DNA of 64,000 bases from Rhodoferax aquaticus (GTDB lineage Bacteria; Pseudomonadota; Gammaproteobacteria; Burkholderiales; Burkholderiaceae_C): assembly GCF_006974105.1 (NCBI RefSeq), contig NZ_CP036282.1:1674001-1738000 (forward strand), written 5' to 3'. Positions 1 to 64,000 of the stretch are shown here, piece by piece (positions within the stretch are counted from its first letter, which is position 1; each line of letters opens with the position of its first letter). The translations under genes were made by a program, and so were the position numbers. The notes under the pieces were generated by a model. It did no database searches and was not told where the DNA came from. It was given only the letters and a program-made list of their open reading frames with translations.

Positions 1-726
1 GCGGATGCACTGGATTTGGCTATGGATAACTTGGAAGAGTTGCGCATCGAATGCTTTGACATTTCGCACACGTCGGGGGAGGCAACCCAAGCATCATGTG
101 TGGTGTTTCATCATCACAAAATGCAGAACGCAGAGTACCGCCGCTTCAATATCGATGGCATCACGGGTGGTGATGACTACGCTGCCATGCGCCAAGTGTT
201 GACGCGCCGCTACGGCAAACTGGCCGAGGCCCTAGCAACTGCCAAGCACACGGGGCAGCCACAAATTGGCACCGGGCGTTTGCCCGACTTGGTGCTGGTG
301 GACGGCGGCAAGGGGCAGGTGTCTATGGCACGTGAAGTCTTTGAAACACTAGGCCTCGACTTGTCGCTCATCGTGGGTGTGGAAAAAGGCGAGGGCCGCA
401 AAGTGGGCCTCGAAGAATTGGTGTTTGCTGATGGACGGGACAAGGTCTACTTGGGGGCTGATTCAGCCGCACTGATGTTGGTGGCGCAGATTCGCGATGA
501 GGCCCATCGTTTTGCCATCACTGGCATGCGTGCTCAGCGCGCAAAAGTGCGAGTAGGTGGCAGCAAGTTAGAAGAAATTCCAGGCATAGGCCCCAAGCGT
601 CGTGCCAAACTTCTGCAGCGTTTTGGCGGGGTGCGTGGCGTGGCGCTGGCCAGCGCTGCGGACATTGCAACAGTGGATGGCATCTCACACGATTTGGCGG
701 AAGAAATTTACCGGGCGCTGCATTAG
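1..726 (+). CDS. uvrC: UvrABC excinuclease subunit C, C-terminal part (5' truncated by window edge)
   Basis: UvrC makes the dual incisions in nucleotide excision repair together with UvrB. The frame is open from base 1, so the gene starts upstream and only about 241 C-terminal residues are present. The visible part begins at the RNase H-like nuclease domain ([11 protein letters not shown], then [10 protein letters not shown]) and ends with a helix-hairpin-helix DNA-binding tail ([19 protein letters not shown]). The GIY-YIG and UVR domains lie outside the window. pgsA follows 18 nt downstream on the same strand, a common proteobacterial order. Confidence 0.96.
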
Positions 727-744
727 GCGTGCCACAATCCAGCC

Positions 745-1320
745 ATGTTTATGACGATACCTACCATCATGACGTGGACGCGCATCTTCGCGATCCCGTT
801 GATAGTTGGCGTTTTCTATTTGCCAGATTCGATGGCATCTGGCGCTGAAAAAAATCTGATTGCAACACTCATGTTTGTGGTGTTCGCAGCCACTGATTGG
901 CTGGACGGATACTTGGCTCGCAAGCTCAATCAGACATCGTCATTTGGTGCGTTCCTTGACCCAGTGGCGGATAAATTTTTGGTATGCGCATGCGTGCTAG
1001 TTTTAGTGCATTTGCAGCGGGCCGACGCCTTTGTCGCCTTGATCATCATTGGGCGCGAAATTGCAATTTCTGCATTGCGAGAGTGGATGGCGCAAATCGG
1101 TGCATCCAAAAGCGTTGCCGTGCACATGATTGGCAAGTTAAAAACGGTGTCGCAAATGGTGGCGATTCCCTTTTTGCTGTACGACGGAATGCTGTTCGGT
1201 TTGATTGACACGCATCTTTGGGGCTTCTGGTTGATTTGGGGTGCCGCCGTGCTCACGGTGTGGTCCATGGTGTACTACTTGCAAAAGGCATTGCCAGAGA
1301 TTCGAGCGCGAGCACGGTAG
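745..1320 (+). CDS. pgsA: CDP-diacylglycerol--glycerol-3-phosphate 3-phosphatidyltransferase
   Basis: Catalyses the committed step of phosphatidylglycerol and cardiolipin synthesis at the inner membrane. The 191-residue protein has the CDP-alcohol phosphotransferase signature (DWLDGYLARKL, then FGAFLDPVADK), with all the expected aspartates and several hydrophobic helices. Length is normal for PgsA. ATG codons at 745 and 751 are both possible starts; the first gives the family-like N terminus MFMTIPTIMTWTRI. It probably shares a transcript with uvrC. Confidence 0.95.
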   Translation: MFMTIPTIMTWTRIFAIPLIVGVFYLPDSMASGAEKNLIATLMFVVFAATDWLDGYLARKLNQTSSFGAFLDPVADKFLVCACVLVLVHLQRADAFVALIIIGREIAISALREWMAQIGASKSVAVHMIGKLKTVSQMVAIPFLLYDGMLFGLIDTHLWGFWLIWGAAVLTVWSMVYYLQKALPEIRARAR

Positions 1321-1620
1321 GGCAACTCTGCAATGGCGGTTGTTGCAAGCCGTTGGTGCTGTAACAAACTTGTTTCAAAAAAATCTTCAGACCTTCCCAA
1401 AAATCAATGCAAAAAAGCGACTAGAATTCCGGTCCGCGCTGCAGTAACAGTGGTTCTGTTTTAGATAAGATTGTTTCTACTTCTAAATCGTTCATTGATT
1501 GCATGAGCCAAGAATTGAAGTTTGCTTCGCCAGTCACAGAGGTGCCCAGAGCGCTAAATGATTTGAGCAAAACAACGGTTTGAGACATTTAGAGTATTTG
1601 ATTGCAAACAAGGGGCCTTT
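1321..1620. other. Gene-free stretch between pgsA and hupB
   Basis: About 300 AT-richer bases without a convincing ORF, tRNA or strong hairpin. It should contain the hupB promoter, but I see no clean -35/-10 pair. A weak candidate is TTGAGC near 1564 with an AT-rich stretch 17 nt downstream. Confidence 0.4.
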
Positions 1621-1893
1621 GTGAATAAAACAGAACTTATTGAGCACATCGCGAAGCACGCTGATATTTCCAAAGCAGCCGCCACACGTGCACTTGAGTC
1701 CACGATTGGTGCAGTCAAGACAACCTTGAAAAAGGGCGGTACGGTATCATTGGTAGGTTTTGGTACATTTGCTGTTGGTAAGCGGGCTGCGCGTACTGGT
1801 CGTAATCCACGCACAGGCGATGCGATTAAGATCAAGGCAGCAAAGGTTCCAAAATTCCGCCCAGGAAAAGCATTGAAAGATGCATTGAACTAG
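1621..1893 (+). CDS. hupB: HU-family DNA-binding protein
   Basis: HU is a small histone-like protein that bends DNA as a dimer and helps organise the nucleoid. The 90-residue sequence is typical in length and has the family arm signature [12 protein letters not shown] and the C-terminal [15 protein letters not shown]. The start is GTG at 1621, since no ATG gives a plausible N terminus, with purine-rich AAGGGG just upstream. tRNA-Val begins 18 nt after the stop and ppiD follows, the arrangement seen in many betaproteobacteria. Confidence 0.95.
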
Positions 1894-1910
1894 TATTAGG
1901 ATTTCAGGCG

Positions 1911-1986
1911 GGGTGATTAGCTCAGTTGGTAGAGCGGCGCCTTTACACGGCGTAGGTCGGCGGTTCGAGCCCGTCATCACCCACCA
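1911..1986 (+). tRNA. tRNA-Val (anticodon UAC)
   Basis: A 76-nt cloverleaf: acceptor GGGTGAT pairs with ATCACCC, the anticodon stem GCGCC/GGCGT encloses loop TTTACAC (anticodon TAC, valine), the T-arm contains GGTTCGAGC, and the 3' CCA is encoded at 1984-1986. It lies 18 nt after hupB and is followed by a strong terminator, so it may be co-transcribed with hupB. Confidence 0.95.
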
Positions 1987-1999
1987 CCCCCTCAATAAA

Positions 2000-2027
2000 A
2001 GGCGAACAGATTTGTTCGCCTTTTTTT
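2000..2027 (+). terminator. Rho-independent terminator after tRNA-Val
   Basis: A perfect 8-bp stem, GGCGAACA/TGTTCGCC, with a 4-nt GATT loop is followed directly by seven T. It ends the hupB/tRNA-Val transcript 22 nt before ppiD. Confidence 0.88.
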
Positions 2028-2049
2028 GTTTTATCTGGAGATTTAGCGC

Positions 2050-3984
2050 ATGTTCGATTTTGTTCGCAAGCACACGAAGGTCATGATGTTCCTCATGTTC
2101 TTGCTGATCATCCCCGCCTTTGTACTGGTAGGTGTTGACGGATTCAAGAGCTTAAACGGGGGGGGCGCTGCGGTCGCAAAGGTAGGCAGTACCAGCATTA
2201 CCCAAGGGGACTGGGATGCCGCGCACAAGAACGAGATCAGCCGGATCACTGCTTCCATGCCGAACATCGATGTGAAGCTTTTGGAATCACCCGAGGCACG
2301 CTATGCCACCTTGGAACGGTTGATTCGCGAGCGTGTGTTGGCTGAAGCTGTTAAGAGTGAGCATCTCAATACCTCTGACGCACGCTTGGCACGTGAGCTC
2401 CAGCAAAACCCCGCCATTGCATCCTTGCGCAAGGCGGACGGTAGCTTGGACATTGAGCGCTACCGCCAGTTGGCAGCCAGCCAAGGGTTGACTCCCGCAG
2501 GGTTTGAAGCGCAAATGCGCCAAAACCTCTCGTTGCGGCAAGTGGAGTCCGCCATTGTAGGAACCGCCTTGCCATCACCCGTGCTCGCGGACATTGCCTT
2601 GAATGCTTTCTTTGAAAACCGTGATGTGCAGATCGCACGTTTTACCCCATCCGACTTTGCGAGCAAAGTCGTAGCTTCTGATGCCGATCTGGAGGCCTAC
2701 TACACCGCAAATGCTGGCTTGTTCCAAGCCGCAGAAACAGCCAACGTAGAGTATTTGGTTTTAGATGTGGATGCGATCAAAAAAACGATCTCCGTGAATG
2801 AAGCAGACCTCAAGACCTACTACGAACAAAACGTAGCACGTCTGAGTGCCAAGGAAGAACGCCGCGCAAGCCACATCCTCATTAACGCGCCCAAAGAAAT
2901 GGCATCAGCAGACCGGCAAAAAGCCAAAGAGCGTGCCCTTGAAATCTTGGCAGCAGTGCGCAAAGCGCCTGATACGTTTGCAGAGCAAGCCAAGAAAAAT
3001 TCACAAGACCAAGGCTCCGCAGCTGCTGGCGGTGACTTGGACTACTTTGCCCGCGGGGCCATGGTGAAGCCTTTTGAAGACGCTGCCTTTGCGATGAAAA
3101 AAGGGGATATCAGTGACGTTGTGGAATCCGATTTCGGCTTCCACATCATCAAGCTGACAGATATCAAAACACCTAAGCAACGAAGCTATGAAGAGTTGCG
3201 CCCCGGATTGGAGGCTGAATTGAAGGCAAAACAAGCGCAAGCTAAGTTTGCTGAACTTGCCGACCTGTTTACCAACGGCGTATACGAGCAAGCAGATAGC
3301 TTGAAACCGATCGCAGAGCGCTTAAAGCTTGAAATCAAAACTGCCACGGGAGTTAAGCGAACCGCTGCCCCTGATGCCACCGGTGTCTTGGCTAATCCCA
3401 AGTTGCTAGCTGCACTCTTTAATCCAGATGCATTGGAGAAAAAGCACAACACGGAAGCATTGGAAATTGCGGTCAACCAATTGGTCTCTGCCCGTGTAAC
3501 CCAATACTCACCGGCCAGAACACTGCCGTTCGCAGATGTGCGGGCGAGTGTCAAAGAGCGCTTTGTGGCAGCTAAATCAACAGAGATGGCCAAAAAAGAA
3601 GGCGCAGACAAGCTGGCTGCATGGAAAACAAGCCCTGCGTCTGCTAACTTGCCCGCATCTGTGATGCTGTCTCGCGATCCCGCACAACCCATTAAAGGCG
3701 CACTTCTGGAAGCTGTGTTGCGCGCGGACACTGCCACATTGCCTGCTTGGGTTGGTGTGGACCTTGGCTCACAAGGATACGCAGTCGCACGCATCAACAA
3801 AGTGTTGCCGCGTAATCCCGTTCCTGAAGCTACCGCTAAGCAAGAGTATGCCCAGCACGCACAATGGTTGGCTTCAGCTGAGAACCAGGCGTACTACAAC
3901 TACTTAAAGGCAAAGTTCAATGTCCAAGTGAAGGTTCCACGGCCTTCGCCAGTCGTAAATGATTTGCAAGCAAGCGGCCAATAG
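2050..3984 (+). CDS. ppiD: Peptidyl-prolyl cis-trans isomerase PpiD (SurA-like periplasmic chaperone)
   Basis: PpiD is an inner-membrane-anchored periplasmic folding factor near the Sec translocon. The 644-residue protein has an N-terminal membrane anchor (about residues 11-31), a SurA-like N-terminal domain, and a parvulin domain at about residues 265-375 (ERRASHILI, then [21 protein letters not shown], then DFGFHIIKL). The C-terminal half is long and less conserved. Length and topology are standard. ATG at 2050 follows a GGAG-type SD (TCTGGAG) at 2034-2040. Confidence 0.95.
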
Positions 3985-3998
3985 ACAAATACCGAGGT

Positions 3999-4004
3999 TA
4001 TAAT
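3999..4004 (+). promoter_or_regulatory. Likely -10 box for tRNA-His
   Basis: A perfect TATAAT sits 11 nt upstream of the tRNA-His 5' end. No good -35 hexamer is found at the usual spacing, so the assignment rests on the -10 box and its position. Confidence 0.5.
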
Positions 4005-4015
4005 ATTGCTCTTAC

Positions 4016-4092
4016 GGTGGCTGTAGCTCAGTTGGTAGAGTCCAGGATTGTGATTCCTGTTGTCGTGGGTTCGAGCCCCATCAGCCACCCCA
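4016..4092 (+). tRNA. tRNA-His (anticodon GUG)
   Basis: Acceptor GTGGCTG pairs with CAGCCAC. The extra 5' G (G-1, position 4016) lies opposite discriminator C73 (4089), the histidine-tRNA identity feature. The anticodon stem CAGGA/TCCTG encloses loop TTGTGAT (anticodon GTG). The 3' CCA is encoded at 4090-4092. Confidence 0.95.
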
Positions 4093-4100
4093 GATAATAA

Positions 4101-4136
4101 AAAGCCCGCCTTTCATCTGAAGGCGGGCTTTTTTCT
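4101..4136. terminator. Bidirectional-type terminator between tRNA-His and tdk
   Basis: A stem AAGCCCGCCTT/AAGGCGGGCTT around a 6-7 nt loop has T-runs on the + side and A-runs on the other. It can terminate tRNA-His on + and the tdk transcript on minus, whose stop is only a few bases away. Confidence 0.85.
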
Positions 4137-4138
4137 TT

Positions 4139-4726
4139 TCAGTTGCTTGCTGGCAGCGCAACTTCCGAATCTTTGTAGAAGCATCGCGCGCAGACTTGTT
4201 GATAGCGTTCGTTGCCTCCGATTTCCACTTGTTGGCCCTCCCTGACGCGAATGCCTTGTGCGTCGAGCCTGATGTTCATAGTGGCTTTGCGGCCGCAGGC
4301 GCAGATGGTCTTTATTTCTTCTAGGTCATCGGCCAATGTGAGCAGATGCGCAGCTCCCGGAAACGGATTGCCTTGAAAGTCCGAGCGCAGACCAAAGCAG
4401 ATGACTGGAATGTTGAGCAGGTGCGCTACCTGGTGGAGCTGGCGGACTTGGGCGATGCTCAAGAATTGAGATTCGTCAATCAATACGCATGCAAGTTCTC
4501 GGTGTTTTGCCAGCAGCGTGTAGAAGTCTGTTTGCGCATCAAAAACACCTGCCTGTCGATTTAGACCTAGGCGTGACGCAATGCAACCTGTTCCACTGCG
4601 GTCATCGATGCTCGCGGTGAAGAGCATGACCTTTTGGCCTTGTTCTTCATAGTTGTAGGCGATTTGAAGTAATGAAGTGGACTTGCCAGCATTCATTGCT
4701 GAGAAACGGAAATACAGCTTGGCCAT
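4139..4726 (-). CDS. tdk: Thymidine kinase (type II)
   Basis: Phosphorylates thymidine in pyrimidine salvage. The 195-residue protein has the P-loop AMNAGKST, the catalytic/Mg segment VLIDESQFLS, a lasso region near FGLRSDFQGNPFPG, and a zinc site from CACG and CARC pairs. Length matches the bacterial type II family. Transcribed away from the PAP2 gene and ending in the shared terminator at 4101-4136. Confidence 0.95.
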   Translation of the reverse strand: MAKLYFRFSAMNAGKSTSLLQIAYNYEEQGQKVMLFTASIDDRSGTGCIASRLGLNRQAGVFDAQTDFYTLLAKHRELACVLIDESQFLSIAQVRQLHQVAHLLNIPVICFGLRSDFQGNPFPGAAHLLTLADDLEEIKTICACGRKATMNIRLDAQGIRVREGQQVEIGGNERYQQVCARCFYKDSEVALPASN

Positions 4727-4756
4727 AGGTGTGTATGGAGAGGATTGGTGGGGTGC

Positions 4757-5653
4757 TTAGTGCTCCTGACCGCGGTCAGGAGGCGGGCACATTGACGCTA
4801 GTCTTGCTTTGCTTAGTAGCCACGGTACCACGAGTGAAACGAGGACACCGCTAGTGATTCCCGCCACTAACGCCCAGAGCATTGGAGTTATGGCCCAGGC
4901 CGCTCCTGCTAGTTTGAGTGCTTTTTGCTCAAGGTAGAGGCAAGCTGCACCTATGAGGGCTGCCAAAACCTTTTTCCACCACAAAGTGGGTGGTGCGAAA
5001 CCGACGTAACGTTCGTCGGCTTCAAGACTCCACAGGGCGGCGATGAGCCAAGCGGCCAACATGGGAATGTAGTCAGGCGCCACCCCGGGCCACGCCGCCA
5101 AGGCAATGCCTGATATACCGGCTACACCGAGGCTTTGGCGAGTGATGCTGTGTGACTGAACCCAGTTTTGCACGGATGGTGCTTGTGAAACCAGTAAGCT
5201 GACGGAGCCTAAGGCTGCTCCGGCCAAAACGTCCTCGAGGTCATGCACGCCCAAATACAGGCGACTAAACATGACGCCAAGCGCTATCAACGTAAACACC
5301 ATCCATGCCCATACCTTGCGAACTTCCAAAGCGAGGCCTATCCATAGCACGACTGCCAGTTGCGCATGCCCACTAGGCAGGCCGTAGCTGTTGCCCACCA
5401 TGCCGTCTAAACGCAACTCTAGTGGTGGCCGTGGATCTTGGAAAATGTCCTTGATCAATGCGTTGACCAGTGCATTTGCGGCTACAAGAACCAGTAGCCG
5501 CAAGAAGATGGTCTTGCTGCTGGTCCAGTAGCCTATTGCCACGAAGAACATGATGAAACTGGTATACCCAAGCCACGAGAATGCCAAGGCTAGCTGCGTT
5601 GCTTCCGGGCTTCGCAAGGGCAAGACCCATGCTAAATCGTGCAGGATGTTCAC
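4757..5653 (-). CDS. PAP2-family membrane phosphatase
   Basis: Probable lipid phosphatase of the inner membrane. The 298-residue, mostly hydrophobic protein carries the three PAP2 signature parts in order: KDIFQDPRP (about residues 69-77), PSGH (about 93-96) and SRLYLGVHDLEDV (about 129-141). The C-terminal half adds further transmembrane helices beyond the core domain. The physiological substrate (undecaprenyl pyrophosphate, phosphatidic acid or PG-phosphate) cannot be told from sequence. Confidence 0.85.
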   Translation of the reverse strand: MNILHDLAWVLPLRSPEATQLALAFSWLGYTSFIMFFVAIGYWTSSKTIFLRLLVLVAANALVNALIKDIFQDPRPPLELRLDGMVGNSYGLPSGHAQLAVVLWIGLALEVRKVWAWMVFTLIALGVMFSRLYLGVHDLEDVLAGAALGSVSLLVSQAPSVQNWVQSHSITRQSLGVAGISGIALAAWPGVAPDYIPMLAAWLIAALWSLEADERYVGFAPPTLWWKKVLAALIGAACLYLEQKALKLAGAAWAITPMLWALVAGITSGVLVSLVVPWLLSKARLASMCPPPDRGQEH

Positions 5654-5664
5654 AAGAAATTTGC

Positions 5665-5711
5665 TCTTAAATTGATAGCTTTGCGCGCTTAATGGTTGCG
5701 CGCTAGCGGGC
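5665..5711 (+). repeat. Small dispersed repeat, family R (copy 1, intergenic)
   Basis: About 47 nt matching a loose family shared with copies at 13641, 26875, 29263, 41539 and 57850. The pattern is an AT-rich TAT block, AGCT, a TGCGC block, CCAT or AATGG, then GCGC. Here GCGCGC and GCGCGC can pair over TTAATGGTT. It lies between the PAP2 start and the EcsC-like stop. Confidence 0.5.
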
Positions 5712-5719
5712 AGATCGGC

Positions 5720-6304
5720 TCAATCATTGACTGTGATGCGTTCAGCAAACAAAGACTCGGCATTTTTGGCTACTTGGATGGTGTCAAAGTAGGCGTAGGC
5801 GCCCACTCCAAGTGCACCTACCATAGGCACAAAGCGTGCTGCCCCTTTGCTCACTAGAGTCTGGGTGAGTTTGGCTCCCAACTGTTGGGCGATGGCCTGC
5901 AAGACCTTGCCAGACATCTGCTGAATGACGACGCGCTCTCCAATGCGGACTGCGACATCCCTGAACAACTGCGCAGACACGTGTTTGAAAAGACAGTACA
6001 GCATCTGTTCACGGCCCATGTTCTGCGAAGGCTGTCCGTAAACGGCGGCAATATCTGCCACCATTTGCGCTTGAATTTTCCAGACACCAATCAGCTCTGG
6101 CAGCACAGTCGCCCATCCAAGTAGACCTGGCGGCAACGATAGAGTACCCGCCAGCATGCTGGCTTTGCGGGCGGCGGCGCGCGCAATGGTGTGGGCGCGT
6201 GCTTGCGGGTTATCCGCAGTGGTTTCGTGGCTCGTGGGTACCGCCAGGACCAAGCTAAAGATGGCTTCTGGCAACGCTGATAGTGCAGACTCTGGCTTAG
6301 TCAT
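5720..6304 (-). CDS. EcsC-family protein
   Basis: A 194-residue protein rich in Ala/Gly/Leu that resembles the EcsC family: an N-terminal helical stretch, then PPGLLGWATVLPELIGVW, a central helical region and a C-terminal glycine-rich segment (VPMVGALGVGAYAYFDT). The function of this family is not well defined; in Bacillus EcsC accompanies an ABC exporter, which is absent here. Its start overlaps the end of the upstream exonuclease gene by 8 bp, indicating co-translation. Confidence 0.6.
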   Translation of the reverse strand: MTKPESALSALPEAIFSLVLAVPTSHETTADNPQARAHTIARAAARKASMLAGTLSLPPGLLGWATVLPELIGVWKIQAQMVADIAAVYGQPSQNMGREQMLYCLFKHVSAQLFRDVAVRIGERVVIQQMSGKVLQAIAQQLGAKLTQTLVSKGAARFVPMVGALGVGAYAYFDTIQVAKNAESLFAERITVND

Positions 6305-7427
6305 GGTGCGACGGAAACGCGATGAGCTTGCTGCCAGATCCTGCAGCTTGGGTCAAGCGATGACCTACCGCTTGGTAGCAGTGCAGATCAAACGCAGCAG
6401 TTTGTCGGCTGCGCAGCAGCTCTTCTAACTCCCCCTCGTCTTGGGCTGACCCTAGGTAGCACCATTGGTCAAATAGATGTATGGTGCTGCGTCCATTGAT
6501 CGGGTGATGTTCGCGGATACCGATTTTTCCTGGGTGCGGCCATGGGGGTAGTACCAGCGCATCTAAGGCTTGCTGCTGTGCCTTTTTGCTGACCTTGCGA
6601 TTCATGGTGGGCTTGAGTTGGGCAATCTGCTTGGCTTCAAGCAATGCGGAGCCAATGTCCCCGGCTGTTTCTTGCCATTCCACCCGTCGCACGGCTTGGG
6701 TAATGCGCTTCTCACGCGCAAGCTTGGTGGCTGATTGAAAGTGCCAAAGCACCCGCATGCGCATGTTTGCAGCTTTTCCAACAAACAGGGGAACAGCGCT
6801 ATCAGCCCACAGAACATAGACCCCCGGTGCCTCGGGAATGTCGGTCATAGAGGTTTCCAGTTGTTCCGGAACGACGGAGCCTCCTGCGACCAGTGCGTTG
6901 GCCTCGCGCTGCACCGTTTCCAGGCCAAGCTCGTGTGTTGCGATGGCAAGCCAAGCCAGCACAACGTCTACGTCGCCCATGGCCCGGTGGCGCGCAAGGT
7001 TTACCAGCCCGTGGCGTTGGGCTATGGCGTCCAGACCATGCCCCTTGTGCTGCGCATAGAGCTTGCGGGACAAGCGCACCGTGCACAGGGTTTTGGCCTG
7101 CAACGTTGTGCCCAAGCGGCCCAATTCACTCTGCACAAAACCATGGTCAAAGCGCACGTTGTGGGCCACCAAGACCGCACCATCCAAGACTTGCATGAGT
7201 TGTGGCGCTACCTCGGCAAACGATGGCGCTTCGCGCACCATGGCGTTCGTGATGCCGGTGAGTGATTGGATGAACTCTGGAATCTCTACGCCCGGGTTAA
7301 CCAAGGTGCTCCAACGTGCCACCTCTTTGCCGTGCTCTACCCGCACGGCTGCAATTTCAGTGATCCGATCCTGGGCAGTGTTGCCCCCGGTGGTCTCCAA
7401 ATCCAACATGACATAACAGGGCAGCAT
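6297..7427 (-). CDS. DEDDh 3'-5' exonuclease fused to a GIY-YIG (UvrC/Cho-like) nuclease domain
   Basis: A 376-residue fusion. Residues 1-175 form a DnaQ/epsilon-like exonuclease with DLETTG (Exo I), HNVRFDHGF (Exo II) and HRAMGDVDVV (Exo III, DEDDh type). Residues about 197-290 form a GIY-YIG fold with the variant motif GVY...FVG, the arginine in NMRMRV and the metal-binding glutamate in ALLEAKQI. Such fusions are usually annotated as exonuclease/Cho-like and inferred to act in DNA repair. The start is preceded closely by a possible small ORF and the NUDIX gene. Confidence 0.85.
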   Translation of the reverse strand: MLPCYVMLDLETTGGNTAQDRITEIAAVRVEHGKEVARWSTLVNPGVEIPEFIQSLTGITNAMVREAPSFAEVAPQLMQVLDGAVLVAHNVRFDHGFVQSELGRLGTTLQAKTLCTVRLSRKLYAQHKGHGLDAIAQRHGLVNLARHRAMGDVDVVLAWLAIATHELGLETVQREANALVAGGSVVPEQLETSMTDIPEAPGVYVLWADSAVPLFVGKAANMRMRVLWHFQSATKLAREKRITQAVRRVEWQETAGDIGSALLEAKQIAQLKPTMNRKVSKKAQQQALDALVLPPWPHPGKIGIREHHPINGRSTIHLFDQWCYLGSAQDEGELEELLRSRQTAAFDLHCYQAVGHRLTQAAGSGSKLIAFPSHHD

Positions 7428-7433
7428 GGCGCA

Positions 7434-7598
7434 TTAACAGAAAATCAGGGCCAACCAGACGGGGTCGTCCAGCAAGTTCATCGCGGCATAAACGCCTGCC
7501 ATATGGCCCCATACCTTGAGGGCTGCCATTTTTTGGGAGCGGGGCAGGGCGCGCCAATAGACCCACTGGGCGGGCAGGCTAAATGATGTCGATCGCAT
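7434..7598 (-). CDS. Possible small protein between the NUDIX and exonuclease genes
   Basis: A 54-residue ORF that fills the only gap (151 nt) in a tightly packed minus-strand gene string. It starts inside the last codons of the NUDIX gene (20-nt overlap) and stops 6 nt before the exonuclease start. The sequence is basic in the middle and hydrophobic at the end (LLDDPVWLALIFC). No family is recognised. The case for it is position only; it could be untranslated spacer. Confidence 0.35.
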   Translation of the reverse strand: MRSTSFSLPAQWVYWRALPRSQKMAALKVWGHMAGVYAAMNLLDDPVWLALIFC

Positions 7599-8124
7599 GA
7601 ATGCTGTAATGCCCGAGGTGGTAGTCCGCAAAGTAGCGCTGCAAGGTTTCCTTGACGGTTTTGAAAGCAATGTCATCCCAAGGAATTTCATCCTCGCGGA
7701 ACAAGCGGGCCTCCTGTGTTTCTGTGCCCGGGTTGAACTCAGGGCTCAACAACTTCGCCCGGTAAAACATGTGCACTTGCCCCACACGCGCCACATTCAC
7801 CAATGAAAAAAGGCCCTGCATTTCAAACTGGGCGCCCGCCTCTTCGTCGGTCTCGCGTGCTGCGCCTTCGGCGGTGGTTTCGTTGAGTTCCATAAAACCA
7901 GCTGGCAGGGTCCACATGCCAAAACGGGGTTCTATATTGCGTTTACACAGCAAGACTTGGTCGCCCCAATGGGGTACGGTGCCCACCACATTCAGTGGGT
8001 TTTCGTAATGGATCGTGACACAGGCTGGGCAAACCGCTCGGTGTTTGGTGTCGCCGTCATCTGGCACACGGTACACCACGGCAGTGCCGCACTCTTTGCA
8101 ATGTTTGATGGGAGTTCGCAACAT
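7579..8124 (-). CDS. NUDIX hydrolase with N-terminal zinc ribbon
   Basis: A 181-residue protein with two Cys pairs (CKECG, then CPAC) forming a zinc ribbon, followed by the NUDIX box GFMELNETTAEGAARETDEE (GX5EX7REUXEEXG form) around residues 76-98. The arrangement resembles NADH pyrophosphatase-like NUDIX proteins, but the substrate is not determined. It probably cleaves a nucleoside-diphosphate compound. Encoded 7 nt after dctP on the same strand. Confidence 0.88.
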   Translation of the reverse strand: MLRTPIKHCKECGTAVVYRVPDDGDTKHRAVCPACVTIHYENPLNVVGTVPHWGDQVLLCKRNIEPRFGMWTLPAGFMELNETTAEGAARETDEEAGAQFEMQGLFSLVNVARVGQVHMFYRAKLLSPEFNPGTETQEARLFREDEIPWDDIAFKTVKETLQRYFADYHLGHYSIHAIDII

Positions 8125-8131
8125 GGGGGTG

Positions 8132-9184
8132 CTACACCTTGAGGGTTTTGCCGTGCTTTTCGATCAGCGCCCGGGCGGTGTCGCGTAGCAACTTGCCATC
8201 AAAGCCACGTTTATTCATTTCTTCTATCCACTCCACCTCTACCAAAGCCGCTTTGCGTTTGAACTCTTGGGCATCGGCAGCAGTGATGGTGTACACCGTA
8301 TTGCCGCGGTCGGTGGCGGACTTCTTTCCTGCGGGGTCATTGGATTGCTGCTGCTTGCCCAACCAGCCCGAGGTGGAAAGGCCAGAGTTGTTGTCAATCA
8401 CCTTTTTTAGGTCATTGGGCAAACTCTCATAGCGCGCTTTGTTCATGGTGAGCACAAAGCCTGCGGTGTAGAGAGCCCCCGCTTGAGCGTCAAATTCACT
8501 GTGAAATTTGGTGAGCTCTTGCCCCTTGATGGAGGGCAACACTTCCCAGGGCAGGGCACACGCGTCGATGGTGCCTTTGGACAGCGCATCCGGGATGGCT
8601 GGCAAGGGCATACCCACTGGGATGGCGCCTAGGTAGCCCAGCATCTTCGTGATCGGGCGAGAGGGCCCACGCACCTTCATGCCCCGCAGGTCTGTCACTG
8701 ACTTGACGAGCTTGTCGCGCGAGTGGAGAACGCCAGGGCCGTGCACGTTGGCTGCCAGTAAATGGGTGTCTTTGTAGTCGTCGGCCGCTACGGTGTGCAG
8801 ATAGTCCCACAAGGCCTTTGAAGTTGCTTCTGCATTGTTCATCATGAACGGCAATTCAAACGCTTCTGTTTTGGGGAAACGCCCGGCGCTGTAGCCGGGT
8901 AAGGTCCAAATTACGTCGACGACACCATCTTTCACTTGGTCGTACAACTGGGCGGGGGTACCCCCTAGTTGCATGGCTGGGTAGGCTTCAAACTTGATGC
9001 GTCCGCCAGATTCTTTCTCCACCTTGTCCATCCACGGCTTGTGCATGGTCAGCCACACGCCAGACATCGGTGCCATAAAAGTGTGGAACTTGAGCGTGAT
9101 GCTTTGCTGGGCAAAGCCGATCAAAGCTGGTGCAGCCAGCGCCGCAGCAGCGCCAGACTTGAGAAGAGTGCGTCGTTGGATCAT
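8132..9184 (-). CDS. dctP: TRAP transporter substrate-binding protein, DctP family
   Basis: Periplasmic solute-binding component of a tripartite ATP-independent transporter. The 350-residue protein has a twin-arginine-like export signal (QRRTLLKSGAAAALAAP), then a DctP fold including TLPGYSAGRFPKTEAFELPF and the LRGMKVRGPSRPI region with the conserved substrate-carboxylate-binding arginine. The cognate DctQ/DctM genes lie upstream on the same strand, separated by a second binding-protein gene. The substrate is probably an organic acid. Confidence 0.9.
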   Translation of the reverse strand: MIQRRTLLKSGAAAALAAPALIGFAQQSITLKFHTFMAPMSGVWLTMHKPWMDKVEKESGGRIKFEAYPAMQLGGTPAQLYDQVKDGVVDVIWTLPGYSAGRFPKTEAFELPFMMNNAEATSKALWDYLHTVAADDYKDTHLLAANVHGPGVLHSRDKLVKSVTDLRGMKVRGPSRPITKMLGYLGAIPVGMPLPAIPDALSKGTIDACALPWEVLPSIKGQELTKFHSEFDAQAGALYTAGFVLTMNKARYESLPNDLKKVIDNNSGLSTSGWLGKQQQSNDPAGKKSATDRGNTVYTITAADAQEFKRKAALVEVEWIEEMNKRGFDGKLLRDTARALIEKHGKTLKV

Positions 9185-9326
9185 GGTGTAAATGGGGCAG
9201 AGTACCTTACTGTACTGTACCGAAACACCGTTGGTTTTGCAGGTGGGCTAGCTTGGGCCCTAGCTTGGGGTCATCTTGCGAGTCCGCCAGCCTAGGACAC
9301 TGCTAAGCTGGCTTGGACAGTGCGCG

Positions 9327-10055
9327 CTATTTGGTGTATTTCTTGATGATGGCTGCGTACTTGCCTGAGCTCTTGAGTTTGGCGAGGCCGGCGTTGAACT
9401 GGGCGGCGGCTTCTTTGCTCTTGAACGCGACTTTGTATTCGGTTGCAGGAAAGATCTCGGCGATGGTGACTTCTTTGCTCACGTCCACATCTTTGATCTT
9501 GCTCTTGAAGTATTTGTAGATGTGGATGTCCATCACGATCACATCAGCACGCTCAGAAAACAGCATCTTGACTTGGTTTTCTTGAGATGGAAACTCGGCA
9601 TAGTTGGGGTTGCCCTTGGCCATGGCGGCATAGTCTTTGCCAAGGTACAAGGTTGCGTCTTGGAATGCCACGATGCGCAGCTTGCCTAGGTCAGCAATAG
9701 AGCCTACTTTGATCCCTTTGGACTTGAGAGACACCGCTACGTTTTGGTAGGTGATGTGTGAATCTGAATACACGGCATCTTGAATGCCCGCAGCCTCATT
9801 GACGGGGGTAATGGCGTCCGTGCTGCCATTGCTCAGGCTTACCTTTACACGGGCAAAGGGCAGATACACCAGCTTGATCTTGGCGTCCGCCGGCAGCGCG
9901 CCGCGAATCACTTCAACTTCAATGCCGGTGTCACCTTCTTGGATGATGTACGGCGGCAGTGACAACCCTAGGCCCAGCCTCAACTCTTGGGCAGATGCGT
10001 TGTGGGCCATGCCCATCGCCACTAACACTGCTAAACCTAGTTTCACAAGTTTCAT
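9327..10055 (-). CDS. Periplasmic solute-binding protein, family 3 (SBP_bac_3-like)
   Basis: A 242-residue secreted protein with signal peptide MKLVKLGLAVLVAMGMAHNASA. The mature part begins QELRLGLGLSLPPYIIQE and contains the two-lobed family 3 pattern (YLPFARV, then FSERADVIVMDIHIY). I chose the start at 10055, not the longer 10073 option, because GGAG lies 7 nt upstream and it gives a clean signal peptide. Members bind amino acids or similar small molecules. No cognate ABC permease is nearby; it sits between dctM and dctP. Confidence 0.8.
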   Translation of the reverse strand: MKLVKLGLAVLVAMGMAHNASAQELRLGLGLSLPPYIIQEGDTGIEVEVIRGALPADAKIKLVYLPFARVKVSLSNGSTDAITPVNEAAGIQDAVYSDSHITYQNVAVSLKSKGIKVGSIADLGKLRIVAFQDATLYLGKDYAAMAKGNPNYAEFPSQENQVKMLFSERADVIVMDIHIYKYFKSKIKDVDVSKEVTIAEIFPATEYKVAFKSKEAAAQFNAGLAKLKSSGKYAAIIKKYTK

Positions 10056-10177
10056 CGCATTCTCCAAAGGCAAGAAGGACGTGGCACTTGATCAAGAAGT
10101 GATAGGGGCGGTCCTGCGGGGTTTGTAGCGATGGAAGTGTGTGCTGTCAAACCCGAAAAGGCCTGTGTAAGTGCCTG

Positions 10178-11503
10178 CTAACGGATAAAGCCCACCAAAT
10201 AAAGGGAAATGCCGGGAAACAAAAGCAGCAACACCATGCGCAGGGTGTCGCTGATCAGAAAAGGCATGACCCCACGGTAGCTCTCACCAATCGGCACATC
10301 TTTGGCCATGCCATTGACTACATAGACATTGAGCCCCACAGGTGGCGCCAACATGCCAAAGCCCACCGTCATCAAGACCATGATCCCGAACCAGATGGCA
10401 GCAGATTCTTTGGGCAGCCCAAAGTCCAAGCCATTGATGATGGGAAAAAAGATGGGAATGGTGAGCAGCAGCATAGAAAGCTCGTCCATCACCGAACCCA
10501 AGACCACGTAGAAAACCAAAATGCCCGTCACCACCATCAAGGGGCTAACACCCCAGCCATGCACCAGGCCCGCTAGCTGATTCGGCACTTGGGTGAGCGC
10601 TAGAGACGCGTTCATGAGGTCGGCACCCAAGAAAATTAAAAATACCATGGCAGACCCTTCGGCCGTGGCGTAGAAACACTGCGCCAGTTTGGCCATGGTG
10701 AGCTCGCGCTTGAGCAAAGCCGCCACAAAGGTAGATGCGGCCCCTACGGCAGCCCCTTCTGTAGGGGTAAAAAAACCACCATAAATGCCACCAAACACAA
10801 TGCAAAACACGGCTGCGATGGGCGCAATGCCTATCCAGTCGCCCATCTGCAGAGGGGGGTGACCTTGGCTAGCGTCCACTGACGGCGCGTGACCAGGCAC
10901 TAGCCGCACGTAGACCGCAATAGCCACCATATATCCCAGCGTGGCAATGATGCCTGGCACCATCGCAGCAGCGAACAGTTTGGCAATGTTTTGCTCCGCC
11001 AAAATGGCATAGATCACCAAAGGCACCGACGGTGGAATCAAGATGCCCAGCGTGCCGCCAGCCGCTAAGGTGCCCGTGGCCAAACGGCCTGAATAGCCAT
11101 GTCTGCGCATCTCTGGCAAAGCCACTGAAGTGATGGTGGCCGCTGTGGCTACTGATGAGCCACAAATGGCCCCAAACGCGGCACTGGCCAGTACGGCCGC
11201 CATGGCCAAGCCACCCTGAAAGCGCGACATGACACGGCTGGCAAACGCAAACAGGGCTCTGGATATGCCCCCTTGGGTCGCAAAGTTGCCCATCAACAAG
11301 AAGAGCGGAATCACGGAGAGGTCATAACTGGCAAAGCGCGCAAATGCCATGTTGTTCAAAAAGCTCAGCAAAGGCTGCGCACCCGCTTGCACAAGGTAGC
11401 CCAGTGCGCCGGCAGCAAACATAGCCACGGCGATGGGCGTGCGCAGCGCCATCAGCAGCAACATGGCGCCAAAGATGACGAGTGCATGCGCAAATGGGCT
11501 CAT
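10178..11503 (-). CDS. dctM: TRAP transporter large permease, DctM family
   Basis: The 441-residue polytopic permease of a TRAP transporter; it is almost entirely hydrophobic, with DctM features such as GGTLGILIPPSVPLVIYA and FGMLAPPVGLNVYVVNG. The open frame runs further upstream, but the true start is ATG at 11503: it follows directly after the DctQ coding end with a 4-nt ATGA overlap and gives the family-like N terminus MSPFAHALVIFGAMLL. It couples solute import to an ion gradient. Confidence 0.92.
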   Translation of the reverse strand: MSPFAHALVIFGAMLLLMALRTPIAVAMFAAGALGYLVQAGAQPLLSFLNNMAFARFASYDLSVIPLFLLMGNFATQGGISRALFAFASRVMSRFQGGLAMAAVLASAAFGAICGSSVATAATITSVALPEMRRHGYSGRLATGTLAAGGTLGILIPPSVPLVIYAILAEQNIAKLFAAAMVPGIIATLGYMVAIAVYVRLVPGHAPSVDASQGHPPLQMGDWIGIAPIAAVFCIVFGGIYGGFFTPTEGAAVGAASTFVAALLKRELTMAKLAQCFYATAEGSAMVFLIFLGADLMNASLALTQVPNQLAGLVHGWGVSPLMVVTGILVFYVVLGSVMDELSMLLLTIPIFFPIINGLDFGLPKESAAIWFGIMVLMTVGFGMLAPPVGLNVYVVNGMAKDVPIGESYRGVMPFLISDTLRMVLLLLFPGISLYLVGFIR

Positions 11504-11991
11504 GGACTTGCCTGGGCATAGGTGTTGGGGGCGATGCTTTGCCGCAGCGCAATCAAGGCCGTGAGTAGTAACGGCGGCACCATCCCGAAGTACACCACCC
11601 AATCTGGAAAACCCAATAGCATGCTGCCCGAGTGGTTGTCCCAGGCGTTGAGCCCACCTAGGCTGGTGCGCCACGCCAGCATGGCCATCAAAGCGCACAC
11701 AGCCAAAGCACCCAGCCGGTCCAGCTTGGCGTTGGTTTGGGCACTTGCTCGGCTGGTAAAGAAGTCCACCAAGATATGGCCACGCTTGCTCTGACACCAG
11801 GGCATGAACAGCGCTACGGCCAGCCCGCTGGCGACACCCGTGAGTTCAAAATCACCCACCACAGTGACGTCCAGCAGGTTGCGCCCTAGCACGCTGGCGC
11901 AGGTTAGCAACGTGACCACGGTGAGTAATGCGCCGCCCAAAACCGCGCAGACTTTGGCAAGTAGCTCCAACACGGCAGGCAGCTTGCGCAT
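11500..11991 (-). CDS. dctQ: TRAP transporter small permease, DctQ family
   Basis: A 163-residue protein with four predicted membrane helices, the size and topology of DctQ. LGRNLLDVTVVGDFELTG and the CQSKRGHILVDFF segment fit the family pattern. Its stop overlaps the dctM start (ATGA), and the fumarylacetoacetase-like gene ends 6 nt upstream, so the three are one translational unit. Confidence 0.88.
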   Translation of the reverse strand: MRKLPAVLELLAKVCAVLGGALLTVVTLLTCASVLGRNLLDVTVVGDFELTGVASGLAVALFMPWCQSKRGHILVDFFTSRASAQTNAKLDRLGALAVCALMAMLAWRTSLGGLNAWDNHSGSMLLGFPDWVVYFGMVPPLLLTALIALRQSIAPNTYAQASP

Positions 11992-11997
11992 GGCGGT

Positions 11998-12696
11998 TTA
12001 CTCCACCCGCACGCTGATGCTTTGTAGACCCGAGACAGAACCCACCAAGAGGTCGCCCCGCATCACTGCCCCCACACCTTCGGGGGTGCCGGTAAAGACC
12101 AGGTCGCCTGGCTGCAGCGTCCACGCGGCAGAGAGTTGCTCAATGGTTTCTGCAATGTTCCAAATAAGCTTGGCTACGTTGCTGCGCTGTCGGTCTTGCC
12201 CATTCACCGTCAAAGCAATGTCGGCTTGCGCCACATCAGGCACGTGTGCCGCAGGGGTGATGGCGCCAATGGGCGCACTATGGTCAAAACCCTTGCCAAT
12301 GCACCAGGGGCGCCCCTGCTTTTTCATGTCGTTTTGCAAGTCGCGCCGGGTCATATCCAGCCCCACGGCGTAGCCGAAGATATGGCGGTGGGCATCGGCC
12401 GCGGCGATGTTGCTTCCGCCTACGCCAATCGCTACCACCAGTTCAATCTCGTGGTGCAGGTTGGCAGTGAGTGTGGGGTAGGGCAAGCGAGCGGTTGTGT
12501 CTGCTGGGCAGTTCAACACCGCATCGGCAGGCTTCATAAAGAAGAAGGGGGCTTCTCGTCCGGTGTGCCCCATTTCCTTGGCGTGGTCTTCGTAGTTGCG
12601 GCCCACGCAATAAATGCGGTGCACGGCAAACTGTTCATTGCGCCCCACCACAGGAACGGCGGGTGTTGGGGCTGGGGCGAAAACAAAGGTCGTCAT
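11998..12696 (-). CDS. Fumarylacetoacetate hydrolase family protein
   Basis: A 232-residue single-domain FAH-fold enzyme. IYCVGRNYEDHAKEMGH and the metal-binding HHEIELVVAIG are visible, with GLDMTRRDLQNDMKKQGRPW and the C-terminal FTGTPEGVGAV typical of 2-keto-4-pentenoate hydratase, fumarylpyruvate hydrolase or oxaloacetate decarboxylase-like members. It lies 6 nt upstream of dctQ, which suggests that the TRAP system imports an aromatic-derived or dicarboxylic acid processed by this enzyme; that link is inference. Confidence 0.88.
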   Translation of the reverse strand: MTTFVFAPAPTPAVPVVGRNEQFAVHRIYCVGRNYEDHAKEMGHTGREAPFFFMKPADAVLNCPADTTARLPYPTLTANLHHEIELVVAIGVGGSNIAAADAHRHIFGYAVGLDMTRRDLQNDMKKQGRPWCIGKGFDHSAPIGAITPAAHVPDVAQADIALTVNGQDRQRSNVAKLIWNIAETIEQLSAAWTLQPGDLVFTGTPEGVGAVMRGDLLVGSVSGLQSISVRVE

Positions 12697-12765
12697 AGCG
12701 GGCTTTCAATGGTCAGTCAATCTACGCAATCACTTGCTGCAAAGGGCGGCCGTCTGTCGCTGGAC

Positions 12766-13068
12766 CTAGTCAGACTTCACCACCAACGCAAAGTGCTCAA
12801 CCACAGGAGGGCTGGCAAAAAAGGGCCCGACGATGGTGCGCCACTGGGTGAATGCCTCTGACTGCCTAAAGCCCACGGTGTGATCTTCCAGCGTATCCCA
12901 AAATACTTGCAAAATGTAGCGTTCAGGGTTCTCGATGCCTTTGTTCACCTTGAAGCCTTGAAACCCTTTTGCGTGTGCAATGACCTCACGTAGGCCCCTA
13001 GCAATGGCTTCGTCAAATTCGGCGTTCTTACCGGCGTGAATACGAATGTCTGCGAGTTCCAAAATCAT
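12766..13068 (-). CDS. Antibiotic biosynthesis monooxygenase (ABM)-fold protein
   Basis: A 100-residue protein with a ferredoxin-like dimeric alpha/beta-barrel pattern: MILELADIRIHAGKNAEFDE, AHAKGFQGFKV, PERYILQVFWDTLEDHT and a C-terminal FTQWRTIVGPFF. Start ATG at 13068 is chosen over longer upstream options because it begins exactly at the domain. Members include small monooxygenases and stress proteins of unknown role. Same strand as, and 70 nt upstream of, the FAH gene; divergent from pgeF. Confidence 0.75.
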   Translation of the reverse strand: MILELADIRIHAGKNAEFDEAIARGLREVIAHAKGFQGFKVNKGIENPERYILQVFWDTLEDHTVGFRQSEAFTQWRTIVGPFFASPPVVEHFALVVKSD

Positions 13069-13183
13069 GGGGGTGCTGCGCCTGAGCGCTTTGAAGTGGC
13101 TGGTGTGGCGATGGTAACGGCAACGGATGCTAATTCCCATCGCAAGCGGGTAGACGCAAGGCCTTGCGTTTATCCTCTGCGCC

Positions 13184-14017
13184 ATGAATCGCTCATCCTT
13201 CGAAACAGCTGCAGGCCCGGTGGACTGGTTGGTGCCGCAATGGCCTGCACCCGCCCATGTGCGGGCTGTGTGCACTACCCGTCAAGGTGGCGTGTCGGCG
13301 CCGCCCTACAACACCCTGAACCTGGGCACCCATGTGGGCGATGACGCCGCCTGCGTGGCCGCCAATCGTGCTCAGTTGGTGAGCAGCACGGGTGTACCGA
13401 TAGTGTTTATGGACCAAGTGCACGGAAACACCATACTGGAATTGAGCGCCGATACGCCCCAAGGCTTGCAAGCCGATGGTTGCTTCACCACACAGCCGCA
13501 GTTGGCTTGCTGTGTGATGGTGGCGGATTGTTTGCCCATTTTGTTGTGCGACTCGCGCGGTGAGCGCGTGGCTGCAGTGCACGCGGGCTGGCGTGGTCTG
13601 TTGGGCGAAGAGCGCTCAGGCGCGTGGCATGGCGTGTTAGAAGCTGTTTCTAGGCATTTTTTGCCGAATTCGCGCATGGATACTGCGCAGAATGCTCCTG
13701 AAATCATAGCGTGGCTGGGCCCGTGTATTGGCCCGCAAGCGTTTGAAGTAGGCGCCGAGGTGCGTGCAGCTTTTGTGGCTGCGGATGCCCGAGCCGCCCA
13801 ATGCTTTAGGCCGTACGCTCCAGCCCCTGGTGCTGACAAGTGGCTGGCGGATTTGCAAGCATTGGCACGCCAACGCTTGCACCGCCTGGGTATTACAGCG
13901 ATCTATGGCAACGATGGCACCGACGCGTGGTGCACCGTGCAGCAGTCAGCGCGGTTCTTCTCGCACCGGCGCGACCGGGTCAGTGGGCGCCAGGCCGCTT
14001 GCATTTGGTTGGACTGA
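13184..14017 (+). CDS. pgeF: Peptidoglycan editing factor PgeF (YfiH/laccase-domain protein)
   Basis: A 277-residue YfiH-fold protein. Members are polyphenol oxidase-like or amidase enzymes, and in E. coli PgeF corrects L-Ser misincorporation in peptidoglycan. Zinc-binding residues are in the MDQVHG, VADCLPILL and AVHAGWRGL segments, with AWLGPCIGPQAFEVG and FSHRRDR further on. Residues about 152-175 are encoded by a small repeat (13641-13710) inserted in frame between VLEAV and IIAWLGP, so this loop is probably not ancestral. The 3' end overlaps a convergent gene by 72 nt. Confidence 0.9.
   Translation: MNRSSFETAAGPVDWLVPQWPAPAHVRAVCTTRQGGVSAPPYNTLNLGTHVGDDAACVAANRAQLVSSTGVPIVFMDQVHGNTILELSADTPQGLQADGCFTTQPQLACCVMVADCLPILLCDSRGERVAAVHAGWRGLLGEERSGAWHGVLEAVSRHFLPNSRMDTAQNAPEIIAWLGPCIGPQAFEVGAEVRAAFVAADARAAQCFRPYAPAPGADKWLADLQALARQRLHRLGITAIYGNDGTDAWCTVQQSARFFSHRRDRVSGRQAACIWLD
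13641..13710 (-). repeat. Small dispersed repeat, family R (copy 2, in frame inside pgeF)
   Basis: Read on the minus strand: CTATGATTTC, AGGAGC, TCTGCGC, a CCATGCGCG block, then an AT-rich tail ending GCTTC. This matches the order of blocks in the other family R copies. It adds about 23 residues to PgeF without breaking the frame. Confidence 0.5.
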
Positions 14018-14248
14018 ATCGGTCTGCGGCGAAGCTTGCTCGGCTGCTTGGCGCTCCGCCAACTCGCGCGCCTTGATTGCGCGCTTGCGACCGGGGGTGC
14101 CCATGATGTACACCACCAAGCCCACGGGCATGAGCCCATACAGCACAAACGTAAAGATTGCCCCTAGCACGGTGCCATTGGTATTGGTCGCTTCGGCCAC
14201 GCTCATCATGAGCGCAACGTAAATCCATGCAATAGGGACGAGGTACAT
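13946..14248 (-). CDS. Small membrane protein of unknown function
   Basis: A 100-residue protein with two transmembrane segments at about residues 1-20 (MYLVPIAWIYVALMMSVAEA) and 27-48, then a basic RKRAIKARELAERQ stretch and a Pro/Ala-rich tail. Start ATG at 14248 matches the first hydrophobic segment. It overlaps the 3' end of pgeF convergently and lies divergent from phaC. I recognise no functional family; the N-terminal sequence looks like one that accompanies betaproteobacterial pgeF/phaC regions. Confidence 0.65.
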   Translation of the reverse strand: MYLVPIAWIYVALMMSVAEATNTNGTVLGAIFTFVLYGLMPVGLVVYIMGTPGRKRAIKARELAERQAAEQASPQTDSVQPNASGLAPTDPVAPVREEPR

Positions 14249-14347
14249 ACTGGGTTCGTTTTGCTTTGTGTCAAGAGATCGTAGCATTAGCCTGAGATAC
14301 TAGGGCGTTAGACTAAACCACCTAAATTAAGAGTAAAAGGCATCGCA

Positions 14348-16072
14348 GTGACGCAACCTTCCCCTGAGTTCTGGACCGAAGCGGCCCAAAAGCTGCAAAC
14401 CACCATGGCAGAAAATTGGGCCAAGGCCATGCAGCCTTTTCAGGCCGGAGTGCAATCAGCGGGGGCTTCCAGTTTTGCCGCAGGTGCAGAGAAGCCACCT
14501 GAAGTGCATATCGAGCCTGAGAAACTGCAGGCCTTGCAAAAAGAATACCTTGAACAGGCGATGGCACTATGGAGCAAAGGTGCTGGTCACCCCACACAAA
14601 GTGGCGACAAACGCTTTGCTAACCCCGCGTGGGATGACAACCCTCTGGCCGCTTTTGCTGCGGCGGCCTACCAAGTCAACAGCCGCGCGCTTGCCGGATT
14701 GGCGGATGCGGTAGAGACCGACCCCAAAACCCGCAACCGCATTCGCTTTGCCGTGGAGCAATGGGCCGCAGCGACTGCGCCCAGTAATTTTTTGGCGTTC
14801 AATGCAGAAGCCCAGAAGAAAGCCATAGAGACGCAGGGTGAAAGCATTGCCAAGGGCTTGCAAAACTTGTTGCACGATATGCAGCAAGGCCATGTGTCCA
14901 TGACGGACGAAAGCCTGTTCGAGGTGGGGAAAAACGTGGCGACCACCGAGGGCGCCGTGGTGTTTGAGAACGAATTGTTCCAGCTCATTGAGTACAAGCC
15001 CACCACGGCCAAAGTGTTCGAACGGCCATTTTTGATGGTGCCACCGTGCATCAATAAGTACTACATCCTAGACCTGCAGCCCGAGAACTCCTTGGTGCGC
15101 TACGCCGTGTCACAAGGCCATCGCACCTTCATGGTGAGTTGGCGCAATCCAGATGCCAGCTTGTCGGGGAAAACCTGGGACAACTACATTGAGGATGCCG
15201 TCATCAAAGCCATTGGCGTGACCTGTGAGGTTAGCAACAGCCCTAGCATCAATGCCTTGGGCTTCTGCGTAGGCGGAACCATGCTAGGTACGGCGCTGGC
15301 AGTGCTGGCCGCGCGTGGCGAGAAACCGGTGGCTAGTGCGACCTTTTTGACCACCTTTTTGGACTTTAGCGACACCGGCATCATGGACATCTTCATTGAT
15401 GAGGCTTCTGTGCGCGCCCGCGAAAAAGAGATGGGCCAAGGCGGCTTGATGAAGGGCAAAGACTTATCCAGCACCTTTAGCTTTTTGCGCCCCAATGATT
15501 TGTTGTGGAACTACGTGGTCGGCAACTATCTCAAGGGTGAAACCCCTCCGCCGTTTGACCTGCTGTACTGGAATTCGGACTCCACCAATTTGCCTGGCCC
15601 CTACTACGCTTGGTACCTGCGCAACACCTACTTGGAAAACAACTTGATCAAGCCCGGCCAAGCGACCGTGTGCGGTGAGCCGTTGGACTTGGGGCTGGTG
15701 GATATTCCGGTCTACATCTATGGATCACGCGAAGACCACATCGTGCCCATTGGTGGTGCCTACGCATCCACGCAAGTGCTACCCGGCAAAAAACGCTTTG
15801 TAATGGGCGCGTCCGGCCACATTGCGGGTGTGATTAATCCACCAGCAAAGAATAAACGCAGCCATTGGATTCGTGCTGATGGCAAGCTGCCCAAGACTTT
15901 GGACACATGGTTGCAGGGCGCCAAAGAGCACCCCGGCAGTTGGTGGACAGACTGGTCGCAATGGCTCCAAACCCATGCGGGCAAAGAAAAGCTCGCACCT
16001 AAAACGTATGGTCGTGGCAAGTACAAACCCTTGCAGCCAGCCCCCGGAAGCTATGTCAAAGTGCGTGCTTAG
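14348..16072 (+). CDS. phaC: Class I poly(R)-hydroxyalkanoate synthase
   Basis: Polymerises (R)-3-hydroxybutyryl-CoA into polyhydroxybutyrate at the granule surface. The 574-residue protein has the N-terminal class I region and the catalytic alpha/beta-hydrolase domain with the lipase-like box ALGFCVGGTML (nucleophile Cys), SREDHIVP (Asp) and ASGHIAG (His). The conserved PWINKYYILDL-type segment appears as PPCINKYYILDL. The start is GTG at 14348. phaA and phaB follow, completing the PHB pathway. Confidence 0.96.
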   Translation: MTQPSPEFWTEAAQKLQTTMAENWAKAMQPFQAGVQSAGASSFAAGAEKPPEVHIEPEKLQALQKEYLEQAMALWSKGAGHPTQSGDKRFANPAWDDNPLAAFAAAAYQVNSRALAGLADAVETDPKTRNRIRFAVEQWAAATAPSNFLAFNAEAQKKAIETQGESIAKGLQNLLHDMQQGHVSMTDESLFEVGKNVATTEGAVVFENELFQLIEYKPTTAKVFERPFLMVPPCINKYYILDLQPENSLVRYAVSQGHRTFMVSWRNPDASLSGKTWDNYIEDAVIKAIGVTCEVSNSPSINALGFCVGGTMLGTALAVLAARGEKPVASATFLTTFLDFSDTGIMDIFIDEASVRAREKEMGQGGLMKGKDLSSTFSFLRPNDLLWNYVVGNYLKGETPPPFDLLYWNSDSTNLPGPYYAWYLRNTYLENNLIKPGQATVCGEPLDLGLVDIPVYIYGSREDHIVPIGGAYASTQVLPGKKRFVMGASGHIAGVINPPAKNKRSHWIRADGKLPKTLDTWLQGAKEHPGSWWTDWSQWLQTHAGKEKLAPKTYGRGKYKPLQPAPGSYVKVRA

Positions 16073-16107
16073 GCGCTTTGGCTGTTTGATTTAATCAGGA
16101 GAGAAAA

Positions 16108-17286
16108 ATGGAAGACATCGTTATCGTTGCAGCCGCCCGCACCGCGGTAGGCAAGTTTGGTGGAACGTTGGCCAAAACCCCGGCCACCGACCTAGGCGCT
16201 GCCGTCATCAAAAACCTGCTGGAGCGCACCAAGCTGGGCGCTGACCAAGTGGGCGAAGTCATTTTGGGTCAAGTTTTGGCCGCAGGCGTGGGCCAAAACC
16301 CCGCGCGCCAGTCCTTGATCAAGAGTGGCATTGCCAAAGAAACACCGGCTCTCACCATCAACGCAGTGTGTGGCTCAGGCCTGAAAGCCGTGATGTTGGC
16401 TGCGCAGTCCGTGGCCTATGGTGACAGCGACATTGTGATTGCCGGTGGCCAAGAAAACATGAGCTTGTCCCCCCACGTGTTGCTGGGCAGCCGCGATGGC
16501 CAGCGCATGGGTGACTGGAAGATGATCGACTCCATGATCGTGGACGGCCTGTGGGACGTCTACAACCAATACCACATGGGCATCACTGCCGAAAACGTGG
16601 CCAAAGCCTACGGCATTACCCGAGAAATGCAAGACGCTTTGGCATTGGCTAGCCAGCAAAAGGCGGCAGCAGCTCAAGACGCGGGTAAGTTTGTAGATGA
16701 AATCGTGCCTTTCAGCATCGCGCAAAAGAAGGGTGACCCCATTGTGTTTGCGGCAGATGAGTTCATCAACCGCAAGTCCAACGCAGAGGCCTTGGCCGGT
16801 TTACGCCCTGCATTTGACAAAGCGGGTGGTGTCACGGCGGGCAACGCCTCGGGCATCAACGACGGCGCAGCCGCGGTGATGGTCATGACTGCCAAAAAAG
16901 CCGCTGCTTTGGGCTTGACCCCTTTGGGCCGTATTGCCAGTTTCGCGACCAGTGGCCTAGACCCCGCCTTGATGGGCATGGGTCCAGTGTCGGCGTCGCA
17001 AAAAGCCTTGGCTCGCGCGGGCTGGAACGCCCAGGACTTGGATCTGCTGGAAATCAACGAAGCGTTTGCCGCGCAGGCTTGCGCGGTGAACCAGCAAATG
17101 GGCTGGGACACCAGCAAAGTCAACGTCAATGGTGGCGCAATTGCGATTGGCCACCCCATCGGGGCATCCGGCTGCCGTATTTTGGTGACCTTGCTGCATG
17201 AAATGCAACGCCGTGACGCCAAGAAGGGCATTGCTTCGTTGTGCATTGGTGGCGGCATGGGTGTTGCTTTGACCATTGAGCGATAG
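16108..17286 (+). CDS. phaA: Acetyl-CoA acetyltransferase (beta-ketothiolase)
   Basis: Condenses two acetyl-CoA to acetoacetyl-CoA, the first step of PHB synthesis. The 392-residue thiolase has the acyl-enzyme cysteine in INAVCGSGLKAV (about residue 89), the GHPIGASGCRI histidine motif and the second cysteine in SLCIGGGMGVAL. AGGAGAG lies just upstream of ATG 16108. It lies 35 nt after phaC in the same operon. Confidence 0.96.
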   Translation: MEDIVIVAAARTAVGKFGGTLAKTPATDLGAAVIKNLLERTKLGADQVGEVILGQVLAAGVGQNPARQSLIKSGIAKETPALTINAVCGSGLKAVMLAAQSVAYGDSDIVIAGGQENMSLSPHVLLGSRDGQRMGDWKMIDSMIVDGLWDVYNQYHMGITAENVAKAYGITREMQDALALASQQKAAAAQDAGKFVDEIVPFSIAQKKGDPIVFAADEFINRKSNAEALAGLRPAFDKAGGVTAGNASGINDGAAAVMVMTAKKAAALGLTPLGRIASFATSGLDPALMGMGPVSASQKALARAGWNAQDLDLLEINEAFAAQACAVNQQMGWDTSKVNVNGGAIAIGHPIGASGCRILVTLLHEMQRRDAKKGIASLCIGGGMGVALTIER

Positions 17287-17375
17287 TTTTTGAGGAAATA
17301 GGGCTTAGGCCCTTGTATTTGGTGCGTAAGCAGCTAGTTTTTTTATAGCGATAGATAAATCAAAAGGAGATAAGA

Positions 17376-18113
17376 ATGAGCCAAAAAGTTGCATACGTCA
17401 CAGGCGGTATGGGTGGCATCGGGACCGCAATTTGCCAGCGTCTTCACAAAGAAGGCTTCAAAGTCATTGCGGGTTGCGGCCCCACACGTGACCACGTGAA
17501 ATGGATTGCTGAGCAAGCGGCCTTGGGCTATACCTTTTACGCGTCGGTCGGCAATGTGGGTAACTGGGAGTCCACCGTGGAAGCCTTTACCAAGACCAAG
17601 GCGGAGCACGGCTCTGTCGACGTGCTGGTGAACAATGCCGGTATCACACGCGACCGTATGTTCTTGAAGATGAGCCGCGAAGATTGGGACATGGTGATCG
17701 AAACCAACCTTAACTCCATGTTCAACGTGACGAAACAAGTCGTCGCTGATATGGTGGAAAAAGGCTGGGGCCGCATCATCAATATCTCTAGCGTCAACGG
17801 CGAAAAAGGCCAGGCAGGTCAAACCAACTATTCCGCTGCCAAAGCGGGTATGCATGGCTTCTCCATGGCTCTGGCACAAGAATTGGCCACCAAAGGTGTC
17901 ACCGTCAATACCGTGAGCCCTGGTTACATCGGCACAGACATGGTGAAGGCGATCCGTGAAGACGTGTTGGCAAAAATTGTGGCCACGGTCCCTGTGAAAC
18001 GCTTGGGCGAACCCAGCGAAATTGCGTCCATCATTGCTTGGCTGGCATCCAACGAAGGTGGCTACGCCACGGGAGCCGACTTCTCGGTCAATGGCGGTTT
18101 GCACATGGGCTAA
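17376..18113 (+). CDS. phaB: Acetoacetyl-CoA reductase
   Basis: NADPH-dependent reduction of acetoacetyl-CoA to (R)-3-hydroxybutyryl-CoA. The 245-residue short-chain dehydrogenase has GGMGGIG at the nucleotide site, NNAG, the catalytic Ser in INISSVNG, and YSAAKAG (Tyr-Lys). The N terminus MSQKVAYVTGGMGGIG is typical of PhaB. An AAGGAG SD precedes the ATG. Last gene of the pha operon, followed by a terminator. Confidence 0.95.
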   Translation: MSQKVAYVTGGMGGIGTAICQRLHKEGFKVIAGCGPTRDHVKWIAEQAALGYTFYASVGNVGNWESTVEAFTKTKAEHGSVDVLVNNAGITRDRMFLKMSREDWDMVIETNLNSMFNVTKQVVADMVEKGWGRIINISSVNGEKGQAGQTNYSAAKAGMHGFSMALAQELATKGVTVNTVSPGYIGTDMVKAIREDVLAKIVATVPVKRLGEPSEIASIIAWLASNEGGYATGADFSVNGGLHMG

Positions 18114-18140
18114 TCTGCAACCCCATGCAGATGGCTTCTC

Positions 18141-18168
18141 AAAAACCCCGCATGTGCGGGGTTTTTTC
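18141..18168 (+). terminator. Rho-independent terminator after phaB
   Basis: Stem CCCCGC/GCGGGG with a short ATGT loop, flanked by five A on the 5' side and six T on the 3' side, 28 nt after the phaB stop. Confidence 0.88.
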
Positions 18169-18254
18169 TTTGTAGGGCAGGTACTTTTCGGGGGCTACCA
18201 TATTGCGCCCAAGGTTTGCATTGCAACAGTCATTCACTTAGATCAAAACTTGTC

Positions 18255-19211
18255 ATGCCACATGTTTTAACCATCACGATGAATCCGGCGTTAGACGTAT
18301 CGGCTAGCACCGCCAAGGTAGAGCACACGCGCAAACTGCGTTGCCAACAGGTGCAGCGTCACCCAGGCGGTGGCGGTATCAACGTTGCGCGCGTGCTGCA
18401 CCGCCTAGGGGTGGATTGTGGTGCCTTGTTCCCTGTAGGGGGATCAACGGGCCAGCTACTCACGCAACTCCTTGACGCCGAGGGGGTACCGTGCTGGCCT
18501 GTGCAGGTCGCAGGGCATATTCGCGAGAGTTTTACCGTGCGCGATGAGCACAGTGGGCAAGAGTTTCGCTTTGTACTGCCCGGTCCTGCATTAGGTGAGT
18601 TGGAGCAACAAGCCTGCCTATCGCAATTGCGATCCCTGACCCCTTCGCCCCTGTATGTGGTCGCCAGCGGCAGTTTGCCCCCGGGTGTGCCGGATAGTTT
18701 CTACGCTGAACTTGCCCCCATTGCTGCGCAGATGGGCGCTAAGCTGGTGGTGGATAGCTCGGGCCTCGCCTTGTCTGCGGCGTTGCGTAAAGGGGTCTTT
18801 ATGCTCAAGCCTAGTCTGGGTGAAATGCGCATGCTGGCCTCTGAGCCTTTACCCACGATGGCCGCTGTGGTTGACTGTGCCCAGCGATGGATTGCACTCG
18901 GACGTGTGCAAGTGCTGGCCGTGTCTATGGGCGAAATGGGTGCACTTTTAGTGACTGCACAAGGCGCTTGGTTTGCTCCGCCCTTGAAAGTCAAGGTGGT
19001 CAGCGCGGTAGGGGCGGGTGACAGTTTTGTAGCGGGCATGGTCTCTGCACTTGTTCACAGTGACGATTTGGTGCATGCCTTTAAAATGGGTGTCGCTTGT
19101 GCCAGTGCGGCCTTGGCCCAAGCGGGCACTTCATTATGCGATCCGCCTCAAGTTCAGCGTTTATTTGCCGAGGTACTCTGTATGCAAACCTTGCCCCAAT
19201 ACTCTATTTGA
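18255..19211 (+). CDS. PfkB-family carbohydrate kinase (1-phosphofructokinase / 6-phosphofructokinase II type)
   Basis: A 318-residue sugar-phosphate kinase of the ribokinase fold. It begins MPHVLTITMNPALDVSAS, a pattern shared by PfkB/FruK/LacC enzymes; PGGGGINVARVL is the first PfkB signature and VVSAVGAGDSFVAGM the second, with the catalytic Asp in GAGD. Start ATG at 18255 is at the domain; the frame extends upstream without homology. No PTS genes are nearby, which favours a 6-phosphofructokinase II role, but this cannot be settled from sequence. Confidence 0.85.
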   Translation: MPHVLTITMNPALDVSASTAKVEHTRKLRCQQVQRHPGGGGINVARVLHRLGVDCGALFPVGGSTGQLLTQLLDAEGVPCWPVQVAGHIRESFTVRDEHSGQEFRFVLPGPALGELEQQACLSQLRSLTPSPLYVVASGSLPPGVPDSFYAELAPIAAQMGAKLVVDSSGLALSAALRKGVFMLKPSLGEMRMLASEPLPTMAAVVDCAQRWIALGRVQVLAVSMGEMGALLVTAQGAWFAPPLKVKVVSAVGAGDSFVAGMVSALVHSDDLVHAFKMGVACASAALAQAGTSLCDPPQVQRLFAEVLCMQTLPQYSI

Positions 19212-19341
19212 ATCGGCACCGCCCCTGTTGCCTTGCACTGTTTTTCCGATTTGAGTTTGTAGGATTGCGCTGCTGCCACTACGATGGAGCAGAAGCGAGG
19301 CCATGGGAGGTCTGGGTACGGTGTTTGCTAAACCCTTGTAG

Positions 19342-20622
19342 ATGAAAAAAAACGATTCCAACCTTCTTTCCATTGACCAACTTCGCTTGGGTTTGTTCAT
19401 AGAGCTGGATGTGGGCTGGATGGCACATCCGTTTCCGACTGGGAGTTTCAAGCTCAGTTCGGAAAAGCAGATCGACACCTTACGTGGTTTGGGACTGACG
19501 CATGTCCGTTATGTCCCCGAGAAAAGTGACCTCCTTCCCAGTACCAATGCCAGCACCGAGCGTTTAACCGCCGCTGCCCAAGAGGCCGCTGCGCAGTCGC
19601 TTGCACTTGACGCGAAGCGCCAAGCCCGCCAAGACGCGCTGACCCTCCAAAAACGCAACGCGCAGCAGTGCGAGCGGCGTTTTGCAGAGACCCTTCGTGC
19701 CTATCGCAGTGCCATGGACAAGCTCCTCACCGACCCAAAAGAGGTCGCGGCCCAGTGTGAAGCCGACATCCGTAATTTGGTACACAGCATGCTAGACGGT
19801 GAGTCCGCCATCACGCTGCTGAGCGAAACTGCCGGCGAAAAAACAGCCATGCATGCCGTCAACGTCACCATCATCTCATTGCTGCTTGGCAAAGCCATGG
19901 GGCTGGATGAGGATGAACTGCGCGACTTGGGCATGGCTGCGTTTTTCCATGACATGGGCAAGACCAAATTATTGGATCGCGTGCGCTGGCCGGACGACAG
20001 TTTCACTGGCGCGGAGACCAATCTGTACCAAACCCATGTGGGTTTAGGTGTTCAGATTGGCAAGACCATGGAGTTGTCCAAAAACACCTTGCTGGCGATG
20101 GCACAACACCACGAATGGGTGGATGCCACGGGTTTTCCTATGCGCGCTACCGGCGAAGGCATGACGGTCGCAGGAAAGATTTTGTCATTGGTCAACCGCT
20201 ACGATAACTTGTGCAACCCCAGCAAAGTAGCGAATGCGTTGACGCCCCACGAATCTTTGTCGTGGATATTTGCCCAGCAAAAAACCAAGTTTGACGCCAC
20301 AGCGCTGGCGGCCTTTATTCGCATGATGGGGGTGTATCCACCAGGCTCAGTGATTCAACTCGCTGATGGACGCTATGCCAGCGTGGTGTCCGTCAACTCA
20401 GCACGGCCCCTGAAACCCAAAGTTTTGCTGCATGACATCAATGTACCCAAGCATGAGGCCTTGGCGATTGACCTAGAGCATGCCAGTCACCTCACCATTC
20501 GCCGCAGCGTGCGGCCCGCCACACTGCCCATTGCGGCGCAAGAGTACCTCGCGCCTCGGCAGAGAATTTGCTACTTTTTTGAGCCACTGGTCGACCCGTA
20601 CTTGCAAGGGGCAAAGCCATGA
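19342..20622 (+). CDS. HD-GYP domain protein with N-terminal DUF3391-like domain
   Basis: A 426-residue probable cyclic-di-GMP phosphodiesterase. Residues about 8-60 match the DUF3391-type domain (LSIDQLRLGLFIELDVGW). A helical, Ala/Gln-rich linker precedes the HD-GYP core: HAVNVTIISLLLG, FFHDMGK and HHEWVDATGFP. The metal-binding His/Asp residues are present, but the GYP signature reads GFP and the usual preceding DG is DA, so activity may be altered. It overlaps the next c-di-GMP gene by 4 nt (ATGA). Confidence 0.88.
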   Translation: MKKNDSNLLSIDQLRLGLFIELDVGWMAHPFPTGSFKLSSEKQIDTLRGLGLTHVRYVPEKSDLLPSTNASTERLTAAAQEAAAQSLALDAKRQARQDALTLQKRNAQQCERRFAETLRAYRSAMDKLLTDPKEVAAQCEADIRNLVHSMLDGESAITLLSETAGEKTAMHAVNVTIISLLLGKAMGLDEDELRDLGMAAFFHDMGKTKLLDRVRWPDDSFTGAETNLYQTHVGLGVQIGKTMELSKNTLLAMAQHHEWVDATGFPMRATGEGMTVAGKILSLVNRYDNLCNPSKVANALTPHESLSWIFAQQKTKFDATALAAFIRMMGVYPPGSVIQLADGRYASVVSVNSARPLKPKVLLHDINVPKHEALAIDLEHASHLTIRRSVRPATLPIAAQEYLAPRQRICYFFEPLVDPYLQGAKP

Positions 20623-23036
20623 CCACTGTAATCTGGAGAACGTTTCTTGATGCGCTTTTGGATGCGGCGTGGGTCATTGATCCCAAAACCCTGCGCATCG
20701 TTGCGGCCAATCAGATCGCCGTCGACTTGGTAGGCTTGCCCATTGCGGAGCTGATTGGCAAGCCCATTGTTGAGTTAACGGTTACGCCAGAAGACATGTA
20801 TTTCTGGGAAGACGTGGCTGCGGGCCTCGCAGACAACATCTACAGCGAAAGCTTGTTGCGGCACGTGGACGGCGCAGCCGTTGCGGTGGAGCGGCGGGTG
20901 AGCCGCGTGAGCCTGTCCGCCGATGAGCCCATGTACTTGATGAATGCGCGTGACCTGCGCGAACAGCAGCAAGCCCGGCGAGACTTGGAAGACCGCGCTG
21001 CCGAGTTGGCCGCGACCCTGGAGTCCAGTGCTGACGGTATCTTGGTCACGGACTTGGCGGGCAACGTACGCCACTTCAACCGACGGTTTGCCCTGCTTTG
21101 GCAAGTGCCGGACGAGTTATTGGATGCTCCAACAGGCCAAACTCTACAGGCCCATATGCTGGGCCAGGTGCAAGATGCAGACGACTACACGGCGCGACTT
21201 CAGCAGTTTGCCGATGAACAGCTGCGTGAAGGCTGCGACTTGGTGCACTTGCACAGTGGGCGAATTTTGGAGCGCACCAGCCTGGCCCAATGCAGTCGTG
21301 GCAGAACCATGGGGCGGGTTTTTGCGTTTCGTGATGTGACGCAGCGGGCCATGGTGGAGTCGCGACTGCAACTGGCGGCCAAGGTTTTTGAGTCCAGCAT
21401 GGACGCTATTTTTATTACAGACGCAGCGTTTTCTATTCTCCAGGTCAATCCGCGTTGCGAACGGCTTACTGGGTCTTCGCGCTCGCAGTTGTTGGGGAGC
21501 TCTTCGAGGCAACTGTTTCATGACCCGGCGCAGCCTGACTACTTTGACCAGGTGGAATTGGGTCTTGCTTTCACTGGCAAGTGGACCGGCGAAGTGTGGC
21601 GGATGGCGGGAGAGCAGCCCTGTGCGGTAGAGGTCAACTGGGTTGCTTTGCGTGATGACGCCGGCGAGTTGACCCACACCGTATGTCTATTCCAAGACCT
21701 CACGGAGAAACTCGAGGCCCAAAAGCGCATTGAGACACTGGCCTATACCGATGTGTTGACAGGCTTGCCCAATCGACTGCTGCTCACCCAACGCGTGGAC
21801 CTGGCCATTCGTATGGTGCAGCGCAGTGGTGGTAGTTGTGCGGTGCTGTTTATCAATCTCGATCGTTTTAAGAACATCAACGACTCCTTGGGGCATGCCC
21901 TGGGTGACCGAGTATTGGTAGAGGTGTCCCAGCGCATGCAGCTGTGCCTGCGTGAGGTGGATACCTTGTGCCGTTTGGCGGCCGACGAGTTTGTGGCCTT
22001 TTTGCAAGATGCGACCGCCATGGGGGCTGAGATCGTGACCCGGCGCATCTTGCAAACGGTGGCCCAACCTTTTGAAGTGGATGGCACCAGTTTCTCTCTG
22101 GGTTGCAGCATCGGGATTGCCATGTGCCCAGAAGACGGGCGCACGGTGGATGAGCTCATCCAATGCGCCAACACTGCAATGCACCGGGTCAAGGAGCGAG
22201 GCCGGGGCAACTTCCGCTTCTATCAGCCCCAAATGAATGTGGACTGGTTGTCGCGCATCAAGCTCGACCATGCCATGCGCCAAGGCATGGAACAGCAGCG
22301 GTTTGCGTTGCATTACCAACCACAAGTGTCATTGGCCAGTGGCCATTTATTGGGAGCAGAAGCGCTCCTGCGCTGGGTGGACCCTGAGCTGGGCAACGTC
22401 TCTCCCGCTACCTTTATTCCGTTGGCTGAAGAGTCGGGTTTCATCATCAAGATCGGCAATTGGGTGCTGCAAGAAGCGGTTCGCCAAGCGACACTGTGGC
22501 AGAACAAAGGGATGCCCATCGTGGTCTCCATCAACGTCTCCGCCTTGCAGTTTCAGCAGTCAGACTTTGTGGAGCGTGTGGCCAATTGCTTAAAGGGGGC
22601 ACAACTCGCACCGTCTTTGTTGGAGTTGGAGCTCACAGAATCCATACTGATACGCGACGCCAACGAAAGCCTAGCGCGTTTGCATGCATTGGCGGCCTTG
22701 GGCTTGAGCTTAGCCATTGATGACTTTGGGACGGGCTACTCCAGCCTTGCGTACCTCAAAAAACTACCAATTTCCAAGCTCAAGATTGATCGCGCGTTTG
22801 TCATGGGCTTGCCCAGCGATGAGAGTGACCGTGCCATCGTCAGTGCCACCATTGGCATGGCCCGGGCCTTGAAGTTCGCTGTGGTAGCGGAAGGAGTTGA
22901 AACCCAGGAGCAACGTGACTATCTGCACGAATTGCAATGCGGCTCGTACCAAGGGTTTTTGTGTTCCAAGGGTCTGCCGGCGGCAGAGTTTGAGCAGCTG
23001 GTTTTGCGCTTGCCAACAGCCTTAGTGAGCTCTTGA
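20619..23036 (+). CDS. PAS-PAS-(PAS)-GGDEF-EAL signalling protein
   Basis: An 805-residue soluble sensor. Two or three PAS domains fill residues 1-365 (for example MDAIFITDAAFSILQVNPRCERLTG minus its ends, near residue 265), then a GGDEF domain (about 370-535) and an EAL domain (about 545-800). The GGDEF signature is degenerate (LAADEF), so cyclase activity is unlikely. The EAL domain keeps the catalytic set EALLRW, LTESI, DDFGTGYSSL, KIDRAFV and VVAEGVET, so it should hydrolyse c-di-GMP. Its stop lies about 10 nt from the predicted 3' end of the convergent 6S RNA. Confidence 0.92.
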   Translation: MTTVIWRTFLDALLDAAWVIDPKTLRIVAANQIAVDLVGLPIAELIGKPIVELTVTPEDMYFWEDVAAGLADNIYSESLLRHVDGAAVAVERRVSRVSLSADEPMYLMNARDLREQQQARRDLEDRAAELAATLESSADGILVTDLAGNVRHFNRRFALLWQVPDELLDAPTGQTLQAHMLGQVQDADDYTARLQQFADEQLREGCDLVHLHSGRILERTSLAQCSRGRTMGRVFAFRDVTQRAMVESRLQLAAKVFESSMDAIFITDAAFSILQVNPRCERLTGSSRSQLLGSSSRQLFHDPAQPDYFDQVELGLAFTGKWTGEVWRMAGEQPCAVEVNWVALRDDAGELTHTVCLFQDLTEKLEAQKRIETLAYTDVLTGLPNRLLLTQRVDLAIRMVQRSGGSCAVLFINLDRFKNINDSLGHALGDRVLVEVSQRMQLCLREVDTLCRLAADEFVAFLQDATAMGAEIVTRRILQTVAQPFEVDGTSFSLGCSIGIAMCPEDGRTVDELIQCANTAMHRVKERGRGNFRFYQPQMNVDWLSRIKLDHAMRQGMEQQRFALHYQPQVSLASGHLLGAEALLRWVDPELGNVSPATFIPLAEESGFIIKIGNWVLQEAVRQATLWQNKGMPIVVSINVSALQFQQSDFVERVANCLKGAQLAPSLLELELTESILIRDANESLARLHALAALGLSLAIDDFGTGYSSLAYLKKLPISKLKIDRAFVMGLPSDESDRAIVSATIGMARALKFAVVAEGVETQEQRDYLHELQCGSYQGFLCSKGLPAAEFEQLVLRLPTALVSS

Positions 23037-23044
23037 AGCTTGAA

Positions 23045-23219
23045 TGGGTGTCTGCGAATGCGACCGGACCGGCATCCTGAACCGGGGTTCAGGTGGGCGA
23101 GATCAGCTGACCATTGGGTCCATCTAACGCGAGATGGTCACGCCTGGTCAGAAATGTTTCAAGCCCGGGCTCAATGAGCATTGGTTCAAGAAATATAAAG
23201 CCCAGCGGCACCGCAGACG
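23045..23219 (-). ncRNA. ssrS: Candidate 6S RNA downstream of zapA
   Basis: 6S RNA mimics an open promoter and sequesters sigma-70 RNA polymerase. About 175 nt downstream of zapA on the same strand fold as expected: terminal stem GTCTGCG/CGCAGAC, a central bubble whose 5' side includes ATATTTCTTGAACC, the small 3'-side hairpin CCTGAACC/GGTTCAGG, and a long apical arm CTGACCA/TGGTCAG capped by CCATCT/AGATGG. Placement after zapA matches 6S RNA in many proteobacteria. A TACAAT -10 box lies just upstream (23226-23231). Ends are approximate. Confidence 0.8.
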
Positions 23220-23225
23220 GTGGCT

Positions 23226-23231
23226 ATTGTA
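23226..23231 (-). promoter_or_regulatory. Likely -10 box of the 6S RNA gene
   Basis: TACAAT on the minus strand, 6-7 nt before the predicted 6S 5' end. It lies in the gap just after the zapA stop, which would let 6S RNA be transcribed on its own as well as by read-through. No clear -35 box is visible. Confidence 0.5.
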
Positions 23232-23255
23232 GGGCTTTCGCCCGCCGCGCAGGGC

Positions 23256-23621
23256 TTAAAGAAGGCGACCGTCTTCACCCAAGGCAGCGTCCAAGCGCTC
23301 CAACAAGGAGTGAAGCAAAACATCTGAGTCGCCTACAGGGGCAGAGTGGGGCGTGCTGGGTTCTGGAGCCTGTGGGGCTTTGCCGCTGGCAATGGAGCTA
23401 GGCACTTGCGCGGCAGCCTCGTTTTGGGCTGACAGGTCAAATGCCAGATTCAGCGCTGCCAGCACCGCGATTCGGTCACGCGCACGCACTTTGCCAGCAT
23501 CGCGAATCTTGCACATGGCAGTATCTACGCGCTCTACGGCTTCCAATAGGCGGGCCTCGCCGCCTTCGGGGCAGCCCAGCAAATAACTTTGCCCCAAAAT
23601 TTGAACTTCTAACTGTTTCAT
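23256..23621 (-). CDS. zapA: Cell division protein ZapA
   Basis: ZapA binds and bundles FtsZ filaments at the division ring. The 121-residue protein begins MKQLEVQILGQSYLLGCPEG and has the family core LLEAVERVDTAMCKIRDAG and RIAVLAALNLAFDL, then a Pro/Ser-rich linker and a short C-terminal helix. It overlaps the upstream coiled-coil gene by 4 nt and is followed by the candidate 6S RNA. Confidence 0.9.
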   Translation of the reverse strand: MKQLEVQILGQSYLLGCPEGGEARLLEAVERVDTAMCKIRDAGKVRARDRIAVLAALNLAFDLSAQNEAAAQVPSSIASGKAPQAPEPSTPHSAPVGDSDVLLHSLLERLDAALGEDGRLL

Positions 23622-23842
23622 GGTGTCTTCGCGTGCGCGGCTATGGCCTCTGGCAGTTTTTCCAATAGGGCGTCTACACGCGCTCGTGCGGCAGTAAGCC
23701 TGGACTTGAGCATGTCGCGTTCTTGGGTCAGCGCCTCCACCTGGCTGGCGAGCAAGGCATTGGTGCGCTGAAGCTCCGCGTGGCGCAGCAACAGCCGCTC
23801 TACACGTTCTGCAATTTGGTCGATTTGGGTGTGGTTCGACAT
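23618..23842 (-). CDS. ZapB-like coiled-coil protein (TIGR02449-type)
   Basis: A 74-residue, almost entirely helical protein with heptad-like leucines (IAERVERLLLRHAELQRTN minus ends, then LLASQVEALTQERDMLKSRL). Small coiled-coil proteins of this type are found directly upstream of zapA in beta- and gammaproteobacteria and are presumed to act in division. The stop overlaps the zapA start by 4 nt. Confidence 0.75.
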   Translation of the reverse strand: MSNHTQIDQIAERVERLLLRHAELQRTNALLASQVEALTQERDMLKSRLTAARARVDALLEKLPEAIAAHAKTP

Positions 23843-23891
23843 AAGCTTGGCATTGTAGGGTTAGGCAATCAGGTTTCGCATAAAATCCAAG

Positions 23892-24105
23892 GCGTTGGTG
23901 CTCGCGGTGTGGTTCGCATACCGCAGTTCAACGGGAAGCAGGAGGGAACGCGTTTACACGCCATCCTAACCTGCGCTGCCCCCGCAACGGTAAGTGGACG
24001 AGTTGTTTTTACTCTGCTTTCATCACAGCCACTGAGCATTTTGAACACATGCTTGGGAAGGCGATGAAGGTTGTTCCACCAGCCCGGATACCGGCCAACA
24101 AGGTG
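23892..24105 (+). promoter_or_regulatory. Cobalamin (AdoCbl) riboswitch upstream of cobB/cbiA
   Basis: Conserved cobalamin riboswitch elements appear in order: GGGAAGCAGG, then GGGAAC, the B12-box region GCTGCCCCCGCAACGG followed by TAAGTGG, GCCACTGAGC, CTTGGGAAGGCG and AGCCCGGATACCGGCC. It lies 120 nt upstream of cobB/cbiA on the same strand. It should repress the downstream cob/btu operon when adenosylcobalamin is abundant. A weak TAAAAT at 23881-23886 could be the promoter -10. Confidence 0.92.
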
Positions 24106-24225
24106 GACAGGTGCGCTGCACCCGTTCGTGTCGTTCGTGTTCTGGCGGGAAGGCCAGAGAGAACTTTGCGGTGTTGCGTGCATGAATCCCTGGAGGGGCT
24201 GTGCGCAAGCTGTCGATGATCGCTT

Positions 24226-25689
24226 ATGAGCCCCCAAACGCTGCCTTGCCCTGCGTTACTGATCACGGCCCCGTCTTCTGGACAGGGTAAGACGACGGTT
24301 ACGTCTGCTTTGGCACGCCTGCACACCCGTCAGGGCCGCCGCGTGCGGGTGTTCAAGTGCGGGCCGGATTTTCTGGACCCCTACTGGCACCAGCTGGCCA
24401 GCGGTGCACCGGTGTATCAGCTGGACCTGTGGATGACCGGCGAGGCCGATTGCCGCCAACGCCTATGGCGCGCCGCGCAAGAGGCAGACCTGATTTTGGT
24501 GGAAGGCGTGATGGGGCTTTTTGATGGCGACCCCTGCGCTGCCGATCTGGCTGAGCGCTTTGGTCTTCCGGTCATGGCGGTGATGGACTCTGGCTCCATG
24601 GCAGGCACCTTTGGCGCACTGGCTTACGGCCTGCAAACCTTCCGTCCCGGCTTGCGCTGGGCCGGCGCTTTAGCCAATCGTGTCGCCACCGAACGCCACG
24701 CGGCCATGCTGCAACGCAGCCTGCGCAGCGACAGCCCGTGGCTGGGCGCCGTGATGCGCAATGCCGCCATGAAGCTGCCTGAGCGCCATCTGGGGCTGAC
24801 AGTCGCCAGCGAGGTAGCCGATGCGCAAGCGCGCCTAGACGCCGCAGCTGACGCGATAGCGCAGACCCCATTAGGCCAAATGGGCTTGATAGACCTAAAG
24901 CAATGGTCCGTGGACTTCCACCCACCAGCGGAAGCGCCCAAAGGCGAGGCGACCAAGGGCTTTGCGCAGGTAAAGGAGGAGCCCGCAAAGCGGGCGGGGG
25001 ACACGGAGCAAAGCCCTTGGTCGTCTCACCGTCTTGCTGCGAAAGAACCATCGTTGCAAATCGGCTCGAACTTGATAGGCAAAACTATCGCAGTAGCCAG
25101 AGACGCCGCCTTCTGCTTCATCTACACCGCCAACCTCGACTGCTTGCGCGAACTGGGGGCGGAGCTGGTCTTTTTCTCGCCGCTTACAGACCACACATTG
25201 CCTGCTTGCGATGCGGTGTGGATTCCTGGCGGCTATCCCGAACTGCACGCTGCCACGCTGGCTGCCAATACAAGCATGCGAGATAGCCTTGCCGCCCATG
25301 CACAGGCTGGCAAGCCTGTATGGGCCGAGTGCGGCGGCATGATGGTTTTGTTTGACTCGATCTCCACCACGGACGGCGCGCAGCACCGCCTCTGGGGTTT
25401 GCTGCCCGGTGAAGTCACCATGCACAAACGCCTGTCCGCGCTAGGCCCACAACAACTGAAGCTCACATCCGGCACCCTGCGGGGCCACACCTTCCACTAC
25501 TCCACCAGCAGCAGCCCCTTGGTGCCAGTGGCCCGCACCGCGCGCCCCGACCACGACCCCATGCCCGACGCGGGTGAGGCCCTGTGGCAGCGTGGCTCCG
25601 TGCGGGCCAGCTACTTCCATGCTTGGTTCCCCTCCTGCCCCCAGGCCGTGGTGGAGTTGTTTTCACCTGCCCCAGAGGTGCGCGCATGA
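24226..25689 (+). CDS. cobB: Cobyrinate a,c-diamide synthase (CobB/CbiA)
   Basis: ATP- and glutamine-dependent amidation of carboxylates a and c of (hydrogeno)cobyrinic acid. The 487-residue protein has the N-terminal P-loop-like APSSGQGKTTVTSAL, CGPDFLDPYWH and EGVMGLFDG, and the C-terminal class I glutaminase domain with Cys in WAECGGMM and His in TFHYS. Between the domains, residues about 240-267 are encoded by a palindromic repeat inserted in frame (24946-25027). First gene after the riboswitch. A second amidase for this pathway, CobQ, is at 59720. Confidence 0.94.
   Translation: MSPQTLPCPALLITAPSSGQGKTTVTSALARLHTRQGRRVRVFKCGPDFLDPYWHQLASGAPVYQLDLWMTGEADCRQRLWRAAQEADLILVEGVMGLFDGDPCAADLAERFGLPVMAVMDSGSMAGTFGALAYGLQTFRPGLRWAGALANRVATERHAAMLQRSLRSDSPWLGAVMRNAAMKLPERHLGLTVASEVADAQARLDAAADAIAQTPLGQMGLIDLKQWSVDFHPPAEAPKGEATKGFAQVKEEPAKRAGDTEQSPWSSHRLAAKEPSLQIGSNLIGKTIAVARDAAFCFIYTANLDCLRELGAELVFFSPLTDHTLPACDAVWIPGGYPELHAATLAANTSMRDSLAAHAQAGKPVWAECGGMMVLFDSISTTDGAQHRLWGLLPGEVTMHKRLSALGPQQLKLTSGTLRGHTFHYSTSSSPLVPVARTARPDHDPMPDAGEALWQRGSVRASYFHAWFPSCPQAVVELFSPAPEVRA
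24946..25027 (+). repeat. Variable-arm palindromic element, copy A (in frame inside cobB)
   Basis: Arms at 24946-24965 and 25008-25027 are 20-nt inverted repeats with one mismatch (core GACCAAGGGCTTTGC). They enclose a conserved core containing GCAGGTAAAGGAGGAG, a CCCGC/CGGGC mini-hairpin, and GGGGGACACGGAGCAAAG. The core is nearly identical to copy B, but the outer arms are unrelated to those of copies B, C and D. Read through, it gives the peptide AQVKEEPAKRAGDTEQS. Confidence 0.85.
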
Positions 25690-26540
25690 CGCTTGATCTC
25701 TTGCACTTCGAGTCCGGCCCGCAGCGCATCGTCTGCCTCACAGAAGAGACCACCGAGTGGCTCTACCTCTTGGGTCAAGAGCATCGTATCGTTGGCATCT
25801 CGGGCTACACCGTGCGCCCCCGGCGCGCGCGGGACGAAAAGCCCAAGGTCAGCGCCTTTTTGAGCGCCAAGACCGACAAAATCATGGCGCTCAAGCCCGA
25901 CTGTGTGTTCGGTTTTTCCGACTTGCAGGCCGACATTGCGGCGGATCTGGTCAAACGCGGCGTGCAAGTCACCATCTTCAACCAGCGCAGTGTGGCCGAC
26001 ATTTTTTCCATGCTCTACCAAGTGGCCGCTATGGTCGGCGAGGCAGAGCAGGGCGCCCAGCGCATTGCCGAAATGCAGGCCAGTTTGCGTGCCATGCAGG
26101 CCACAGTGGCCGCCAAGGTGGCCGCCGGCGCACGCCGTCCTAACGTGTTTTTTGAAGAGTGGGACGAGCCCCACATCAGCGCGATCCGCTGGGTGTCTGA
26201 ATTGATGGGCATTGCGGGCGGTGACGATTGCTTTCCTGAGTTGGCGCAAGAGCCCATGGGCAAGCAGCGCATCATTGCCGATGGTGCCACTATCGTGCAG
26301 CGCGCACCCGACATCATTCTGGGCTCTTGGTGCGGCAAGAAATTCAGACCCGAGAAAGTGGCTGCCCGCGAAGGCTGGACTGAAGTACCCGCGGTGAGAG
26401 ACGGGCAGCTGTTTGAAATCAAGTCTGCCGACATTTTGCAACCCGGCCCCGCTGCGCTGACAGACGGCGTGCAGCAGATGCACCGCATCTTTATGCACTG
26501 GATGGACAAGGACGTAGCGTCACAAGGAGGTCGAGCATGA
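25686..26540 (+). CDS. BtuF-like cobalamin-binding protein lacking a signal peptide
   Basis: A 284-residue periplasmic-binding-fold protein of the PF01497 (FecB/BtuF) type: PQRIVCLTEETTEWLYLLGQ, IMALKPDCVFGFSDLQADIA, then the C-terminal lobe with LQPGPAALTDGV. Start ATG at 25686 overlaps the cobB stop by 4 nt (ATGA). Unlike the BtuF at 27268, it has no N-terminal hydrophobic signal and begins directly in the domain, so it is probably cytoplasmic. It lies between two cobalamin synthesis genes, so a corrinoid-binding role is inferred. Confidence 0.8.
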   Translation: MTLDLLHFESGPQRIVCLTEETTEWLYLLGQEHRIVGISGYTVRPRRARDEKPKVSAFLSAKTDKIMALKPDCVFGFSDLQADIAADLVKRGVQVTIFNQRSVADIFSMLYQVAAMVGEAEQGAQRIAEMQASLRAMQATVAAKVAAGARRPNVFFEEWDEPHISAIRWVSELMGIAGGDDCFPELAQEPMGKQRIIADGATIVQRAPDIILGSWCGKKFRPEKVAAREGWTEVPAVRDGQLFEIKSADILQPGPAALTDGVQQMHRIFMHWMDKDVASQGGRA

Positions 26541-27121
26541 CCGGCTTCACCATCGCCTGCAGCGAACTGATTTTGGGTGGCCAAAAAAGCGGCAAGTCCC
26601 GCCGGGCCGAGTTGCTCGCCCGCCAGTGGCTGGATGCGGCCCCCGGCCACCAAGCTGTGATGCTTGCCACCGCCCAGCCCTGGGATGATGAAATGCGCCA
26701 GCGCATTGCACGCCACCAGGCCGACCGGGCCGAGCGCGTGCCCGGCATGCGCACGGTGGAAGAACCCCTTGCGCTGGCTGAGGCGATTCGCCAGCACAGC
26801 AATACCCACACCCTGGTGGTGGTGGACTGCCTGACGCTGTGGCTCACCAATTGGCTAATGCCCGCGGAATCTGAGCAAAAAAGTGCTCCTGCGCACATGG
26901 ATGCTGCGCAGACAGCTTCTCTTTTGATAGCAATTCAAGAGGCTGCTGGCCCCGTGGTGTTGGTGGGCAATGAGATTGGGCTGGGTGTGATCCCCATGGG
27001 GCGCGAGGTACGCGCTTTTGTAGACGCTTTGGGTCGATTGAACCAAGACGTGGCGGCGGTGTGCGAGCGCGTGACGCTGATGGCGGCGGGCCTGCCACTG
27101 GCTTTGAAGAGCGCTGGCTGA
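26537..27121 (+). CDS. cobU: Adenosylcobinamide kinase / adenosylcobinamide-phosphate guanylyltransferase
   Basis: Converts adenosylcobinamide to AdoCbi-phosphate and then AdoCbi-GDP (CobU/CobP). The 194-residue protein has the P-loop LILGGQKSGKSRRAE, the active-site histidine in ARHQADRAERVP, VVDCLTLWLTNWL and VLVGNEIGLGVIPMGREVR. Residues about 113-132 are encoded by a family R repeat between the WL and NEIG blocks. 4-nt overlap with the preceding gene. Confidence 0.94.
   Translation: MTGFTIACSELILGGQKSGKSRRAELLARQWLDAAPGHQAVMLATAQPWDDEMRQRIARHQADRAERVPGMRTVEEPLALAEAIRQHSNTHTLVVVDCLTLWLTNWLMPAESEQKSAPAHMDAAQTASLLIAIQEAAGPVVLVGNEIGLGVIPMGREVRAFVDALGRLNQDVAAVCERVTLMAAGLPLALKSAG
26875..26932 (-). 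repeat. Small dispersed repeat, family R (copy 3, in frame inside cobU)
   Basis: On the minus strand: TGCTATCAAAAGAG, AAGCTGTCTGCGC, AGCATCCATGTGCGC, AGGAGCAC and a T-run. This is one of the best matches to the family pattern. It adds a 19-20 residue loop to CobU without disrupting the reading frame. Confidence 0.6.
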
Positions 27122-27162
27122 TGCTGTTCTTCAACTTCCTTCACCTGCACATGAGCACCTAT

Positions 27163-27256
27163 GCACGTAGAGTGTCTGGGCGATTTGCGCAGGTAAAGGA
27201 GGAGCCCGCGCAGCGGGCGGGGGACACGGAGCAAAGCGCTCGGACACTCTACGTGC
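27163..27256 (+). repeat. Variable-arm palindromic element, copy B (cobU-btuF gap)
   Basis: Perfect 14-nt arms GCACGTAGAGTGTC (27163-27176) and GACACTCTACGTGC (27243-27256) enclose a core almost identical to copy A (GCGCAGGTAAAGGAGGAG, CCCGC-GCAG-CGGGC, GGGGGACACGGAGCAAAG). Core differences from copy A are confined to the mini-hairpin loop (AAAG versus GCAG). The arms share no similarity with copy A. It occupies the space between the cobU stop and the btuF start. Confidence 0.88.
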
Positions 27257-27267
27257 GTGCGCCACAG

Positions 27268-28167
27268 ATGCCGTCAGCAACCACATGGATGCATCGCCTG
27301 CTGGTAGGGCTGACGATGATGTGCCTGCTTCCTCTTTCAGCCCACGCGCTGCAGCTCACCGACGACCGGGGCGGGAGCATCACGCTGCCTGCTGCGCCGC
27401 AGCGCATTGTGAGTTTGCTGCCCTCGCTCACCGAGACGGTGTGCGAACTGGGCTACTGCAACCGCCTGGTGGGCGTGGACCGCTACTCCACCTACCCCGC
27501 GAGCCTGCAAAAGCTGCCGCAAGTGGGCGGGGGCTTAGACCCGAACATTGAAATGATCGTGGCCCTGCAACCCGATGTGGTGCTCATGGCCAAGTCCTCA
27601 CGCGCGGGCGAGCGGCTGGAGGCATTGGGCATCAAGGTAGTTGCCCTAGAACCCAAGACGCATGCCGATGTGCAGCGGGTGATGCTCAAAATCGGCCAGC
27701 TGCTAGAAGCGCCAGACGCCCAGCGTATCTGGCGTGCGATTGATGCCGGTGTGTCGGCTGCGGCACAGTCGCTGCCCGCTACCTCACGCGGCGCTCGGGT
27801 CTACTTTGAGGTAAACGAGGGGCCCTATGCGGCGGGCGAGTCCTCCTTCATTGGCGAAACACTCACCCGCTTGGGCGCTAAAAACATAGTTGCCGCCCAA
27901 CTGGGCCCGTTCCCCAAACTCAACCCTGAATTCATCGTGCGTGCCAACCCCGATGTGATTCTGATCGGCCAACGCAGTGCAGCTGCCTTGATGGCACGCC
28001 CGGGTTGGCAAACCATGCGCGCGGTGCGTGAAAACCGTGTGTGTATCTTCCCGCTAGAGGAGGCCAACGTACTGGTGCGCCCGGGCCCGCGCATGGCTGA
28101 GGCCGCCCGCATCATGGCGCAGTGCTTGGCCAGCAAGTCGCCCAAAAGCGCTGGGGGCAAGCCGTGA
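27268..28167 (+). CDS. btuF: Periplasmic cobalamin-binding protein BtuF
   Basis: Solute-binding component of a vitamin B12 ABC importer. The 299-residue protein has a signal peptide (RLLVGLTMMCLLPLSAHA), then LQLTDDRGGSITLPAAPQRI, VSLLPSLTETVCELGYCNRL and QPDVVLMAKSSRAGERLEALG, typical of BtuF. The open frame continues upstream through repeat copy B; ATG 27268 is the first start after it, and ATG 27289 is an alternative. It is followed with overlapping starts by the permease and ATPase. Confidence 0.88.
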   Translation: MPSATTWMHRLLVGLTMMCLLPLSAHALQLTDDRGGSITLPAAPQRIVSLLPSLTETVCELGYCNRLVGVDRYSTYPASLQKLPQVGGGLDPNIEMIVALQPDVVLMAKSSRAGERLEALGIKVVALEPKTHADVQRVMLKIGQLLEAPDAQRIWRAIDAGVSAAAQSLPATSRGARVYFEVNEGPYAAGESSFIGETLTRLGAKNIVAAQLGPFPKLNPEFIVRANPDVILIGQRSAAALMARPGWQTMRAVRENRVCIFPLEEANVLVRPGPRMAEAARIMAQCLASKSPKSAGGKP

Positions 28168-29252
28168 ACAAGCCATTGGTGCTTGTGTGGACACTGGCCG
28201 GTGTGCTGGCAGCGTTGGTGCTGCTGGCCGTGGGCGTGTGCGTGGGCAGCACCGGGTTTGAGAACCTGCTCGGCCCCTTGCTGCACCCGGCGCAAGACCC
28301 CGTGCAAACTGCCATGGCCCAGCAAATCGTCTGGCAAATCCGCCTGCCGCGCACGGCAGGGGCTTGGGCTGCAGGTGCTTTGCTAGGGCTCGCTGGGGCG
28401 GTGGCGCAAGGCTTGTTTCGCAACCCGCTGGCCGACCCCTACTTGCTGGGCAGTGCGTCTGGTGCATCCCTAGGGGTTGCATTGGCGCTCGCGGCATTGG
28501 GCGGCGGTGCCGGCATGTTGAGTGGCAGCAGTGCCGGCAGCATGATGAATGGGGGCATGGCACTGAGTGTGTTTTCCAGCAGCGTGTGGGTGCGCATAGG
28601 TTTGACCGGGGCCGCCTTTTTGGGCGCGGTGGTGGCGGTGCTGCTGACGCTGCTGCTCTCCAAAGGCGTGGGCCATACCTTGCGCCTGCTTTTGGCCGGC
28701 GTGGTGGTGGGCGTGGTGCTGGGCGCCATGACGCATTTGGTGCTGCTCTTCACGCCTGACTCGTTGCAGGCCATGCAGGCCTTTATGTTGGGGTCTACCG
28801 CCTTTGTGGGCTGGACCTCATGCTGGCTGATGGCAGGCGTGTGGGCGGTGTGCGTGTTGGCCGCGTGGCTGCTGGCGCGCGTGCTTGACGGGCTGAGCCT
28901 GGGTGACGCTACGGCAGTGAGCCTGGGTCTGCCGGTCGCCCCCATGCGCGCGGCGCTGGTGGCGGTGCTGGCGCTGGCCACGGGCACGGCGGTTGCCCAG
29001 ACGGGGCTGATCGCCTTTGTTGGCTTGGCTGCGCCCCACTTGGTGCGCTCTGTCATCAAGACTACCCACGCGCATTTGATGCTGCTCTCCAGCCTAGTTG
29101 GGGGCGTGCTCCTGATGGCGGCCGACACCTTGGCGCGTGGACTGCTGGCCCCGCAAGAGTTGCCCGTGGGCGTGCTCACGGCGGTGTTGGGTGGCGGCTA
29201 TCTGCTGTGGCTCATGCACCGTGGCACCCGGTCTGGCGGAGGCGCGCTATGA
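28164..29252 (+). CDS. btuC: FecCD-family permease BtuC
   Basis: Membrane component of the B12 importer. The 362-residue polytopic protein has FecCD features: RLPRTAGAWAAGALLGLAGA, QGLFRNPLADPYLLGSASGA, and near the C terminus GLIAFVGLAAPHLVRSVI and LAPQELPVGVLTAVLGG. Start GTG at 28164 overlaps the btuF stop (GTGA); a longer ATG option at 28122 lies within btuF and adds no homology. Confidence 0.92.
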   Translation: MNKPLVLVWTLAGVLAALVLLAVGVCVGSTGFENLLGPLLHPAQDPVQTAMAQQIVWQIRLPRTAGAWAAGALLGLAGAVAQGLFRNPLADPYLLGSASGASLGVALALAALGGGAGMLSGSSAGSMMNGGMALSVFSSSVWVRIGLTGAAFLGAVVAVLLTLLLSKGVGHTLRLLLAGVVVGVVLGAMTHLVLLFTPDSLQAMQAFMLGSTAFVGWTSCWLMAGVWAVCVLAAWLLARVLDGLSLGDATAVSLGLPVAPMRAALVAVLALATGTAVAQTGLIAFVGLAAPHLVRSVIKTTHAHLMLLSSLVGGVLLMAADTLARGLLAPQELPVGVLTAVLGGGYLLWLMHRGTRSGGGAL

Positions 29253-30064
29253 CTGGGCTAGACACTATTAAAAACATAGCGATCTGCGCCCATTCCATCA
29301 GCGCAAACCTCGGAAATGGCCTTGCTAAGCAGCAGGTGCTGCATGGTGTGTCGCTAGACATTGCCGCCGGGCAGTGGACCAGCATCGTAGGCCCCAATGG
29401 CGCAGGCAAGTCCACCTTGTTGCGCTGTTTGGCAGGCGTGTTGCCGCACAGTGGCACGGTGTCGCTGTTCGGCCAGCCGCTGCAGAATTTGCCAAACCGC
29501 GAGCGCGCCCGCCAACTGGCCTGGCTGGGCCAAAACGAAGCCTCTGCCGATGACTTGACCGTGTGGGACGTGGCCATGCTTGGCCGCCTGCCGCACCAAG
29601 CGTGGCTGGCTCCGCCTAGCAGTGCTGACCATGCTGCGGTAGAGCAGGCCCTGCGCGCAACCCAAGCCTGGGAGTGGCGCAGCCGCCCCCTAGGCCATTT
29701 GAGCGGTGGCGAACGCCAACGTGTGCTGCTAGCACGCGCCTTGGCGGTGCAAGCCCAAGTGTTGCTGATGGACGAACCCTTGGCCAACCTAGACCCGCCC
29801 CACCAAGCCGACTGGCTGGCCGTAGTGCAAGCGCTGGTGGCGCAGGGCAGCACGGTGGTCAGCGTGCTGCATGAAATCAGCATGGCCCTGCACGCAGACC
29901 GCATGGTGGTCATGGCGCAGGGGCGTGTGACCCACCACGGCGCAAGCAATGATGCGTCTACCCATGCCGCAGTGGCCGAAGTGTTTGAGCACCGCATTGC
30001 CATCCATGCCCTGGCGGGACAGTGGGTGGCACTGCCGATAATGCGAAGGGAGACAACACGCTGA
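29249..30064 (+). CDS. btuD: ABC transporter ATP-binding protein BtuD
   Basis: ATPase of the B12 importer. The 271-residue protein has Walker A GPNGAGKST, Q-loop WLGQNEAS, signature LSGGERQRV, Walker B VLLMDEPLANLD and H-loop VLHE. ATG at 29249 overlaps the btuC stop (ATGA). Residues about 5-24 come from a family R repeat at the extreme 5' end, so the first beta-strand region is unusual. Confidence 0.92.
   Translation: MTGLDTIKNIAICAHSISANLGNGLAKQQVLHGVSLDIAAGQWTSIVGPNGAGKSTLLRCLAGVLPHSGTVSLFGQPLQNLPNRERARQLAWLGQNEASADDLTVWDVAMLGRLPHQAWLAPPSSADHAAVEQALRATQAWEWRSRPLGHLSGGERQRVLLARALAVQAQVLLMDEPLANLDPPHQADWLAVVQALVAQGSTVVSVLHEISMALHADRMVVMAQGRVTHHGASNDASTHAAVAEVFEHRIAIHALAGQWVALPIMRRETTR
29263..29321 (+). 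repeat. Small dispersed repeat, family R (copy 4, 5' end of btuD)
   Basis: ACTATTAAAAACATAGC, ATCTGCGC, CCATTCCATCAGCGC and CGGAAATGGCC follow the family order. It lies in frame 14 nt inside btuD. Confidence 0.55.
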
Positions 30065-30145
30065 AACGCCACATAGAAACGCTATTACCCCTTTGCCGAA
30101 TTTTGTTAGTCATCGGATAGTTATTTTTTACCAAGGAGCAACCTC

Positions 30146-30823
30146 ATGCACATCGAACCCGGACTGGTCGACACCACCAAAATCTTCCTGAGCTACGCCA
30201 CCGCTACCACGGCCGCCCTGTACGCCACCAAGCTGGCGGTGGATGCGGTTAAGAAAGACGGCCCCTCGGCCTTGATCGCCCGCGCTTTGCTATGCGTGGG
30301 CTTGGTGTTTTGCTTCTTTGAACTCATGCCGCACCATCCCGTGGGCGTCTCTGAAGTGCACTTGATCTTGGGCACCACCTTGATGCTGATCTTCGGCGTA
30401 GCGCCCGCCGCTATTGGCCTCATGGGCGGCTTGCTGATCCAGAGCCTGTTTTTCGCGCAGCAAGACTTGCCCCAGTACGGCATGAATGTCACCACCTTGC
30501 TGGTGCCCTTGTTCGCTACCGCCGCTTTGGCGCGCCGCATCGTGCCTGAGAACGTGGCCTATGTGGACCTGACGTACCAACAAGCCTTCAAGCTGTCGGC
30601 AGCCTACCAGGGTGGCATCGTGGCATGGGTGGCTTTTTGGGCCATCTACGGCCGCGGCGTGGGCATGGAAAACATGGGCCAGATCGCGACCTTCGGCGCT
30701 GCCTACATGACCGTGGTGTTGGTGGAGCCTCTGGTGGACTTGGGTGTGTTGGCCGCTGCCAAGGCCCTGCGTCGCTTGCAAGGCAGCCCGCTGATCAACC
30801 AGCGCGTGTACTCCGCTGCTTAA
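30146..30823 (+). CDS. CbiM-like cobalt/nickel ECF transporter permease (stand-alone)
   Basis: A 225-residue polytopic protein starting MHIEPGLVD, like the MHI start of CbiM whose His2 takes part in Co/Ni binding. Hydrophobic segments include HLILGTTLMLIFGVAPAAIG and GLMGGLLIQSLFFAQQ. No CbiN, CbiQ or CbiO partner lies beside it. AAGGAG precedes the ATG. Placement before cobO and the chelatase genes suggests cobalt supply. The family call is moderately certain; a CbtA/CbtC-type protein is the main alternative. Confidence 0.65.
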   Translation: MHIEPGLVDTTKIFLSYATATTAALYATKLAVDAVKKDGPSALIARALLCVGLVFCFFELMPHHPVGVSEVHLILGTTLMLIFGVAPAAIGLMGGLLIQSLFFAQQDLPQYGMNVTTLLVPLFATAALARRIVPENVAYVDLTYQQAFKLSAAYQGGIVAWVAFWAIYGRGVGMENMGQIATFGAAYMTVVLVEPLVDLGVLAAAKALRRLQGSPLINQRVYSAA

Positions 30824-30850
30824 GCATCTAGCTCGTTAAAGGACTGTTTT

Positions 30851-31420
30851 GTGGATTTGATCGCCCCCCCTGTAGACCGAGACACGCCACGCCCACAAGG
30901 CGAGCGGCGTGGTTTGATATTGGTGCACACCGGCACTGGCAAAGGCAAAAGCACGGCCGCCTTTGGGCTGGCCCTGCGCGCCCATGGCCGGGGCAAGGCG
31001 GTCAAGGTCTACCAGTTCATGAAAGTGCCCTCGGCGCGTTTTGGCGAGCACCGCCTGTTCGAGCAGCTGGGCATTCCCATTACGGGCTTGGGTGATGGCT
31101 TCACTTGGAAGAGCAAAGACCTGGACCACTCCGCCGAGCTGGCCCAAGCAGGCTGGGAGCAAGCCAAGGCCACGGTGATGGCGGGAGAGCACTTCATGGT
31201 GGTGCTGGATGAAATCATGTACCCCCTGCGCTACGGCTGGATTCCGCTAGAGAGCATTCTGTCCTGCCTGCGCGAGCGTCCGCCGCATGTGCATGTGGTG
31301 CTGACCGGCCGCAATGCGCCCGCCGAGCTGATCGAGCTGGCCGACACCGTGACCGAGATGACCATGATCAAGCACCACTTCAAAGCCGGTGTGCCCGCAC
31401 AGCGCGGCATTGAAGACTGA
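30851..31420 (+). CDS. cobO: Cob(I)yrinic acid a,c-diamide adenosyltransferase
   Basis: Attaches the upper adenosyl ligand to Co(I) corrinoids. The 189-residue CobO/BtuR-type protein has the phosphate-binding loop HTGTGKGKSTAAFGLALRA, VYQFMKVPSARFGEH, VVLDEIMYPL and VVLTGRNAPAELIELADTVTEM. GTG start at 30851 is preceded by AAAGGA. Confidence 0.94.
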   Translation: MDLIAPPVDRDTPRPQGERRGLILVHTGTGKGKSTAAFGLALRAHGRGKAVKVYQFMKVPSARFGEHRLFEQLGIPITGLGDGFTWKSKDLDHSAELAQAGWEQAKATVMAGEHFMVVLDEIMYPLRYGWIPLESILSCLRERPPHVHVVLTGRNAPAELIELADTVTEMTMIKHHFKAGVPAQRGIED

Positions 31421-31435
31421 TTGCGCTGCCGAGCC

Positions 31436-32299
31436 ATGTTTACCGCCTTGCCCCCCATCCCACTTCCGGCCCAGCCAGAGCTGCAGCTTGACAACGCATC
31501 GCTGCTGCGCCAAGGCAAGCGGGTGGTGAACAGCGTGAGCCTGACCGTGCCCTTTGGTGCCCATGTAGCGCTGGTGGGGCCCAACGGTTCGGGCAAAACG
31601 ACCTTGCTGCAGGTCATGGCGGGCCGCCTGGCACCTAGCCAAGGGCGTGTCTTGATCGGCGGCGTGGACCTTGCCCGTCTGTCAGGTAACCAGCGCGCGC
31701 AACAGATAGCGGTTGTGCACCAGCATGAGCAGGTGCACGGCCAACTGCGGGTGCGCGACTATGTGGCTTTGGGGCGCACGCCCCATGCGCAAGTCAGCCA
31801 CGACGAGAGCGCCGCAGTGGTGAGCCGCGCGGTGCAGCGCTGCCGCCTGCAGCCGCTGCTTGACCGGCCCATGCGCACGCTCTCCGGCGGCGAGCAACAG
31901 CGCGCCGCCATTGCACGGGCTTTGGCACAAGAGCCGCGCATTCTTTTGCTCGACGAGCCCACCAACCACCTGGACCTGCGCACCCGCGCCGACATGCTGG
32001 ACTTGCTCACCGAACTCGGTGTGACGGTGATCGCCGCCTTGCATGAGTTGAGCTTGGTGCAGCGCTTTGCCCACCGGGTGGTCGTGCTGGGCGAGGGCCG
32101 TGTGGTGGCCCAGGGCGAGCCATCCCAAGTGCTCACGCAAGAGTTGGTGCACGGCCACTTTGGCATGGATGTTTTTTACTTACCCTTGCCCCACCGTGAG
32201 CAAGACATTGCGGTGTTTGAGTCACCCCAAACGGCCAAGGGCGCTGACAGTGTGCCTCGCGCCACCGTGCGCGAGCCAGTGGCCGAAACGCTGGCGTAA
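31436..32299 (+). CDS. ABC transporter ATP-binding protein (FecE/HmuV type, second importer)
   Basis: A 287-residue ATPase with Walker A GPNGSGKTT, Q-loop VVHQHEQVHG, signature LSGGEQQRAA, Walker B ILLLDEPTNHLD and H-loop ALHE. ATG 31436 is preferred to a TTG at 31421. Gene order ATPase, binding protein, permease differs from the btuFCD set at 27-30 kb. The substrate is unknown; heme, a siderophore or a corrinoid/cobalt chelate are possible. Confidence 0.88.
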   Translation: MFTALPPIPLPAQPELQLDNASLLRQGKRVVNSVSLTVPFGAHVALVGPNGSGKTTLLQVMAGRLAPSQGRVLIGGVDLARLSGNQRAQQIAVVHQHEQVHGQLRVRDYVALGRTPHAQVSHDESAAVVSRAVQRCRLQPLLDRPMRTLSGGEQQRAAIARALAQEPRILLLDEPTNHLDLRTRADMLDLLTELGVTVIAALHELSLVQRFAHRVVVLGEGRVVAQGEPSQVLTQELVHGHFGMDVFYLPLPHREQDIAVFESPQTAKGADSVPRATVREPVAETLA

Positions 32300-32342
32300 G
32301 GCGCAAGCCCATTCACCCATCTTTGTTTTTTTGAACCTTGAA

Positions 32343-33329
32343 ATGAAAAGTTACCGTATGCCCTTTTGTGCCAATCAAAAAATGCCCGCCTTGCCCCGTG
32401 TGTTAGTGGCCGCCTTGGCGCTGTGCGCCAGCAGCGTGTTTGCACAAACCTTTCCAGTCACCGTGGACAGCTGCGGTGAGAAGCTCACGTTTACTGCTCC
32501 ACCCAAGGCCGCATTGGTCCATGACATCAACATGACCGAAATGGCGCTGGCGCTGGGCTTGCAAAAAAACATGGTGGGTGTGAGTGGCATCACCGGCTGG
32601 TACAAGATGAGCCCTGAGTTCAGGCTGGCCTTGGGCAACATCAAAGAAATTGCGCCCAAGCAACCCACGATGGAAAACATTCTGGCCGCCAACCCCGACT
32701 TTTTCTTTGCTGGTTGGAACTACGGTATGAAGGTGGGCGGTGACGTTACCCCCAGCACCTTGCAGAAGTACAAAATCCCCACCCTGGTCTTGAGCGAAAG
32801 CTGCATCCATGTGGACAAAAACCGCCCCCGCGCCAGCATGGACTTGCTGTACACCGACTTCATCAAGCTAGGCACTATTTTTGGCAAAGAAGCCACTGCC
32901 AAGGCCCAGGTCGCGGAGTGGAAGCAGCGTCTAGCTCGCCTGCCCAAAGCCAGCGGCAAAGAAGCCACGCGCATGTTCTTGTTTGACTCAGGCGAAGACA
33001 AGCCCTTTACGGCGGGCAAGTACGCCATCCCCACCGCCATGATGGAGGCCGTGGGCGGCCGCAACATCATGGACGATGTGGAAACCAGCTGGGGCACCGT
33101 GGCCTGGGAAGCCGTGGCCGCGCGCAACCCCGAGTTCTTGGTGCTGCTGGACTACCAAAACGATGGCGGTGCCGACAAGCTCCTGCAGTTCTTGCAAAAG
33201 CACCCGCTCATGCAGCACACCGATGCCGTGAAGAACAAGCGCTTTGTGGCCCTGCGCTATGAAGAGCTCACCCCCGGCCCCGCCAACATTGGCGCGATCG
33301 AGAAGATGGCCAAGGCAGCCGCCCGTTGA
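32343..33329 (+). CDS. ABC transporter periplasmic substrate-binding protein (second importer)
   Basis: A 328-residue PF01497-type binding protein with a signal peptide (RVLVAALALCASSVFA), mature start QTFPVTVDSCGEKLTF, INMTEMALALGLQKNMVGVS and a C-terminal VPLRYE-like segment (RFVALRYEELTPGP). Several in-frame ATGs (32343, 32358, 32382) could start it; 32343 is the first in the intergenic region. It pairs with the flanking ATPase and permease genes. The ligand cannot be read from sequence. Confidence 0.85.
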   Translation: MKSYRMPFCANQKMPALPRVLVAALALCASSVFAQTFPVTVDSCGEKLTFTAPPKAALVHDINMTEMALALGLQKNMVGVSGITGWYKMSPEFRLALGNIKEIAPKQPTMENILAANPDFFFAGWNYGMKVGGDVTPSTLQKYKIPTLVLSESCIHVDKNRPRASMDLLYTDFIKLGTIFGKEATAKAQVAEWKQRLARLPKASGKEATRMFLFDSGEDKPFTAGKYAIPTAMMEAVGGRNIMDDVETSWGTVAWEAVAARNPEFLVLLDYQNDGGADKLLQFLQKHPLMQHTDAVKNKRFVALRYEELTPGPANIGAIEKMAKAAAR

Positions 33330-33343
33330 TCGCAACTTCCGCC

Positions 33344-34387
33344 ATGTCTACCGCTGTGCACCGTTGGCGAGCGCTGGGCCCCGTGTCGCTGCACGTGGCC
33401 TTGCTGCTGGCGCTGCTGGCCGTGGTAGGCATGGTCTCGGTGGTGTCAGGGTCTACGCCGGTGCGCTTGGCAGAAGTAGCCCGCAGCTTGGGCCTGTTGT
33501 TGTCTGGCGCGGATGACAGCCGCTACACCATGGTCGACCGCATCGTGGTCGACCTGCGCCTGCCGCGCATGGTGCTGGCCATTGTGGTCGGCGGGGGCTT
33601 GGCCGTAGTCGGCGCCTTGTTGCAAACAGCCACGCGCAACGACTTATCAGACCCTTATCTTTTTGGCTTGTCCTCGGGCTCGGCAGCGGGTGCCGTGGCC
33701 GTCATCACCCTCACCGGCGAAGTGCTGGGGCTGTGGACCCTGCCATTGGCTGCTTTTGTGGGGGGCATGGCATCTGTGGGCGTGGTGTTGCTCTTGCTGC
33801 GTCGCTACCGCAGCCACACGCCAGAGCGCATGATTTTGGCGGGCCTGTCGGTCTCGTTTTTGTTCACGGCGCTGACCTATTACTTCACGTTTTTGGGTGA
33901 CCAACGGGCTGCGCAATCGGTGCTGTTTTGGACCATGGGCGGCCTGGGCTCCGCGCGCTGGGACAACCTATTTGTGCCCTTGGCTGGGCTGCTTGCATTG
34001 GCAGTGTTTTGCTGGCGCAATCTGGGCGCGCTAGATGCCATGCTGGGTGGCGAGAACACCGCCCACAGCCTGGGCATTGACCCACAGCGCTTGCGCATCC
34101 AGGCCTTTGTGGTGTGTGCCTTTGCCACCGCTTGCTTTGTGGCGGTCTCGGGCGTCATTGGCTTTGTGGGGCTCATGGTGCCGCACCTAGCGCGTGCAGC
34201 CGCAGGTGCCTTGCACCGTGGCATGTTGGTCTTGGCCGTGCTGATGGGCGCATTGCTTTTGCTCTTGAGCGACGTGGTGTGCCGCACCGTGCTTGCGCCC
34301 CAGGAGCTGCCGGTCGGCATCATCACCGCCAGCGTAGGTGCTTTGTTTGTGATGTACACCTTGCTCAACCAGCCTGACCCAGCCTAG
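33344..34387 (+). CDS. FecCD-family ABC transporter permease (second importer)
   Basis: A 347-residue polytopic permease with RLPRMVLAIVVGGGLAVVGALL minus ends, NDLSDPYLFGLSSGSAAGA, VIGFVGLMVPHLARAAAG and LAPQELPVGIITASVGA. ATG 33344 is preferred; a TTG at 33326 overlapping the upstream stop is possible. The conserved NPLADP-type loop reads NDLSDP. Confidence 0.9.
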   Translation: MSTAVHRWRALGPVSLHVALLLALLAVVGMVSVVSGSTPVRLAEVARSLGLLLSGADDSRYTMVDRIVVDLRLPRMVLAIVVGGGLAVVGALLQTATRNDLSDPYLFGLSSGSAAGAVAVITLTGEVLGLWTLPLAAFVGGMASVGVVLLLLRRYRSHTPERMILAGLSVSFLFTALTYYFTFLGDQRAAQSVLFWTMGGLGSARWDNLFVPLAGLLALAVFCWRNLGALDAMLGGENTAHSLGIDPQRLRIQAFVVCAFATACFVAVSGVIGFVGLMVPHLARAAAGALHRGMLVLAVLMGALLLLLSDVVCRTVLAPQELPVGIITASVGALFVMYTLLNQPDPA

Positions 34388-34439
34388 GCCAGCCCTTTTT
34401 TGAATTGCTTTACCTCTTTTTGTTTGAAAGCTTGAACCC

Positions 34440-35486
34440 ATGCAAACCCGCAAAATCCCCGCCACCATCGTTACCGGCTTTTTAGGCAGCGGCAAAACCA
34501 CGCTCTTGCGCAAGCTGCTCACCAACGCCCAAGGCCGCCGCATTGCCGTCATCGTCAACGAGTTTGGCGAGCTGGGCATTGACGGCGAGTTGCTGCGCGG
34601 CTGCGGCATCGGCTGTGACGAAAACGGTGAAGAAAATGGCCAGCTGTACGAGTTGGCCAACGGCTGCTTGTGCTGCACCGTGCAAGAGGAGTTTGCCCCG
34701 GTCATGGAGCAGCTGGCCGCCCGCCGCGACCAGATCGACTACCTGGTCATCGAGACCTCGGGCTTGGCGCTGCCGAAACCCTTGGTGCAAGCCTTCCAGT
34801 GGCCTTCGCTGCGCAACACATTTACCGTGGACTCGGTCATCACCGTGGTGGACGCACCCGCAGTCGCCGCTGGTGACTTTGCGGACGACCCGGTGGCGGT
34901 AGATGCCCAGCGCCGCGCGGACGATAACCTCGACCATGACTCGCCCTTGCACGAGCTGTTTGAAGACCAGCTGGCCACGGCCGACCTGGTCATCGTGCAC
35001 AAGGTAGAAGGTATGGACGCCGCAGCGCTAGAGGCCGTGGAAGCCACTATTCGCCATGAGGCCCCAGCTGGCGTGAAGCTGGTGCGTGCTTCGCATGGTG
35101 ATGTACCCCTGGACGTGTTGCTGGGGCTGGAGCGTGCGGTGGAAGACGTGATTGACGACCGCAAAACCCACCACGACGAAGAAGAAGACCACGACCACGA
35201 CGCCTTCGATTCAGTTTCCTTAACCCTTCAAGTCACCGACCGCGCCAAGTTGATTCCGGCCCTCACCGCGCTGGTGCAGCGCCATGAAATTTATCGCGTC
35301 AAAGGCTTCGTGTCTTTGCCCGGTGCAGCCATGCGTTTGGTGGTGCAGGGTGTGGGGCAGCGCTTTGACAGCTACTTTGATCGCGCTTGGCGTGCCGATG
35401 AAACTCGCGCTACCCGTTTGGTGTTCATTGGGGATCACCTCGATGCCGCTGTGTTGCAGGCTGAAGTGCAGGCTGCTTTGGCATAG
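34440..35486 (+). CDS. cobW: CobW-family GTP-binding metallochaperone
   Basis: G3E GTPase associated with cobalt delivery to the CobN chelatase. The 348-residue protein has Walker A GFLGSGKTT, the metal-binding GCLCC motif, and a His/Asp-rich stretch (HHDEEEDHDHD) at about residues 243-253, then a CobW C-terminal domain. The usual GTPase NKxD box reads HKVE here. It directly precedes cobN, separated by a 372-nt repeat-filled gap. Confidence 0.92.
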   Translation: MQTRKIPATIVTGFLGSGKTTLLRKLLTNAQGRRIAVIVNEFGELGIDGELLRGCGIGCDENGEENGQLYELANGCLCCTVQEEFAPVMEQLAARRDQIDYLVIETSGLALPKPLVQAFQWPSLRNTFTVDSVITVVDAPAVAAGDFADDPVAVDAQRRADDNLDHDSPLHELFEDQLATADLVIVHKVEGMDAAALEAVEATIRHEAPAGVKLVRASHGDVPLDVLLGLERAVEDVIDDRKTHHDEEEDHDHDAFDSVSLTLQVTDRAKLIPALTALVQRHEIYRVKGFVSLPGAAMRLVVQGVGQRFDSYFDRAWRADETRATRLVFIGDHLDAAVLQAEVQAALA

Positions 35487-35520
35487 CTTGTATGGGCACT
35501 GCTTTCGCACAGGGTTGGTG

Positions 35521-35586
35521 GGCGCAGGCCGACTCCCGCTTTGGGTGGGCACAGGTCGACTCCCGCTTTGGGTGGCGCAGGCCGAC
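35521..35586 (+). repeat. Short tandem repeat, 27-bp unit, about 2.4 copies
   Basis: GACTCCCGCTTTGGGTGG occurs at 35531-35548 and 35558-35575, inside 27-bp units beginning GGCGCAGGCC and GGCACAGGTC. A partial third unit runs into palindromic element copy C. It lies in the cobW-cobN gap. Confidence 0.8.
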
Positions 35587-35665
35587 GGGGTACTCTGCTC
35601 CGCGGCTGTCCTCCGCCCTGCGGGCTCCCCCTTTATGCCGCTGCGCAGAGCACCCCATCGACCTG
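35578..35665 (-). repeat. Variable-arm palindromic element, copy C
   Basis: Arms 35578-35598 and 35645-35665 are 21-nt inverted repeats whose three mismatches are all compatible with G-U pairing (arm CAGGYCGAYGGGGTRCTCTGC). Read on the minus strand the core is GCGCAGCGGCATAAAGGGGG, AGCCCGC, GGCGGAGGACA and CGGAGC, a diverged form of the A/B core. The arm is unrelated to those of A, B and D. Confidence 0.75.
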
Positions 35666-35716
35666 CGCTGGCGGCGGGCTTGCATGCTAATTGGTGGAGA
35701 ACCCTCTACGTTGGAT

Positions 35717-35821
35717 GCTGGCGAGGGTGGGGTGGATGGCGCAGCGGAATAAAGGGGGAGCAGTCGGCCCTAGGCCGCTGCGGAGGACATCCGCGGAGCT
35801 ATTCACCCCGCCCTCACCAGC
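35717..35821 (+). repeat. Variable-arm palindromic element, copy D (inverted relative to C)
   Basis: An arm beginning GCTGGCGAGGGTGGGGTGG pairs with CACCCCGCCCTCACCAGC, with a few wobble or mismatch positions. The core reads GCGCAGCGGAATAAAGGGGG, AGC, an AGTCGGCCCTAGGCCGCT mini-hairpin, then GCGGAGGACAT and CGGAGC. Together with copy C it makes a large inverted repeat with about 92 nt between the cores. Nothing coding is recognised in 35487-35858. Confidence 0.7.
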
Positions 35822-35858
35822 CCGCCACAACCAACCTCAATACGTGAATTAAACAACT

Positions 35859-38800
35859 ATGCACCTACTCTCCACCCGCCCCGGCGGCCATGTCGAAGAC
35901 GATGGCAATGGCATCGTGCGCGTGGAGCAAACGCCGGGTGACATCGTGGTGCTCACCGTGGCGGACACTACCTTGTCGCTCTTGGCCGAGGTGGCCAGCA
36001 ACCTGCCCGCCGATTTTCCGACCGTGCGCCTGGCCAACCTGATGTGGCTGCGCCAGCCCGCGTCCACCGACTTGTACATGGACGATGTACTGCGCCACGC
36101 CAAGGCCATCGTCATCGAACACTTGGGTGCCCCCAGCGACTGGGCCTACATCGTCGACCAAGTGTGTGAGTCGGCGAAAGCGCGCGGCCAGTGGCTGGTC
36201 ATGGTGTCGGGCGAGTGTGTGGAAGACGCGCAGCTGCTGTTGCGCAGCACCGCCGCCAAAGACGACTGCACCCACCTGTGGCGCTGCCTGCGCGAAGGCG
36301 GGCGCGACAACGCCAACAACTTCTACCAGCTGATTGCCCATGCCGCCTTTGGCCGTGGCGAGCGGCCTGCGCCTGCGCAGGTGCTGCCCGGTGCGGTGCG
36401 CTACGAGCCCTTGACTCAAGTAGCCCCGTGGCGAGAAGGTGCCCCCGTGGCGCTGCTGGTGTTTTACAAAGCCCACTTGCAGGCCGGCAACACCGCCGCG
36501 TTTGATGCCATGCTGGCCGCCCTGTCAGAGCAGGGCCTCAACACCATGGCGCTGGCGCTGGACTCGCTCAAAAACCCAGAGAGCATGGCGCTGCTGCAGA
36601 CCATGGCGCGCGAGCACAAAGTCGATGTGGTGCTCAACGCCACCAGCTTTGCCGTGGGCTCCATCGATGGCAACGACAGCGGTGCCGAGGTACAGCCGGT
36701 GCTGCTGGCGGGGGATGCGCCGGTGCTGCAGCTCATCACCGCCGGTTGCTCGCAAGAGCAGTGGCAAGACGACCCGCACGGCCTCACCCCGCGCGACCTC
36801 GCCATGCAAATCGTGCTGCCGGAGGTGGATGGCCGCATTGGCACCCGGCCCATCAGCTTCAAAGGCCTGGCCTGGCGCTGCGAGCGCGCCGAGATTGACG
36901 TGGTGCGCTACCAGCCTGAGACCGAGCGCATGGCCTATGTGGCCGCTCTCGCCCGCCGATGGTGCGCATTGCGCTATAAAAACAATAGTGAAAAGCGCGT
37001 GGCGTTGGTGCTGGCCAACTACCCGAATGACGACTCGCGGCTCGCCAACGGCGTGGGGCTGGACACGCCTGCCTCCACCGTGGTCATCCTGCAAGCCCTG
37101 CAAGCCGCAGGTTATGCCACCGGCGATGTGCCGGCGGACAGCGACGCCCTGATGGCTGACCTGACGCGCGGCATCACCAACAACCTGGACGCGAACGACT
37201 CCCGCCCTGTGGGGCAGAGCCTCGCCATGGCTGACTATTTGCAAGACTTCCACGCGCTGCCCGCCGAGAGCCAAGCCGCCATCAACGCGCGGTGGGGCCT
37301 GCCAGAGCAGGACCCGCTGGTGCGCCATGGCCGCTTCATGATTTCCGGTCAGCGCTACGGCAACGTGTTTGTGGGCAACCAGCCCGCCCGTGGCCGCGAC
37401 TTGGACCTGGTCGCCACCTACCACGATGCCGATTTGGTGCCCACGCACAACTACCTCGCCTTCTACTTCTGGATGCGCCGCGCCTACGCGGTGGATGCCG
37501 TGGTGCATGTGGGCAAGCACGGCAATCTAGAGTGGCTGCCCGGCAAAAGCGTGGCGCTGGGCGCGGCCTGCTGGCCCGACGCCATCCTGGGCCCGCTGCC
37601 GCACCTGTACCCCTTTATCGTGAACGACCCGGGCGAGGGCGCGCAGGCCAAGCGCCGCACGCAGGCCGTCATCATCGACCACCTCATGCCCGCGATGACG
37701 CGGGCCGAAACCTATGGCCCCCTGCAGCAGCTCGAAGGCCGTATGGACGAGTATTACGAAGCCCTGTCGCTCGACCCGCGCCGCGCCAAGCTGCTGCGCG
37801 GCAGCATTCTGGAGCAGGTGCTGGCCGATGGCTTGCACATCGAGCTGGGCTTTACCAAACCTGCCGACGATGCTGAGCGCGAAGCGCTGCTGCGCCGCTT
37901 GGACGCTTACCTGTGCGAGATCAAAGAATCCCAAATCCGCGACGGCCTGCACACCTTCGGCCAGTCGCCCGCCGGCCGCCAGCGGGTAGACACGCTGGTG
38001 GCGCTGGCCCGCTACCCCGGTGGCTCGGGTGCGGCACAGGCCAGCCTCACGGTGGCGCTGGCGCAAGACCTGGGCCTGACAGACTTTGACGCCCTGAGCC
38101 CCGACTGGGCTGCCCCCTGGACCGGCGCGCGCCCCGCCGTGTTGCAAGCCCTGAGCGATGACGCTTGGCGTCACGCCGGCCACACCCGCGAGCGGGTGGA
38201 ACTGCTGGCCACCCGCGTGGTGCAAGACATGCTGTTCGAGCAAGTTAACTCCGATCGCCCTGAGCTTGTCGAAGGGCTTCGACAGGCTCAGCCCGAACGG
38301 GAAGGGTTTCTCACAGAAGGGCCGTCACAGGAACCAGAACGTTGGCCCCACACCTCCCAAGTGCTGCAGCGCCTGCAAACGGTGCTGGCTCCGCGCCTCG
38401 ATGCCTGTGGCCCCAACGAAATCACCCAGCTGCTGCGCGGGCTCGATGGCCGCTTTATCCCGCCCGGCCCCAGCGGCGCGCCCTCGCGTGGTCGGCCCGA
38501 TGTACTGCCCACCGGGCGCAACTTTTACTCGGTGGACACGCGCGCCATCCCCACCCAAACCGCCTATGCCATGGGCGCCAAGGGCGCAGACCGCGTGGTC
38601 GAGCGCCACCTGCAAGACCATGGCGCTTACCCCACGGCCATGGGCCTCTCCGTGTGGGGCACCAGCACCATGCGCACCGGCGGTGAAGACGTGGCCCAGG
38701 CCTTCTCGCTCTTGGGCGTGCGGCCCAAGTGGGCAGCGGGCAGCAACCGCGTGACGGACATTGAAGTCATGCCCATGACCGTGCTGGGCCGTCCGCGCGT

Positions 38801-39725
38801 GGATGTGACACTGCGTGTCTCCGGCTTCTTCCGCGATGCCTTCCCCAATGTGATTGACTTGTTCGACACCGCCGTGCGCGCCGTGGCTGCCATCTCAATC
38901 GAGGACGAGGCGGACGACGTCAACCCCATCCGCGTGCGGGTGCAGGCCGAGGCCGCGCAGGCCCAGGCCGCCGGCCACAGCGATGCGGACGCCGAGCGCG
39001 CCTCCACCTGGCGCGTGTTCGGCCCCCGGCCGGGTGGCTATGGCGCGGGCTTGCAAGCATCCATTGCCAGCGGCAACTGGACCGAGCGCTCCGACTTGGC
39101 CGAAGCCTATTTGCGAGCCGGTGCCTTTGCCTACGGCCTGGACAGCGACGGCGCTGCCGCCCCCGAAGCCTTTGCCCAGCGCATGGCTGGGTTGGATGCG
39201 GTGCTGCACAACCAAGACAACCGCGAGCACGACATCCTCGACTCGGGCGACTACTACCAGTTCATGGGCGGCATGGCTGCGGCGGTGGAGCACCTGAGCG
39301 GCAAGACGGCCGCCCTGTACCACGGCGACTTCAGCGTGCCCGGCGCACCGCAAATCCGCAGCTTGGGCGAAGAAGTGGCACGCGTGGTGCGCTCGCGCGC
39401 CGTCAACCCCAAGTGGATAGACGGCATCAAGCGCCACGGCTACAAGGGCGCGTTTGAAATGGCGGCCACCGTCGACTTTTTGTTTGCCTTTGACGCCACC
39501 ACCGGCGTGGTGGCCGACCACCAGTACGCGCTGGTGGCCGACGCCTATGTGCACGACGACGACACCCGCGCATTTCTGCAACAACACAACCCCGGCGCTT
39601 TGCGCAGCATCGGCGAGCGCCTGCTGGAAGCCATGCAGCGCGGCCTGTGGGCCGAGCCCGGCGACCACCGCGAACGCATCCAGGACCATGTGCTGGCGCT
39701 CGAAAACCAACTAGAAGCTTCCTGA
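35859..39725 (+). CDS. cobN: Cobaltochelatase large subunit CobN
   Basis: Catalytic ATP-dependent subunit that inserts cobalt into hydrogenobyrinic acid a,c-diamide in the aerobic pathway. The 1288-residue length fits CobN. Conserved parts include DLVPTHNYLAFYFW, VHVGKHGNLEWLPGKSVAL, MDEYYEALSLDPRR, and the C-terminal YGAGLQASIASGNW, DSGDYYQFMGGMAAAVEHL and HGYKGAFEMAATVDFLFAFD. Residues about 800-814 (RPELVEGLRQAQPER) are encoded by a REP-type palindrome. It is followed 2 nt later by the chelatase AAA gene. Confidence 0.96.
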   Translation: MHLLSTRPGGHVEDDGNGIVRVEQTPGDIVVLTVADTTLSLLAEVASNLPADFPTVRLANLMWLRQPASTDLYMDDVLRHAKAIVIEHLGAPSDWAYIVDQVCESAKARGQWLVMVSGECVEDAQLLLRSTAAKDDCTHLWRCLREGGRDNANNFYQLIAHAAFGRGERPAPAQVLPGAVRYEPLTQVAPWREGAPVALLVFYKAHLQAGNTAAFDAMLAALSEQGLNTMALALDSLKNPESMALLQTMAREHKVDVVLNATSFAVGSIDGNDSGAEVQPVLLAGDAPVLQLITAGCSQEQWQDDPHGLTPRDLAMQIVLPEVDGRIGTRPISFKGLAWRCERAEIDVVRYQPETERMAYVAALARRWCALRYKNNSEKRVALVLANYPNDDSRLANGVGLDTPASTVVILQALQAAGYATGDVPADSDALMADLTRGITNNLDANDSRPVGQSLAMADYLQDFHALPAESQAAINARWGLPEQDPLVRHGRFMISGQRYGNVFVGNQPARGRDLDLVATYHDADLVPTHNYLAFYFWMRRAYAVDAVVHVGKHGNLEWLPGKSVALGAACWPDAILGPLPHLYPFIVNDPGEGAQAKRRTQAVIIDHLMPAMTRAETYGPLQQLEGRMDEYYEALSLDPRRAKLLRGSILEQVLADGLHIELGFTKPADDAEREALLRRLDAYLCEIKESQIRDGLHTFGQSPAGRQRVDTLVALARYPGGSGAAQASLTVALAQDLGLTDFDALSPDWAAPWTGARPAVLQALSDDAWRHAGHTRERVELLATRVVQDMLFEQVNSDRPELVEGLRQAQPEREGFLTEGPSQEPERWPHTSQVLQRLQTVLAPRLDACGPNEITQLLRGLDGRFIPPGPSGAPSRGRPDVLPTGRNFYSVDTRAIPTQTAYAMGAKGADRVVERHLQDHGAYPTAMGLSVWGTSTMRTGGEDVAQAFSLLGVRPKWAAGSNRVTDIEVMPMTVLGRPRVDVTLRVSGFFRDAFPNVIDLFDTAVRAVAAISIEDEADDVNPIRVRVQAEAAQAQAAGHSDADAERASTWRVFGPRPGGYGAGLQASIASGNWTERSDLAEAYLRAGAFAYGLDSDGAAAPEAFAQRMAGLDAVLHNQDNREHDILDSGDYYQFMGGMAAAVEHLSGKTAALYHGDFSVPGAPQIRSLGEEVARVVRSRAVNPKWIDGIKRHGYKGAFEMAATVDFLFAFDATTGVVADHQYALVADAYVHDDDTRAFLQQHNPGALRSIGERLLEAMQRGLWAEPGDHRERIQDHVLALENQLEAS
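38256..38300 (+). repeat. REP-type palindrome, copy 1 (in frame inside cobN)
   Basis: 45 nt containing TGAGCTTGTCGAA and TTCGACAGGCTCA (12 of 13 complementary) around GGGC. It is identical over 45 nt to the copy at 51021-51065. The length is a multiple of three, and it lies in a variable stretch of CobN. Confidence 0.9.
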
Positions 39726-39727
39726 CC

Positions 39728-40840
39728 ATGCCCTTAAATCCTGAAATTCGTCCTGAAGTTCGCCCATACAAACATACCGGCACCCCGGCATCCGCCAGCG
39801 CGCCCGAGCCCGTGCCTTTTCCCTTCACCGCGCTGGTGGGCCAGCAGGCCTTGCAGCGCGCTTTGCTGCTGGTGGCGGTAGACCCCGGCATTGGTGGTGT
39901 GCTCATTGGCGGGCCGCGTGGCACGGCCAAGTCCACCGCTGCACGCGCCTTGGCCGCCTTGCTGCCGCAGGCCCCGTTTGTCACCCTGCCGCTGGCTGCC
40001 AGCCTGGAGCAACTGGTGGGCACGCTCAGCATTGAAGACGCCTTGCAAAGCGGCGCGGTGCGCCTCTCGCCCGGCTTGGTGGCGCGGGCGCACCAGGGCG
40101 TGCTGTATGTGGACGAGGTGAACTTGTTGCCCGACGCGCTGGTCGATGCCTTGCTCGACGTCGCTGCCAGCGGCGTCAACACCGTGGAGCGCGACGGCAT
40201 CTCGCAGCGCCACGCCGCGCGCTTTGTGCTGGTGGGCACCATGAACCCGGAGGAGGGCGAACTGCGCCCCCAGCTGCTGGACCGCTTTGGCCTCTCGGTG
40301 TGGCTGCACAACCCCACCGACGCAGCGCAGCGCCAGCACATCGTGCGCAGCCGCTTGCTGTTTGATACGGATCCGGCTGCGGTGGCCGCCAGCCATGCCG
40401 ACGCCGTGCAAAACCTGGCCGCCAGCGTACTGGACGCCCAAGCCCTGTTGCCCCGCGTGCAGTGGCCCGACGACGCGCTGGCCCACGCCGGTGCACTCGC
40501 CTTGGCCGCCGGGGTGGATGGCGTGCGTGCCGATTTGGTGATGCTGCGCGCCGCCCGCGCATCCGCCGCGCTGGACGGGCGCGACGCGGTGACGGTGGCC
40601 GATGTGGACGCCGTGGCCGAGCTGGCCTTGCACCACCGCCGGCAGGTTGGAGCGCAGCAACCCGCGCCAAAAGCCTCACAGAAGCCACAACCTCCCACCC
40701 AAGGCCAAGACACAAGTAGCCCGCAGCCGGAATCGGCCGGTGCTGGCAGTGCCGAAGGCGATTGGGGCGCCATGCCCCCCGTGCCCGTGGGCACCGTGCG
40801 GCCTGCGGTTGCAGGAGTGCTCCCGCCAAAAAAAGCCTGA
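39728..40840 (+). CDS. AAA+ ATPase chelatase subunit (ChlI/BchI-like) for cobaltochelatase
   Basis: A 370-residue MoxR/ChlI-type ATPase presumed to power CobN, replacing CobS. Walker A-like GGPRGTAKST, LPLAASLEQLVGTLSIEDAL, Walker B VLYVDEVNLLPD, MNPEEGELRPQLLDRFGL (sensor 1 and Arg finger region) and the lid domain are visible, then a Pro/Gln-rich linker. The frame ends PPKKA at a TGA immediately after a 7-A run. A -1 shift there would continue into the VWA domain downstream, giving a ChlD-like protein of about 603 residues. Confidence 0.9.
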   Translation: MPLNPEIRPEVRPYKHTGTPASASAPEPVPFPFTALVGQQALQRALLLVAVDPGIGGVLIGGPRGTAKSTAARALAALLPQAPFVTLPLAASLEQLVGTLSIEDALQSGAVRLSPGLVARAHQGVLYVDEVNLLPDALVDALLDVAASGVNTVERDGISQRHAARFVLVGTMNPEEGELRPQLLDRFGLSVWLHNPTDAAQRQHIVRSRLLFDTDPAAVAASHADAVQNLAASVLDAQALLPRVQWPDDALAHAGALALAAGVDGVRADLVMLRAARASAALDGRDAVTVADVDAVAELALHHRRQVGAQQPAPKASQKPQPPTQGQDTSSPQPESAGAGSAEGDWGAMPPVPVGTVRPAVAGVLPPKKA

Positions 40841-41538
40841 GCCACCCCGGCCCCGCGCCCCAAAGTGCGGCGCGCGGCGGGCGGTGGCGCACAGCGGCCT
40901 TACCAGCTGGTGCCCAAGCACCGGCGGTGGCGGTGCGCGCGCCATCTGGCCCCGCAACACAACGCGGAGCCATCGCCTGGCTGCCCACCTTGCAAGCCAA
41001 AGGCCGCAATGCCCTGGCCGCGCAGCACCTGCGCTGGCGCGAGCCCAAGGGCAAGCCGTCTACCTTGCATTTGCTGCTGCTAGACACCTCCGGCTCCATG
41101 CGCCAAGGCGGCCGCCTAGCGCGGGCCAAAGGCTACGCCGCCCAGTTGCTGGAGCAAGCCGCCCGCGCGGGCGACCATGTGGCGCTGCTGTGCTTTGGCG
41201 GGCAGGGCGTGGAAGTGCTGGTGCCCCCCGGCCCCGCGCGCCGCGCCGCTGCCGTGCGCGTGCAACAGCGCGGCGGCGGTGGCGGCACACCCTTGGCCCA
41301 GGCCATGGTGGCGGCTGATAACCTCATGGTCCAACACCGCCGTGTGCGCGGTACCAGCGCCAGCACGGCGTCTACCGTCCTCTGGTTGCTGACCGACGGT
41401 CGCACCCTGGAGCAACCCCAAGCGCCCCGAGGCGCGGAACAAGTCGTGATGGTGGACTTTGACGACGCCAAGGTCCGGGTCGGCCGCTGTGCCGACTGGG
41501 CTGCGCGCTGGGGCGCGGACTACCGTAAGGTTGGATAG
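40762..41538 (+). CDS. VWA-domain chelatase subunit (ChlD C-terminal half; probably made by -1 frameshift from the ATPase gene)
   Basis: A von Willebrand A domain with MIDAS motif LLLDTSGSM (about 40 residues before a GGGGTPLAQAM segment) and the final LLTDGR aspartate. It would interact with CobN and the AAA subunit, playing the CobT/ChlD role. An independent ATG exists at 40762 but overlaps the ATPase gene by 79 nt, and its first residues match nothing. The likely N terminus comes from frameshifting at 40834, which fuses ATPase residues 1-369 to 234 residues of this frame. Confidence 0.8.
   Translation: MGRHAPRARGHRAACGCRSAPAKKSLSHPGPAPQSAARGGRWRTAALPAGAQAPAVAVRAPSGPATQRGAIAWLPTLQAKGRNALAAQHLRWREPKGKPSTLHLLLLDTSGSMRQGGRLARAKGYAAQLLEQAARAGDHVALLCFGGQGVEVLVPPGPARRAAAVRVQQRGGGGGTPLAQAMVAADNLMVQHRRVRGTSASTASTVLWLLTDGRTLEQPQAPRGAEQVVMVDFDDAKVRVGRCADWAARWGADYRKVG
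40813..40888 (+). promoter_or_regulatory. Candidate programmed -1 ribosomal frameshift site (dnaX-like cassette)
   Basis: SD-like AGGAG (40813-40817) lies exactly 10 nt before slippery A_AAA_AAA (40828-40834), in phase with codons CCA AAA AAA. The zero-frame stop TGA is at 40838-40840. A GC-rich hairpin begins 6 nt after the slip (GCCACC 40841-40846 with GGTGGC 40883-40888 and further GC pairing inside). After the shift the frame reads KKSLSHPG into the VWA ORF. This is the same four-part layout as E. coli dnaX. Confidence 0.75.
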
Positions 41539-41590
41539 TTGCTATGGTATTGGGAGCTGCTTGCGCAATTGGGATGTGCGCTACAGCCTG
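41539..41590 (+). repeat. Small dispersed repeat, family R (copy 5, intergenic)
   Basis: TGCTATGGTATTGGGAGCTG, CTTGCGCAATTGGGATGTGC and GCTACAGCCTG fit the family pattern well. It starts one base after the VWA gene stop and marks the left edge of the non-cobalamin insert. Confidence 0.6.
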
Positions 41591-41668
41591 TTTTTGTCTT
41601 GAGCGAGGCAATGGTTTGACGCCATACGGCTCGACATGGAGTCTGCAGTCAATGCCACCGCTCGACGC

Positions 41669-42799
41669 TTACATGCCACTGGCATAACCTTTGGGCAGTA
41701 CGACCAAAATACTGCCGAACGACTGCAGGCCCACGACTTCTTGAAGCACCACACCGCTGCGCACAAACAGCGCATTCCATTGCACCAAGGTGCGCTCCCT
41801 TCCGCGCGTTCCCATGAACATTTGCATGTCAAATGAAGCTCTCGCAAGATCCGTTTTTTGTTCTGGCATCACCACTTCCATGATGGCAATGCGCGCGCCG
41901 CTGCTGCCGCTGGCCCGTGCAAGCTGGGTCAGGGCTTGGATGCACAGCGCATCGTCGAGACCGTGCAGCACGGCACTGAGTAGGTATACATCTTTATCGC
42001 TCGTCGCGCGGGGCACGGACTGAAGCACGTCACCCGCTTCAAAACGCATTCGCTCTACTCCGGGTGTAGGGTGCTTGTCCCAATAGGTCTGGGCTTCAGC
42101 AACGACTTGGGCTCGGTCTACCACCAAGGCGCTCAGTTGGGGATGGCGTTGCAGGATGGCAAGTGCTTTGGCGCCTCGTGAGCCGCCCACGTCAATGATT
42201 CGCTCGAACCGCCCCCAGTCAAAGTCGGTGGCAAAACTATCGCCCGTCAGAGCTTCTACGCTGTCCATCGCCTGCGAAAACAGTTGGTCAAAGTCGGGGT
42301 GATGATTCAAGTAATCAAACAAGTCCTCACCATGCGACAGGCGAAAGGGGGCAACGCCCTCGCGCACGCCGCGCTCAAGCTGCTCAAACCAAGGCTGGCC
42401 CATAGCCTGTGAGTTGTGCATGAGGACCATGGCCCGTACGTTCTTCGGGTTGTCGGCTCTCAGATAACTTGAGAGCTTGTTGTTGCTGTACACGTCCGCT
42501 GCTGTTTCCTCAAAAACGCCCATGGCCGCCAGCATGCGCAGCAGCCTGGCCGTGGCATCGGCGTTGGCCGATACGCGCGTGGCGATGGTCGTCGCATCCA
42601 GCGCCTGATCTGCCAGCACGGTGGCAATATCCAGCCGTACGGCAACATCAAGCGCCCGTGATTGCCAGAACGCTGAGCCAATTTGCATCAGGCGAAAGGG
42701 TGGGGGCGTGAGTTTATGGGGCAAGGCTTGCAGCCACGCACTGAACTTCATCAGTTTGGCAAAGCGGCTTACGGCGCCAGGGTTCTTTTGTAGTGTCAT
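41669..42799 (-). CDS. SAM-dependent methyltransferase (O-methyltransferase family 2-like)
   Basis: A 376-residue methyltransferase with an N-terminal winged-helix dimerisation region (LDVAVRLDIATVLADQALD, ADATARLLRMLAAMGVF) and a Rossmann domain with SAM motif IIDVGGSRGAKALAIL. Post-motifs include ARIAIMEVVMPEQ and the C-terminal RTLVQWNALFVRSG. Start ATG at 42799 is at the domain. It probably methylates a hydroxyl of a small aromatic molecule. It lies 26 nt after the hydrolase gene in an ECF41-linked string. Confidence 0.82.
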   Translation of the reverse strand: MTLQKNPGAVSRFAKLMKFSAWLQALPHKLTPPPFRLMQIGSAFWQSRALDVAVRLDIATVLADQALDATTIATRVSANADATARLLRMLAAMGVFEETAADVYSNNKLSSYLRADNPKNVRAMVLMHNSQAMGQPWFEQLERGVREGVAPFRLSHGEDLFDYLNHHPDFDQLFSQAMDSVEALTGDSFATDFDWGRFERIIDVGGSRGAKALAILQRHPQLSALVVDRAQVVAEAQTYWDKHPTPGVERMRFEAGDVLQSVPRATSDKDVYLLSAVLHGLDDALCIQALTQLARASGSSGARIAIMEVVMPEQKTDLARASFDMQMFMGTRGRERTLVQWNALFVRSGVVLQEVVGLQSFGSILVVLPKGYASGM

Positions 42800-42825
42800 G
42801 GGGTGTTTAGTGCGCGAGTTGGGAG

Positions 42826-43632
42826 CTAGCCGAGCAGCTCGCAAATGCGTGGTGCCGCTGCGTACAGCGTGGAGTAGTGAGACAAGCCCTGCATGCGATG
42901 GACCTCAGCGCAGTGAGGGAGTTGTTGCTGAAGATAGTCAGACATCTCCTTGGGAGACCAATTGTCTTGGTCGCCATGCCATAGCTGGGTCTGGGCTAAA
43001 GTGCTTCGCAAAGACGCTTGCCAGGGTGTGACGTAGGCTTGTACATCACGCAAGTAGCCTGGGACATTGCCGCAAAAGCACTCCCGCAAGACACTGTGCA
43101 TGAACTGTTTGAACTCAGCATTGGCGGCCAGGTCTTTGTCAGCAGCCATTGCGCTGGAAAACAGCATGCCAAACAAAAGTTGGGGAGCGAAAGTCGCAAG
43201 CAGACCCTGCCAATAGGACAGCAGTTTGAAGGCCAGTGGCATTTTTTGGGCCAGCCAAAACACTTTTCCACCTGCCATTGAACCCTGGAAGTCACCGCCT
43301 TCCAGTGGGGCGGCAGGTGAGATCAAGTGGAGACTGCGAACCTGCTGGCGCATCAGGCGACTCACCTGTAAGGCAACAAACGCACCAATAGAAAAGCCAA
43401 TGATGTCGACCGGCGCGCCTTGGGCAACCCGGTCAATGTCGTCGGCCAGCGCTTGAAAATACCTGTCGCCAACGATAGAGCTGTCTATAGAAAAGCGATC
43501 CTGACAGATCACCCGTAGGCCGTTTTGGGCGGCGTCGGTGTGCAAAATTTGCGCCTCACCGATGCCACCTGGCGCACCGTGGAAATAGACGACCAGACGA
43601 CCGTCCGCGGCACCGAAGCTGCTGTGTTTCAT
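42826..43632 (-). CDS. Alpha/beta hydrolase
   Basis: A 268-residue soluble hydrolase with oxyanion segment YFHGAPGG, nucleophile elbow GFSIGAF (Ser), acid in HGDQDNWSP and His in GLSHYST. Substrate unknown. It lies 24 nt downstream of the ECF41 sigma factor on the same strand and may be part of its operon. Confidence 0.82.
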   Translation of the reverse strand: MKHSSFGAADGRLVVYFHGAPGGIGEAQILHTDAAQNGLRVICQDRFSIDSSIVGDRYFQALADDIDRVAQGAPVDIIGFSIGAFVALQVSRLMRQQVRSLHLISPAAPLEGGDFQGSMAGGKVFWLAQKMPLAFKLLSYWQGLLATFAPQLLFGMLFSSAMAADKDLAANAEFKQFMHSVLRECFCGNVPGYLRDVQAYVTPWQASLRSTLAQTQLWHGDQDNWSPKEMSDYLQQQLPHCAEVHRMQGLSHYSTLYAAAPRICELLG

Positions 43633-43656
43633 GTGTGTGATGACCTAGGTGTGAGC

Positions 43657-44646
43657 TTACAAAGAGCCGGATCGTGCTGACACGGGAACACTTTGGCCGG
43701 CCGATGCCACAAGGTGTTGGAGTTTGTGGGGGTTGCGGATGATGTAAACCGCTTGCAAGCGGCCTGGCGCATCGTCGCCAGCAGGGCTCAGTGCGACGGC
43801 CTGCAGCGGGGCCCCCTCGGCGGTGTAGAGCACATAACCAGGCAAACCATTGACCACAGCGGTGCGGTAACGCAGGGTTGCGGTATCCACACTCTTGTTG
43901 AACCCGACCAAAGCTTTTGCAATGCGGTCCCCGCCATGCATTGCTTGTGGAATGGCGGTGGCAAGTCCTCCGCCATCGGTGATCAAAATGGCGTCGTGCG
44001 CCAGAACACCCGCCAGCTTTTCGACGTCACCCGCCACCAAGGCCTGTGCAAAAGCGTAGAGCAGGCGCTGGCGCTCCTCGTCTTCCACCTGGCAGCGGGC
44101 GTATTCGCCCTTGACGCGGCTGCGCGCACGGCTCACCAGTTGGCGGCAGGCTTGCTCGCTGCGCTGTAGGTGGCGAGCCACTTCCTCGTATCCCAGGCCA
44201 AAGACGTCATGCAGCAAGAACGCGGCTCGCTCTACCGGGCCCAGTCGCTCCAATGTCAGCATGAAAGCCACCGAAACGTCTTGCGCAAATTCAGTGGTGT
44301 CTTGCGGGTCGGGGCTCCAGTCTTGTGCATCGTCGACCAGGGGTTCGGGCAACCACATGCCCACATAGTGTTCTTTGCGCGATTGGGCGGAACCAATGCG
44401 GTCCAGGCACAGGTTTGTTACCGTGCGGGACAAAAATGCACGGTCGTTGTCCACCGTGCTCGGGTCGACTTCGCTCCAGCGAAGCCATGCGTCTTGCACG
44501 ATGTCTTGCGCATCGGCACGCGAGCCCAACATGCGGTAGGCCAGTGCACGCAGGTGGCGACTATGCTGTTGCTCGAAGTCGCGGGCGCGGGCATCGGCCC
44601 TTGCTGCACTGTCCCTTGGTGCGGGATCGGTTGGGTTGGTGTTCAC
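43657..44646 (-). CDS. ECF41-type RNA polymerase sigma factor (SigJ-like)
   Basis: A 329-residue sigma factor: sigma2 (AYRMLGSRADAQDIVQDAWL, then FLSRTVTNLCLDRIGSAQS minus ends), sigma4 (LGPVERAAFLLHDVFGLGYE) and a C-terminal SnoaL/NTF2-like domain. The ECF41 hallmarks WLPEP, DGGGL and NPHKL are present. Known ECF41 factors use this C-terminal domain for self-control instead of an anti-sigma factor. The GTG start at 44646 overlaps the upstream gene stop (GTGA). Confidence 0.92.
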   Translation of the reverse strand: MNTNPTDPAPRDSAARADARARDFEQQHSRHLRALAYRMLGSRADAQDIVQDAWLRWSEVDPSTVDNDRAFLSRTVTNLCLDRIGSAQSRKEHYVGMWLPEPLVDDAQDWSPDPQDTTEFAQDVSVAFMLTLERLGPVERAAFLLHDVFGLGYEEVARHLQRSEQACRQLVSRARSRVKGEYARCQVEDEERQRLLYAFAQALVAGDVEKLAGVLAHDAILITDGGGLATAIPQAMHGGDRIAKALVGFNKSVDTATLRYRTAVVNGLPGYVLYTAEGAPLQAVALSPAGDDAPGRLQAVYIIRNPHKLQHLVASAGQSVPVSARSGSL

Positions 44647-45170
44647 GGCTTGACCTCCAAACGTTGGCAGCTGGCAGACGCCACGCCCAGCGCCTGTTTC
44701 ATGGCCGGAAAGCTGCGCGCAGTGACCAATGTTAGGGCAAGCGAGGCCAATGCGGGTGTGCCCCAACGGGCCACCACGGCCTCGCACCACTGGCTGGTTT
44801 CAGGCGAATGGTCCAACACCGCCTCGGCATAGGTCCAACCCAGCAAGGCGTCGGGGCTGAGCCGGTCGGGGTCTCGCGCAACCAAGGCTTGCAGGTCTTG
44901 GGTGCTGACGCCTGCCTCGCGGGCCTGGTCCAGGGTCAGTTGCGCACAGGGGCCGCAGTCTTCCCGGGCGATTGACAAAAACTTCACCGTGTACAGGGCT
45001 GCTGCGGGCACGCCTTGGGCAAAATTGGAGTTGTCCAAAACGTGGCGAAATCGCATGAACGCGCAGGGGCTCAGTGCAAACAATTTGCGCAAGTACTGCG
45101 TGTCGTAGTGGTAGTGCCGCTCGAACTTCAAGGTTTGCCAGCGCACCAGTGGAGCCAATAGCTTAAGCAT
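44643..45170 (-). CDS. AhpD/carboxymuconolactone decarboxylase-like protein
   Basis: A 175-residue helical protein with a CxxC motif in EDCGPCAQL and following helices, typical of the AhpD/CMD fold found with ECF41 sigma factors. The Cys pair suggests peroxidase or thiol redox activity. It overlaps the membrane-protein gene by 8 nt and the sigma-factor gene by 4 nt. Confidence 0.78.
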   Translation of the reverse strand: MLKLLAPLVRWQTLKFERHYHYDTQYLRKLFALSPCAFMRFRHVLDNSNFAQGVPAAALYTVKFLSIAREDCGPCAQLTLDQAREAGVSTQDLQALVARDPDRLSPDALLGWTYAEAVLDHSPETSQWCEAVVARWGTPALASLALTLVTARSFPAMKQALGVASASCQRLEVKP

Positions 45171-45552
45171 GGATGGCCTCCTTGGCACCGGCACGGCTAA
45201 GCCACAGCACCAGAAACCCTGGCACAACCACCCCCGGCACATCCTGCAAAAAGCGGCTCCAGCCGCAAATGCCCACAGCCACTTCCCACAGGTGCACCCC
45301 TGCATGCATGAGTAGAAAAATTGCCCCGAGGGTCGCAGCCGACGCGCCCGGTTTGCCCTTGATGGCCCGCCAGCCAAGCCCCATGGCTGTTACCAAGTAA
45401 GCGCAGCCTACATCGCGCACCAAGTGAAAATTCAGCGGGCCGGTTTCCTGCACGCCGGGCACGTGTTGAAACCAATAGGCGGGGGCCACCAGCATGGTTA
45501 GGCCATTAAGCAAGAGTGCAGTGCATACCAAATAACGAAGGTTCTGTTTCAC
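45163..45552 (-). CDS. Small four-helix membrane protein
   Basis: A 129-residue protein with about four transmembrane segments (YLVCTALLLNGLTMLVAPAY, then CAYLVTAMGLGWRAI, LGAIFLLMHAGVHLW and VPGFLVLWLSRAG). It is the first gene after the ECF41-type promoter. No function recognised; it resembles small uncharacterised membrane proteins that accompany ECF41 operons. Confidence 0.75.
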   Translation of the reverse strand: MKQNLRYLVCTALLLNGLTMLVAPAYWFQHVPGVQETGPLNFHLVRDVGCAYLVTAMGLGWRAIKGKPGASAATLGAIFLLMHAGVHLWEVAVGICGWSRFLQDVPGVVVPGFLVLWLSRAGAKEAIHA

Positions 45553-45583
45553 GATAGGTCATAGTTGCTTGTGATACCTATAA

Positions 45584-45610
45584 GACGAAATGGGCGCTGT
45601 GTTTGTGACA
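45584..45610 (-). promoter_or_regulatory. ECF41-type promoter (TGTCACA-N16-CGTC)
   Basis: On the minus strand, TGTCACA (45604-45610), a spacer of exactly 16 nt, and CGTC (45584-45587). This equals the promoter consensus described for ECF41 sigma factors. It lies about 32 nt upstream of the first operon gene, so the sigma factor probably activates its own operon. Confidence 0.88.
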
Positions 45611-45875
45611 GGGGTCTTCATAAATTGTCAATAAAGTTTCTCTAACGGCAGTCGCGTGGCGGATTCCACAGCTCCGCGCCGTGCCCGTGAGCCGCCTCAC
45701 GCCTGCTTGGGCGTCAACGCTGCCACTTTGCACCTGGTCTTGACAGTAACAATTCAAGGTGCTTGTGCTCCCCAATCGTTAAAGAGCCTGTGTTTTGACT
45801 ACCGCTTGATCGGGAACAACGTGCGGCCGGTTTATGCGCATAATATGCGCACGATTGCACTTTCTGAAGTTCACC
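45611..45875. other. Gap between the divergent ECF41 and ccdAB operons, with a palindromic operator candidate
   Basis: No gene is seen in this stretch. At 45835-45851, TGCGCATAATATGCGCA is a perfect palindrome around a single central base, 24 nt before ccdA, and overlaps a CATAAT -10-like hexamer. This is a plausible CcdA autoregulatory operator. The rest holds nothing recognisable. Confidence 0.5.
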
Positions 45876-46136
45876 ATGTCCGCAGCTTTCAGCACCACAG
45901 GCACCAGCGTTCGCAAACGCGCTGTAAATCTCACCCTCAACGAAGGCTTGGTCGCGCAGGCCAAGACCTACACCAGCAACCTGTCCGCCACCATGGAAGA
46001 GCTGTTGACCGCCTACGTGGCGAAGCAACAGCAAGCCCGGCTGACGCGTCAGCAGCAAGCCGATGCGGCCGCCATGGACTGGAATGCGGTTCACGCGACG
46101 GTAGGCTCGTTCGCTGACGAACACAGCACCTTGTGA
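45876..46136 (+). CDS. ccdA: CcdA-type antitoxin
   Basis: An 86-residue type II antitoxin. The N-terminal ribbon-helix-helix is RKRAVNLTLNEGLVAQAK, and the C-terminal tail ending MDWNAVHATVGSFADEHSTL has the CcdB-neutralising pattern with a late Trp/Asn and FADE. Start ATG 45876 is preferred to the open frame beginning 45834, which lies over the operator palindrome. ccdB overlaps by 1 nt (TGATG). Confidence 0.92.
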   Translation: MSAAFSTTGTSVRKRAVNLTLNEGLVAQAKTYTSNLSATMEELLTAYVAKQQQARLTRQQQADAAAMDWNAVHATVGSFADEHSTL

Positions 46137-46465
46137 TGGCGCAGTTCGATGTCCACCGCAACCGGGGCGCATTGAAGGACACCATCCCCTTCGTGGTGAT
46201 CGTGCAATCGTCCCTCTTTGATCGCTACCGCAGGCGCATGGTGGTGCCGTTGGTGCGCCGCAGCGCCTTGCCTGGCAACGCAAGCACCGCAGGCTCGCGC
46301 ATGAACCCCGTGTTGGAGGTGGAAGGCGTGTCGTTGGTCTTGCACCCGCTGGATATGGTGTCTGTGGCGGTGGACCAGTTGGGTGAACACGTCACCTCCC
46401 TGGCGGAGCATGGGCAGGCGATTGCGGACGCCTTGGATGAGCTGCTCACGCGGGCTTGGGGCTGA
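46136..46465 (+). CDS. ccdB: CcdB-type gyrase-poison toxin
   Basis: A 109-residue toxin: MAQFDVHRN, FVVIVQSSLFDRYRRRMVVP, NPVLEVEGVSLVLHPLDMVS and a C-terminal AIADALDELLTRAWG, matching CcdB. CcdB poisons DNA gyrase. The ending is Trp-Gly, where F-plasmid CcdB ends Trp-Gly-Ile with the Trp critical. GTG at 46133 is an alternative start. The chromosomal location suggests a stabilising or relic addiction module. Confidence 0.92.
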   Translation: MAQFDVHRNRGALKDTIPFVVIVQSSLFDRYRRRMVVPLVRRSALPGNASTAGSRMNPVLEVEGVSLVLHPLDMVSVAVDQLGEHVTSLAEHGQAIADALDELLTRAWG

Positions 46466-46647
46466 GACCCTTTACGATCTAAAGCGGAACTTGCACTATT
46501 CACATTCACTAACAGATACCGGTCATTCAGGGGCGACACGCCAGCCAATCAAGATTGCCGGACTGTATGCCGCTAAAGGTGTCATCAAATTACTGTTCAA
46601 TGGCCCCAGGGACATTAGTCAGACCGAATCGTTGTGAATTTAACCAA

Positions 46648-47724
46648 ATGATCCATCGTCATCCTCGCAATATGCTTCAGCTCCGGACCGTTGTGGCCTA
46701 CGCTCTAGTTTGGCTATTTGGCCTACTTAGCATGACGATCTCTCATGCCCAGACTGCAAGATTGGGATTTGTTGAGCTGCCGCAATCAGATGGAGGCAAC
46801 ACTGCAGTTTTCTATCCAACCATTGACACAGAATCGCCGGTAAAGAAAGGGCCGTTTGCGCTTTCTTGGGCTAGCAATGCGACGGCGTCAAAAGGCAATG
46901 GCCGCTTGATTGTTATCTCTCACGGATCTGGGGGTTCGCCTTGGGTGCACGCCGATTTGGCTCGCGTATTGGTCACTCGCGGTTTTGTGGTGGCAATACC
47001 CCAACATCGAGGCGACAACTACTTGGATAACTCCAACCCTGGTCCTTCAAGTTGGGCATTGCGACCGCTGGAAGTCAGCCAAGCTATAGACGTCGTATCT
47101 GCTTACGCACCCGTGTCCAGATTTCTCTCACTTGATGCCGTTGGCATATTTGGTGGCTCAGCTGGCGGGCACACCGCTCTCTCACTTGCAGGTGGCGAAT
47201 GGTCGCCAAGTCGATTTCGTGATCACTGCGAGCAAAACATTGAGCGTGATTTTTCTTCGTGCGTTGGTTTCATAACGCTACTTCGTGGTACCTGGTTTGA
47301 TACCGTCAAAGTTTGGCTGGCCAAGCGCATCATTTCTTGGCGATTTTCAGACAACAACCTACAAAGCTACATTGACCCGCGAATCAAGGCCTCTGTTGCT
47401 ATGGTGCCGTTTGCTGCGGACTTTGTGCCTCAATCTCTGGCCGAGCCGAAAGTAGCACTCGGTTTGGTCATCGCAGGGAAAGATGTAAACCAAGTCCCGT
47501 CCTTTCATGTCGAAGCAGTCTTAAATGAATGCCAGCCTCTTTGCGAGGTAATCATGAACTTGCCCGAGGCCAGCCACGGGGCAATGCTGTCACCCTTGCC
47601 ACCGTTTGAACAAGATAGCATCGCAAGTCATTTGCTAAGTGACCCTGCCTCCTTTGATCGAGCCGCAGTACTCCCGCAGCTTTATGCGCTCATCGCAAAT
47701 TTCTTTGTGAAGAAGTTGCTCTGA
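46648..47724 (+). CDS. Secreted alpha/beta hydrolase (dienelactone hydrolase / PAF-acetylhydrolase-like)
   Basis: A 358-residue protein (350 if started at 46672) with signal peptide VVAYALVWLFGLLSMTISHA. The hydrolase fold shows oxyanion segment VISHGSGGSPW, nucleophile GIFGGSAGGHTAL and catalytic His in PEASHGAML. Base composition and codon use are AT-richer than the cobalamin genes around it, hinting at recent acquisition. Substrate unknown. Confidence 0.82.
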   Translation: MIHRHPRNMLQLRTVVAYALVWLFGLLSMTISHAQTARLGFVELPQSDGGNTAVFYPTIDTESPVKKGPFALSWASNATASKGNGRLIVISHGSGGSPWVHADLARVLVTRGFVVAIPQHRGDNYLDNSNPGPSSWALRPLEVSQAIDVVSAYAPVSRFLSLDAVGIFGGSAGGHTALSLAGGEWSPSRFRDHCEQNIERDFSSCVGFITLLRGTWFDTVKVWLAKRIISWRFSDNNLQSYIDPRIKASVAMVPFAADFVPQSLAEPKVALGLVIAGKDVNQVPSFHVEAVLNECQPLCEVIMNLPEASHGAMLSPLPPFEQDSIASHLLSDPASFDRAAVLPQLYALIANFFVKKLL

Positions 47725-47747
47725 ATTGACGTGGGCTTGCCTGCGGA

Positions 47748-48230
47748 TTAGTAAACCCGCAGCACCTCAAATTGCTGTCGGATTAGAGCGACCTGTATCC
47801 AAACCTCATCACCCTCACATTTACCCAGCATGGCCCTGCTTAAAGGGGCTTCGCTGCTGATGACCTGAACGACCTGAGCACCGCAAACCAACTTCATGCT
47901 GCCCCCACCCGGCCCGAGAAAGAGTTGTTGCTGCTTGTCGTCGGAATCGACTAGGCAGACCAGCGCGCCGAGCTGTATACCTTTGCTGGCGTCGTAGGGG
48001 TTCGGGCGGAATTGGCGCCAATTGGCCATCGCCTGGCGGATGCCTTCGGCGCGCCGAGCCTGGCCGGTAGCCAGGTAGGCAGCTTCGAGTCCCAATGTGT
48101 CGTATTTGTTTTCGGCAATGTTTTCTTCGTGAGTCGCCGTTTCATGGGCCGCACGCACTGCCTGTTCGGCTTGTAGCAGGCTTTCAGCAAGCCGCTCGAG
48201 CACCTGCTGCTGGAGCAAGAATTTATCCAT
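47748..48230 (-). CDS. GreA/GreB-family transcription elongation factor-like protein
   Basis: A 160-residue protein with an N-terminal helical coiled-coil region (AENKYDTLGLEAAYLATGQA) and a C-terminal Gre/PPIase-like domain (IQLGALVCLVDSDDKQQQLF, then SEAPLSRAMLGKCEGDEV). Start ATG 48230 is at the first helix. Such Gre-like proteins bind the RNA polymerase secondary channel or act as regulators; whether this one stimulates transcript cleavage is unknown. Isolated gene convergent with the hydrolase. Confidence 0.75.
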   Translation of the reverse strand: MDKFLLQQQVLERLAESLLQAEQAVRAAHETATHEENIAENKYDTLGLEAAYLATGQARRAEGIRQAMANWRQFRPNPYDASKGIQLGALVCLVDSDDKQQQLFLGPGGGSMKLVCGAQVVQVISSEAPLSRAMLGKCEGDEVWIQVALIRQQFEVLRVY

Positions 48231-48379
48231 GATGAAAAGTAGGCATCTTGAAAAAGGGGGGCAGGTCTTGAATATGAGGTGCTTTGCCAACCATAGACAC
48301 TTCTGTTGGCTTCAGGTTAACGTCAGCTAGGCGGCTGCGTATCCCGCGGTATCTCGTAATACACCCTTAAATGGGCCCG

Positions 48380-49153
48380 TTAGGCGACCACCCGCCTCAT
48401 CAAGTAAATATCCATCACCCACCCATGCGCCGCGCGCGCAGCTTGACGCTCTGCCTGAATCCGCTCGCACACTTCTGCCAGCGGCCCGGCGATGCAGAGT
48501 TGTTGGGGCATGCCCAGGTAGGCGCCCCACCAGATGGTGATGCCTTCGGGCGGCAGGTGTTGGAAGGCGCAGTGGCCGTCCAGCATCACGGCCACTGTGT
48601 CTGCGCTCTCGGGCCAGCCGTGGTCGCGCAGTTGGCGGCCTGTGGTGATGGTGACCGGTGAGTTGATGTCGTTGAGCGCAATGGCGTGGGCAGCGGTCAG
48701 CGCTTGCAGCGCGGTGATGCCGGGCACCACCGATACCGTCAGCGGCAGTTGCAGCGCCAGTCGGTTCGCAATGCGCAGGGTGCTGTCATACAAAGACGGG
48801 TCGCCCCACACCAGCAGGGCGACGCGGCCACCTTGGGGCAGATGGGCGCGGATTTTTGCCAGCCACACCTCGGCAATGGCGTCGTGCCAGCGGTTGACGG
48901 CGCTGGGGTAGTCCGGGTCGTGCGCGTCGCGCACCGGCATGTCGAACTGCACCACCTGCGTGGCGGGGTTGGTGACCAGCTCTTGGCACAGCTGTAGCCG
49001 CAGCTCGGCCAGGTCCGCCTTGCCCTCGCCTTTGTGCGGCACGAGGATGAGGTCTGCCGCGTTCAGCGCTTTCACGCCCTGGCGGGTGACGTGGTCAGGG
49101 TTGCCGGTGCCAATGCCGACCAGGCACAAATCAACTTTCACGGCCGCAGTCAT
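48380..49153 (-). CDS. cobF: Precorrin-6A synthase (deacetylating)
   Basis: Methylates C1 and releases acetate to form precorrin-6A in the aerobic pathway. The 257-residue tetrapyrrole methylase has [52 protein letters not shown] and [15 protein letters not shown]. CobF occurs only in the O2-dependent route. Last gene of a cobL-cobE-cobM-cobF operon with 4-nt overlaps. Confidence 0.95.
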
Positions 49154-49947
49154 TCAGTGCCTGCCGGGAAGCGGGGCGCGGTGCCCAGCGGGCGGTAGCG
49201 GCGGTCGTAGTCGCCGGCGTAGAGGCGGCTGTGGGCAAAGTCTGTTTCACCCAAGTTGTGGCCGAGTGTGTGGCCCACCAATATCAAAGCGGTGCGCTCC
49301 ATGCCTTCGCCAATCGCCGCTTCGATGGTGGCCAACGTGGCGCGCACCACGCGCTCGTCCGGCCAACTGGCGCGCCAGACCACGGCCACTGGGCAATCTG
49401 CGCCGTAGTGGGGCGACAGCTCGGCCACCACGCGCGGCAACACATGGATGGACAGATGAATCGCCAGCACCGCCTGTGTGGCCGCAAAGTTGGCCAGCGA
49501 CTCAGTGTCGGGCATGGCCGATGCGCGGCCCGAGGTACGGGTGAGCACCACCGATTGGCTCAGGCCCGGCAGCGTCAGCTCGGCCTCCAGCGTGGCGGCG
49601 GCGGCGGCAAAAGAGGGCACACCCGGCGTCACGGTGTAGGGAATGCCCAGCGCGCGCAAGCCGCGCAGCTGCTCGCCCATGGCCGACCACACCGACAAGT
49701 CGCCCGAATGCAGGCGGGCCACGTCCTGCCCGGCGGCGTGGGCGGTGCTGATTTCCTCAAAAATTTGCTCCAGCGACAGGGGCGCGGTGTTGACGATGCG
49801 CGCACCGCTCGGGCAGTGGGCCAACACGCCCTTGGGCACCAGCGAGCCGGCGTACAGGCAGACAGGGCTGGCGGCAATCAGGTCACGCCCGCGCAGGGTC
49901 AAAAGGTCGGGTGCGCCGGGGCCGGCGCCAATAAAGTGAACAGTCAT
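49150..49947 (-). CDS. cobM: Precorrin-4 C11-methyltransferase
   Basis: Adds the C11 methyl to give precorrin-5. The 265-residue protein has [47 protein letters not shown] and [18 protein letters not shown], all CobM signatures. 4-nt overlaps with cobF and cobE. Confidence 0.96.
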
Positions 49948-50351
49948 GGGGATGTATTTTCAGTGAAAGCCAGTGCCGCAGTGGCCATGCGGTCGGGGCT
50001 GATGCTGCGCTGGCCGATCAGGCTTGCGCCAGGGCCTGCCGCTGCCAGCGCGGCGGCCTCGGCCACGCTGTGGGCGCCGTAGCGCTCGGGCACATGGGCG
50101 CTGGGGGCAGCGGGCTGGTCGGCCAGCGCGGGCAGGGGGACGGGGTGGATGGGGAGTTGCAATTCGGCTGCGAGTTGCAGCAGGGCGGGGTGCTGGGCTT
50201 TGTCGGCTGCGGTGGCTAGCGCAGCCAAGTGGGCGAGGGTGATGGGCTGGCCGTGCGCGGTGGACGCAGCATCTAGCGCGGCCTGCAAGGCACTGCACAG
50301 GGAGTTCACCTCGCACCCGGCTCTAAAGCCCAAGCCTGCCACCAGCTTCAT
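49944..50351 (-). CDS. cobE: Cobalamin biosynthesis protein CobE (CbiG C-terminal-like)
   Basis: A 135-residue protein matching the C-terminal domain of Cbi[21 protein letters not shown], a central alpha/beta region and [16 protein letters not shown], then [12 protein letters not shown]. The exact reaction of CobE in the aerobic pathway is not established. Between cobL and cobM in the operon. Confidence 0.88.
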
Positions 50352-50394
50352 GCGGGCAAGTCATTGAAATAGGGGGCCGCCAAGCGAGCGCGGT

Positions 50395-51654
50395 TCACAG
50401 CGTCACGCTCCACTGCACCACCGGGCGGCTGGGCTGCCAGCCACGCATACGGCCTAGGGGCGCGGCTTGCGCCAACTCAATGCGCAGCAGTTCGCCGCCC
50501 TGCTGGGCGTGCAGCTGCAGCAGGGCAGATTCGGTCTCCAGCGTTACCGCGTTCACCACCAGGCGGGTGCCTTGCGGTGCATTGGCTTGCAATTGGGCAA
50601 ACAGCGCTAGGTCAAAGCCGCCGCCTACAAAAATGGCGTTGGGTGTGGGCAGGCTGGCCAGCAAATCCGGCGTGTGGCCGTGGTGCACGGTGAGACGGTG
50701 GTCTATGCCGAAGTTCGCCGCATTGCTGCGGATGTTGTTCACGCGTTCGGCATGTTGCTCCACCGCGCTGGATGTACCACCCGCCAAACACCACTCCACC
50801 GACACCGAGCCCGAGCCTGCGCCCAGGTCCCACAGGTGTTCGCCGGGGCGGGGTGCGAGTGCGGCCAAGGTCAAGGCGCGTATGGGCGATTTGGTGATTT
50901 GGCCGTCGCTGGCAAAGCCTGCGTCCGGCAGGCCGGGGGTGCGGGGCAAGCCCGGCGCCCCCACTACCTGCACCGCCACAGCGACTGGGGTTTGGATGTC
51001 GGTCCACTCCATGGCCCGTTCGCCCTGAGCTTGTCGAAGGGCTTCGACAGGCTCAGCCCGAACGGTGTGTTGGCTTGTTTGGGTTTGCCAGCCAGCTGCC
51101 GTGGTCTGGCGGATGCGTTCACGCGGGCCACCCAATGCTTCCAGTACCCACACGGCAGATGCGCCGCAGCCTTGGGCGGTGAGCCACTGGGCAAACTCGC
51201 CCACCCCTGCCGCATCGCGCAACAGGCAGAGCAGTTGCGCGCCGGGGTGCAGGCTGCTTCGGGTGCGCTCAAACGGCGCGGCGTGAAGGCCGAAGCAGTG
51301 CACCGCCTCCAGCCGCCACGCCAGGCGCGAGGCGGCCAGTGCAAAGGTAGAGGGCGCGGGGTGGGCCACCCATTCGCCGGGTTGTAAATGCGCCGCCAGG
51401 CTGCCACCGGCCCCAAACCAGAACGGATCGCCGGAGGCCAGCACCACGACCGGCTGGCCACGCAGGGCGAGCACAGGCGCTACGTCAAAAGGTACCGGCC
51501 ATGCAATGCCCCGGCTGCCTACGTCCGCCAGCGCCAAGTGGCGCGGCCCGCCGAATACATGCTGCGCGTGGACCAGTGCCGAGCGGCTACCATCGCCCAG
51601 ACCATGCAAACCATCTTCACCGATTCCAATGATTGACAACCACGGTTCAGACAT
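50395..51654 (-). CDS. cobL: Precorrin-6Y C5,15-methyltransferase (decarboxylating)
   Basis: Bifunctional enzyme: an N-terminal CbiE-type methylase (WLSIIGIGEDGLHGLGDGSR) and a C-terminal CbiT-type domain with SAM motif LWDLGAGSGSVSVEW, acting at C5 and C15 with decarboxylation. The 419-residue length is usual. Residues about 196-212 (RAEPVEALRQAQGER) come from a REP-type palindrome in the interdomain linker. Start ATG at 51654 shares bases with the divergent cobK start. Confidence 0.94.
   Translation of the reverse strand: MSEPWLSIIGIGEDGLHGLGDGSRSALVHAQHVFGGPRHLALADVGSRGIAWPVPFDVAPVLALRGQPVVVLASGDPFWFGAGGSLAAHLQPGEWVAHPAPSTFALAASRLAWRLEAVHCFGLHAAPFERTRSSLHPGAQLLCLLRDAAGVGEFAQWLTAQGCGASAVWVLEALGGPRERIRQTTAAGWQTQTSQHTVRAEPVEALRQAQGERAMEWTDIQTPVAVAVQVVGAPGLPRTPGLPDAGFASDGQITKSPIRALTLAALAPRPGEHLWDLGAGSGSVSVEWCLAGGTSSAVEQHAERVNNIRSNAANFGIDHRLTVHHGHTPDLLASLPTPNAIFVGGGFDLALFAQLQANAPQGTRLVVNAVTLETESALLQLHAQQGGELLRIELAQAAPLGRMRGWQPSRPVVQWSVTL
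51018..51065 (+). repeat. REP-type palindrome, copy 2 (inside cobL linker)
   Basis: GTTCGCCCTGAGCTTG, TCGAAGGGCTTCGACAGG, CTCAGCCCGAACGG: an almost perfect palindrome that is identical over its last 45 nt to the copy in cobN. It is in frame in cobL, between the two catalytic domains. Confidence 0.9.
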
Positions 51655-52405
51655 GGCGCGCGGCTCCTTGCGGGTGTTGTTGCTGGGCGGCACCACCGAG
51701 GCCAGCCGCCTGGCACAGGCCTTGGCGCAGGCCGGGGTGGACGCGGTGTTTTCTTACGCAGGCCGTACCGATGCGCCCATCGCCCAGCCCTTGCCCACCC
51801 GCGTGGGTGGCTTTGGTGGGGTGGCGGGGCTGCAAGCCTTTTTGCAGGACCAGCGCATCACCCATGTGGTGGACGCCACCCACCCCTTTGCCGCGCAAAT
51901 GAGCAGCAACGCGGTGCAGGCCTGTGCAGCCGCTAGCGTGCCCTTGCTGGCACTGGAGCGGCCCGCCTGGCAGGCGCAGGGTGGCGATATGTGGACGCAT
52001 GTGGCGGACATGGCCGCCGCGGTGCAAGCCTTGCCCGACCAGCCCGCCCGCGTGTTTTTGGCCATCGGCAAGCAGAACCTTGCGCCGTTTTTGGCGTGTG
52101 CCCAGCACTGGTACCTGTTGCGCTTGGTGGACCCGGTGCTGGACTTGCCCGCCGCGCGCGGCCATGTGGTGCTGGACCGGGGGCCCTTCACCTTGCAGGG
52201 CGACCGCGCCTTGCTGCAGGCCCATGGCATCACGCATATTGTTTCTAAAAACTCGGGCGGTGCGGGGGCCGAGGCCAAGCTCATTGCGGCCCGCGAGTTG
52301 GGGCTTCCCGTCATCCTGATAGACCGGCCTTACATTCCCGCTCGCACCGTGTTGCACAGCGTAAATGAGGTTTTGCGCCGTCTTTACTGCGCGGGTAGCT
52401 ATTGA
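51653..52405 (+). CDS. cobK: Precorrin-6A reductase
   Basis: NADPH-dependent reduction of precorrin-6A to 6B. The 250-residue protein starts MARGSLRVLLLGGTTEASRL, with VVDATHPFAAQMSSNAV, YLLRLVDPVLDL, and IVSKNSGGAGAEAKLIAARE near the C terminus. ATG 51653 is chosen; ATG 51629 would add 8 residues and deepen the overlap with cobL. It lies opposite all its neighbours and ends 2 nt before the convergent cobJ stop. Confidence 0.93.
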   Translation: MARGSLRVLLLGGTTEASRLAQALAQAGVDAVFSYAGRTDAPIAQPLPTRVGGFGGVAGLQAFLQDQRITHVVDATHPFAAQMSSNAVQACAAASVPLLALERPAWQAQGGDMWTHVADMAAAVQALPDQPARVFLAIGKQNLAPFLACAQHWYLLRLVDPVLDLPAARGHVVLDRGPFTLQGDRALLQAHGITHIVSKNSGGAGAEAKLIAARELGLPVILIDRPYIPARTVLHSVNEVLRRLYCAGSY

Positions 52406-52407
52406 AT

Positions 52408-53157
52408 TCATAGCGCCGAGCGCGGGGTGTAGACAAAGCGGCCCACGTGGCGGGTGGCGCTGTTGCCCACGATGACCACGGTGCGCATGTCCGCCATCTC
52501 GGGGGTGGCCTCACCCAGGCGCACGGTGAGTAGCGTTTCTTCGGGGGTGCTCACGGCGCGGGCAAAGGTGATCAGGCGGTTCGGGCCGCAGGCTTCCAGC
52601 AGCACTTGCAGCACGCGGCCAAAGGTGTGTGGGCGGCTGGCGGAGCGGGGGTTGTAAAACGCCATCGCAAAGTCGGCCCCGGCGGCGGCGCGCACCCGGG
52701 CCTCGATCAGCTCGGCGGGTTTGAGGTTGTCGCTGAGGTTGATAGCGCAAAAGTCGTGGCCCAGGGGCGCACCCGCTTTGGCTGCCGCAGCCAGCATGGC
52801 GGTGATGCCGGGCAGCACGCGAATATCGAGCGCCTGCCAGTCGGGCCGGCCTTCCAGCGCTTCAAACACCGCCGCCGCCATGGCAAACACTCCGGGGTCG
52901 CCAGACGACACGATCACCACCTGCTTGCCCTCGGCGGCCATGTGCAGGGCGGCGCGGGCGCGGTCCATCTCGACCCGGTTGTCGGATGCGTGCAGCGTCA
53001 GGCCGGGGCGCGGCGCAATGCGCGCCACGTAGGGGATGTAGCCCACGATGTCGGTGGCGGCCTCGATGGCGGCGGTTACTTCGGGCGTGACCAGTTGCGC
53101 GTCGCCCGGCCCCAGGCCGGCGATGCACAGCGTGCCGGTCGCCAGCGGTGTGGTCAT
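52408..53157 (-). CDS. cobJ: Precorrin-3B C17-methyltransferase
   Basis: Methylates C17 with ring contraction to precorrin-4. The 249-residue protein has LCIAGLGPGDAQLVTPEV, DIVGYIPYVARI, VVIVSSGDPGVFAMAAAV and AMFYNPRSASRPH-like AMAFYNPRSASRPH. Unfused, single-domain CobJ. Operon cobG-cobH-cobI-cobJ with overlaps. Confidence 0.95.
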   Translation of the reverse strand: MTTPLATGTLCIAGLGPGDAQLVTPEVTAAIEAATDIVGYIPYVARIAPRPGLTLHASDNRVEMDRARAALHMAAEGKQVVIVSSGDPGVFAMAAAVFEALEGRPDWQALDIRVLPGITAMLAAAAKAGAPLGHDFCAINLSDNLKPAELIEARVRAAAGADFAMAFYNPRSASRPHTFGRVLQVLLEACGPNRLITFARAVSTPEETLLTVRLGEATPEMADMRTVVIVGNSATRHVGRFVYTPRSAL

Positions 53158-53885
53158 TCCTGCACCTCGGGGCGGCGGCCGCTGCCGTGCACCAGCACGA
53201 TGGCGAAGTAGGGGCAGTCGGTGCCGTCTACGTCCGCCAGCTTCATGACGCGCTCTCCGGGCATGGTGCCGCGCTCTACCAGCCAGGCCTGCTCTAAGCG
53301 GCCGGCTTTTGCCAGCGCGCTGCGCACGCGGGGCAGGTTGCGGCCGGTTTTCATGACGACCAGTGCGTCGGCGGTTTGCATGTGGCGCACCAGCTCGTCC
53401 TCAGGCAGGGTGCCCATGAGCACGGTCATCACATCGTCGCCCCAGGTGATGGGCACGCCGGTGGCCGACCAGCAGCCCACCATGCCGGGGATGCCGGGAA
53501 TCACCTCCACCGTGGTGCGGCCTTGCAGCCGGGTGTAGAGGTGCATGAAGGAGCCGTAGAAAAACGGGTCACCTTCGCAGAGCACCAGCACGTCTTCCGT
53601 TTGGGCAAGTGTGGCCAAGCGGTCCGCCCAGTCGTCGTAAAACGTGGCCAGGCAGTGGATGTACTCGGGGCTGTCAAACGGCAACTCAGTGGTCACCGGG
53701 TATTCCATCGGGTACTCGATGGCGCCGGGCAGCAACATGCCTTCGACAATGCGGCGCGCCTGGCCGGGGCGGCCTTTTTTTCGGAAATAGGCGACGTGGG
53801 TGGCCGCGCGGATGGCGCGGTCGGAGCGCACGCTCATCAAATCCGGGTCACCGGGCCCCAGGCCCGCGCAGAGGATGCGTCCCAT
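53154..53885 (-). CDS. cobI: Precorrin-2 C20-methyltransferase
   Basis: Methylates C20 to give precorrin-3A. The 243-residue protein starts MGRILCAGLGPGDPDLMSVR, with VLVLCEGDPFFYGSFMHL, VEVIPGIPGMVGCWSATG and ADALVVMKTGRNLP. A much longer open frame upstream lies inside cobH and is not used; ATG 53885 overlaps the cobH stop by one base (TGATG). Confidence 0.95.
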   Translation of the reverse strand: MGRILCAGLGPGDPDLMSVRSDRAIRAATHVAYFRKKGRPGQARRIVEGMLLPGAIEYPMEYPVTTELPFDSPEYIHCLATFYDDWADRLATLAQTEDVLVLCEGDPFFYGSFMHLYTRLQGRTTVEVIPGIPGMVGCWSATGVPITWGDDVMTVLMGTLPEDELVRHMQTADALVVMKTGRNLPRVRSALAKAGRLEQAWLVERGTMPGERVMKLADVDGTDCPYFAIVLVHGSGRRPEVQE

Positions 53886-54517
53886 CAGATTTCCCTCCGG
53901 CTGGCGAGTGCGTTCACTGCCGCCACGGTGATGGCACTGCCGCCCAGGCGGCCGTGCACCACCATGCTGGGGGCGGGCAGGTCGGCCATGAGCGCGACCT
54001 TGGATTCGGCTGCACCCACAAAACCCACCGGGCAGCCGATGATGGCCGCAGGGCGCGGGCAGTCGGGGTCTTGCAACATATTGAGCAAATGAAAAAGGGC
54101 GGTCGGCGCATTGCCAATAGCCACCACGGCCCCGGCCAAGTGCGGGCGCCACAGCTCCAGCGCCGCAGCACTGCGGGTGGTGCCCATGGACTTGGCGAGC
54201 TCGCGCACCGACGGGTCTTGCAAGGTGGAGATCACTGGGTTGTCGGCCGGCAGGCGGGTGCGGGTAATGCCTTCGCTCACCATGCGCACGTCGCACAAAA
54301 TGGGGGCACCGGCTTCCAGCGCCGTGCGGGCGGCCTCGGCCATGCCCTCGGAAAAACGCACATGGGCTTCCAGGCCGACCATGCCGCAGGCGTGGATCAT
54401 GCGGACCACGGCCAGCTCTTCGATTGCGTTGAAGCGGGCCAGGCCCGCCTCCGCGCGGATGATGGCAAAGGACTGTCGGTAGATGGCGTCGCCATCGGTT
54501 TCATACGTATGGCGCAT
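53885..54517 (-). CDS. cobH: Precorrin-8X methylmutase
   Basis: Moves the C11 methyl to C12, forming hydrogenobyrinic acid. The 210-residue protein has EELAVVRMIHACGMVGLEAH (active-site His), ILCDVRMVSEGITRTRLPAD, VAIGNAPTALFHLLNML and GCPVGFVGAAESK. It overlaps the cobG 3' end by 17 nt. Confidence 0.96.
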   Translation of the reverse strand: MRHTYETDGDAIYRQSFAIIRAEAGLARFNAIEELAVVRMIHACGMVGLEAHVRFSEGMAEAARTALEAGAPILCDVRMVSEGITRTRLPADNPVISTLQDPSVRELAKSMGTTRSAAALELWRPHLAGAVVAIGNAPTALFHLLNMLQDPDCPRPAAIIGCPVGFVGAAESKVALMADLPAPSMVVHGRLGGSAITVAAVNALASRREI

Positions 54518-55676
54518 GCAATCGTTGTTGTTCTAGGTAGGCGGCAATGCCAGCTGCGTCGAGGCCGGTGGCGTCGGGCGTGCTTTGGGCAGTGCCGTGG
54601 TCAATCAGGTGGTAGCCCGCCTCGCTCGCCACCAGCGTGAGGGTGGCGCCGTGGTGGGCGCAGCCCTTGGTGCAGCCCGACACATGGGCTGTGCGGCCGG
54701 CGGGCAACAAGGGGGCAAGAAAACGGGCCAGCGCGCGGGTGGGACCCAGCGCCTGGGTGCAACCGGGCGCGCCGGTGCAAGCCGCCACGCGCAAGCGCGC
54801 ATCGTCAGGCTGGGTGATCAGCTCCGGCAGGGCAGGCGCGGTGTGCAGGCCTTCGAGTACCAAACCGCGCCAGGGCGTGATGCGCAACGGGGCCAGGGCT
54901 GCGAGCTGGTGCAGGGTTTCGGCGGGCAACTGGCCGAATTCCAAGCCGACCACCATGCCGGTGGCGGAGGGGCCCACGGTGGAGGTGTGTGCAGGGGCCT
55001 CGGGTATGCGCGAGGTGGTGAACGGTGCTGGCAAGGCCTGGCGCTGGAGTAGGCTGGCCATGCGGCCACGGCCGTTGACCACGCCGCCGGAAGCCACAAA
55101 CCAGCGGGCCAACTCCATGGCGCTGTGCGCCGCTTGCGCCAAAGGCACGCAGGCACCGGTGGTAGCGCCATCGGCATAGACCAGCACCTGGTCGCCCAAG
55201 CACTCCAGCCGGATGTCGGCAGAGGCGTCACGCAGCACCGGCTGTGCGCCCAGGTCGATGGCGAAGCCGAATTTGCTGGGCAGGGTGGGGGCGTCGGGCG
55301 CGGCTAAGGCGAGGTTCAGCGCCTCACAAATGGCAGGCGTGCCGTCTGCATCAATCCAAAAAGGGCTGAGCAGCAGATTCCGGCGGGCTTCCACATCGGC
55401 TCGCTCGTCGAGCAAACCTAAAGAGCGCAGGCCGTTGATCAAAGCGGGGTAACTGTCGGGGCAAACGCCGCGCAGCTGCAGGTTGGCGCGGCTCGTGAGT
55501 TCCAGCACAGGCGAAGCGTATTGCTGGGCCAAGCCGGCCAGCCCTTGCGCTTGTAGAGGCGTGAGACGCCCCAAGGTCGGCCGGACCCGCACCACCAGCC
55601 CGTCGCCGGACGGCATAGGCCGCAGCGCGCCGGGGCACCAGCCCTGAATGACGGGGGCGTTTATGGCTTGGCGCAT
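54501..55676 (-). CDS. cobG: Precorrin-3B synthase
   Basis: O2-dependent monooxygenase converting precorrin-3A to 3B, defining the aerobic pathway. The 391-residue nitrite/sulfite reductase-like protein has the ferredoxin-like half-domain with SRANLQLRGV, and the Cys ligands for a 4Fe-4S cluster in CTGAPGCTQALG and VSGCTKGCAHHG. Divergent from cobA across a 229-nt gap in which I found no riboswitch. Confidence 0.94.
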   Translation of the reverse strand: MRQAINAPVIQGWCPGALRPMPSGDGLVVRVRPTLGRLTPLQAQGLAGLAQQYASPVLELTSRANLQLRGVCPDSYPALINGLRSLGLLDERADVEARRNLLLSPFWIDADGTPAICEALNLALAAPDAPTLPSKFGFAIDLGAQPVLRDASADIRLECLGDQVLVYADGATTGACVPLAQAAHSAMELARWFVASGGVVNGRGRMASLLQRQALPAPFTTSRIPEAPAHTSTVGPSATGMVVGLEFGQLPAETLHQLAALAPLRITPWRGLVLEGLHTAPALPELITQPDDARLRVAACTGAPGCTQALGPTRALARFLAPLLPAGRTAHVSGCTKGCAHHGATLTLVASEAGYHLIDHGTAQSTPDATGLDAAGIAAYLEQQRLHAPYV

Positions 55677-55905
55677 GGAGGTGTGCAGCAGTGGGCAGTT
55701 GGCATGTGCAGGGCGTGCAGTTTTCGGAGAATTGGAGTCCTTTTGGGAACCAATCTGTAACCTTCAAGTATCGCACTTCCGGGGATTAGGCCTACCGCTC
55801 TGCAACTTGGCAGAAACTGGGCGATTCAATGCACGTATGATGGCACGCCCCAAGTGCTACCCGATGTGGGTGTGGGCGTTTTGAATCTAGTCAACCGTGA
55901 TAGCC

Positions 55906-56661
55906 ATGTCTGAACCTATGTCATCCCCAGCCGCCGGATTTGTTTTTATTGTGGGCGCAGGCCCTGGCCCGCTGGACTTGATGACGCTGCGTGCTCTTGA
56001 CCGCTTGCGCAACGCCGATGTGGTGGTGCATGACCGCCTGATTAGTGCCGAGGTTTTGGCGCAAATTCCAGCGGCTGCGCAGCGTGTGTATGTGGGCAAG
56101 GCGCTGGGCGATCACGCGGTCCCGCAAGAAGGTATCCACGACTTACTGGTGGCACATGCGCGTCAGGGCAAGCGGGTAGTGCGTCTCAAGGGTGGTGACC
56201 CCTATGTGTTTGGCCGTGGGGGTGAAGAAGTGCAGGCCCTGCAGGCCGCAGGCATTGCGTTTGAAGTGGTGCCCGGTGTGACGGCGGCCAGTGGTTGCTC
56301 GGCAGCGGCGGGCATTCCCTTGACGCACCGCGACTTTGCCGCCAGCTGTGTGTTCTTGCCCGGCCATTTGGCCGACGATACGGCGGCGCACGACTGGGCT
56401 GCCTTGGCCCGACCCGGCCAAACGCGTGTGTTTTACATGGGCGTGCAACGGGTGGGCTTGATTGCCCAACAGCTGATAGACCATGGGTTGGACCCGAATA
56501 CCCCTGCCGCCATCGTGCGGGATGGCACGCGCCCCAGCCAAGCGGTGTGGGCCTGTGCTTTGCAAAAGCTGGTGGAGCGCGCTCCCGTCTATGGCCCCCA
56601 GCCGGGCTTGCTGATCATTGGCGAAACGGTGCAACTCAGCCCTTCGTACGATGCCAGCTGA
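55906..56661 (+). CDS. cobA: Uroporphyrinogen-III C-methyltransferase (SUMT)
   Basis: Makes precorrin-2 by methylating uroporphyrinogen III at C2 and C7. The 251-residue protein has FIVGAGPGPLDLMTLRAL, DVVVHDRLIS, VVRLKGGDPYVFGRGGEE and VVPGVTAASGCSAAAGIPLT. It is a stand-alone SUMT without CysG dehydrogenase/ferrochelatase. ATG 55906 is preferred to GTG 55897. Confidence 0.94.
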   Translation: MSEPMSSPAAGFVFIVGAGPGPLDLMTLRALDRLRNADVVVHDRLISAEVLAQIPAAAQRVYVGKALGDHAVPQEGIHDLLVAHARQGKRVVRLKGGDPYVFGRGGEEVQALQAAGIAFEVVPGVTAASGCSAAAGIPLTHRDFAASCVFLPGHLADDTAAHDWAALARPGQTRVFYMGVQRVGLIAQQLIDHGLDPNTPAAIVRDGTRPSQAVWACALQKLVERAPVYGPQPGLLIIGETVQLSPSYDAS

Positions 56662-56721
56662 CAGCATTGGCGTGTGCTGGGGTCCGGCCGCAGCCCACCG
56701 CGCGTGAACCTGAGACTGAGC

Positions 56722-56862
56722 ATGTGGAAAGCGATGGTTCCCGAGCTGGTGGTCACCGATGTGGAGGCATCCATGGCCTTTAGCCTTGTTGAAGGATTTA
56801 CGAGGCCTGGCACCTCGTTGATACGCGCTGTAGAAGCGCTGAGCGAACGCAGCAAGCCATGA
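56722..56862 (+). pseudogene. Possible remnant of a VOC/glyoxalase-family gene
   Basis: A short frame in the cobA-cbiB gap reads MWKAMVPELVVTDVEASMAF, which resembles the first strand and helix of vicinal-oxygen-chelate proteins. The similarity stops after about 20 residues and the frame ends at the cbiB start (overlap TGATG-like). It may be a decayed fragment, or coincidence. Confidence 0.25.
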
Positions 56863-57923
56863 TGGAGTTTCTGTTTCTTCCGGTGTTGGTGTGCGGCATC
56901 GCTGTGCTGGTGGCTTTGGCCATAGACCATTTTTGGGGCGAGCCGCCGGTGAATCTTCACCCCGTGGTGTGGATGGGCAACTATCTGGCATGGGCGGGAG
57001 CGAAAGTTCAGGCGCGTACCGTGGCAGACCCCTTGCAGCGTGACCTCCGGGCGTTTGCTTGGGGTGCCTTGGCCTGGTGCGTGGGTTTGGCATTGGTGCT
57101 GCTGGTGGCCCTGTTAGCCCAGGCGGGCGCGGCGCTGCTGTTTGCAAGCCTTGCCAGCAGCAAGCAAGGGCCGTGGGTTCCAGCGGATACGCATGCGCAG
57201 AGTTTGTCTTGGTATGGCGCTGTGCTTGTGTGTGGTGCCTTGCTTGGCCTGCTGCTCAAGCCCTTGCTCGCGTGGGCCATGCTGCGCAGTGAGGTCTTGG
57301 CTGTGGAAGATGCGCTCTCGGGCCCCCAAGGCTGTTTGGAGTCTGGCCGCCAACGCTTGAGTTGGTTGGTGAGCCGTGACGTGGCGGCCCTTAGTGAGTC
57401 GGGCGTGCGTGAGAGTGCCATTGAGTCTTTGGCCGAAAACCTCAATGACTCGGTGGTTGCGCCCTTGTTTTGGTTCATCTTGGCTGGTTTGCCTGGCGCG
57501 GCCATGTACCGCTTTGCCAATACGGCGGACGCCATGTGGGGCTACCCTGGGGTTTACAAAGGGCGCAACTGGGCTTGCGCGGGCAAGTGGGCTGCGCGTG
57601 TGGACGATGTGTTGAGCTATGTGCCCGCCCGCATCACGGCTTGGCTCTTGGCGCTGGTGTCTGGCGGGCAAACCCTGACGGTGTTGCAGGCCCAAGCCCG
57701 GCGCACACCCTCGCCCAACAGCGGTTGGCCCATGGCGGCCATGGCCCTAGGTTTGGGTGTCTGTTTGCAAAAGCCGGGCGTGTATGTCCTGAATGCGCAA
57801 GGGCGAGCGCCGCTGCGCCAAGATACCCTAAAGGCCATCGTTTATGCGAGAAATAGCGTGCTGGCGCTTGTTCTGATTGCGCAGACAGCTATAGTTTTGG
57901 TAGCGTTTGGATGGGTGGTTTGA
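56859..57923 (+). CDS. cbiB: Adenosylcobinamide-phosphate synthase (CbiB/CobD)
   Basis: Membrane enzyme that attaches the (R)-1-amino-2-propanol(-phosphate) arm to adenosylcobyric acid. The 354-residue polytopic protein has LAIDHFWGEPPVNLHPVVWM, SESGVRESAIESLAENLNDS, VVAPLFWFILAGLPGAAMYR and NTADAMWGY. The last transmembrane region (about 330-346) overlaps a family R repeat. Start ATG 56859. Confidence 0.94.
   Translation: MMEFLFLPVLVCGIAVLVALAIDHFWGEPPVNLHPVVWMGNYLAWAGAKVQARTVADPLQRDLRAFAWGALAWCVGLALVLLVALLAQAGAALLFASLASSKQGPWVPADTHAQSLSWYGAVLVCGALLGLLLKPLLAWAMLRSEVLAVEDALSGPQGCLESGRQRLSWLVSRDVAALSESGVRESAIESLAENLNDSVVAPLFWFILAGLPGAAMYRFANTADAMWGYPGVYKGRNWACAGKWAARVDDVLSYVPARITAWLLALVSGGQTLTVLQAQARRTPSPNSGWPMAAMALGLGVCLQKPGVYVLNAQGRAPLRQDTLKAIVYARNSVLALVLIAQTAIVLVAFGWVV
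57850..57898 (-). repeat. Small dispersed repeat, family R (copy 6, 3' end of cbiB)
   Basis: On the minus strand: AACTATAGCTGTCTGCGC, AATCAGAACAAGCGC, CAGCACGCTATTT, matching the family blocks. It encodes part of the last hydrophobic segment of CbiB. Confidence 0.55.
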
Positions 57924-57924
57924 G

Positions 57925-58923
57925 ATGACTTCCCATCTGAATCCGGGGTTGGCGCGTGTGCATGGTGGCACCGATGCCTTGGGCACCGTTCAACACGATT
58001 TCTCCACCAACAGCAATGCCTGTGGGCCTTGTCCTGCCGCTGTGGCGGCGGTGCAGGCCGCAGACGCCACCCGGTACCCGGACTCCACCTACACGGCTTT
58101 GCGAACCACGCTGGCTGCTTTTCACGGGGTGGACGCCTGGCGCATTGTGTTGGCCGCGAGTGCCAGTGAGTTTATTTTCCGAGTGACGGCATGGCGACGT
58201 TTGCAGGGTGCAAGCACGGTGCACTTGCCTCCCCATGCCTACGGTGACTATGCCGCCGCTGCTGCCGCTTGGGGTTTGCAGCCTACTGAAGGAGTAGATA
58301 GTGCGGACCTTGTGTGGGCGTGTGAGCCGTCAAGCCCGCTGGGGCAGTCGCACCGCAACTGGCCCCAAGATTTGGCACGCTGCGCAGTGGTGCTGGACTG
58401 TGCCTATGCACCTTTGCGTTTGGAAGGGCTCCCGAGTTTGGGCCCTGCGCAGCGGCAGCAGGTGTGGCAACTTTTTTCACCTAACAAGGCATTGGGCTTG
58501 ACGGGTGTGCGTGCGGCCTACGCCATTGCGCCGCTGCATGCCCAGGTCGAAGTGTCTGGCCTGGAGGCCTTAGCGCCGTCTTGGCCAGTGGGCGTGCATG
58601 GTGTGGCGATGCTTAACGCGTGGGCTCAACCAGCGACTGCGCAGTGGCTTGCCAGCAGTTTGACGACCTTGCGCACCTGGAAAGCGGGGCAAATCAGTGC
58701 GCTGCTGAGCCAAGGGTGGGAGCTAGCGCCTAGCGAGGCCAACTATGTGTGCGCGCGGCCCCCGCAGCCTGCCGATGCGCAGGCCTTGTGTGTAAGCTTG
58801 CGTACCCACGGAATCAAGGTACGCGATGCGACTTCCTTTGGTTTGAGCGGGTGGTTTCGGCTAGGCGTGCTGTCGCCGGGTGCAGTCGAAGCGTTGGTTC
58901 TACAACTTCAACGAGAAAGCTGA
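57925..58923 (+). CDS. cobC: Threonine-phosphate decarboxylase-like PLP enzyme (CobC)
   Basis: Provides (R)-1-amino-2-propanol phosphate for the nucleotide loop. The 332-residue fold-type I aminotransferase-like protein has HGGTDALGT and DFSTNSNACGP near the N terminus, and the PLP lysine in FSPNKALGLTGVRAAY. Start ATG 57925 lies 1 nt after the cbiB stop; the small active-site Arg region near the C terminus (GWFRLGVLSP) is present. Confidence 0.9.
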   Translation: MTSHLNPGLARVHGGTDALGTVQHDFSTNSNACGPCPAAVAAVQAADATRYPDSTYTALRTTLAAFHGVDAWRIVLAASASEFIFRVTAWRRLQGASTVHLPPHAYGDYAAAAAAWGLQPTEGVDSADLVWACEPSSPLGQSHRNWPQDLARCAVVLDCAYAPLRLEGLPSLGPAQRQQVWQLFSPNKALGLTGVRAAYAIAPLHAQVEVSGLEALAPSWPVGVHGVAMLNAWAQPATAQWLASSLTTLRTWKAGQISALLSQGWELAPSEANYVCARPPQPADAQALCVSLRTHGIKVRDATSFGLSGWFRLGVLSPGAVEALVLQLQRES

Positions 58924-58925
58924 CC

Positions 58926-59723
58926 ATGCCAAACTTGTCCGTCACTCGCGCCACGTGCGTGCGGTTTATCGGTCTATGTGTATTCCTGTTGATGGCTTCC
59001 ACGGTGTGGGCCCAACCCAAGACCTGCGCCATGGTGTTGATGCACGGCAAGTGGGGCCACCCCAACAACTTGGCAGTGTTTGGCCGAACGCTTGAGGCGG
59101 TGTGTGAGACCTATTCGATCGAGATGCCTTGGTCACGCAATCGCAATTACGACCAACCTTATGGGGTGGCCATTGCAGAAATCTCTGCAAAGGTTCAAGC
59201 ATTGCGCGCCAAAGGTTTTAGCCGCGTGCTGCTCGCAGGGCATAGTTTTGGAGCCAATGCCGCCATGGCCTATATGGTGACGCAGGCTGATGTCGATGGT
59301 GTCATTGCTTTAGCGCCTGGCCATTCCCCCGCATTGACCTACAGCCGAGGCATAGGCAAAGCCGCCGTGGACCAAGCGCGCCAATCGGTGGCCGAAGGCA
59401 AAGGCGCAGACCTTATGGAAATGGATGACTACAACCAAGGCAAAGCCCGAACGGTGCGTATGCGCGCGGAGGTGCTGCTGAGCTATTTTGACCCCGTGGG
59501 GCTTGGCAATATGTCCCTGAGTGCCTCTCGCTTCAAAAGGGCCGTGCCGTTTATGTGGGTGATTGGCACGGCAGATCCCTTGTACCCGGCGGGCCCTGCC
59601 TATGCGTTTGAAAAGGTGCCCTCTCACCCGGCCAGCAAATACCTGGTGGTAGAAGCCGACCACATGGCAACTCCTGATGTCGCAGCGGCGCAAGTGTTGG
59701 AGTGGGTGAAAAGCTTGCCATGA
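58926..59723 (+). CDS. Secreted alpha/beta hydrolase inside the cob operon
   Basis: A 265-residue protein with signal peptide RFIGLCVFLLMASTVWA. Hydrolase features: LMHGKWGHP, nucleophile elbow AGHSFGANAAMAY and catalytic His in EADHMATP. It starts 2 nt after the cobC stop and overlaps cobQ by 4 nt, so it is translationally coupled to cobalamin genes although it is predicted to be exported. No known cobalamin step needs it; function unknown. Confidence 0.85.
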   Translation: MPNLSVTRATCVRFIGLCVFLLMASTVWAQPKTCAMVLMHGKWGHPNNLAVFGRTLEAVCETYSIEMPWSRNRNYDQPYGVAIAEISAKVQALRAKGFSRVLLAGHSFGANAAMAYMVTQADVDGVIALAPGHSPALTYSRGIGKAAVDQARQSVAEGKGADLMEMDDYNQGKARTVRMRAEVLLSYFDPVGLGNMSLSASRFKRAVPFMWVIGTADPLYPAGPAYAFEKVPSHPASKYLVVEADHMATPDVAAAQVLEWVKSLP

Positions 59724-61318
59724 CCGCCACCTGCATCATGGTGCTGGGCACCACCAGCGGTGCTGGAAAAAGCTGGGTCACTACGGCCCTGTGCCGCTAC
59801 TACGCGCGGCAGGGGCTCAAGGTGGTGCCCTTCAAGGCGCAGAACATGAGCAACAACGCGCGGGTCGTGTCCTCGGCCAGCGGGCAGGGTGAGATCGGTT
59901 CGGCGCAGTACTTTCAGGCACTGGCGGCGCGAGCCGTGCCGGAGGTGCGCATGAATCCTTTGCTCTTGAAGCCCGAGCGCGACACCCACAGCCAGGTGGT
60001 GCTCATGGGGCAGGTGAGCCCCGAGTTGAGCGCCTTGCCCTGGCGCGGCCGCAGCCTGAAGGTGTGGCCGCAGATTGCCGCCGCGCTGGACGAGTTGCGG
60101 GCGGAAAACGATGTGGTGGTGATTGAAGGCGCCGGTTCGCCCGCCGAGATCAACCTCTCCAGCAGCGATGTGGTCAACATGCGGGTGGCCAAGCATGCGG
60201 ATGCGGCCTGCCTGCTGGTGAGCGACATCGACAAGGGCGGCGCGTTTGCCCACCTGTATGGCACCTGGGCCTTGCTGCCTGAGGACGAGCGGCATTTGAT
60301 CAAAGGCTTTGTGCTCAACAAGTTCAGGGGCGATGCCAGCCTCTTGTCGCCTGCGCCGGAGCGGCTGCAGGAACTGACTGGCGTGCCCACCGTGGCGGTG
60401 TTGCCCATGTGGTGGCAGCACGGGCTGCCTGAAGAAGATGGCGTGTTTGACGACCGCAGCGTGGTGCGCGGTTCGGTGGACCTGACGGTGGCGGTGATTG
60501 CCTATCCGCGCATGAGTAACTTGGACGAGTTCCAGCCGCTCAAGAATATTCCCGGGCTCAAGCTGCAGTGGGTGCGTAGCCCCAGCGAGTTGGCGGGGCT
60601 GAAGCCTACGGACTGGATCATCTTGCCGGGCTCCAAGCACACCACTGGCGATTTGGCGTGGTTGCGTGCGCAGGGTCTCGATGCGGCGGTGGCGCGGCAT
60701 GCGGGGCAGGGTGGGGCGGTGCTGGGGGTGTGTGGTGGTTTGCAGATGTTGGGCGAGGCCTTGATTGATCCCCACGGGATTGATGGCAATGCGCCGGGGC
60801 TGGGGCTGTTGCCGCTGGTGACGGTGTTTGCGCAGGACAAGACGGTGCGGCATACCTCGACGCACTTTGCATTGGATTGGTGTTCGCCCGCGCAGGAAGG
60901 CAAAGCCGGGGGGCTCATACTGCCAAACGCGCAGAAATCGCCCCCCGACTTTGCCTCCCCGCGCTTGGTGGGTAGCGGTGATGATGGAGCGGTTTCGCCT
61001 TGGGCTGCACTGGCTGGCGTAACAGTTTCTGGGTATGAGATTCACCATGGGCAAACCGCGCAGCATGTGGCCATGGCGGCGGCGGGCAATGTGGCCCACG
61101 CGGTGTTGCCGGACGACTTGGGCTGGTGCAATGCGGCTGGCAACGTCATGGGTGTGTACCTGCACGGCATGCTGGAAGATGCAGCGGTGTTGCAGGCCTT
61201 GTTTGGTGCGCGTTTGCAGGGAGATGTGCCTACGCTGGACACGGTGTTTGACGGGCTTGCTGACTACATTGGCAGTCACTTTGAAGCGGGCGTGTTGGAC
61301 AAGCTGGCCGGGCGCTGA
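59720..61318 (+). CDS. cobQ: Cobyric acid synthase CobQ
   Basis: Glutamine-dependent amidation of carboxylates b, d, e and g. The 532-residue protein has MVLGTTSGAGKSWVTTALCR, KAQNMSNNA, VIEGAGSPAEINL, SDIDKGGAFAHLYGT, glutaminase Cys in GVCGGLQMLGE and His in YEIHHGQT. Residues about 392-412, between these two catalytic segments, are encoded by a palindrome (60898-60956). ATG 59720 overlaps the upstream stop (ATGA). Confidence 0.95.
   Translation: MTATCIMVLGTTSGAGKSWVTTALCRYYARQGLKVVPFKAQNMSNNARVVSSASGQGEIGSAQYFQALAARAVPEVRMNPLLLKPERDTHSQVVLMGQVSPELSALPWRGRSLKVWPQIAAALDELRAENDVVVIEGAGSPAEINLSSSDVVNMRVAKHADAACLLVSDIDKGGAFAHLYGTWALLPEDERHLIKGFVLNKFRGDASLLSPAPERLQELTGVPTVAVLPMWWQHGLPEEDGVFDDRSVVRGSVDLTVAVIAYPRMSNLDEFQPLKNIPGLKLQWVRSPSELAGLKPTDWIILPGSKHTTGDLAWLRAQGLDAAVARHAGQGGAVLGVCGGLQMLGEALIDPHGIDGNAPGLGLLPLVTVFAQDKTVRHTSTHFALDWCSPAQEGKAGGLILPNAQKSPPDFASPRLVGSGDDGAVSPWAALAGVTVSGYEIHHGQTAQHVAMAAAGNVAHAVLPDDLGWCNAAGNVMGVYLHGMLEDAAVLQALFGARLQGDVPTLDTVFDGLADYIGSHFEAGVLDKLAGR
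60898..60956 (+). repeat. Palindrome in frame inside cobQ
   Basis: Arms AGGCAAAGCCGGGGGGC (60898-60914) and GCCCCCCGACTTTGCCT (60940-60956) are complementary at 16 of 17 positions around a 25-nt centre. It lies in a variable insertion of CobQ and does not match the other repeat families in the window. Confidence 0.75.
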
Positions 61319-61367
61319 GGAGGCTCGCTCCCCGTAATTCCGCTACGCGGCGCTGCTATCATCCACG

Positions 61368-61530
61368 GCTTCAGGTGCCTCTTGCTACGGCTTGGGGAGA
61401 ATCGGGAAGACGGTGTGAATCCGTCGCGTGCCCAACGCTGTAAGGATGATGACCCGCGCTCTATGCCACTGGCCGCCAAGGCCGGGAAGGCGCGTCGGGC
61501 CAGGTGATTCCGAGCCAGAAGACCGGCCTG
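61368..61530 (+). promoter_or_regulatory. Cobalamin riboswitch upstream of cobT
   Basis: Ordered motifs TTCAGGTGCC, GGGGAGAATCGGGAAG, CGGTGTGAATCCG, GCCCAACGCTGTAAGG, TGCCACTGG, GGCCGGGAAGGCG and ATTCCGAGCCAGAAGACCGG match the cobalamin riboswitch. It begins about 50 nt after cobQ and ends 60 nt before cobT, so it should control cobT-cobS and the phosphatase separately from cobQ. A TATCAT at 61357-61362 might be a -10 box. Confidence 0.93.
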
Positions 61531-61590
61531 ATGGTGTTTATGCACAGCAAGGCCGGGCTGTGCTTCTTTGATTCAGCACAGGGGAATGCC

Positions 61591-62751
61591 ATGAATACAT
61601 CGCCGGCGCACGCCGCCTCGGGCTTGCACGCCCAAGTTACCGACACACAAGACGCTTGGAATCTCGCCACTGGTCGCATGACCTTGGCCGACATTGCCGA
61701 TCCGGCCTTGACGCAAGCACTGCAAGACACGCTCAACCACAAAACCAAACCGCTGGGCTCGCTCGGGCGTCTGGAGGATGTGGCGCTCAAGATCGGTCAG
61801 ATTTTGGGCAGCACCGCACCGGTGCTGGAGCAGCCGCAAATGGTGGTATTTGCCGGTGACCACGGGCTCACGGCCCGGGGCATCTCGGCGTTTCCGAGTG
61901 ACGTGACCTGGCAGATGGTGGAGAACTTTCTGGCGGGTGGCGCTGCGGTGAGCGTGCTCTCCAAACAGAATGGCATCGCCTTGACAGTGGTGGATTGCGG
62001 CGTGAACCATGACTTTCTGGCCGGCTTGCCCGCAGGTGCCACACGGCCCGGCTTGCAGGTGCGCAAGGCGTCAGGCGCGGAGCGGGGCACCGCAGATTCT
62101 TCAGCCCAGCCGGCCATGACCACAAGTCAACGCGATCAGGCTTTGCAACATGGGATGGAGTTGGTGAAGGGACTGCCCGGCAATGCGCTCTTGTTGGGTG
62201 AAATGGGTATCGGCAACACATCTGCCGCGTCCATGCTGCTGGCGCGCCTGGGCGGGCTGGACATTGCGGTGTGCACCGGGGCGGGAACCGGCTTGGATGC
62301 CCCTGCAGTGCAGCGCAAAACCGAGGTGCTGCGCGAGGTACTGGCCCTGCATGCCGAGGCGACCGCGCCGCTGGATGCTTTGGCGGCCTTTGGTGGGTTT
62401 GAGATCGCGACCATGGTGGGTGCCGTGTTCCAAGCGGCCCGTGAGCGGCGGGTGATTGTGGTGGACGGCTTTATCGCCACCAGCGCCATCGTGGTGGCGC
62501 ATGCCTTGCAGCCGCATGTGTTGCAGCGCTGCGTGTTTGCGCACCGCTCCGGCGAGCGGGGCCATGAATTCATGTTGCAGCACTTGGGCGTGCAGGCGCT
62601 GCTGGACTTAGGCTTGCGCTTGGGGGAAGGTTCGGGCGCAGCCTTGGCGTGGCCTTTGTTGGAGGCTGCGTGTGTGGTGATGCGCGATATGGCCAGTTTT
62701 GCGTCAGCAGGTGTCTCTACCCAAACCGACGAGGCCCATGTACCCGGCTAA
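61591..62751 (+). CDS. cobT: Nicotinate-nucleotide--dimethylbenzimidazole phosphoribosyltransferase
   Basis: Makes alpha-ribazole phosphate from DMB and NaMN. The 386-residue protein has HKTKPLGSLGRLEDVALKIG, FAGDHGLTARGISAFPSDVT, LLGEMGIGNTSAAS, GAGTGLDAPAVQRK and the C-terminal LLDLGLRLGEGSGAALA with the catalytic Glu. Start ATG 61591 is the first after the riboswitch with the domain intact; a longer frame from 61504 runs into the riboswitch. Confidence 0.95.
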   Translation: MNTSPAHAASGLHAQVTDTQDAWNLATGRMTLADIADPALTQALQDTLNHKTKPLGSLGRLEDVALKIGQILGSTAPVLEQPQMVVFAGDHGLTARGISAFPSDVTWQMVENFLAGGAAVSVLSKQNGIALTVVDCGVNHDFLAGLPAGATRPGLQVRKASGAERGTADSSAQPAMTTSQRDQALQHGMELVKGLPGNALLLGEMGIGNTSAASMLLARLGGLDIAVCTGAGTGLDAPAVQRKTEVLREVLALHAEATAPLDALAAFGGFEIATMVGAVFQAARERRVIVVDGFIATSAIVVAHALQPHVLQRCVFAHRSGERGHEFMLQHLGVQALLDLGLRLGEGSGAALAWPLLEAACVVMRDMASFASAGVSTQTDEAHVPG

Positions 62752-63589
62752 GGCTTTGCGCCACTACCTGCTGGCATTGCAGTTTTTTACCCGGCTGCCA
62801 GTCACAGGGCGTTTGGCAGCTTGGGTGGGCTTTAGCCCCGCAATGCTACGGGCGAGTTTGGGGCACTTTCCCGGGGTGGGTTGCTTGGTGGGCGTCATGG
62901 TCGCTACTTTTTCAGCGGGGCTGCTCGCTGGCTTGCCAGCGGGTGGGTTTTCTCCCTTGGTGGCAGCGGCGTGGGGCACGGCCTTGGGGGTATTGGTTAC
63001 CGGGGCATTTCATGAAGATGGCTTGGCCGATGTGGCCGATGGCCTAGGGGGTGCGCAAGACCGAGACCGCGCATTGCGCATCATGAAGGACTCGCGGGTG
63101 GGTGCATTTGGCGCGATTTGGGTAGGCATGGCTTTGCTGGCCAAGGTGTCGGTGCTGGCGGTGCTCGCTTCGCCCAATGGCGGAGGCGGCAGCAGCGTGT
63201 TAGTGAGCGCTCTGGTCCTTGGGCATGTGGTGTCGCGCACCTGGCCTTTGTTTCTTGTGCGCTTGCTGCCCCATATTGGCGACAACGTGGCCTCTAAGTC
63301 CAAGCCTGTGGCCGAACAGATCAGCGTGGCTAGCTTGTGTGTCGCCTTGCTGTGGTGTTTTGGGGTGTTGGCCCTTGCCAGTTGTGCGCAGGTAGCTATT
63401 GATTATGTAGCGTTCTCGTCAGGCTTTGCTGTGGCCATCGGGGTGGCCCTGGGCTTGTCTTTGCTGGCTTGGGGCGTGATGTGGCGTTGGTTTGCAATCC
63501 GATTGCAGGGCTATACCGGTGACTGCCTGGGTGCCACACAGCAAGTGTGTGAGCTGGCGTTCTACCTCGGCTTGGCCTTGTGCTTGTAA
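62738..63589 (+). CDS. cobS: Adenosylcobinamide-GDP ribazoletransferase (cobalamin-5'-phosphate synthase)
   Basis: Membrane enzyme joining AdoCbi-GDP and alpha-ribazole (phosphate). The 283-residue polytopic protein has LLALQFFTRLPV, the conserved acidic AFHEDGLADVADGLGG, RIMKDSRVGAFG and GYTGDCLGATQQVCEL. ATG 62738 overlaps cobT by 14 nt. Confidence 0.95.
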   Translation: MYPAKALRHYLLALQFFTRLPVTGRLAAWVGFSPAMLRASLGHFPGVGCLVGVMVATFSAGLLAGLPAGGFSPLVAAAWGTALGVLVTGAFHEDGLADVADGLGGAQDRDRALRIMKDSRVGAFGAIWVGMALLAKVSVLAVLASPNGGGGSSVLVSALVLGHVVSRTWPLFLVRLLPHIGDNVASKSKPVAEQISVASLCVALLWCFGVLALASCAQVAIDYVAFSSGFAVAIGVALGLSLLAWGVMWRWFAIRLQGYTGDCLGATQQVCELAFYLGLALCL

Positions 63590-63593
63590 GTCT

Positions 63594-64000
63594 ATGAAGC
63601 TTTGGCTTGTACGGCACGCCTTACCTTTGGTCGCACAGGGCACGTGCTACGGTGCCACAGACCTCGCGGTAGACCCCGCGGCGAACGCCCACCTCGCCGC
63701 CGAATTGGCGGAGCGATTGCCGCGCTTGGATACAGGGATGCGCCTGCAAATGCTCCACTCGCCGCTGCAAAGATGTGAGCAGCTTGCGCAGCATTTACAA
63801 GGGCTAAGGCCTGATTTGGTCTCAGTTTCAGAGCCTAGGCTGGCGGAGATGAATTTTGGAGACTGGGAGGGGCAGGCGTGGTCCGACATTCCCGAGGCGG
63901 CCTACGCCCAGTGGACCGCTGACTTTGCCCAGCACCGATTTGGCGGACAAGAGTGCGTGGCTGAATTCATGCACCGCGTGGCCCAAGTGTGGGACGCCAT
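63594..64000 (+). CDS. Alpha-ribazole phosphatase / histidine phosphatase (3' truncated by window edge)
   Basis: About 135 residues are visible before the window ends. MKLWLVRHALPLVAQGTCYG carries the RH catalytic motif of histidine phosphatases, followed by LHSPLQRCEQLAQHL and EMNFGDWEG, as in CobC-type alpha-ribazole phosphatase. It starts 4 nt after cobS, fitting the last steps of lower-ligand loop assembly. Confidence 0.88.
   Translation, partial: MKLWLVRHALPLVAQGTCYGATDLAVDPAANAHLAAELAERLPRLDTGMRLQMLHSPLQRCEQLAQHLQGLRPDLVSVSEPRLAEMNFGDWEGQAWSDIPEAAYAQWTADFAQHRFGGQECVAEFMHRVAQVWDA

Follow-up and report, generated by a model that had tools for sequence, protein, structure and literature searches.

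Rickettsia palindromic elements (RPE) are palindromic repeats that lie in frame inside protein-coding genes. REPIN/REP doublets are described (PMC3116915, PMC8049555) as short palindromic repeats that are inverted at a set spacing, intergenic and persistent, with single copies representing the remains of doublets. A third paper (PMC3733652), in which the name RPE also occurs, describes REP sequences with a CGTC-type tag, a stem of 8-9 bp and a loop of 4-5 nt, as well as the TIR repeats of TIRYT transposases (Stenotrophomonas ORF1152 type), which are self-complementary, lie close together and carry the motif GGGGWSAS. Further, PMC3110155 reports a betaproteobacterial repeat of ~90 bp, BRE, that occurs between and within genes, with four copies in Rhodoferax ferrireducens and 29 in Polaromonas JS666; in Bordetella it is tandem and highly conserved in sequence, and the repeat region gives transcripts of ~80 and 200 nt.

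Here, we studied a repeat family with four copies in a window of 64,000 nt from Rhodoferax aquaticus (NZ_CP036282.1, positions 1,674,001 to 1,738,000). The first-pass annotation of this window had proposed four palindromic elements with a shared core and self-pairing arms, and the four copies are confirmed at the positions given. The four are among 18 covariance-model matches in the R. aquaticus genome (150 of 892 candidates scored), which contains at least 19 copies: these 18 and a TCAAGG copy at 1654372 missed by the model scan. The core TAAAGGRGGAG, allowing at most one mismatch, has four matches in the window, a count reached in none of 100 shuffles. Arm-pairing scores of copies A, B, C and D are 40, 49, 51 and 46, compared with a 99th percentile of 27 for 6000 random window positions, of which seven score at least 38 and the highest 49. 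Some of these high-scoring random positions may adjoin the elements themselves.

Copy A (24938..25035, + strand; model match 1698938-1699035) lies inside a cobB/cbiA-type gene (ORF 24226-25689), where it lies in the linker between two Pfam domains, CbiA (aa 12-189) and GATase_3 (aa 287-468), and is read in frame with an open translation throughout. Its core (24971..25003, +) consists of TAAAGGAGGAG, a mini-hairpin and GGGGGACA. Copy B (27161..27258, +; model match 1701161-1701258; core 27194..27226, +) is located between a cobU-type gene (26537-27121; CobU by Pfam) and the next conserved coding stretch. Copies C and D form a '- +' pair flanked by genes of CobW type (34440-35486) and cobN type (35859-39725), both assigned by Pfam. 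The left member, copy C (35571..35672, -; model match 1709571-1709672), and the right member, copy D (35713..35825, +; model match 1709713-1709825), whose mini-hairpin is longer, both carry the G..A variant of the core, at 35607..35635 (-) in C, where it reads TAAAGGGGGAG ... GGAGGACA, and at 35750..35789 (+) in D.

Each unit is a hairpin of ~100 nt, with the conserved core at its tip and a long stem below. The core is 23-44 nt long, has the form TMAAGGRGGAG, mini-hairpin, GGRGGACA, and sits above a 3x3 internal loop of GCA/GGA type. Its two R positions covary (A..G in 149, G..A in 21, A..A in three and G..G in two of 175 copies), and the mini-hairpin sequence is also variable, with compensating changes. 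Membership of the 175-copy set required an arm score of at least 27, by which 30 of 205 regular-expression matches were dropped (19 viral, 11 from genomes). A few retained entries, such as L079, may be there by chance.

The arms had initially been given as 14-24 nt, which is too short: pairing continues for ~25 bp beyond the internal loop in the 169 typed copies (137 and 32 of two types, from the 205 matches). Their first 20 stem pairs comprise 2936 Watson-Crick, 302 G.T, 32 A.C and 110 other combinations, that is, 96% Watson-Crick or G.T. In an alignment of 60 copies, 92.2% of pair cells are paired, versus 38-40% when slid, and 670 cells show double changes, versus 145-165 in slid controls that are inflated by the shared ancestry of the copies; the 60-copy figures are flattering because the best-paired copies were taken first from de-duplicated sets (45 of 70 and 15 of 15). 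What is conserved in the stem is pairing, to a far greater degree than sequence.

The site of copy A in the cobB-type gene (site A) allows the same element to be followed between species. An element was called in 19 of 30 loci fetched, by the same home-made regular expression and arm score that we used at the transposase loci discussed below; this caller missed at least L346 and L349, loci at another site, L007, where elements are visible by eye. All 30 linker segments, with or without an element, have an open translation, including that of L247, for which the computed gap is 268 (not a multiple of three; an alignment-edge effect) or 264. Across 19 species, pairing stands at 97.2%, through at least 86 changes of pair state counted on a tree of the gene flanks. 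The elements at site A occur in both orientations and are read in frame within the gene, as are RPE, from which they differ in host group, in having no shared sequence shown and in the use of both orientations by in-gene copies. One group of genomes (G010, G011, G015 and G020) contains two unrelated site A alleles in opposite orientation, a pattern not neatly explained by vertical descent alone.

The claim that the copies have no arm sequence in common was too strong. Stem positions hold a weak consensus (at position 6, 31 of 32 typed copies in one set and 113 of 137 in the other have G), and copies from the same site share more. Mean arm identity is 69% between genomes when both site and member agree, 63% for the same site and the other member, and 60% both within a genome and between different sites and genomes, in a comparison of 81 rows that includes two (L211 and L212) counted as site B but located upstream of B, apparently inside cobU. 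Such weak likeness between loci is what would be seen if insertion created an inverted copy of flanking DNA, giving every copy new arms, as had been suggested. However, orthologous arms are common to species and differ by compensated substitutions, and arms are partly common between sites; for instance, copy A, arms included, matches elements located elsewhere in other species (93% over 76 nt in one case). Further, eight empty C/D alleles (10-40 nt, from 15 loci) contain neither arm by eye. Copying of the flank at insertion is therefore very improbable. No duplicated flank was seen in the alleles inspected by eye, but an insertion that was clearly recent and had an empty sister was not encountered, so that the insertion step was not observed. 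The other reading offered by the first-pass annotation, in which a long hairpin is selected for, finds support in the heavy load of compensatory changes at an orthologous site and in a strand-specific preference for G.T over A.C.

Wobble pairs on the core-bearing strand are G.T rather than A.C. At stem positions 0-13 this bias is favoured by the typing score, which ranked G.T above A.C, and at positions 14-19, outside the typing stretch, there are 82 G.T versus 17 A.C. Near-perfect pairing with free sequence, as observed, could also arise with no selection at all, if hairpin-templated repair or template switching copied arm onto arm so that complementarity persisted despite drift. Such copying would not be expected to prefer G.T over A.C, as is seen at the unscored positions, and leaves the conservation of the core beside a saturated spacer unexplained; we consider it improbable.

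A G.T (G-U) preference confined to one strand is also what an RNA element would show, in which transcripts of the core-bearing strand fold and serve as a small RNA, mRNA stabiliser or protein sponge, with selection acting on the transcript. The covarying core purines suit RNA too, copies within called genes lean sense (15 versus six antisense), and the Bordetella transcripts noted above would be in keeping with this reading if BRE is related (PMC3110155). However, orientation relative to the two neighbouring genes is near random (26, 25, 25 and 23 among 99 copies with both neighbours called; on one or both sides, 55 of 175 copies had no gene called by the home-made ORF caller). Antisense copies show the bias to the same degree: G.T:A.C is 49:3 where the two flanking genes share the direction of the element (25 of 166 copies), 53:2 where both run against it (20 of 166), and 18:2 in copies antisense to the cobB-type gene. 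One conserved pair, at L007, sits by eye between two putative convergent intrinsic terminators, beyond the two terminator-like hairpins. Across nine species the cores of this pair are 90% identical and its inner spacer is unconserved (0.63 versus 0.60 when shuffled), so that no shared promoter is seen. We regard an RNA element as unlikely. Searches of Rfam gave no match to copies A and B up to an E-value of 5. For the whole window at gathering scores, the only matches are two riboswitches and two tRNAs; four other loci gave 19 matches, all below the gathering score, mostly of microRNA type and likely due to chance. A role at the replication fork might have produced a leading/lagging bias; single copies in four genomes show none overall (31:31), with uneven counts per genome (8:14, 10:4, 4:10 and 9:3).

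In arrangement the family resembles REPIN/REP doublets. Neighbouring copies within 250 bp are '- +' in 32 cases, '- -' in two and '+ -' in none; 26 of the 32 '- +' pairs have a core-to-core distance of 106-127 bp, which makes them inverted doublets at a preferred spacing, and some single copies are visibly remnants of pairs (by eye, at one site). In contrast to those short palindromes, the stem here is much longer and free in sequence, and the conserved part is the tip rather than the ends. No GTAG/GTGG-type tag was seen at the stem ends: stem positions 20-29, the positions scored, hold no invariant tetranucleotide and at most 0.95 bits (short-neck type) or 0.54 bits (long-neck type). A linked transposase or RAYT, another proposed association, was not found either: none of 64 loci around PF01797 (Y1 transposase) genes carries an element within ~1.5-3 kb on each side, where the contig allows, three of these loci being the same place under two handles. 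Among the genomes covered are those of L053 (Stenotrophomonas) and L102 ([Pseudomonas] hibiscicola). A Y1 match is present in 96 of 103 congeneric genomes, and eight of 27 element-carrying genomes are without a PF01797 match, several of them drafts and one (L086) known to carry an element from a contig-edge regular-expression match alone. At L094, where two copies lie 1.75 kb apart, a composite transposon was rejected: the intervening ORFs are not transposase-like, judging the translations by eye.

The stem of ~25 bp and the core of 23-44 nt do not fit CGTC-tagged REP sequences. The TIR motif GGGGWSAS fits GGGGACAC in the short-neck type and misfits most long-neck copies, which mostly read GGGGACAT, and unlike TIRYT repeats the elements flank no Y1 gene at the 64 loci. 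The elements could instead be BRE itself, a known repeat without a structural analysis, given the similar length, host group and placement both between and within genes (PMC3110155). By description, however, BRE in Bordetella is tandem and sequence-conserved (same source), whereas the elements here form inverted pairs and vary in their arms, and no Bordetella appears among the 80 titled core-bearing loci listed, of at least 119. Identity with BRE is, on balance, rather doubtful. No matching printed sequence appeared among the literature matches listed for sequence-letter queries (20 of 86 and 6 of 6), which cover text rather than figures and supplements.

The exact core is found in 82 of 103 congeneric genomes and also in named Burkholderiales and Stenotrophomonas/Lysobacteraceae records. 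Congeneric genomes in which neither core pattern gives a copy include G024, G064 and G088. Elements are mostly chromosomal. By BLAST, which is weak on such diverged elements, one query matched three Variovorax plasmid records (1.2-1.3 Mb), while copy A matched no plasmid and no phage; in viral contigs, 25 stretches fit the regular expression and 19 of 21 scorable ones are without paired arms. At orthologous sites, core position 2 (A or C) mostly tracks genome type: with a genome's own copy removed, it is A in 26 of 28 copies of A-type genomes and C in 19 of 25 copies of C-type genomes, and 28 further copies sit in mixed genomes.

Somewhat ahead of the alternatives weighed above, we favour an old family of paired palindromes, similar to REPINs, that is retained in folded single-stranded form for a putative trans-acting factor. 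The selected form would be the folded core-bearing strand, as the bias toward G.T over A.C suggests, and because that bias is independent of gene direction, single-stranded DNA or an extruded form appears likelier than host mRNA. The putative factor probably recognises the core, since at orthologous sites the core varies with the genome. Spread was probably by a past mobile process, with vertical inheritance and piecemeal loss now predominating. More tentatively, and with considerable doubt, these may be structure-only repeats, genome-wide, read by a putative single-strand hairpin-binding factor, with stem sequence free and pairing fixed; the specificity of the factor would differ between TA-AAGG and TC-AAGG lineages, and copies would follow it in parallel at orthologous sites, including copies that are translated within a gene.

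Bacterial palindromic repeats are usually defined by conserved sequence, whereas here pairing is conserved and stem sequence is free, and identity-based searches will overlook many copies of such repeats. In the cobB-type gene, translation passes through the element in either orientation, and this site is a natural setting in which to test structural constraint on intragenic DNA. With its fixed pairing and free stem sequence, a wobble bias tied to one strand and a core specific to the genome, the family offers a direct route to the putative factor that retains such repeats.

All four elements claimed by the first-pass annotation were found where it had placed them by a pattern match on the window; in the covariance model, copy A spans 24938-25035 (+), B 27161-27258 (+), C 35571-35672 (-), and D 35713-35825 (+). 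The pairing of their arms also held, with scores of 40-51, whereas the 99th percentile for 6000 random window positions was 27 (7/6000 scored at least 38; maximum 49). Pfam matches place copy A between the two domains of a cobB/cbiA-type gene; copy B 3' of a cobU-type gene; and copies C and D, as one pair, with a cobW-type gene on one side and a cobN-type gene on the other. Two cobalamin riboswitches (window 23879-24113 and 61356-61545) lie on either side of the B12 cluster that holds these copies. Adjoining copy C are two to three tandem pieces of ~36 bp each (window 35520-35590; GGYGCAGGCCGACTCCCGCTTTGGGT-like; by eye), seemingly duplicates of its outer arm.

The neck, which joins the core at the hairpin tip to a 3x3 internal loop, is either a single pair (type S, 32 copies) or five positions (type M, 137 copies). 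Across these 169 typed copies, outer stem pairing extends for ~25 bp and then declines towards background, and of the 3380 cells in the first 20 stem pairs, 3238 hold Watson-Crick or G.T combinations. In an alignment of 60 copies, picked best-paired first, 92.2% of cells are paired versus 38-40% when slid, with double changes at 36 of 37 pairs. The two variable purines in the core covary as well (A..G 149, G..A 21, A..A 3, and G..G 2; n = 175).

Wobble pairing depends on the strand. G.T cells number 302 and A.C cells 32 in the first 20 stem pairs of both neck types; the ratio is 82 to 17 at stem positions 14-19, the clean part of this count because typing had favoured G.T over A.C in its scoring. 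The bias is equally strong in antisense copies (G.T:A.C of 53:2 in copies antisense to both neighbouring genes and 18:2 in those antisense to the cobB-type gene, with 49:3 in sense copies), and therefore the target of selection is most likely the folded core-bearing strand, not host mRNA. This strand bias is compatible with single-stranded DNA or a cruciform; alternatively, the selected form of the folded strand may be the element's own transcript. Copies within called genes are sense in 15 cases and antisense in 6, and we found no leading/lagging bias overall (31:31), though genomes are uneven.

The exact core pattern has nine copies in the 4.74-Mb source genome. The covariance search that the first-pass annotation had proposed, run with a model trained on 60 copies, returned 18, including 4 inside the 64-kb window; with one further TCAAGG copy, the total is at least 19, and the four in the window look like a local excess. 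Of 103 congeneric genomes searched, 82 carry the TAAAGG pattern and 42 the TCAAGG pattern; a reversed control pattern had zero matches. Hosts among the matches listed from named records (80 of at least 119 matching stretches) include Rhodoferax, Variovorax, Hydrogenophaga, Ramlibacter, Rubrivivax, Ideonella, Sulfurisoma, Oxalobacteraceae, Stenotrophomonas, and Lysobacteraceae; the Bacillus subtilis SK7B5 records (L076, L108) probably reflect a mislabelled or mixed assembly. At E 1e-6, the model matched 11 of 398 genomes drawn from the phylum. Matches occurred in 7 of the 12 listed genomes of the source genome's own family, itself counted, and in four genomes from a single further family of the class, apparently that of [Pseudomonas] hibiscicola (L102); the remaining families in the draw had zero matches under these strict filters.

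Linkage to a transposase or RAYT gene, a possibility raised in the first pass, was not borne out: elements were near Y1 genes in 0 of 64 loci. A Y1_Tnp match is present in 96/103 congeneric genomes, mostly as a single gene of ~240 aa. The sole PF01797 match in the source genome (G000:C1:999747-1000034; L283:3015-3719) is a Y1 transposase-like protein of 234 aa, with counterparts in most congeneric genomes and no element linked to its gene. Of 27 genomes selected because they carry elements, 8 lack a PF01797 match, including the complete genome G309, which has at least nine elements. The layout works like that of REPINs, but we do not class the elements as such because both the REPIN tag and the transposase linkage were looked for and neither was found. 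Of published repeats, BRE is the likeliest candidate for a prior account of these elements.

Neighbours no more than 250 bp apart are inverted pairs with the left copy on the - strand and the right copy on the + strand ('- +') in 32 cases, '- -' in 2, and '+ -' in 0. At the L001 site, single '-' alleles (L363, L365, L366) retain, by eye, the apparent right arm of a lost '+' copy; thus, at least some single copies are leftovers of pairs. Five sites were traced across the genus (A, B, C/D, L001, and L007; 30 loci fetched for each, 15 for C/D), and a script scored the element as present in 19/30 loci at A, 10/30 at L001, 3/15 at C/D, 17/30 at L007 (a lower bound, as at least two element-bearing loci were overlooked), and 16/30 at B, including two loci whose elements are truly upstream, apparently within cobU (L211:77-109 in G044 and L212:2269-2301 in G039). 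From match coordinates, the G039 insert length is apparently a multiple of three. Arm identity averages 0.688 for the same member at the same site (at least 80% in 74/310 comparisons), 0.629 for the other member at that site (30/309), 0.599 within one genome (4/79), and 0.595 for different sites and genomes (77/1772). At the L007 pair site in nine species, cores are 90% identical and arms 65-80%, and inner spacer identity is at the shuffled level. A second repeat family of the same architecture, in which long paired arms of variable sequence enclose the core CGATTTGTGGTACCCCACCATGAGG, is located at or near this intergenic site in other species, with three '- +' pairs (L342:1999-2023 and 2203-2227; L350:2434-2458 and 2708-2732; L356:1168-1192 and 1341-1365) and a further copy at L351:1345-1369.

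Site A, within the cobB-type gene, is 97.2% paired across 19 species, with 79 double-change cells; sliding gives 7-16 and shuffling a mean of 18. On the gene-flank tree, parsimony requires at least 86 pair-state changes across 22 pairs and at least five orientation changes, and translation is stop-free in 30/30 linker segments. Four close relatives (G010, G011, G015, and G020; L264, L252, L266, and L254) carry two unrelated alleles in opposite orientation at this position, which may have arisen by gene exchange or by partial loss of an ancient pair. In-gene copies work like Rickettsia palindromic elements (RPE), a likeness seen in their placement.

The core base mostly follows the genome. TAAAGG:TCAAGG counts are, for instance, 0:26, 0:26, 1:25, and 1:22 in C-rich genomes (G001, G004, G034, G005); 32:2, 27:1, 12:0, and 20:0 in A-rich ones (G007, G014, G003, G008); and 9:9 and 25:27 in mixed genomes such as G000 and G044. 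With each copy subtracted from its own genome's tally, the core base at the five sites agrees with genome type for 26/28 copies in A-type and 19/25 in C-type genomes, a further 28 copies being in mixed genomes. Arms of the C/D '-' copy are nearly identical in G000, G007, and G021, but of these three copies only that of C-type G021 has TCAAGG. Few independent core shifts may suffice because many C-type genomes are close relatives, and gene conversion limited to the hairpin tip may have changed cores in parallel. A trans-acting reader of the core best accounts for cores that shift in parallel while their arms stay unchanged.
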